Virus record (IMG/VR): IMGVR_UViG_3300023184_000460
Coordinates: 1 to 26,218 of that record
Origin: a virus
Length of the DNA: 26,218 nt
Strand: one strand, 5' to 3'
The translations under genes were made by a program, and so were the position numbers. Below are positions 1-26,218 of the stretch, piece by piece (position 1 is the first letter of the stretch; each line of letters begins with the position of its first letter). The notes under the pieces are model-generated. The model saw nothing but the letters and a program-made list of their open reading frames with translations, had not been told where the DNA came from and made no database searches.

Positions 1-922
1 AACTAATTGATCTAATATCTAAATTCCAAAGACCCGCTCTTGGCCAAGTAACAAGTTCTTTTGTAACAATATAAGTACCGTTTTCTTGTTCCCTTGGTAC
101 ATAAAATTGTGAAGTATAAGGTGGCGTTACTTCTCTATTTAAAAGAAAATTCTCAACTTGGTCTAAGTTTAGATTGTAAACTTTGTTTGCTTCATAATCA
201 CTTGGTCTAATAACCAAATAATCATTTGAAAAACTGCCTCCACTAAATGGATTTCCGTCAACAATTAATTTAAGTGTGGTAGATCCAGTTGTTGTTGGGT
301 ATAAATAGTTTACAGGATATTGTTGATTGTTTAAGTATAAAATATATTTTTTATAATTGAGTGTCATATTTCTTAATGGAGAAACTTCAAACTCATTAAA
401 CATCATGTTTGTTGCCGCATTTTCGGTATAATCAATTTCAAATGGATTCTGTATTGAGGAAACATACACCTCAAATGTAGTGTCATCATCTATAGGATCA
501 TAAGAAATGTTAATTGCTGTTTGTTGTGTTATAAACTTTGGTGTCTTTGAATTAATTTCTAAACCGGCGGGAAAATAATTAAGAATTTTAGTAATTGACA
601 CTGACATTCTTTTAACAAGGGACCCATATTCAGTAAAGTTAGTAACTTGAGATAAATCATAATTTGGGTAAACTCTATAATTGTTTGCCAAAATATCTGC
701 AGACTCAACATTGTTTTCAATATTAATAGACTCTAAGTTAATTGGTTCTGAGAATGTTCCAATGTTGAATGTACGATTTTGTTTTTCGCTAATTCCTGTT
801 GTAAAGTTAAAATTTGCTTGCGTTAAACCTCCGCCAGTGACTAACTGAACGCCAACCAAGTTATTTGAGAACTGATTGGCGGCACTACTTTGTGGTGGAC
901 AAGTAAATTTATTTATAGCCAT
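1..922 (-). CDS. Partial structural protein of the baseplate/tail operon, C-terminus beyond the window
   Basis: An open frame runs from ATG at 922-920 to the left edge with no stop, giving about 307 codons. The protein begins MAINKFTCPPQSSAANQF. Its ATG shares one base with the TAA of the gene before it (TAATG), the same coupling seen at 3027-3031, which supports this start. The visible part is rich in Asn, Thr, Ser and Tyr, looks mostly beta-structured, and has no signal peptide or membrane segment. I do not recognise the family. Its place as the last visible gene of the gp25-gp6 operon, and a composition like its neighbours, suggest a virion component such as a baseplate-attached or fibre-like protein; that is inference. 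The true length is unknown. Confidence 0.8.
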   Translation of the reverse strand, partial: MAINKFTCPPQSSAANQFSNNLVGVQLVTGGGLTQANFNFTTGISEKQNRTFNIGTFSEPINLESINIENNVESADILANNYRVYPNYDLSQVTNFTEYGSLVKRMSVSITKILNYFPAGLEINSKTPKFITQQTAINISYDPIDDDTTFEVYVSSIQNPFEIDYTENAATNMMFNEFEVSPLRNMTLNYKKYILYLNNQQYPVNYLYPTTTGSTTLKLIVDGNPFSGGSFSNDYLVIRPSDYEANKVYNLNLDQVENFLLNREVTPPYTSQFYVPREQENGTYIVTKELVTWPRAGLWNLDIRSIS

Positions 923-1827
923 TAAGCGGTTATATTATTAAAAGCCTTAGAGAAGTCGATATTTTCACCACGATCCTGTCTAACTTCATAAAGAAGTGTA
1001 TTGAACTGATCTTTGATTTCGTACAAATTGTATTGTTTGTAAATATTGTTATTCGCATCATAAATAGTGTAGATACCGTCTTCAATTGATTTAGTTTGAT
1101 TGCCATAAAGCGCAATTGCAAGTGTTGATATATCTTGATCAACAATTTCAATTTCAGTTGTAATGGGGTTAAAATAAGTATTTGTTATAACAATACTTTG
1201 ATTTGGTTGTCCAATATACGGAGTCGCACTTGGTTTGTTTGTTGGTGACGATGAAGGTGACACAGTACAATAAATTAAATTGGTTGCTCCCTCAACATAC
1301 CTATATCTTATAGATTTTTGAATTGTGTTGGTCAAATTTTGGACAACTGGTTCACAATAAAAACACGATGTGATTATTCTAAAGAAATTAGGTATTTTAG
1401 TACCATCAGGATTTAAATACTCAACTCTAAATCCAACTAAACCTTGGTTAACAAATTTGTTCTTATATTCTGTGGGTACATTATTTAAATCAATTACAAT
1501 ACCTTTAACATTTGGTAATGAAGATAAAACACCACAATCTGTGATTATTGTTCTGATTTCTGCAGGTCTAATCATAAGGGTGTAAATTCCCAATTTAGTG
1601 AATTGATCCGCAGGTAATTTCAAATTATATAAACCACCCAAAATTTCTACCGAGCTACCACCAGTATTTGCGTTGTTAAAATATGGTCTCAATACATCTT
1701 GAGAATTAAGCGTTGTTAATGTAAAGTTTTGCGTGTCATCTCTTGATTCAGTGTAGACCATTACAATCTGCACATCTTCAGGACTAACATCCGCTGGTCT
1801 TATCGTACCATAATTTCCTGTTGCCAT
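922..1827 (-). CDS. Hypothetical structural protein, 301 residues, baseplate/tail operon
   Basis: A complete 301-codon gene starting MATGNYGTIRPADVSPEDV. It has no recognisable enzyme motif, signal peptide or membrane helix. The sequence is beta-rich and Asn/Thr/Ile/Tyr-rich, as in phage tail proteins, with two close cysteines (SCFYCEP) mid-protein and a short Ser/Pro/Thr-rich linker after them. The early VSPEDV resembles VSPENV near the start of the preceding 391-residue protein, a faint hint of a common N-terminal attachment element. The gene starts 26 bases after the previous stop and its stop overlaps the next start by one base, so it is translated within the late structural operon. Its role is inferred only from position. 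No Shine-Dalgarno sequence precedes the ATG. Confidence 0.8.
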   Translation of the reverse strand: MATGNYGTIRPADVSPEDVQIVMVYTESRDDTQNFTLTTLNSQDVLRPYFNNANTGGSSVEILGGLYNLKLPADQFTKLGIYTLMIRPAEIRTIITDCGVLSSLPNVKGIVIDLNNVPTEYKNKFVNQGLVGFRVEYLNPDGTKIPNFFRIITSCFYCEPVVQNLTNTIQKSIRYRYVEGATNLIYCTVSPSSSPTNKPSATPYIGQPNQSIVITNTYFNPITTEIEIVDQDISTLAIALYGNQTKSIEDGIYTIYDANNNIYKQYNLYEIKDQFNTLLYEVRQDRGENIDFSKAFNNITA

Positions 1828-1853
1828 AGTATGTTTTACTTTTTAATAAATAT

Positions 1854-3029
1854 TTATGTAGACACTTTTTCTATAATAAAAAACTTGTATCCGTATTTTT
1901 CTAAATCACCAACACTATCAACCTCGCCCAATCTCATGATATATTCCAAAGGAGAATTTTTTCCCCTTTCAATAAAAACATTTGAAACGATTTCAGGTTG
2001 GTCTATTACATTAATAAGCGCCTCGTTTTTTGTTATCGCACTTAATTCTAAATCACCAGGTACTAAACCATATGAATCGGCAAAATAAATTGTGAAATCT
2101 TCATAGTCATGGTAGATCACACCATTTACGGTATATGCGGTGTATGTATTTGTAATATCAGGACCAAAGTAAGTTCCAATAACTCCTGTCGTACCTGTTA
2201 CTTGTAATCCCAATTTATATTTTCCTTGATCTAAATTAACTTTTGGTCCAAATTGTGATAAGTCATTCAAAGTTGATTCAGTAAAACCTGTAATAGGAAA
2301 AGGTACTGTTGTATAATTGTATGAATAGTAATCAACAATGTTGGTATTTGAGTCCCCCGTAAAAATATAGTCATAACTTACTGGTGTTGCTGACCAACTA
2401 CCTCCGGCAGGATAAAAAACCATGTTACCTTGAGGATTTGTTATTGTAACATTTGTAAATGGGACCACCAAAGGTTTTTGTACTTTTGAAATCCCCCATG
2501 GCGAATTAGCCGTTAATGTTATTATGTACTCCGTACTAGCATTTGGGTATGTGTGGGATATTGGCGTGATTCCTAATACCACTTGTGGTGGTGTACCGTC
2601 ACCCCAATCTAAAATATATGTTACAAGTTGTAAAAATTTTATTAGTTCTAAATCTGAGGTGTTATAAAATTTGAATGTGTATGGGTTAATTGTGTCACCT
2701 GTAACAATAAAGTTGTTTAAAACATCTTTTTGCAAAATCATACCATCAGTAGGACTGTAATATCCTAAATCTACGGTAGATTCTGTGATCATAATATTGA
2801 CCGATAAACCCGTTAAAAATGAAGTTCCCCCTGTGTTACCACTTAATAGATAAGACATCGGTAAATAGACTCCTGTCGTTCCTGTGGTTACTGTGGTAGC
2901 GGTAGTTGCCGTTAAACAACAAGGATCTATTATTGTTGTAATATCAGTTTCTCCCGTATATGGAACAAATACTAAATCACTTTTAACATTTTCAGGTGAA
3001 ACAATAAAATTATACTGTTGTAATTCCAT
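1854..3029 (-). CDS. Tail/baseplate-associated protein with a PKD-like domain
   Basis: A 391-residue protein. Residues about 138-190 have the hallmarks of a PKD (polycystic kidney disease-type, Ig-like) domain: WGDGTP at 142-147, HTYP at 159-162, then a beta strand ending TLTANSPWG. PKD domains are extracellular beta-sandwiches common in surface-binding and carbohydrate-associated proteins, and in phages they decorate fibres and baseplates. A Thr-rich stretch (about 39-52) precedes a possible second beta domain. No signal peptide is seen, as expected for a virion protein assembled in the cytoplasm. The start ATG overlaps the TAA of the 268-residue gene by one base (TAATG), implying translational coupling. 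A role in host-surface contact is inference; the PKD assignment by motif is fairly secure. Confidence 0.82.
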   Translation of the reverse strand: MELQQYNFIVSPENVKSDLVFVPYTGETDITTIIDPCCLTATTATTVTTGTTGVYLPMSYLLSGNTGGTSFLTGLSVNIMITESTVDLGYYSPTDGMILQKDVLNNFIVTGDTINPYTFKFYNTSDLELIKFLQLVTYILDWGDGTPPQVVLGITPISHTYPNASTEYIITLTANSPWGISKVQKPLVVPFTNVTITNPQGNMVFYPAGGSWSATPVSYDYIFTGDSNTNIVDYYSYNYTTVPFPITGFTESTLNDLSQFGPKVNLDQGKYKLGLQVTGTTGVIGTYFGPDITNTYTAYTVNGVIYHDYEDFTIYFADSYGLVPGDLELSAITKNEALINVIDQPEIVSNVFIERGKNSPLEYIMRLGEVDSVGDLEKYGYKFFIIEKVST

Positions 3030-3835
3030 TATGGGTTAACATATTCATACCAAGTTATCGGTGAATTATTATCTCCAAGTCTAAGACCAGTTGAGGTAGA
3101 AAACACTTCGTATGTTTGATTACTATAATCTAAGTCTACTTTATAGTAGTTATAGTCTGAATGGTTAAATGTAAACTTACCAGGAAGTAATAATGTTTGT
3201 TTTACATTAGTCATTTGTTTGAAAACTCCTGTTATTGCATCAAAAAACTTTGCGGACATATAAAAAGTATTGACATCAATAAAATCACGACTTCTTAACC
3301 AATAAATAAAGAATCCTTCTTTATCTGAACCAATGTAATCTAAAATCATTTCTGGTTTTTTTATTTCAACAGGTGGTAATGTTGGCGATAAAGTTGCCGT
3401 TTGTGTTAAACCTTGTTGCGTAGGAAGAATAATTGACAAATATAAATTTTGTACCGTATCATCGGGACTATCATAAAAATCCAATTTAAAAAAAGACTTT
3501 GTAAATGACTTTGAGTAGTAATAAACATCCTGTACTGAAAAACCATTGTTCAAATAATTGGGGGACCAATTACCTACAGTTGTTGCAGTTATTGGTTGTG
3601 AATAGTCATAAAAATTAAACACATGTTTTATTTCTGTGTTGTCCTTTAAAAATATGTTGTGAGCAAATCTTATTATTTCAAAATCTTGTGGGCCACCAAT
3701 TACTTGATTAACGGCATCTACCTCATAGTCCGCAATACTATCATCTCTTCCCATTAAATCCCATTGCATGTTGACAGGAATATTAATAAACTTATTAATA
3801 TCGTCTTTTACAATTTTTATTCTAGTCGCATCCAT
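3029..3835 (-). CDS. Hypothetical structural protein, 268 residues, with shared N-terminal motif
   Basis: A complete 268-codon gene starting MDATRIKIVKDDINKFINIP. Near the N-terminus the phrase NKFINIPVNMQWDL closely resembles DKYINVNLEQDWESL of the 1894-residue protein and, more weakly, DQFVNIPFTQNMKEL of the 615-residue protein, both just upstream in the same operon. This suggests a common docking segment on the baseplate. The rest is beta-rich and aromatic-rich with no recognised domain, signal peptide or membrane helix. Its first 14 bases overlap the end of the 615-residue gene in another frame, and its stop overlaps the next ATG by one base. A virion role is inferred from the operon and the shared motif; the exact function is unknown. 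Confidence 0.8.
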   Translation of the reverse strand: MDATRIKIVKDDINKFINIPVNMQWDLMGRDDSIADYEVDAVNQVIGGPQDFEIIRFAHNIFLKDNTEIKHVFNFYDYSQPITATTVGNWSPNYLNNGFSVQDVYYYSKSFTKSFFKLDFYDSPDDTVQNLYLSIILPTQQGLTQTATLSPTLPPVEIKKPEMILDYIGSDKEGFFIYWLRSRDFIDVNTFYMSAKFFDAITGVFKQMTNVKQTLLLPGKFTFNHSDYNYYKVDLDYSNQTYEVFSTSTGLRLGDNNSPITWYEYVNP

Positions 3836-5669
3836 CCACTAAAGGTTCTGCTATTGTGTTTATGTCAAATGGTACTTTACCTCCTTGATAAGTATCGATC
3901 TGAGCCGGATTTATAGGTGTTGCGTAGTCACTTGGTATATTATAATTTTCAGGAGTTATTCTAAAAATTGTATTAACAAAAGGATAATGAGCGTTATTTA
4001 AAAATGGATAATCAACACCAACACCATCAGAACTAACAAAACCATAGGAATACAAATCTCTCCATCTAAAGGAAGATATTAATGTTGAGTAGTAAGCATA
4101 ATCAGGTAGTCCAATAATATTTTCTGAATTAGATTCTTCAATATAGTCTGAAAACACTCTTAATTGAATTGGGTTATGTGGTTGGTAAAAATATCCGTAT
4201 TGATTTGTTGTTGTTAAGTTGTCACTTGGTAAACTAAACCAATTATTGTTATATGTTATTTTATGTTGATAAGTAGAGATAACTCTTTCTAGTTGTTCAT
4301 AATTATTCCATTCACAATAATCACCATCCAAAGTATCACCTGTTGTGTAAAAATTGTTATAGAAAAAAGGCGTTGGGTTGTTAAATGTAAAATATTGTGA
4401 TTGAGAAACCGAAGCGTTTGAATCCGCATTATTTTGATCCCACCATATTTGTGGTTTACCATCTTTTAAAAATGTGTTAAAATCCCAACCTTGTTTTAAT
4501 TTTTGTGTCCAACCAAAATATCCTCTCCAAATTGTGGTGAAGAATAATTGTGTTAGTGGTCTGTTTTGGTTATCCCTTAAATTATCAATTTTTACATCAC
4601 AATTAAACGAAAGGGTGTACGATCTTGATCCTTCTTTAACTGAAGTTCTTTTTCTTTGATTTGGAGTTAAAGGTTTAATTTCACATTTTGTTTTGTCATT
4701 ATAAATGTTTTTTTCATACCCCGCATTAACTAAAACCGCACATTCAGCATCTGTAAGTATTTTATGTTTTCTAACATAATATTCGCTAATTGTGTCTGCG
4801 GAGTTTGTTGCATCTAAAACTCTTTTAAATGTACCTTGATTTAATGTAAGAAATGTTGTTCCTGTGTAACCAACATTTTGGATGTTAAAAATATATTCCT
4901 CAGATCCTGATCCTCCGTTTCCTAATCTTGAAACTTGGAAAAATGAATTCCCATTATAGTTTGAGGAAAGTAATACAAATTGACCTGTTGATAAACCATG
5001 TGGTACAGGACATTTAAATCTTATAAAACCTATGGTTTTATCTGACCCTTCGGTTATAACAAATGGTATGCCGTCTGAGGCGGACCAACTCCAAGAAATT
5101 TGGGTGTTAGGTTCTATTGCATACATTTTTTTCTGATAGACATTCAAATAAGGGTAACTAACATAATGTGACCAATTATATGTTGTTGCACTTACGGGTT
5201 TAAAATCTAAATGTTTTCCATTTCCAAATGTGTAACCCGAAACACGAGAATCTGTTCTTATAAAATCAAACTCAGGGTATTGTGGGAATCCGTCCCAAGG
5301 CACATTTGAGTTAAATGGGTTTGGCGGAACATTAGATGTATTACTAGTAGTGATAATACCACTTGGGTAATATGAAGACGCATTTTGTATCGCATTTGTG
5401 TAGTACAAATTGTCTCTAAATGGTGCGTATGTTGTTGATCCAGTATAAGCATTTTCAAATAACAATGTGAATTTTGTAACTGGCCTAAAAGTTGGCGAGG
5501 CTTGTCTTTCTTCATCAAATACGGTAATCAAACTAATATCCACAGTTCTGTCAAACTCTATCAATTCTTTCATATTTTGAGTGAAAGGTATGTTTACAAA
5601 TTGATCACTTAAAGGAGCTGATTTGTACCTTTGATCCGACTGAATTATTCTTGTTGTTGGGTCTACCAT
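3822..5669 (-). CDS. Baseplate/tail structural protein, 615 residues
   Basis: A complete 615-codon gene beginning MVDPTTRIIQSDQRYKSAP, two bases after the stop of the giant 1894-residue gene. The N-terminal DQFVNIPF segment is a weaker version of the motif in the flanking structural proteins. Mid-protein, VPHGLSTGQFVLL has the look of the 'HGL..G..V' element seen in many phage fibre and baseplate beta domains. The protein is rich in Tyr, Asn, Phe and Thr and has no membrane helix or catalytic motif. In T4 the genes after 25 and 6 are the baseplate proteins 7, 8, 9 and 10. This gene lies in that stretch, but I cannot show homology to any one of them. It ends in TAG and overlaps the next gene by 14 bases. 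Confidence 0.85.
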   Translation of the reverse strand: MVDPTTRIIQSDQRYKSAPLSDQFVNIPFTQNMKELIEFDRTVDISLITVFDEERQASPTFRPVTKFTLLFENAYTGSTTYAPFRDNLYYTNAIQNASSYYPSGIITTSNTSNVPPNPFNSNVPWDGFPQYPEFDFIRTDSRVSGYTFGNGKHLDFKPVSATTYNWSHYVSYPYLNVYQKKMYAIEPNTQISWSWSASDGIPFVITEGSDKTIGFIRFKCPVPHGLSTGQFVLLSSNYNGNSFFQVSRLGNGGSGSEEYIFNIQNVGYTGTTFLTLNQGTFKRVLDATNSADTISEYYVRKHKILTDAECAVLVNAGYEKNIYNDKTKCEIKPLTPNQRKRTSVKEGSRSYTLSFNCDVKIDNLRDNQNRPLTQLFFTTIWRGYFGWTQKLKQGWDFNTFLKDGKPQIWWDQNNADSNASVSQSQYFTFNNPTPFFYNNFYTTGDTLDGDYCEWNNYEQLERVISTYQHKITYNNNWFSLPSDNLTTTNQYGYFYQPHNPIQLRVFSDYIEESNSENIIGLPDYAYYSTLISSFRWRDLYSYGFVSSDGVGVDYPFLNNAHYPFVNTIFRITPENYNIPSDYATPINPAQIDTYQGGKVPFDINTIAEPLVDGCD

Positions 5670-5671
5670 AA

Positions 5672-8600
5672 TTATTCTTCTGTTGCAACATAAAGTTTAT
5701 AGAACCTATCTACCGCTGTTTTTCCATTATTTAAACCAAAGTAGAAGTGGTAAGGTGCGCCAACAACAATACCATCTTTAACTGTACTTTCTTGAGCTGG
5801 ATTTGGACTTGGATTACCTTGAAGAATTAAAGGGGTAATTGGCATTGTCCCCCCCGTTAAATTAAAACTTGAGATGAATCCAAGTTTTGTTAATGGTGTT
5901 TGATATTTTTCATCATTACTTGTAAAATCTAAATCTTGATATCTTTTATTAAAGAACCCGTTTCCATAAACATCAGTATACCAGTTATTATCTTCAGATC
6001 CAAAAATATTAGGTGTTCCGACAGATGGGTTTGGTTTTTTAATTAACCATTTATAATGTGGCACATACTGAGATTTAGGATATCCAAACTTTTGCTCAAT
6101 TAAAGGATTAAAATTATATGTTTCAATCCCTGGAGCCATAATTTTCCTATATCTTAATTCTTCTGTTGATGAAGAGAAAAATAAACCTAATATTGGTTTA
6201 ATAAAAACATTTGGTATAGACCCGACACTTCCATTTTGGTTATCACCAAAGTATATATAACTATTATTAGGCACATTCTCCGTTATAAAAGGAGAAACTT
6301 CCCACTCTGAATTTATAGACAACATTTGAGCCCAATCACCATCAATTCTGTATCCACCTCTAGTGCTATTAAAGAATTGTATTATTCCTTTGCCCTCACT
6401 GTTATTATCACCAGTTGAGATTGGTATAATTCTTTGTCTAACACCTTCATTTAATATTCTTGATAAGAATCCTAATTGAACGATGTCGGAGTTATCTTGA
6501 TATGATGTTGTTTTAATTTGATTTGCATAATATGACCCAAATTGACTATCCTCTGAAGAACAACATACCTCACTAATAAAGGAGTCCCTTGGACCTAAAT
6601 CGGTTATAGTTGTTGGAAATTGGATTTGTCTTTTGTTATATCCATAACCTGGAAAATCAGTACCAAATAAACCTTCAGAAGGACTTTTTTTACCAATAAA
6701 ATTATTTCCATCCCAAGGAGATGATCTGTAATAAAATGTATTACTAATTTGATTAAACATTATAACATCTTCACAATAGCTATAAATTGGTTTTGCAACA
6801 GAATTAAATGTTGTTCTCTTGTTAAAATTAAACATGTACAGAGATCCATTAATCCAATTGTTTTGGAACACTTGAGCAAATACCCCTCGACATGCGGCAA
6901 AATTCATAGTAAATCTAACTTTCCATTCTAAGAATAATCTTACATCTCTAAAATATTCAGGAAACAAATAAAGTTTTTTGAAAAAAGGAACATTTGTTTC
7001 TTTATAGTTTAATAAACAATAACACCCATTAACCATTCTATTTGGCAGTATTGAACATTGACCATAAGGAATAACCCCCACATTGTTTCCACTCCCTGAA
7101 TAACACTCCAAAGGTACCATACCTTCACAAGTTAATGTTTCTGTAAGTTCCGAAGTTATTGGATCAAGATCTTGATACTCACCTGATGGTAAATCAAATC
7201 CTGTGGTAGTAATTGGAGAACTTTGTGCTCCATTTGCAAGGTAGAACGCAAAATTATCATTTTGGTGAAGAGCATAACCCGTTTGAGTTCCTGCAGGTCC
7301 GTTTTGCACTTGGGACGATGTTGGTAATCTATCACTTCTCATTACAATTCTGTTTGTAATTGAGAAACTTACCCCTGGTAATGATGTATATCTGTAATAT
7401 GCGGGAGAATAAAGTGCTGTTAGATTACCTTGTTGTGCGTTTATACCCGCATAAAATGTTGATCCAGTGTTAAAGTATTCACCTATTTGACAATCTTGAT
7501 TACAAGAAGGTGAACTAAAGAGCCATCCTGTTTGCATAAACATTGGTGGATTGTTAACATTGTTTACCCATCTCATGTAAGTTCCACCAACCATATAATA
7601 AGAAGTATTATTTACAGGTAAGTTATAAGCATTGGTTGTAGACACAATTGTCTGTGTTAACGAACCCGAAATTGTACTGTTTTGATTTGTTGCCCATACA
7701 TTAGGATAAGGAGAATAACTACTCGCATTTGCGACTCCCGAATTATCATCAGTATTTAAATAATAATATGGGTAATTAGAGGTAAATGCTGTCCAACTTA
7801 ATGGATTAGGGGTAAAAGTAAAGGAAGGAAAATATAATTTGTTGGTTGAGTTATTAGATGTGTCGTGTTGTACAGGTTTTAAACCTGTTGATAGTGGTTG
7901 TATTGGGTAATTTAAATAATAACTTCCACTTACAATTGGTCCTGTTCCCAAAGATTTACCAAATATATTTGATAAGTCATATTGTATTTCTGGTTGTTTT
8001 ACGGTATGAGGGTCTACTCCTCTAACAAAAATACAAATCTCATAATTTTTATAATTCTGCATTGATTGTATAATGTTAGGATAAGTAAGTGATGTCACAC
8101 CACATACCCCAACAGCACATGTCATATCATGTAATAAATAACTTGCCGGGAAAAATCCTGTACTTCCAGTGTTGGATAAGGTAATAAACTCAGTGAAGGT
8201 CATTCCTGTTATTAACTGAAAATACTCCATATCTGTTGGGTATTGTAGATATGACTGTTCAACAGTTGTGTCACCTGTTACCGGTAATTGACTAACCTGA
8301 GGTGACTTAATTATTATATTAGCTTGGGATTGTCCTGCGTTTGGTCCTGATGGGTTTGCATAATATATAGTCTTAGGAATTGTATTACCTGTTAATGTTG
8401 TCCCTGTAATTGAGTTGGTTTGGAATTGATTTATTGTTGCTCCTGTTAGGTTAGTTAATCTATTTCCAGGTGTTGTATAACTTGGATTAACATAATTTGG
8501 GTCTTGTAGTGTAACTAATTCCCCAATACCTAATTGTTGTGCAGATCCTTGATTCATAAGGACAACTAAAACTTGGTCAAAATATGGTTGTGATCCTAAA

Positions 8601-11356
8601 GTTGGGTTTACGGTTGTTTTTATTTTATTTACACCACTGTTTGGAATGTTTGCGGTGCTTGAATAAAAATATTTATCTCGAGTATTAAACTCGTTTAATC
8701 TTTGAGAAAGGGTTACAGATGTCGGGTAAGCAAAATATCTATCATCGGGTAAATTGGGTATTGTTGGTGGTATTGCTCCATTCCTTTGAGCATAGAATAA
8801 GAATGGTTGTGGTGCCTTTAAAAGATACGCCTCATTTGGTATGTATCTATTAGGATCAGTAGAACTTAATACATCGTAACCTGAGGCCATTCTTATAAAA
8901 TCTAATGATGCCCTTGTTATTATATCAATTGTTATAGTAGGTGTACTTGCAGTTATTAAACCAACAAGAGACTCACAAGGTGGGAATGGTTCGTCACCAG
9001 CTTCATTGTTACTTAAATTTGGGTGATCTAAACTAAATGACCCAGAATAGTTCACAGGAGCTATTAAAGAATTTGGTGTTGATAAAGTGACATTAAATCC
9101 ACCTTCTTGCCCTGATTGATAGTCTGCCGCGGCTTGATCTAATTCATTGGTTATAGAGTTTGTATCAAAATCATCATCTAAGGACGCATCTTTACAATCA
9201 CACTCACAACTTGTACAATCAGGATATGAAATCATTGGTAATCCGATCCTTGGAAAACCTTTTACTTTTATTGCCGCAAGCACAGCAAATGCCGTAAAGG
9301 CGAGCGATAAAACAACAGAGAAAGCGGCTTTAAGTATTAAACCAAATTGATTTAAAATTAATCGTATATCTTTTATAATTGCACCTACATCAATAACAGG
9401 CCCTCCAAGATTTACAGATATTGAACTTATGGCGGTTTCTATTACATCTGCGGCATTATTAACCACCGCAATTGTATCGTAAATCGCATTTTTAGTTAAG
9501 ATTATGCCCAATATGATTAACACATATTTTAATATTGGCCACATAAATGCAATTAAGTGAGCAACAAATAACAGATTTAGAAGTGGGAATGTTAAAATAT
9601 TTATAAGAATGTTAAAAACAAAATATATTGGGTCAAAGTTTTTTATAATATCGTTTACTGGGAAAGTATTCACATTTGACTTACAAGATCTATCATCAAT
9701 TTCTTTTATTCCCAAGTGTTTAGCCCTACCAAGTCCATTTTTATATCTATCCAAAAACATTGCGGTAGTATAAACTTTGTTATAATAGAATTCATAGAAA
9801 CTATCTTCACAATCTAGAGCATCCTGTGTGTCCGCATAATCATCCCAATCTGTTGAGAAAGCATATGATTTATAAACATCAAATAAGGGTTGTGGGACTT
9901 TTGTAAAACTAATGTTAATTACTTGTGTTGGGTCAATTGGAGTTGCAACAATTTGTAATGTATCACCATTAGTGATCTGAATTGATTCTGGTGAGCCAAA
10001 GTAATTAATTCCATTAATGATTATCGTATAACTTTCAAGGTTATAGAAAACGGGATTTATTAACCCAAAAGAATTTGAAGCTGTAACTGTGGTTCCTGAA
10101 TTAGATCCAATAGGAATTGTTGGGTAATTGAATATTGAAGTACTATATATCTGAAAAGGGTCTTGATCATAATTTGACCATCCATGTTCTTTAACATTCG
10201 GGACTAAGAAATCGGCTCTTAAAAAAGTTCCTTGTAAACCTTGTTGTGTTTGCCATTTAAATTTAAATCTGTATTTACCTTTTGTTGGTATTCCTTTTTT
10301 AGTGTCATTTGAAATTACTTCTTCTCCAAATTCATTTGTATATATATAATCCAAGTTCATTGGTACATTTACTAAAAAGGTACCATCCCCATCAATTACT
10401 TTACCCGCTTGTTCTATATCCCATCTTTCTAATATTGGTAAACCCATAGAATCGGAATATATTGTTTGTCTAATACCTTGTATTTCACCAGGTCCCGCAA
10501 CCAACTCACATAAATTTCCTGTGTTGTTTTTTGGTTTACAACTTACTTTAAGGGCATCGTCATTTGTGTTAGAAATGATTGACCCCATGAATATTGAACT
10601 TGGTTGAATTGTAATATTTGCCAACTTAGTAAGGTCAAAGTCGGCTCTTGTTATTCCAACTTGACAAAAATCTTCAGCCCCCCAAAATGGTCTAACATCA
10701 ATGTTATATATCAGATTTTTAATTTGTGGTAATTCTCTTAAATTTGTTGAGGTTTTAAATCTTGCTCCATTAACTTGACTTTCTGTTGCTAATCCTTGTT
10801 GGATTAAATCTTGCGGAGACATTGAGAAACACCCTATATCTGAAAGATCCACATCCATCACTATGGTTTGTTCTCCAACAGGAACACCAAAAATCATAAA
10901 GTCACCACTCTCATTTGTTGTTACGGTAAATCTATAATATTTGTCATATACTTCAATATATGATTCGTCCATAAGAACATCACCTTTATTTGGGAATGTT
11001 CCTGTTGAGGCGTGTCCTTTGTATGATGGTAATTTTGGAAGTAGATTATATCTATAACCATCTTCATTTGTGTCTCCAATTGTTTTAAAAGGATATAATT
11101 CAGAAATAACTGGGTCTAATTCGTCAGTATCGTCAAGTGGAATAAAAACGGATACCTTTGCATTTGGTAAACCATACCCACCATTAACAAACACTCTTCC
11201 CGTTACAACTCCATATGTTGAACAAAATCTACTGTATACATTGTTTGCAAGGATCTTTAAGGAAAGTATCTCTAAAGATTCCCAATCTTGTTCTAAATTG
11301 ACATTTATATATTTATCAACACCGACTTCGGTTCTTATTCTATACGATTTAGACAT
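5672..11356 (-). CDS. Giant baseplate/tail protein (1894 residues) with carboxypeptidase-regulatory-like domain and central membrane-like helices
   Basis: This is the largest complete gene in the window. Residues about 48-172 look like a carboxypeptidase regulatory-like (transthyretin-type) beta-sandwich: VVTGRVFVNGGYGLPNAKVSV at its start (50-70), then TNESGDF and GVPVGEQTIVMDV at its end. Residues about 571-622 and 666-697 hold strongly hydrophobic, helix-like segments, followed by a tight cysteine cluster CTSCECDC (714-721) and an acidic stretch. The rest is beta-rich and Asn/Thr/Tyr/Pro-rich, typical of virion proteins. The N-terminal DKYINVNLEQDWESL matches a motif in the 268-residue protein. 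It directly follows gp6, the place of gene 7 in T4, but is nearly twice that protein's size and homology is unproven. A large wedge or peripheral protein that inserts into or senses the host envelope is inference. Confidence 0.88.
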   Translation of the reverse strand: MSKSYRIRTEVGVDKYINVNLEQDWESLEILSLKILANNVYSRFCSTYGVVTGRVFVNGGYGLPNAKVSVFIPLDDTDELDPVISELYPFKTIGDTNEDGYRYNLLPKLPSYKGHASTGTFPNKGDVLMDESYIEVYDKYYRFTVTTNESGDFMIFGVPVGEQTIVMDVDLSDIGCFSMSPQDLIQQGLATESQVNGARFKTSTNLRELPQIKNLIYNIDVRPFWGAEDFCQVGITRADFDLTKLANITIQPSSIFMGSIISNTNDDALKVSCKPKNNTGNLCELVAGPGEIQGIRQTIYSDSMGLPILERWDIEQAGKVIDGDGTFLVNVPMNLDYIYTNEFGEEVISNDTKKGIPTKGKYRFKFKWQTQQGLQGTFLRADFLVPNVKEHGWSNYDQDPFQIYSTSIFNYPTIPIGSNSGTTVTASNSFGLINPVFYNLESYTIIINGINYFGSPESIQITNGDTLQIVATPIDPTQVINISFTKVPQPLFDVYKSYAFSTDWDDYADTQDALDCEDSFYEFYYNKVYTTAMFLDRYKNGLGRAKHLGIKEIDDRSCKSNVNTFPVNDIIKNFDPIYFVFNILINILTFPLLNLLFVAHLIAFMWPILKYVLIILGIILTKNAIYDTIAVVNNAADVIETAISSISVNLGGPVIDVGAIIKDIRLILNQFGLILKAAFSVVLSLAFTAFAVLAAIKVKGFPRIGLPMISYPDCTSCECDCKDASLDDDFDTNSITNELDQAAADYQSGQEGGFNVTLSTPNSLIAPVNYSGSFSLDHPNLSNNEAGDEPFPPCESLVGLITASTPTITIDIITRASLDFIRMASGYDVLSSTDPNRYIPNEAYLLKAPQPFLFYAQRNGAIPPTIPNLPDDRYFAYPTSVTLSQRLNEFNTRDKYFYSSTANIPNSGVNKIKTTVNPTLGSQPYFDQVLVVLMNQGSAQQLGIGELVTLQDPNYVNPSYTTPGNRLTNLTGATINQFQTNSITGTTLTGNTIPKTIYYANPSGPNAGQSQANIIIKSPQVSQLPVTGDTTVEQSYLQYPTDMEYFQLITGMTFTEFITLSNTGSTGFFPASYLLHDMTCAVGVCGVTSLTYPNIIQSMQNYKNYEICIFVRGVDPHTVKQPEIQYDLSNIFGKSLGTGPIVSGSYYLNYPIQPLSTGLKPVQHDTSNNSTNKLYFPSFTFTPNPLSWTAFTSNYPYYYLNTDDNSGVANASSYSPYPNVWATNQNSTISGSLTQTIVSTTNAYNLPVNNTSYYMVGGTYMRWVNNVNNPPMFMQTGWLFSSPSCNQDCQIGEYFNTGSTFYAGINAQQGNLTALYSPAYYRYTSLPGVSFSITNRIVMRSDRLPTSSQVQNGPAGTQTGYALHQNDNFAFYLANGAQSSPITTTGFDLPSGEYQDLDPITSELTETLTCEGMVPLECYSGSGNNVGVIPYGQCSILPNRMVNGCYCLLNYKETNVPFFKKLYLFPEYFRDVRLFLEWKVRFTMNFAACRGVFAQVFQNNWINGSLYMFNFNKRTTFNSVAKPIYSYCEDVIMFNQISNTFYYRSSPWDGNNFIGKKSPSEGLFGTDFPGYGYNKRQIQFPTTITDLGPRDSFISEVCCSSEDSQFGSYYANQIKTTSYQDNSDIVQLGFLSRILNEGVRQRIIPISTGDNNSEGKGIIQFFNSTRGGYRIDGDWAQMLSINSEWEVSPFITENVPNNSYIYFGDNQNGSVGSIPNVFIKPILGLFFSSSTEELRYRKIMAPGIETYNFNPLIEQKFGYPKSQYVPHYKWLIKKPNPSVGTPNIFGSEDNNWYTDVYGNGFFNKRYQDLDFTSNDEKYQTPLTKLGFISSFNLTGGTMPITPLILQGNPSPNPAQESTVKDGIVVGAPYHFYFGLNNGKTAVDRFYKLYVATEE

Positions 11357-11432
11357 TAAAAATTTGTTTTTTCATAAATAGTTTATTTCCTATTTTCATA
11401 AAAAATACACCTGTTCTGAAAAAAATAAACCA
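11357..11432 (-). other. 76-base AT-rich intergenic leader between gp6 and the giant structural gene
   Basis: This is the longest gap inside the structural operon. I see no hairpin terminator and no convincing sigma-70-like or Bacteroidota-type promoter. It contains a TATTTATG motif about 24 bases before the next ATG, similar to elements before other structural genes here. A 16-codon frame (ATG at 11399) overlaps the start of the giant gene, but nothing supports its expression. Confidence 0.4.
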
Positions 11433-13274
11433 CTAAGAGAAATTAACAGATTTTAAGTTTAATACTCTAATATTAATATCTTTATTTGGGTATCTTACTT
11501 GATAGATTTGTGTTGGTGTTGCAAATATTGTATCTGCAGAAGGTTGGATTTGTCTTGTTACCGGATCAGCATAAGGCATTGATGTTTGACTTGAAGAATA
11601 TTGACCACCTACTTGGTTATAAAATAAAACATCGTTTATACTAACAATCCCATTTTCCGATTGTATTAATCTTCTTAATTCAGATATGTTAACATTTTGT
11701 CCTAAATTTCTAACAAGAGGATTAAAGAAGTCAGTAACAATTTGTATTGTTTTAGCAATAACTGATCCTTGGTTTTGACTATTATCTAAAACTACATCAA
11801 CTGTAACCGATAAGTCTATTGTTTCGGCAGCCTCTATTGAAATGTAATCATTTATCATCCTATAATTTGATAGATAGTTTGCAACATTTTGTTTTAATGT
11901 GTTTGAAACAACATTGGTTAAAGTTCCGCTAGAATCGTAAGACAACATTTTAATTCTAATCTTATTGTTTTCCTCAGTAATCGCCACTTTTGCTGGTGCC
12001 CCATATTGTGCCGGCATTGTTCTTAGGATTGAATTGTAGTCATTTACAGTCACCGCTCTATTTTGTGCCGCAAAATTAAATGAAACCATGTTTCTAACAT
12101 CTTCAGTTGTCGGTGGGTTAGCCCCTCCAATTGCAGCCGTTACATTATTACATTGTAAACTATTGATAACATTTCTATTAGCACTTTCAGATGGTCCATT
12201 TACCGAAAATGATACTGTACCAATTTGATTGATTGTATTAATACCAACATTGCTAGATAAACCACCACCAATTCTATATTGTACAAATAAAGTACTGTTT
12301 GCTGTAAGTGCGGCTCCCAATGAATAGTTGTTTGTATATCTACTCAAATCAAAACCTTTACCGTCAATTGCAAATTGTCGTAATTGTTCATCTGCAGAAA
12401 TATTTCCACCACCAAAAGTCATTTTACAATAACCTTGTGGAGTATATTCTGAAATAAACTTGTTAGAAGTTGTAATATACAAACCAACTTTAACGCCTGG
12501 TTGATCAGAAACTTTTGTAGGGTCTTCAACAAACACTCTATCTTCTACAAGAGCATCAACTTCAAAGAATCTTTCAGGTCCTATAACTAAAAAATCTTGT
12601 GGATTTGGTATTGTTGAATACTGAGTTCCTTGTTTCAATAAAACACTTGAAATGCCTAAAACATTTTTTTCAGGAAGGAATAACTCTAAATATGGTTTTA
12701 CATCATTAGGGGTTATTACTCTTTTGTAAACTTTTGTAATTCCGTTTACAACAACTTCTCTTTTTACGATCGTATAATTTATAAGTTTTCCACTTGAATC
12801 AAAATTTGGTATTTTAACCCTATTTGGTGATCCTTCAGCATTTACTGGCGATTGGAAATCTATATCGTAGACAGTTTCAAAAGGTTGTCCCGCCCCACTA
12901 ACTTGGGATCCTCTTCTTAATATACCACAATATCTTAAATCTTCTCTGTCTCCAAAAGCGGGAACTGTTATTGAAAAGTCAACTAACGCTACTGAAGGTC
13001 TTTGCCCCGGTACTTTTAAACCATAGGTTCTTGCAATATTGTAAATTGAATTTTTTTGTTGTGCAAATTGTAAAACTGTTTCTTGAATACTTCTATCTAT
13101 CTGATAATTTAAGTTATCAGTTACGGCAGCGTTCAAATCTAACATTACGGAAAAAATACCCGCATCGTTAAAATTTTGCACTAAATCGGGATAATAAGTT
13201 CTAGTAAAATTTATAAGTTCTGTCCTAACTCCTTGAAAATCCCTTGCGGTATAGGAAATCTTTTTTTCTGCCAT
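11433..13274 (-). CDS. 6: Baseplate wedge protein, T4 gp6 / baseplate J-like
   Basis: A 613-residue protein (T4 gp6 is 660). In T4, gp6 forms the ring of dimers that joins the baseplate wedges around the central hub. The start, MAEKKISYTARDFQGVRTEL, followed by a YYPDL...FNDAGIF stretch and MLDLNAAVTDNLNYQID, is the classic gp6/gpJ opening. Residues about 381-430 carry the most diagnostic core: IGGANPPTTEDVRN, FAAQNRAVTVNDY and MPAQYGAPAKV. The C-terminal part (about 480-560) has the usual TVDVVLD and a helical FFNPLVRNLGQNVNISELRRLI segment. It starts six bases after the stop of gp25, the same gene order as T4 (25 then 6), so both family and position agree. No Shine-Dalgarno sequence precedes the ATG; the leader is A/T only. 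Confidence 0.95.
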   Translation of the reverse strand: MAEKKISYTARDFQGVRTELINFTRTYYPDLVQNFNDAGIFSVMLDLNAAVTDNLNYQIDRSIQETVLQFAQQKNSIYNIARTYGLKVPGQRPSVALVDFSITVPAFGDREDLRYCGILRRGSQVSGAGQPFETVYDIDFQSPVNAEGSPNRVKIPNFDSSGKLINYTIVKREVVVNGITKVYKRVITPNDVKPYLELFLPEKNVLGISSVLLKQGTQYSTIPNPQDFLVIGPERFFEVDALVEDRVFVEDPTKVSDQPGVKVGLYITTSNKFISEYTPQGYCKMTFGGGNISADEQLRQFAIDGKGFDLSRYTNNYSLGAALTANSTLFVQYRIGGGLSSNVGINTINQIGTVSFSVNGPSESANRNVINSLQCNNVTAAIGGANPPTTEDVRNMVSFNFAAQNRAVTVNDYNSILRTMPAQYGAPAKVAITEENNKIRIKMLSYDSSGTLTNVVSNTLKQNVANYLSNYRMINDYISIEAAETIDLSVTVDVVLDNSQNQGSVIAKTIQIVTDFFNPLVRNLGQNVNISELRRLIQSENGIVSINDVLFYNQVGGQYSSSQTSMPYADPVTRQIQPSADTIFATPTQIYQVRYPNKDINIRVLNLKSVNFS

Positions 13275-13280
13275 ATAAAA

Positions 13281-13739
13281 TTAAATATTTAGAATTATAA
13301 AATCTTGAGATTCAAAAGCTGAGTCGGTAATTCTATAGTCTATTTTTATTCTTGCCGTGTGTTCTAAAGTTGCAATATTTGTAACTTTAAATTCTCTTTC
13401 ACCGTATTCGTTTACGGTAAATCCTTTATCTTCCAATCCTGCTGATGCCGGTTCAACTGTCACATTTGTAACTTGTAAATTTGGCATATATGTTTTAACG
13501 GTATCTCTAATTTCTGATTCAATATCTGAAAATGTCGGACCATCTAATGGTTCAAATATATATTCATATAATCTTGTCCCAAAATCAGGTAGAAAATATC
13601 GACTTCCCTTTCTTGTTAACAATAAATGAACCAAGTTTGTTCTAGTCTCACCTTCTGTTGTTTCAGTAACATCAAGATACCTCCCCGTAAAAGAATCTAC
13701 AAAAGGAAAAGAAATCCCATAAGTTATACCATTTGCCAT
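13281..13739 (-). CDS. 25: Baseplate wedge protein, gp25/GPW lysozyme-like family
   Basis: A 152-residue protein (T4 gp25 is 132). gp25 is a small core wedge subunit with a lysozyme-like fold that contacts gp6 and the sheath-proximal hub region in contractile tails. Diagnostic residues lie at about 34-95: NLVHLLLTRKGSRYFLPDFG, then LYEYIFEPLDG, then IESEIRDTVKTYMPNLQV, followed by the VTVEP strand typical of the family. The residues after about 115 form a beta tail ending in DFIILNI. It is the first gene of the structural block, just after the terminator at 13793-13822, and gp6 follows after six bases. Transcription must therefore start, or read through, in the short gap 13740-13792. Confidence 0.94.
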   Translation of the reverse strand: MANGITYGISFPFVDSFTGRYLDVTETTEGETRTNLVHLLLTRKGSRYFLPDFGTRLYEYIFEPLDGPTFSDIESEIRDTVKTYMPNLQVTNVTVEPASAGLEDKGFTVNEYGEREFKVTNIATLEHTARIKIDYRITDSAFESQDFIILNI

Positions 13740-13794
13740 ATGACATAAATATATGTTATCGTTTTTTTAAGTAAAAACTATAAAAATATGTCAA
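13740..13794 (-). promoter_or_regulatory. Possible promoter region for the baseplate operon
   Basis: Reading the minus strand, a perfect TTGACA (plus positions 13789-13794) begins inside the T-tract of the preceding terminator. The best partner is weak: TACTTA at 13768-13773 with a 15-base spacer, or CTTAAA at 13766-13771 with 17. Plus-strand TGACATA (13741-13747) and TATGTCA (13787-13793) form an inverted repeat around the gap. A TATTTAT element lies about 12 bases before the gp25 ATG. A promoter is expected here because a terminator sits upstream, but the sequence does not decide which element is used. Confidence 0.3.
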
Positions 13795-13822
13795 AAAAAA
13801 ATCCCAACTTAATGTTGAGATT
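13793..13822 (-). terminator. Rho-independent terminator ending the replication/RNR operon
   Basis: Minus strand: AATCTCAAC, loop ATTAA, GTTGGGATT, then a run of T. The 9-bp stem has one G-U wobble, which is a mismatch on the plus strand, so the hairpin works best for minus-strand RNA. The TAA of the DUF5522-like gene (13809-13811) lies inside the loop, and the last coding bases form the upstream arm. Confidence 0.88.
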
Positions 13823-14030
13823 TTAATACTTTATTACCTTTAATTTTTGGTGGATAAAAAGCACAATGTAAACATCCACTACCACAACAACTTCCTCTAA
13901 GTTTATGATATTCTTCAGTCATAACCATTTTACCTTCACTATTATAGTAAAAATGATTTGGTTGGAGTTTAGATCCGAATTCTCTAATATATAATTGTTG
14001 AACCCAGTCTTTTGATGCGTTTACAGTCAT
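13809..14030 (-). CDS. Small cysteine-rich DUF5522-like protein beside the ribonucleotide reductase
   Basis: A 73-residue protein. The core NHFYYNSEGKMVMTEEYHKL, then RGSCCGSGCLHCAFYPP (about 45-61), matches my memory of DUF5522, a small family of unknown function common in Bacteroidota, whose members read roughly 'G..VfTe.yH..RG.CCg.gCrHCPy'. Cysteines 48, 49, 53 and 56 plus His 55 could bind metal or act in redox chemistry; this is inference. The C-terminus is basic (KIKGNKVLK). The start is three bases after the reductase stop, so the two are probably co-translated, and it is the last gene before a terminator that overlaps its own 3' end. It was probably acquired from a cellular genome. 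A role as a helper or electron donor for the reductase is speculative. Confidence 0.82.
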   Translation of the reverse strand: MTVNASKDWVQQLYIREFGSKLQPNHFYYNSEGKMVMTEEYHKLRGSCCGSGCLHCAFYPPKIKGNKVLKSQH

Positions 14031-14033
14031 AAA

Positions 14034-15893
14034 TTACACAATTTCACAGGCTCCACCAGCACAAGCAGCTTCACCTCTAAGGTCTGTATTATCTTGTAAC
14101 TCAATTACTTTTGTAAGATCAACATCCGATAATGTTTTAACTAATCTTTCAAATTCTTCTTTTGTACAATCCTCAAAAGGAGCTTGGGTGTATGTTCCTC
14201 CGTTATATGGTAACACCGAAAGTCCATTATAGAAATCTCTGTTATTCCACATCCAATCACCAACTAAATCCCACTCATCTTCTTTAATAGAAATGGTAGC
14301 AGATACATTGTGCGTATTCTGTCCGTTTCTATGTCCTGGTTTAATCCATTCTTGAGACACTTTTTTAACTCTTTCTAACATTTGAAATACAGACTCATGT
14401 CTTATGATTGCACCTTCTGGCGCTTTTTGTGGTATACCAATAACCGCAGTGTCGTGAGGACGGAAAAACTCATCTTCAATCAACTCAGGGTGATTATTCA
14501 CCAAATAAGAATATATTGATTCATTCTTACCTACACGGATTCTTCTTAGATAATAATCATTATGCCAAGCGTGGATTCCTGATGATGTGCCCAACACTAA
14601 CGATGAGGTACCTGATGGTTTAACAGTTGTTGTTCTTGCTGATTTATTAATTCCAATCATCTGAGCAACTCTTTCATTTTCTTCTTTAACCATCTTAGCC
14701 GCTCTTTTCATATCATAACCCAAAACAACACCCGAACCAATACCTGTCATTCCAACACCAATAAGTGCGTCTTTTTCAGTTGTTCGTTTCCAAATGTCTC
14801 TTAGATAATGGAAATCGGTGTATCCCGCTTGTAATGTACCAATGAATGACGCCGCTTTAACTCTTGCATCAAAATCTTCTTGTGATTCAATATCTGAAGC
14901 ATTAACCTCACACAGGTTACAAAATTGAAATGGTCTAAGTGCAATTTCACAACAAGGGTTTGTTCCCCAATCTTTGTCGTTTGACAAATAGATACCCGGC
15001 TCTCCTGCTCCTGATAATTCAATTCTTTTCCAAAGACCTGTAAAGAATTCTTTAGTAATTTTGTGACGAAGAAGTACTGCCGAGTTATTAGCTCTACCTC
15101 TTTGTGCGTTTTGTTCCCACCAACTACCAGATTTACAAGAAATCATTTCTTCATCGTCAGCCGAGAATAATGAGATAAGTGCCGCTCTTCTAATACCTCC
15201 TGCCAATACCGCATCTGCAATATGACATACAATATCGTGAGTCTCAATTGGTGTTAATTTTTCACCATCTTTTTTGTTATCCAAAACTTTTGTAATATTA
15301 TGAATACAATCTTTCAATGGTTGTGGTCCTGGCGCCTTTCCTCCCGATGTAACAAGCATTGCCCCCTTTTGTCTAATATCTGAAAAATCAAATATAGGTG
15401 TTGACGATTTGTAACCCAAATACGATTCCATTAATACTTTAATAGCATCTGCCCATCCTTCAATAGAGTCACCAATTAGGTATCGTCTTGTTCTTTCTTT
15501 GTTTGGTTTTTTAAGGTCGGGTAATTTTTCAACATGATGTTTTTGAACTGAATACCCAACTCCTGTTCCTCCTAAAAGTAAAAACATTGTTTCAGAAAAA
15601 GAGTCAACATGGTCAATTGGCATATAAGCACAGTTGTAAACCCTGTTTGGTGAAATTTCAATTGATTTACCACCAAACTGTAAAGATCTCATTGACGGTA
15701 ATACTTTTTTATCATATACCATTTTATACACCTCTTCGATTTCACTTGTAATTTTAGGGTATTTTTTTTGGTGCATTTCTTTGTTACGAGTAACCAACTC
15801 TTTCCAAGTTTCTCTCCTATTTTTTTGGGGTTGGAACTTGGCATACTTCATAAAGACAGTAATGTCACTTAATATTTTTTGCGAAATATTCAT
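14034..15893 (-). CDS. nrdJ: Adenosylcobalamin-dependent (class II, monomeric) ribonucleotide reductase
   Basis: A 619-residue enzyme that reduces ribonucleotides to deoxyribonucleotides using a radical made from coenzyme B12. The active-site set is complete: NPCCE at 312-316 gives the Asn/thiyl-Cys/Glu triad (N312, C314, E316); C88 in YNCAYM and C325 in FCNLC, eleven residues after the thiyl cysteine, form the redox pair; and the C-terminal CAGGAC (C611, C616) is the swinging-arm dithiol. LLLGGTGVGYSV (about 105-116), GGIRRAAL (232-239) and the TTVKPSGTSSLVLGTSSGIH phosphate-binding region fit the single-chain Lactobacillus-type enzymes. At 619 residues it is shorter than the roughly 740-residue Lactobacillus enzyme. 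It is cotranscribed with the helicase 18 bases upstream. No small subunit or activase gene is visible, consistent with class II. Confidence 0.96.
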   Translation of the reverse strand: MNISQKILSDITVFMKYAKFQPQKNRRETWKELVTRNKEMHQKKYPKITSEIEEVYKMVYDKKVLPSMRSLQFGGKSIEISPNRVYNCAYMPIDHVDSFSETMFLLLGGTGVGYSVQKHHVEKLPDLKKPNKERTRRYLIGDSIEGWADAIKVLMESYLGYKSSTPIFDFSDIRQKGAMLVTSGGKAPGPQPLKDCIHNITKVLDNKKDGEKLTPIETHDIVCHIADAVLAGGIRRAALISLFSADDEEMISCKSGSWWEQNAQRGRANNSAVLLRHKITKEFFTGLWKRIELSGAGEPGIYLSNDKDWGTNPCCEIALRPFQFCNLCEVNASDIESQEDFDARVKAASFIGTLQAGYTDFHYLRDIWKRTTEKDALIGVGMTGIGSGVVLGYDMKRAAKMVKEENERVAQMIGINKSARTTTVKPSGTSSLVLGTSSGIHAWHNDYYLRRIRVGKNESIYSYLVNNHPELIEDEFFRPHDTAVIGIPQKAPEGAIIRHESVFQMLERVKKVSQEWIKPGHRNGQNTHNVSATISIKEDEWDLVGDWMWNNRDFYNGLSVLPYNGGTYTQAPFEDCTKEEFERLVKTLSDVDLTKVIELQDNTDLRGEAACAGGACEIV

Positions 15894-15911
15894 TTTATTT
15901 AAATTTATTTG

Positions 15912-17294
15912 TTAATTGTTTTGTGTTTGTCTTTCTTTTCTTTTTTCTAAAAGTTCTTTAACTCTTAGTCTTTGTCTTTCTTCTTTCTGTTCCTCAATAC
16001 CAAGAAAGGTCATTGAGCTTTCAGTATCGATATCAATCATTGCATTATCAAACTTACAGTTTTCAAACACAACACCATCGTCTCCGATTCTTGATTTTGT
16101 AATTGCTATTGTTGCCAACTTTAACTCTTTTTGTTGTAGAGTCTTGGCTACAGTTATAATAACATGTCCCACTTGTGCCTTCTTAATTGATCCACCCATT
16201 TGATCTGTTGTTACCACTTCGGAAGATATTGAAGATCTGTTACCTTGTGTTGCGGTCCAACCTACAAGATTCATTTCGTGACACATAGCTTCAAATGCTC
16301 TCATTACCGAACCTTCACTTTTCCATTCATCACCTAAATGTTTGTCAGGTACTACACAATCAATATAATCTAATAAAACCATATCAATCTTAGTACCATC
16401 CGCAACCATTTTTCTAATTTGGTTCTTAATTTGTAACATAGTTACAGTATCTGATGGTAATTTTTTCAAAATTAATTTGTTTGTCATTGTTTCCTCAACT
16501 TCTTTAACTTTTAAGATAACTTCTTCTCTTTTTTCTGATAAATCGTCAGGATGTATTTTTGTCCATAATGTGTAGTGTTTTCTTTGGATTACCTTTTGGT
16601 TATCCTCAAAAAATATTTGTAATACATTATTTCCCATATTAAATGCATGGTTCGCAATCTTAGTTAAAATTGTAGACTTACCAACACCTGTTGGTGCTAA
16701 AATAACCCCAATTTCACCTCTTGCTAAACCACCTTTTAATAGTCTGTCAATACCTGGTATTCCCATTGGGATTGGGTGTCTATAATCATCTTCTAACACT
16801 TGATCAATATTGGAAAATACATTTAATATACTTGTGTCTTTTGCCCCAACTTGTAACGCTCCTCTAACCAATTCTTCAAGAGTGTCATAATTTTCAAATT
16901 CACCACCATCGATAATTTTTTGAGCCTTACCCATTACTTTTTGTAACTCTTGTTGTTTACAAAATTTTAACGCCTTTTCCTGAACAAAAGTTACACCATC
17001 TATAGGTGAGTCCTTAATTTTCTTAATTGTATCCAAAACTATTTTGGATGCAATCTCTTGTTGTAGTTCAGATTTTGTAATCTGTTCTAATGTTTCAAAG
17101 GATGGTGTGTGATCGTATTTAATATAATACTCTTTAACCATTTGAATAATTATTTTAAAGTACTTATTTTCAAAATAATTATTTTCAATAACATCAAGAA
17201 TTGAGTGTGAAAAGTCTTTATCTATAATAATTTGATTTAACAATTGTAACTGAAATGTATTACCTAAATACTCAAAATTTTTGATAGTCGCCAT
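15912..17294 (-). CDS. 41: Replicative DNA helicase, DnaB / T4 gp41 family
   Basis: A 460-residue RecA-fold helicase (T4 gp41 is 475) that would unwind the replication fork as a hexamer. Residues 1-150 form a helical N-terminal domain. The motor domain begins near 175 with PMGIPGIDRLLKGGLARGE. Walker A is APTGVGKST (200-208), followed by NVLQIFFED (223-231, the catalytic Glu region) and Walker B MVLLDYIDCV (305-314). GWTATQGNRSS (motif III-like, with the sensor Gln) and GSIKKAQVGHVIITV (C-terminal arginine-finger region) follow. The C-terminus is highly charged (KEERQRLRVKELLEKRKERQ). No primase lies in this window. It is downstream of the 5' nuclease and the 149-residue gene and upstream of the reductase, in one operon. 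Confidence 0.94.
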   Translation of the reverse strand: MATIKNFEYLGNTFQLQLLNQIIIDKDFSHSILDVIENNYFENKYFKIIIQMVKEYYIKYDHTPSFETLEQITKSELQQEIASKIVLDTIKKIKDSPIDGVTFVQEKALKFCKQQELQKVMGKAQKIIDGGEFENYDTLEELVRGALQVGAKDTSILNVFSNIDQVLEDDYRHPIPMGIPGIDRLLKGGLARGEIGVILAPTGVGKSTILTKIANHAFNMGNNVLQIFFEDNQKVIQRKHYTLWTKIHPDDLSEKREEVILKVKEVEETMTNKLILKKLPSDTVTMLQIKNQIRKMVADGTKIDMVLLDYIDCVVPDKHLGDEWKSEGSVMRAFEAMCHEMNLVGWTATQGNRSSISSEVVTTDQMGGSIKKAQVGHVIITVAKTLQQKELKLATIAITKSRIGDDGVVFENCKFDNAMIDIDTESSMTFLGIEEQKEERQRLRVKELLEKRKERQTQNN

Positions 17295-17326
17295 ATTTTT
17301 TTTTACTTTAGTAAAGATAAATAGTC

Positions 17327-17776
17327 CTAGTTTTTAATAAATTCGGGATAAAAATAATTAAATTTTTGACCTGAAAAAATGTCAGTTAACTCCGCCATGA
17401 TAGATTTTAACTTTGGGCGTAGGTCTACGGTATATCTGACCTTTGGGGGGTATGGTTTTGCGTCAAACCGTCTATGACAAATTGTCATATCTCCTACCTT
17501 AATAATTAAATTAAAATTTTCTGGACCATCAGTAATTGATGTGTTTAGTAATTCCGGATTCTCTAAAATATCGTATTGGTGGTCCAACATATAAACTATT
17601 GATCTCATTTTTAAATCATTTTTGAGATCGTGGCAAAGATAGTCAACATGATTATAAAATTCTTCCGATTTATGAGCGTTTTTGTTAAACCCTCTAACAT
17701 TAAAGAATCTTTGAACTACAATGTTGTCGTTGCACATTAACAAAAATTCTGTCTTTGTAATATCCTGTTCTTTCAT
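17327..17776 (-). CDS. Hypothetical protein, 149 residues, within the replication operon
   Basis: A complete 149-codon gene starting MKEQDITKTEFLLMCNDNIV. I do not recognise the family. The N-terminal half is predicted mostly helical with hydrophobic and basic residues (VVQRFFNVRGFNKNAHKSEE, NDLKMRSIVYMLDH). The C-terminal half looks beta-rich (NLIIKVGDMTICHRRFDAKP, VRYTVDLRPKLKSIM). There is no signal peptide, membrane helix or nucleotide-binding motif. It sits between the 5' nuclease (nine bases upstream) and the helicase (32 bases downstream), so a role in replication, such as helicase loading or protein-protein contact, is plausible. That rests only on position. It is not long enough to be a typical gp59 loader (217 residues in T4), and I see no gp59 motif. 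Confidence 0.82.
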   Translation of the reverse strand: MKEQDITKTEFLLMCNDNIVVQRFFNVRGFNKNAHKSEEFYNHVDYLCHDLKNDLKMRSIVYMLDHQYDILENPELLNTSITDGPENFNLIIKVGDMTICHRRFDAKPYPPKVRYTVDLRPKLKSIMAELTDIFSGQKFNYFYPEFIKN

Positions 17777-17785
17777 TTTGTTTTT

Positions 17786-18796
17786 TTAATTTTTTTTGTT
17801 TTTAAATTTGTTTTTTTCTTTTCTTGTTAATTTTAGAAAAGGTGTCAAAAAACTAACCCAAGCATCGTCCCTCTTAGGTAGGTATTTGAAGAGTCCGTCT
17901 TCCATCATCATTCTAATTAAATTCTTATGTCCTCTTCCGTCGGGATCCATCGACTCGGAATAATAAGATTCAACTAATTCTTTTCCTTCTTCACTTATTA
18001 GTGGTTCCGATAAGTCCACAAGTTTTTTATTTATCTCGTAATACTCATCACCAAAAATACCATCTTTTGTTCTACCACTTAATAGGTTTTTTAATGCGGG
18101 ATTGTCTTTATCTTCTTTTAAAAGTAATTCCCCTTTTGTTAAAATATCGGAGATATTTACTTCTTTGTCAAGTAACTCAGGAAATAACTTAACCAATGTT
18201 TTTTCTCCCAAATAATAAATTCCATTAATGTTGTCTGACTTATCACCAGATAATATTTTCCAAGTTTTAATATTATAATGAGGTATCTCGACATCACACA
18301 TTTTAACCATATCTCCATTCTTATAATGTTTTTTAGTGATTGGAGAATAGATACTCACATCTTCAGAGATAAGTTGTGTAAGGTCCCTATCGCTTGAGAA
18401 AATGGTTTTGTGTTCGTCTTTAGATATTTTACAATAGTACGCAATAATATCATCAGCCTCACAATCATCAATTTCAATATGCCTTATAAACATATCTTCA
18501 AGATATTGTTTTACTCTTGTTTTTTGATATGAGAACGAATGGACTTGTTCTTCGGTATTTGCTTGTCTTCGGTTAAGTTTATAATTGGGATAAAATAATC
18601 TTCGTTGTGTTGAACTACTTTCACTATCCCAACAAACCACAACTTTATTGTAGTTTCCTTCATCCAAAAATCTTTTGGTTGTGTTTAAGAAATGCCAAAT
18701 ACCACCAACATGTTCTCCGTTATTATAAAAATCTTTGACACCACAAACTCCAATCTTCAGTAGATTGTTCCCATCAATAACAAGAGTTTTAATCAT
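17786..18796 (-). CDS. rnh: 5'-3' exonuclease / flap endonuclease (T4 RNase H-like)
   Basis: A 336-residue FEN-family nuclease (T4 RNase H is 305) that would remove RNA primers and 5' flaps during lagging-strand synthesis. The acidic metal-binding residues are in the expected order: D8 in VIDGNN, D57 in VCWDSES, E113, D115 and D116 in DDCEADDII, D136 and D138 in SSDRDL, and D185 and D188 in LSGDKSDN, the last leading into the helix-three-turn-helix GIYYLGEKT. The basic QRRLFYPNYKLNRR (65-77) fits the arch or DNA-contact helix. The C-terminus ends in a Lys/Asn-rich tail (RKEKNKFKNKKN), perhaps for DNA or partner contact. It lies 32 bases after uvsX and nine before the 149-residue gene. Confidence 0.93.
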   Translation of the reverse strand: MIKTLVIDGNNLLKIGVCGVKDFYNNGEHVGGIWHFLNTTKRFLDEGNYNKVVVCWDSESSSTQRRLFYPNYKLNRRQANTEEQVHSFSYQKTRVKQYLEDMFIRHIEIDDCEADDIIAYYCKISKDEHKTIFSSDRDLTQLISEDVSIYSPITKKHYKNGDMVKMCDVEIPHYNIKTWKILSGDKSDNINGIYYLGEKTLVKLFPELLDKEVNISDILTKGELLLKEDKDNPALKNLLSGRTKDGIFGDEYYEINKKLVDLSEPLISEEGKELVESYYSESMDPDGRGHKNLIRMMMEDGLFKYLPKRDDAWVSFLTPFLKLTRKEKNKFKNKKN

Positions 18797-18828
18797 TTAA
18801 ATTTTTTAAGTGGTTTGAAAATACTTTT

Positions 18829-19812
18829 TTACTCGTCAGAGTCATCATCAGATTCGTCTAAAGAATAATCCGAATACCCTAATTTTGTTTCCCAATAATC
18901 TGAATATTCTTTCTTATAGTTATCCAAAGATTCTTTTGTGTCTGTAATATAACCTTGTGGTACCGCAATAATCTTACCATCTTTATACCCAAGACCATTA
19001 ACATGATTCTTTAATATAGAAATTTTTGTTCTAATTGCAAACGACACTTTTCTACCATTCTTAGTCGCATCAATGTGACTAATACCCGCCTTTTTCTGAT
19101 TACCAAACAAGAACACTAATGATGATGCCAACCATACCGCTTCACCACCTTTGGCCTTAATTTCAGGTTGTCCAAATGGATTGTCAGGAAGTAATACCCA
19201 AGGTTGATTTAAAATTACAAGAGTGTTATAATAAGGATATTCTTCTTTTTTAGATTTTGAGATTCTTGAATGAATCCCCATACCAATCTTATCTGCAAGT
19301 ACCTTAGCGTTGTGCATTCCACCACCTTTTCCATCAAAAGTCATCTGACAAGGCACACTACCAATACTATCCCATAAAAACAATAAGTTATAAGGTATAT
19401 CTCCTTTTTCTTGAGAATCAAGAATATTATTAATGAATTCTGTTGCTTGTTCAATCACATCAAATGAATCGTTAAAAATAAACATACCATCATACTCACC
19501 AAGTTCGTTTTTTTCTGCCTGTAACCCTAATTCAATTGCGTGTTCCCAAGACCATTTTTTCTCAGTAATAATAAGAACAGGTAAATGACCTTTCTTTTGT
19601 GCGTCAGCCGCAGCAAGAATCATTGCCGTTGTTTTTGAAGTGTTTGAGTGTCCTAAAAACATGTTAACACCCCCCATTACAGGTCCAGGTAATCCACAAG
19701 AGTTCATAAACGCTTCCCCGCAATTATAAAAACTTTCGGGTTTATATTTTGTTTTGGTGGAAAACTTACTTTTTATTGCGTCTAAACTAAATTCTTTCTT
19801 TTTCAATGCCAT
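18829..19812 (-). CDS. uvsX: RecA-like recombinase UvsX
   Basis: A 327-residue RecA-fold strand-exchange protein (T4 UvsX is 391), expected to coat single-stranded DNA and drive recombination-dependent replication. Walker A is GHSNTSKTT (54-62), with Ser in place of the second Gly; T4 UvsX also departs from the consensus here. TEKKWSWEHA (83-92) matches the catalytic-Glu region, LLFLWDSIG (143-151) is Walker B, and GGGMHNAKVLADKIGMG fits the DNA-binding loop 1/helix region. NTLVILNQPW carries the sensor Gln. The acidic C-terminus (YSLDESDDDSDE) resembles the regulatory tails of RecA and UvsX. It is the first gene after the gp32 terminator. A weak TTGTTT-17-TATTAA pair (19818-19846) would give an almost leaderless message, so its promoter is uncertain. 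Confidence 0.95.
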   Translation of the reverse strand: MALKKKEFSLDAIKSKFSTKTKYKPESFYNCGEAFMNSCGLPGPVMGGVNMFLGHSNTSKTTAMILAAADAQKKGHLPVLIITEKKWSWEHAIELGLQAEKNELGEYDGMFIFNDSFDVIEQATEFINNILDSQEKGDIPYNLLFLWDSIGSVPCQMTFDGKGGGMHNAKVLADKIGMGIHSRISKSKKEEYPYYNTLVILNQPWVLLPDNPFGQPEIKAKGGEAVWLASSLVFLFGNQKKAGISHIDATKNGRKVSFAIRTKISILKNHVNGLGYKDGKIIAVPQGYITDTKESLDNYKKEYSDYWETKLGYSDYSLDESDDDSDE

Positions 19813-19844
19813 AATAATTAATAATTGTTATATAAAATATAAAC

Positions 19845-19874
19845 AAAAAAACGGGAACAATAAACTGCTCCCGT
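19845..19874 (-). terminator. Rho-independent terminator after the gp32-like gene
   Basis: Minus strand: ACGGGAGCA, loop GTTTAT, TGTTCCCGT, then a T-run. The 9-bp stem includes one G-U wobble that becomes a mismatch on the plus strand, pointing to minus-strand function. It lies about 20 bases after the gp32 stop and only 32 bases before the uvsX ATG, separating the two genes transcriptionally. Confidence 0.92.
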
Positions 19875-19893
19875 TATAGTTTTTTTAATTAAA

Positions 19894-20754
19894 TTAGAAT
19901 GGTAAGTCTTCGTCTACTACATCATTTTTTTGTGGGTCCGCAACTTCAGTAATTGAAACTGATTTTGTACCTCCAATAGAAACTTCAGATGTTTCATTGT
20001 TTGAATAAGCATATCCTCCCTTTTCAGAATCCCATCTTGGAGTTTCTCCTCTTGCAAGGGCCTCAAGGTATTCTACAGGTTTTTTTGAATAAACATCTTC
20101 CCAAGTCATTTCATTGCCAACCCAATCAGCCATTTGATCTGTATCTTTGGAAATTGGGGCTGGGTCATCATACATAACAGTTTGGATAACCGTGTAAGTC
20201 GCACCTTTTGGTGTTTTTGCTTTTGTTAACTCAAGAATTAAATCACGACCATTATCAGGATCAGTAATATCTCCTTTAGCCTTCCAAATTGGAATGATTT
20301 TGTCAAGGATACCTTCTTGTTTGTAGTTGTGTTTAAATCTCCAAAATTTTACGCCATCCTGTTCGTTATCACGATCAACAACTTTTACAATATAAAACTT
20401 ACGAGATCTATATTGTGTTGCTAATTGTTTGTCAGATTCTTTTCCTGTTGACATAAGTTCTTCATAAACTTCATTCAAAGGTGAACGCTCATTGTCATTC
20501 TTTGCTGGATCGTAAAATTTTTGCCATTTACCGTCTACTTGAACTTCGTGAAACCATACTTCTTTGAATGGTGAAGATCCGTCTGTTGTAGGTAAAATAC
20601 GGATTTTCCGTTGACCTTGTTTTTCGTTGTCTTTCAATAATGCCGCGAAATATTTTTTCATACGGTCTTCTGAAGACATTTTTGATGTAGCGTTTGAGCT
20701 ACTTTGTGATTTTTCGTACTGTGAAAGTACTGCGTCTAATGAATTTGTCGCCAT
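19894..20754 (-). CDS. 32: Single-stranded DNA-binding protein, T4 gp32-like, lacking the zinc site
   Basis: A 286-residue protein (T4 gp32 is 301) expected to coat single-stranded DNA at the fork. The Ser-rich N-terminus (1-30) precedes the OB-fold core: RKIRILPT (49-56), FKEVWFHEVQVDGKW (63-77), then KFYDPAKN and SPLNEVYEEL (91-100), then RSRKFYIVKVVDRDN and DGVKFWRFKHN. gp32 proteins normally bind zinc through a His and three Cys, with a CPxCE-type turn; here that turn reads SPLNE and the protein has no cysteine at all. The C-terminus ends DVVDEDLPF, closely like the acidic tip of bacterial SSB (DDDIPF), which recruits partner proteins. It has its own promoter and terminator, as suits a protein needed in large amounts. 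Confidence 0.9.
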   Translation of the reverse strand: MATNSLDAVLSQYEKSQSSSNATSKMSSEDRMKKYFAALLKDNEKQGQRKIRILPTTDGSSPFKEVWFHEVQVDGKWQKFYDPAKNDNERSPLNEVYEELMSTGKESDKQLATQYRSRKFYIVKVVDRDNEQDGVKFWRFKHNYKQEGILDKIIPIWKAKGDITDPDNGRDLILELTKAKTPKGATYTVIQTVMYDDPAPISKDTDQMADWVGNEMTWEDVYSKKPVEYLEALARGETPRWDSEKGGYAYSNNETSEVSIGGTKSVSITEVADPQKNDVVDEDLPF

Positions 20755-20788
20755 GTTAGTTAAATTTAAATTAAAGGTTTATTGTAGA

Positions 20789-20817
20789 ATTATAGGTATA
20801 TAAAAAGGTATAGTCAA
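20789..20817 (-). promoter_or_regulatory. Near-consensus sigma-70-like promoter for the gp32-like gene
   Basis: Minus strand: TTGACT (plus 20812-20817), a 17-base spacer, then TATAAT (20789-20794). The -10 is perfect and the -35 differs at one base. Initiation would fall near 20782, giving a 5' leader of about 27 bases with no Shine-Dalgarno sequence. It lies directly downstream of the terminator at 20828-20865. TTTG at 20815-20818 also fits the Bacteroidota -33 element, but the TAnnTTTG -7 element is matched only in part. Confidence 0.8.
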
Positions 20818-20827
20818 ATAGTGTTGT

Positions 20828-20865
20828 AAAAAAAGTTTTAAGGTCTATATTTTCGACCTTAAAAC
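20828..20865 (-). terminator. Strong rho-independent terminator after the 228-residue gene
   Basis: Minus strand: GTTTTAAGGTC, loop GAAAATATA, GACCTTAAAAC, followed by seven T. The 11-bp stem is perfect and begins one base after the TAA of the 228-residue gene. It isolates the upstream structural unit from the gp32 promoter, which starts 11 bases further on. Confidence 0.93.
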
Positions 20866-21552
20866 TTATGAATTATATCTGTTTAATAAAATATCGTCTT
20901 CGTCTTCCATTGGTTCATTAAATGTTTTTTCAATGTCGGAAGGGCTAAAGTTTTCAACTTCATCTTGGGTTAAAACATATTCGTTTTTACCTGTTTTTTC
21001 CATTTCTTCTTCTTTGTCTTTGAAGAAGTCTGCTAAGTTTTGTTTGTATGGTCCGGAATCTAAACTTCTTAATTCAAGTTTTTCTTGTGGTGTCTTAGGT
21101 CTATATCTCTCAACTTTAGCATCCAATATATCAATTTTTTGAACTATATTGTCCATTTCGGCCAATTTTTCTTCCATTGTTTTAATTTGATTAAACAAGT
21201 TTTCAAAATATTCTTCTTGTTTATCTGCCATAGTTTTTTGTGAATCAACTAAGTCCGTAATATCTAGTTCTTCAGTTTCACCTTCACCCTCTATTCCTTC
21301 TTCACCTTCACCAGGTAATTCTTCAACATCAGGATCTTTAGATAAATCAATAGGTTCTCCTGCGGGTGGTGCAGGTGGTGGAGTCGTTCCTGCCGCTGGT
21401 GGTGCTCCTGCCGCATCAGGTACTGGTGGTGCGCCTGCTCCTCCTGCTAATGCCGGATCCTCAACCGGTGGTGGAGCATCTTGTTCCATGATGTAATTAT
21501 TGATTGATTTGTATCTTGCAATCTCATTTAATATTTTTTCATCAATTTTCAT
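20866..21552 (-). CDS. Hypothetical Pro/Ala/Gly-rich, acidic, coiled-coil protein
   Basis: A 228-residue protein of modular, low-complexity design; I do not recognise the family. Residues 1-24 form a helical N-terminus (MKIDEKILNEIARYKSINNY). Residues about 25-67 are a Pro/Ala/Gly linker (PPVPDAAGAPPAAGTTPPPA), residues 68-100 are strongly acidic (EELPGEGEEGIEGEGETEEL), and about 104-150 have heptad-like spacing (MADKQEEYFENLFNQIKTME, LAEMDNIVQKIDILDAKVER), suggesting a coiled coil. The C-terminal part has a short conserved-looking motif (PQEKLELRSLDSGPY) and an acidic end. The linker DNA is visibly more GC-rich than its surroundings. Being cotranscribed after the giant tail gene suggests an assembly, scaffold or connector role; that is inference. 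The ATG follows the previous stop by one base. Confidence 0.8.
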   Translation of the reverse strand: MKIDEKILNEIARYKSINNYIMEQDAPPPVEDPALAGGAGAPPVPDAAGAPPAAGTTPPPAPPAGEPIDLSKDPDVEELPGEGEEGIEGEGETEELDITDLVDSQKTMADKQEEYFENLFNQIKTMEEKLAEMDNIVQKIDILDAKVERYRPKTPQEKLELRSLDSGPYKQNLADFFKDKEEEMEKTGKNEYVLTQDEVENFSPSDIEKTFNEPMEDEDDILLNRYNS

Positions 21553-21553
21553 C

Positions 21554-21778
21554 TTATCCGTTCAATAAAGTTTTTATACCATTTTTGGTTTCTACTTGAA
21601 TTTTTTTGAATGTTTTCTTTGTATTGTCAACTCTTTCAATCAATCCGTCTTTCATTCTTACAGTATAACAATCTCCTGTGTCTAAATCACAAACTTGTTT
21701 AGTACCATTGCCCATATCTTTTTCTGAAACTCTTGTATTTTTACCCAAGTAGTTATCTAATATTAATTTAGTGCTCAT
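21554..21778 (-). CDS. Hypothetical small protein, 74 residues
   Basis: A 74-residue gene beginning MSTKLILDNYLGKNTRVSEK. It looks beta-rich and basic, with two cysteines around an acidic turn (QVCDLDTGDCYTVRMKDG) and a C-terminal strand pair (KKIQVETKNGIKTLLNG). It shows no signal peptide or known motif. It lies 27 bases after the stop of the giant upstream gene and one base before the ATG of the 228-residue gene, so it belongs to the same operon. A small virion or assembly protein is possible. It is supported as a real gene by tight spacing and by the absence of any competing frame, not by homology. Confidence 0.75.
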   Translation of the reverse strand: MSTKLILDNYLGKNTRVSEKDMGNGTKQVCDLDTGDCYTVRMKDGLIERVDNTKKTFKKIQVETKNGIKTLLNG

Positions 21779-21787
21779 ATATGTTTT

Positions 21788-21795
21788 TATTTATA
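21788..21795 (-). promoter_or_regulatory. TATAAATA motif resembling a T4 late promoter
   Basis: The minus strand reads TATAAATA ending 9 bases before the ATG of the 74-residue gene, identical to the T4 late-promoter core. In such AT-rich DNA the same octamer occurs by chance elsewhere, for example inside coding sequence near 910, and there is no other evidence of T4-type late transcription factors in this window. It is listed as a candidate only. Confidence 0.2.
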
Positions 21796-21805
21796 AATAT
21801 CATGT

Positions 21806-24800
21806 TTATTGTAAAATTGCCGTTAATACATTTGCCGCGTTTATAAACTCCTGTCTTAATTTATCTATTTGATTTTTGTCCTTTTCAATTTGAGTATAAA
21901 CATTAGAGTTTTGGTTTACAGGATAATACAAAACATAAAGTTTTGCATATATAAAAGGTAATTCATTATCCCCAAAGTTTTGTAATTCCGCTTTAATATT
22001 TGTTGGTAAATTTCTTACTGAATAATGAACAAATTTTAGAAAATCATATAAACTTCTGAACGAAACCACCGGAAGGTTAGGGTCAGACCCTCTAGAAACA
22101 CAATAGTATCTTCTGTTTATATACTCAAAAAATTTATCAGCATAAACTTGAGTTAGATCAATAGTGCTAAAATTATTCTCATATGCTTTTATTTCTGACC
22201 CATTACCAGTTCCTGAATCGACAAATACAAATGTGAACATTAAAGATACTAAATCACCAAAAGTACTTCCGGTTTGAGAATATTTATTATCTAAAAGAAC
22301 TCGTACAATTGTATTATATAAATCTTTTGTAGAAAACGAAGTCGGTGTTGGTTCATCCGTTGCAACAAATCCTTGGTACCTTGACTTTATTTGTGCCGCA
22401 CAATCTTGATTTTTTGTTAATGTATCTTCACTACTTAAATTAGCAATAGTATTAGACGCTTGTATTTGTACATTCTCTGATTTAGCTTTGTTTAATTCTT
22501 CATTTTCTCTAACTTTAGTTTGTAATTGAGAAACTAATTTTTCATTTAATGTCTGTAAAAAATTATCAACTGTCGGTAAACTATAGAATGGTTGTCTAAT
22601 TCCTTCAAATTGTGTTTTGAATCCGTTTTCAGAAACATCATGAGTAACTTTAGTAATCATATATGGTCCTGAAAACATTGGTATATTTCTAATATTAAAA
22701 TACATCATTGGTTGGATCAGCGCACACCCCATCATATCAACAGAACATGAGTAACTTCTATTTTTGTATAAATTATACAAGGAAACATTTTGAGTTGTTG
22801 ATCTTCTGTTTTTACCTAAGTTAGCCATTTGGTTTAAAACTTCCAATGATTCTGATGTTGGTTTACCAGGATCCTGAGCAACACTGAACGATGTAAATAT
22901 TTGTTGATTCTCTCGTGTAATATCAACATTAAAACCTACAATCTTATTGGATTTATCCCAATCATTTTTATTTGCCAAGTTTTCAACTAATGGATTGTCG
23001 CTCGCTCTTCTTAAATCAAAAGCGTCGTCTCTAAATCTATAATCAATATTATCATTCAAGTTAAGATGTTCACTTGGTTTGTTTACATAATAACAAAGGA
23101 ATTTAGGAGAACTTTGTCTGTAATCCACATTAAGATATGTACCAAACATCATGTTTCCAACTTCTAATGTTCCATCCGGTCTTGGTGTTGGGTTTTTCTG
23201 CGCATCTTGTACATTATAAAAATTAACATAAGCCGGTAACATAAAGTGTTGGAAATTATTCTGTACTAAAATAGTTGTAACCATGTCAAGTAATGTGTTC
23301 TTATATGAGTTTGACCCTGAGTGTTTTTCTGTTGCACCATCTTCCAATAAATTAATAATACCAAAAATGTCCACTAATATTTTATCACCAACATTTCTAC
23401 TAGCTCTATCAACCAACATAACATCTTCAAAAAGTGTTTTATTTTGAAAATCAAACCCCGCAATCCATGTATCATTTAATGCTTTAAATGTCTCCCAAAG
23501 TTCTGTTCTTGTTTGTTCCGTAAAACCTGCCTCCAAATTAGCTCTATTTGCACTATCATCATTGTTTATGAAAACATTTGGTAAACCATTTCTTACGACA
23601 GGTAACATAGTATTTAAAACAGTTCCAATATAATTTTCAGAATCTATTAAATAATTGTCCATCAAGTTATAAAAACTTGTAACATTCAAGTTACTGTTTA
23701 ATAATTTTTGAGTTGCGAATATTTTAATTATTGGTGAAAAATCTTGGACATTTTTCTCATTAAACGCAACATTCATATTAATAAAGAAGTCCGTAATATA
23801 AGAACCACTATTTTTATATTGTAATTGAGGTATTGTTGATGTTCCAACATAATTTTCTAAAGCTAACCAAGTTTTTGGATTTTGTTGTTTAGATTGTGAT
23901 AAACTTACTTGTGGTGGTAAATTTCCTTGTTCGTATGGCCCATAAATAATAGGATCCTCAATATATCTTGTTGAAAATGTGTAATATAATCTTTTATTAA
24001 AATTACTTGGGTTTCCAAATTTAAATGCGACATTGTAATTAACAAATTCTCCCAATACAAATTGGAATCTTTGGTTTTGTTGTGTGATTACATTTTCTAA
24101 TTTTGTTTCTGGTGAAGTTCCTGTTGGTTTATTTATTATCAACAAAGACCTCATTAAGTATTGGAAATTTTTATAACTTTTTTCTTCTTCGCTTACACCA
24201 TTAAGTAATCGTTTTGATCCAGGAAAACTTTCTTCTTGTACAAGATAGTTGGGTAATGTGTCGTTATAATCGTAAACAGATCTGCTGAAGTTTAAAAATT
24301 CCGCCTCAAACTTATCCATTAATTCAAGTTCAAATGTTGTGAACAACTCTTCAAAGTTACTGTATTGAGTTATATCACCATATAATGAAAAGTTTTGTTG
24401 GGTAGATTGGTTAAATAATATCTTTTTAAGATAGGTGTCAGGGCTATTTTTTACAATTTTTGAATTATCAAACCATCCGTATTGCGGTGCGTTCCAAAAT
24501 AACCTTACACTACCATTAAACATTGCTGGGTTATTAGATAACTCAACTTTCATTGTTTGATTTTTAAACGCTTCAACTTTTGCTTGATTAACATTAGAAC
24601 CAAATGATGGAAAAACATAATATGAATCAGGAAGTAATGAAGAAAAATTATTTGAAGTTTTTCTAACCACAACAGACCAAGGACTAACCCTCATAGATCT
24701 TTGATTACTATTTGGATCGAATCCTGATGTTTCAAAAATTGTTGAGTTTTGTGTGTTAAACATCATTAACTTATCATCATTAAGATAATTTTGTATTTGT

Positions 24801-26218
24801 TGTGAACCAATTCCTTGGACATAAGCATTTTGAACAACAAAGTTTGATGTGTTTGCCGTTTGTATTGTTGAGGTTTGGTATAATCCTATTCCTCCTGTTG
24901 ATCCTGAAACTTGTGATGTAATAACAACATTACCATTAAGGTTTTGTCCATTTAATATTGATCCATTTGTAATCACATTATTTGAAATTGCAATCACTTG
25001 TATTGGTGGGTTCAACACAGTATAATTATATGTTTCTGCCGATGTACTTGTTAGTTCATAAATTTGTGTAACCCCTGTAGTTGCACTGTATATATTTAAA
25101 ACCGTAACCGCAGATGTAGATGGACTTCCTCCAATAATTTGTCCTGGTTGTATTGGGTATGGTGTTGTATTTGTTAAGTAACCATATGACCCCAACACAA
25201 ACGGTAAGGTTGTAAACGCGGCGTTAAAGTTTAATGGTGTGGTGTAGTATCCAATACCTCCTGTTGTACCAGTTACTTGTGTCACTAATTGTATATTAGC
25301 ATTTAATGAAGGAACAAAAATTGTATGTGGTAAAGTAATAAAGTTATTTGATATACTATTAATTGTAATACCAGCACCATTTGTGGAACATGTTCCCGTA
25401 ACTTGAATAACATTACTAGCCCCCGTAATTGTTTGTACTATACATGTTCCCGAAACTTGTGTTTGACCACTAAATAATTTAAGACCTTGTATAAACACAT
25501 TAAAGTCATCCATCAATTGTGGGTAGAATCCTGTGTTAATATCCGTAAATGATGGAGTTCCTGTTGTGGTATCCAAAACTAAATTTTTTGGGGTTCCGTC
25601 AACAACAAGATTATAGTTATATGTTGCGGCAGAAGTTGCGGGATCCCAATTTTCTAAATAATTAAAGTCTTTCCACACATCATCTAATATGTCAACACCA
25701 GTATCTCTATAAATTTTATATCGGTGCCAAATTGATCCGTACTTTAATATCCATGCATATGGTAACTTATGTACGGCTCCAAACTTTTTGAGTGTTGCAA
25801 CAATGTAATCTAAATCAGTTTCAGTTTCATTTGCGTATGTCTTATATTTTTCTTTTAAAGTCGCTAAAGGCAAACTGTTCAAGAAAAGATACGCTGCGTT
25901 TTTATAAGGATATAAATCGTTTTGTTTGTATCTGAAATTAAATACACCCTGTTGTATTGCATTAATAAAATATGGGGTATTCAACATTGATGTAGTTTGA
26001 GAATCTGTTAAGTAGTTGGTATAGTTTTCATAATTTAAATTACCTTCAGTAATCAACTGACTCGCAAACCCTCTTGTTTCATAAAAAGTTTTAAGGTTTG
26101 ATGTATCAATCGTAACATTTAAATTTTTAAAGTTAAAATGAGTAAATGGTCTTTTGTCGTTATTAGTGTCTGAGAGCGTAAAGTTTGTTACGGTTTTATG
26201 AATTTCGTTATAACCTAT
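21806..26218 (-). CDS. Giant tail/baseplate protein, N-terminus beyond the window (at least 1470 residues)
   Basis: The frame ends with a stop at 21806-21808 and stays open to the right edge. A TTG at 26056-26054 could be taken for a start, but 54 more sense codons (beginning IGYNEIHKTVTNFTL) lie upstream, so the gene is truncated by the window. Visible residues about 284-327 and 407-450 hold two copies of a fibre-type beta repeat ending QVTGTTGGIGYY and QVSGSTGGIGLY, a motif frequent in phage tail proteins. Further on (DNA about 22600-22690), MFSGPYMITKVTHDVSENGF followed by KTQFEGIRQP resembles the barrel motif of tail-hub proteins (gpD/gp27-like), so a hub or baseplate role is plausible but unproven. 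After it comes a charged helix (KLVSQLQTKVRENEELNKAK). No signal peptide or membrane segment is visible. Confidence 0.85.
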   Translation of the reverse strand: MGYNEIHKTVTNFTLSDTNNDKRPFTHFNFKNLNVTIDTSNLKTFYETRGFASQLITEGNLNYENYTNYLTDSQTTSMLNTPYFINAIQQGVFNFRYKQNDLYPYKNAAYLFLNSLPLATLKEKYKTYANETETDLDYIVATLKKFGAVHKLPYAWILKYGSIWHRYKIYRDTGVDILDDVWKDFNYLENWDPATSAATYNYNLVVDGTPKNLVLDTTTGTPSFTDINTGFYPQLMDDFNVFIQGLKLFSGQTQVSGTCIVQTITGASNVIQVTGTCSTNGAGITINSISNNFITLPHTIFVPSLNANIQLVTQVTGTTGGIGYYTTPLNFNAAFTTLPFVLGSYGYLTNTTPYPIQPGQIIGGSPSTSAVTVLNIYSATTGVTQIYELTSTSAETYNYTVLNPPIQVIAISNNVITNGSILNGQNLNGNVVITSQVSGSTGGIGLYQTSTIQTANTSNFVVQNAYVQGIGSQQIQNYLNDDKLMMFNTQNSTIFETSGFDPNSNQRSMRVSPWSVVVRKTSNNFSSLLPDSYYVFPSFGSNVNQAKVEAFKNQTMKVELSNNPAMFNGSVRLFWNAPQYGWFDNSKIVKNSPDTYLKKILFNQSTQQNFSLYGDITQYSNFEELFTTFELELMDKFEAEFLNFSRSVYDYNDTLPNYLVQEESFPGSKRLLNGVSEEEKSYKNFQYLMRSLLIINKPTGTSPETKLENVITQQNQRFQFVLGEFVNYNVAFKFGNPSNFNKRLYYTFSTRYIEDPIIYGPYEQGNLPPQVSLSQSKQQNPKTWLALENYVGTSTIPQLQYKNSGSYITDFFINMNVAFNEKNVQDFSPIIKIFATQKLLNSNLNVTSFYNLMDNYLIDSENYIGTVLNTMLPVVRNGLPNVFINNDDSANRANLEAGFTEQTRTELWETFKALNDTWIAGFDFQNKTLFEDVMLVDRASRNVGDKILVDIFGIINLLEDGATEKHSGSNSYKNTLLDMVTTILVQNNFQHFMLPAYVNFYNVQDAQKNPTPRPDGTLEVGNMMFGTYLNVDYRQSSPKFLCYYVNKPSEHLNLNDNIDYRFRDDAFDLRRASDNPLVENLANKNDWDKSNKIVGFNVDITRENQQIFTSFSVAQDPGKPTSESLEVLNQMANLGKNRRSTTQNVSLYNLYKNRSYSCSVDMMGCALIQPMMYFNIRNIPMFSGPYMITKVTHDVSENGFKTQFEGIRQPFYSLPTVDNFLQTLNEKLVSQLQTKVRENEELNKAKSENVQIQASNTIANLSSEDTLTKNQDCAAQIKSRYQGFVATDEPTPTSFSTKDLYNTIVRVLLDNKYSQTGSTFGDLVSLMFTFVFVDSGTGNGSEIKAYENNFSTIDLTQVYADKFFEYINRRYYCVSRGSDPNLPVVSFRSLYDFLKFVHYSVRNLPTNIKAELQNFGDNELPFIYAKLYVLYYPVNQNSNVYTQIEKDKNQIDKLRQEFINAANVLTAILQ

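Follow-up and report, generated by a model that had tools for sequence, protein, structure and literature searches.

A large baseplate-operon protein with a conserved hydrophobic element and co-varying cysteine pairs in uncultivated phages

The contractile baseplate of phage Milano is disulfide-linked, as shown by cryo-EM and mass spectrometry (PMC10811340). The tail knob protein gp9 of phage phi29 has membrane-active L-loops (PMC6542822), and tape measure proteins can have predicted transmembrane helices, as in gp59 of phiCD508 and gp29 of T4 (PMC11948020). In the literature on named baseplate proteins with transmembrane helices, only these tape measure cases were found. Apart from the action of the piercing spike, little is understood of how the outer membrane is crossed by contractile-tailed phages, and the question bears on the abundant uncultivated phages described here.

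Baseplate operon of the window and its lineage

The window, i.e., the whole stretch of 26,218 nucleotides that was analysed, is a 26-kb piece of virus record IMGVR_UViG_3300023184_000460. It carries the following genes of a baseplate operon, one of them coding for the protein designated here as BIG.

13281..13739, minus strand: gp25-type baseplate wedge protein
11433..13274, minus strand: gp6-type baseplate wedge protein (Baseplate_J), 613 aa
5672..11356, minus strand: BIG, 1894-aa baseplate-operon protein of a family known only from uncultivated phages
3822..5669, minus strand: 615-aa protein, always directly downstream of BIG, with a co-varying Cys pair
3029..3835, minus strand: 268-aa operon protein, nearly Cys-free
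1854..3029, minus strand: 391-aa operon protein
922..1827, minus strand: 301-aa operon protein
2..922, minus strand: gp7-type protein, N-terminal 307 aa, last ORF of the window; relatives have 995 aa (e.g., L001 12142-15126)

The reading frame of 1894 residues that an earlier note on this DNA had placed at 5672-11356 is real and lies on the minus strand; stop codons are abundant on the plus strand of the same interval. The order gp25, gp6, BIG, 615 aa, 268 aa, 391 aa, 301 aa, and gp7-like is near-invariant. It is kept in almost all loci of sufficient length, the most divergent relatives included, with the 268- or 301-aa gene sometimes unrecognised, and BIG stands between gp6 and gp7 even in relatives with about 31% identity in the best segment.

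Hundreds of BIG relatives are present in IMG/VR on contigs of up to 304 kb, and all homologues come from metagenomic contigs. The phages that carry them are aquatic and, as a group, widespread. No family in Pfam, PHROGs (phage tail proteins among its families), or NCBIfam matched BIG, nothing credible was found in PDB by sequence and profile, and in the fold search of the BIG models against PDB and BFVD no match passed E 0.001. Membership in a known family was rejected on these searches, and the statement that no named family has this layout stands. No match was obtained by tblastn in 50,697 phage records (queries: P0001, a 43% relative, a distant relative, and the hydrophobic domain alone) or by a scan of contigs of GTDB genomes, and the BIG profile found no relative in four phage genomes. 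The family, its operon position, and its combination of features are undescribed in every library searched; precedents exist for parts of it, namely the disulfide-linked baseplate and the hydrophobic tail element.

The earlier note had BIG standing where T4 has gp7. BIG does follow gp6 directly, as gp7 does in T4, but the gp7-type gene is separate and lies five places downstream. A profile made from the gp7-like proteins of three phages (Flavobacterium phage immuto, uncultured phage LR756508, and Microcystis phage Mel-JY01) recognised, in 12 of 12 long contigs, a gp7-like ORF that is distinct from BIG and about 1000 aa in length. In one-against-one hhalign comparison, this ORF matched the gp7-like alignment A4 of the three phages with 95% probability (E 3e-8); its direct comparison with T4 gp7 was negative, so the link passes through the intermediate phages. 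The BIG alignments A2 and A3 gave a probability below 1% against both T4 gp7 and A4. With no profile relation and a separate gp7-like gene in the same genomes, the identification of BIG as gp7 was rejected, and the reading of BIG as an enlarged T4 gp7 (wedge protein BW3), for which the position directly after gp6 speaks, is hardly credible. Since the family has its own gp7-type gene, BIG is an additional component beyond the universal gp25-gp6-gp7 wedge. For annotation, this means that a large gene directly behind gp6 should not be called gp7 in the BIG lineage.

A bS21-like ribosomal protein is encoded in five of 11 long contigs (L257, L163, L312, L262, and L218; 304-257 kb), and four of these pass the family cut-off. 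Freshwater Bacteroidetes phages encode bS21 (PMC9723584), which suggests that the bS21-encoding contigs share a lineage with them, and the BIG lineage is probably one of large Bacteroidota phages. The ribonucleotide reductase encoded between the DnaB-type helicase and gp25 differs among relatives. In the window (14034-15893) it is a B12-dependent class II enzyme; L044 (2156-5540) has NrdB and NrdA, the large subunit bearing an ATP-cone; and L354 (512-3521) has an ATP-cone-bearing NrdB together with NrdA. This is a swap of ribonucleotide reductase class at a fixed locus. Behind the replication genes, and away from the wedge genes, a 1470-aa ORF (21806-26218) is open at the window end. Its 1416-aa form matches phrog_52 'tail protein' at 1103-1181, and it looks like a baseplate hub protein.

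Hydrophobic element and predicted structure

The features found within BIG are the following.

10856..10969, minus strand: part of a CarboxypepD_reg-like (PF13620) beta domain, residues 130-167, below the Pfam cut-off
10829..10831, minus strand: C176, putative partner of C1598 by co-variation
9494..9628, minus strand: conserved hydrophobic helix or hairpin, residues 577-621
9266..9388, minus strand: second helix, residues 657-697, variable, hydrophobic, and amphipathic, deleted in some clades
9194..9217, minus strand: CTSCECDC, residues 714-721, with C721 only where C1447 is present
7055..7105, minus strand: C1418 and C1434, lost jointly on two independent branches
7016..7018, minus strand: C1447, putative partner of C721
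6563..6565, minus strand: C1598, putative partner of C176 by co-variation

Membrane-like hydrophobic stretches had been noticed in BIG, and they are present: 19-residue Kyte-Doolittle (KD) windows above 1.5 are confined to residues 574-632 and 664-701. The best 60-residue KD is 1.62, against an average of 0.84 and a maximum of 1.44 in 1000 shuffles, so that the clustering over 60 residues goes beyond shuffles. The best 19-residue KD of 2.39 is unexceptional against shuffles (median 1.88, 99% at 2.61). The single 19-residue peak, not above shuffles, was discarded as evidence, and the argument is therefore built on longer windows and conservation. A 19-residue KD of at least 2.08 is kept in every homologue long enough to include the region, so that across the family the stretch is no product of chance. 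Over 108 representatives, the equivalents of residues 577-621 have a mean KD of 2.13 and on average 1.4 charged residues per 45. By its best 60-residue KD, BIG exceeds all the proteins set beside it: T4 gp7 reaches 0.32, none of the other T4 baseplate proteins computed goes beyond 0.66, phi29 gp9 has 0.64, and the holin of phi29 has 1.42. By hydropathy, the element is set in an otherwise non-hydrophobic tail protein. The rarity of hydrophobic helices in virion proteins had been overstated in the earlier note, as T4 gp7, the tape measure proteins, and the loops of phi29 gp9 illustrate.

The two helices differ in how they are conserved. The first is rather conserved, with a weak polar stripe (N582, N586, His600, and Lys610); His600 is invariant in 108 of 108 representatives, and Trp606, Pro607, and Lys610 are almost invariant within the main clade. 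The second (657-697; entropy 2.1 bits) drifts in sequence and retains its hydrophobicity. It is absent from L018, L047, and L048, which retain both long-range cysteine pairs (176/1598 and 721/1447). With both pairs kept around one stretch, this stretch, if the pairs are real, is not a single-pass anchor, and we infer that the hydrophobic element forms a hairpin. In two-helix members, positive residues lie ahead of the Cys cluster and an acidic loop lies between the helices. The positive-inside analysis fits both ends on the same side in two-helix members and is weak in the others.

AF2 models were computed from alignments of 54 sequences of limited diversity. Long helices were predicted at 576-644 and 657-697 with pLDDT of about 70, in a half model of poor confidence (pTM 0.44); the C-terminal model had a moderate pTM of 0.58. 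Structure prediction had been proposed as a check on whether the hydrophobic stretches form the core of an ordinary domain, and it gave two long helices at this low confidence, with no beta domain or resolved coiled coil. Outside 576-697 the model is mostly beta-stranded, with no long alpha-helical rod of the kind found in a tape measure protein.

A carboxypeptidase-regulatory-like domain had been read at the N-terminus. PF13620 was matched at the same place in eight of eight homologues tested (E 0.0003-0.03), all below the curated cut-off (best score 21.6 bits, gathering cut-off 32.3), and weak TTL/CPD-like folds occur among the fold matches (E > 0.01). These matches are suggestive of residues at about 130-167 belonging to such a domain, and the earlier claim is to be kept at that strength.

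Cysteine pairs

The motif CTSCECDC lies exactly at residues 714-721, where the earlier note had placed it. In the main clade, BIG has 19 conserved cysteines, of which six are ever lost, and these six form three matched pairs. Pairing was scored in 108 sequences, made up of 99 representatives plus nine of greater divergence. C721 and C1447 are both present in 75 and both absent in 33, with no mismatch; C176 and C1598 are both present in 91 and both absent in 15, the two mismatches being alignment gaps; and C1418 and C1434 are both present in 103 and both absent in five, without mismatch in 108. Three more lineage-specific pairs (1349/1370, 672/687, and 1108/1599) match perfectly, 1349/1370 with no mismatch in 108. 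The pair 672/687, 15 alignment positions apart at the end of the hydrophobic region, is found in L223, L225, and L227 and in L242/L266, and appeared jointly on two separate branches.

Changes were placed on a tree computed with FastTree only and built without any Cys-bearing column. Five changes were counted for 1349/1370, two each for 1418/1434 and 672/687, and one each for 721/1447, 176/1598, and 1108/1599. Identical multi-change patterns were shared by two of 190 Cys column pairs, while for other residues a handful was found in several hundred thousand pairs, many of them from C-terminal truncation; by this control, phylogeny alone does not yield paired Cys changes. Residues that come and go as units are the signature of disulfides and not of a free-standing metal cluster, and from this co-variation the pairs are probably physical disulfides. 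The pairs 176/1598 and 721/1447, which bridge the segments flanking the hydrophobic element, are weaker than 1418/1434 and 1349/1370, having changed on a single branch each; for them and for 1108/1599, coincidence on one long branch is possible.

The Cys cluster had been treated in the earlier note as a feature standing by itself, and this view was not upheld: its fourth cysteine changes together with C1447, 726 residues away. C714, C717, and C719 are invariant in 108 of 108, as are ten other cysteines of BIG, and C721 is nearly so in the main clade. These invariant residues would suit a site in which zinc or an iron-sulfur cluster is bound by CTSCECDC, with or without the help of cysteines from the C-terminal domain, and the disulfide pairs competing with that reading are drawn from co-variation. 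C721 is nevertheless missing from 33 of 108, always alongside C1447, while C714, C717, and C719 stay, so CxxCxCxC is not one conserved unit, and two-residue units such as 1349/1370 come and go as disulfides would. A self-contained metal site at CTSCECDC was rejected on the dispensability of the fourth cysteine along with C1447, and metal binding in general is doubtful. A mixed arrangement, with C714, C717, C719, and C1445 as ligands and the remaining cysteines in disulfides, is possible.

Disulfides are unusual in proteins folded in the cytosol. An Erv1/ALR-type oxidase was not found in 11 long contigs, and the disulfides of BIG would thus form on release or outside the cell. Thioredoxin is encoded in nine of these 11 contigs; it is ordinary in phages having ribonucleotide reductase.

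Cysteines of the neighbouring gene products were also recorded. In the 615-aa protein (3822-5669) residues 306/353 co-vary, and in the gp7-like ORF (L001 12142-15126) residues 549/658 do, with 461 nearly matching. The 268-aa protein (3029-3835), unlike its neighbours, has 0.01% Cys across 38 representatives. Given the co-varying cysteines in operon proteins near BIG, disulfide fastening may spread across the baseplate.

Possible role and comparison with known systems

In the preferred reading, to which a probability of about 0.4 is given, BIG is a disulfide-stapled virion baseplate component with a sheltered hydrophobic hairpin that meets the host membrane at infection. BIG would be a structural component of the virion, where it is probably present, in a lineage of large phages probably infecting Bacteroidota. 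Its beta-rich N- and C-terminal halves would be fastened to each other by disulfides 176-1598 and 721-1447, with a local disulfide 1418-1434 and lineage-specific pairs in addition. Between the halves would lie the helical, nearly charge-free element 577-621, usually followed by the second helix 657-697, and its two ends would be held on one side, as in a hairpin but not in a single-pass anchor. Free particles would have to keep the hairpin sheltered. On adsorption or contraction it would become exposed and touch or enter the host envelope, and this contact would aid the seating of the baseplate or the passage of the tube. Exposure and envelope contact at infection are conjectural, and membrane contact of the element is a conjecture from its hydropathy. 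Of the two roles suggested in the earlier note, insertion into the envelope and burial until a trigger, both may fit a conserved element of membrane grade.

Permanent burial, with the hairpin packed against its own copies or gp6/gp7 partners and never in lipid, is nearly as likely as the membrane-contact reading, since the conservation of helix 1 resembles that of a protein interface and T4 gp7 has a predicted membrane segment. The polar stripe and invariant His600 of helix 1 are a pattern of protein packing rather than of lipid contact, helix 2 is amphipathic, and AF2 predicted long helices. In T4 gp7, too, a charge-free segment of 25 residues carries the annotation of a predicted integral membrane domain, although this wedge component belongs to the assembled baseplate of T4. 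Against burial, the 45-residue stretch (KD 2.1) has about 1.4 charges, and over 60 residues the element exceeds the hydrophobicity of a holin; helix 2 drifts or is deleted yet stays hydrophobic; and the equivalent stretch of T4 gp7 is far shorter.

Two further readings accept the membrane and move the moment or the trigger of contact. Were the hairpin to anchor baseplates under construction to the host membrane from the inside, with no role in infection, it should be of membrane grade and have its two ends on the same side, as is the case here, and the positive residues before the Cys cluster and the acidic inter-helix loop of two-helix members would suit it. T4-type baseplates assemble in the cytosol, however, and disulfide-type pairing flanking the hairpin misfits that reducing compartment, so such a tether is very unlikely. 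Also unlikely, if somewhat less so, is a redox-locked entry device, in which disulfides formed extracellularly would close BIG over the hairpin until, at the host surface, strain or reduction let the hairpin into the outer membrane. If true, this would be a baseplate component without a T4 counterpart across a lineage of aquatic jumbo phages. For testing, BIG supplies specific residues: His600 and the pairs 176/1598, 721/1447, and 1418/1434.

BIG and T4 gp7 are alike in being large, in being encoded directly after gp6, and in having a hydrophobic segment. In gp7 this segment is near the C-terminus (from 882 of 1032), whereas the hydrophobic region of BIG is central and about 120 residues long, and there is no sequence or profile relation between the two. 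In immuto, LR756508, and Mel-JY01, the nearest annotated gp6 relatives, gp25-gp6 and then a gp7-like gene are encoded in one operon, as here. Where BIG would stand, they encode a protein of 369-420 aa, and profile search found no BIG relative in them. Tape measure proteins share with BIG hydrophobic helices in a contractile tail, proposed to aid membrane crossing (PMC11948020), and differ from its largely beta-stranded model encoded between gp6 and gp7. In phi29 gp9, as in BIG, a hydrophobic element is inserted in a beta-rich tail protein; the element of gp9 is kept inside the virion until infection (PMC6542822), which for BIG is a hypothesis. The gp9 region 417-491 is rich in Gly, Ala, Ser, and Met with a mean KD of 0.16, the BIG element being far more hydrophobic, and the phi29 tail is short and non-contractile, unlike the contractile-type baseplate of BIG. 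Milano and BIG both have many conserved cysteines in contractile-tail baseplate proteins (PMC10811340). The disulfides of Milano are often between subunits and those of BIG are deduced from co-variation, a likeness of trait rather than of demonstrated homology, and BIG has the Milano-type trait of conserved cysteines behaving as pairs.
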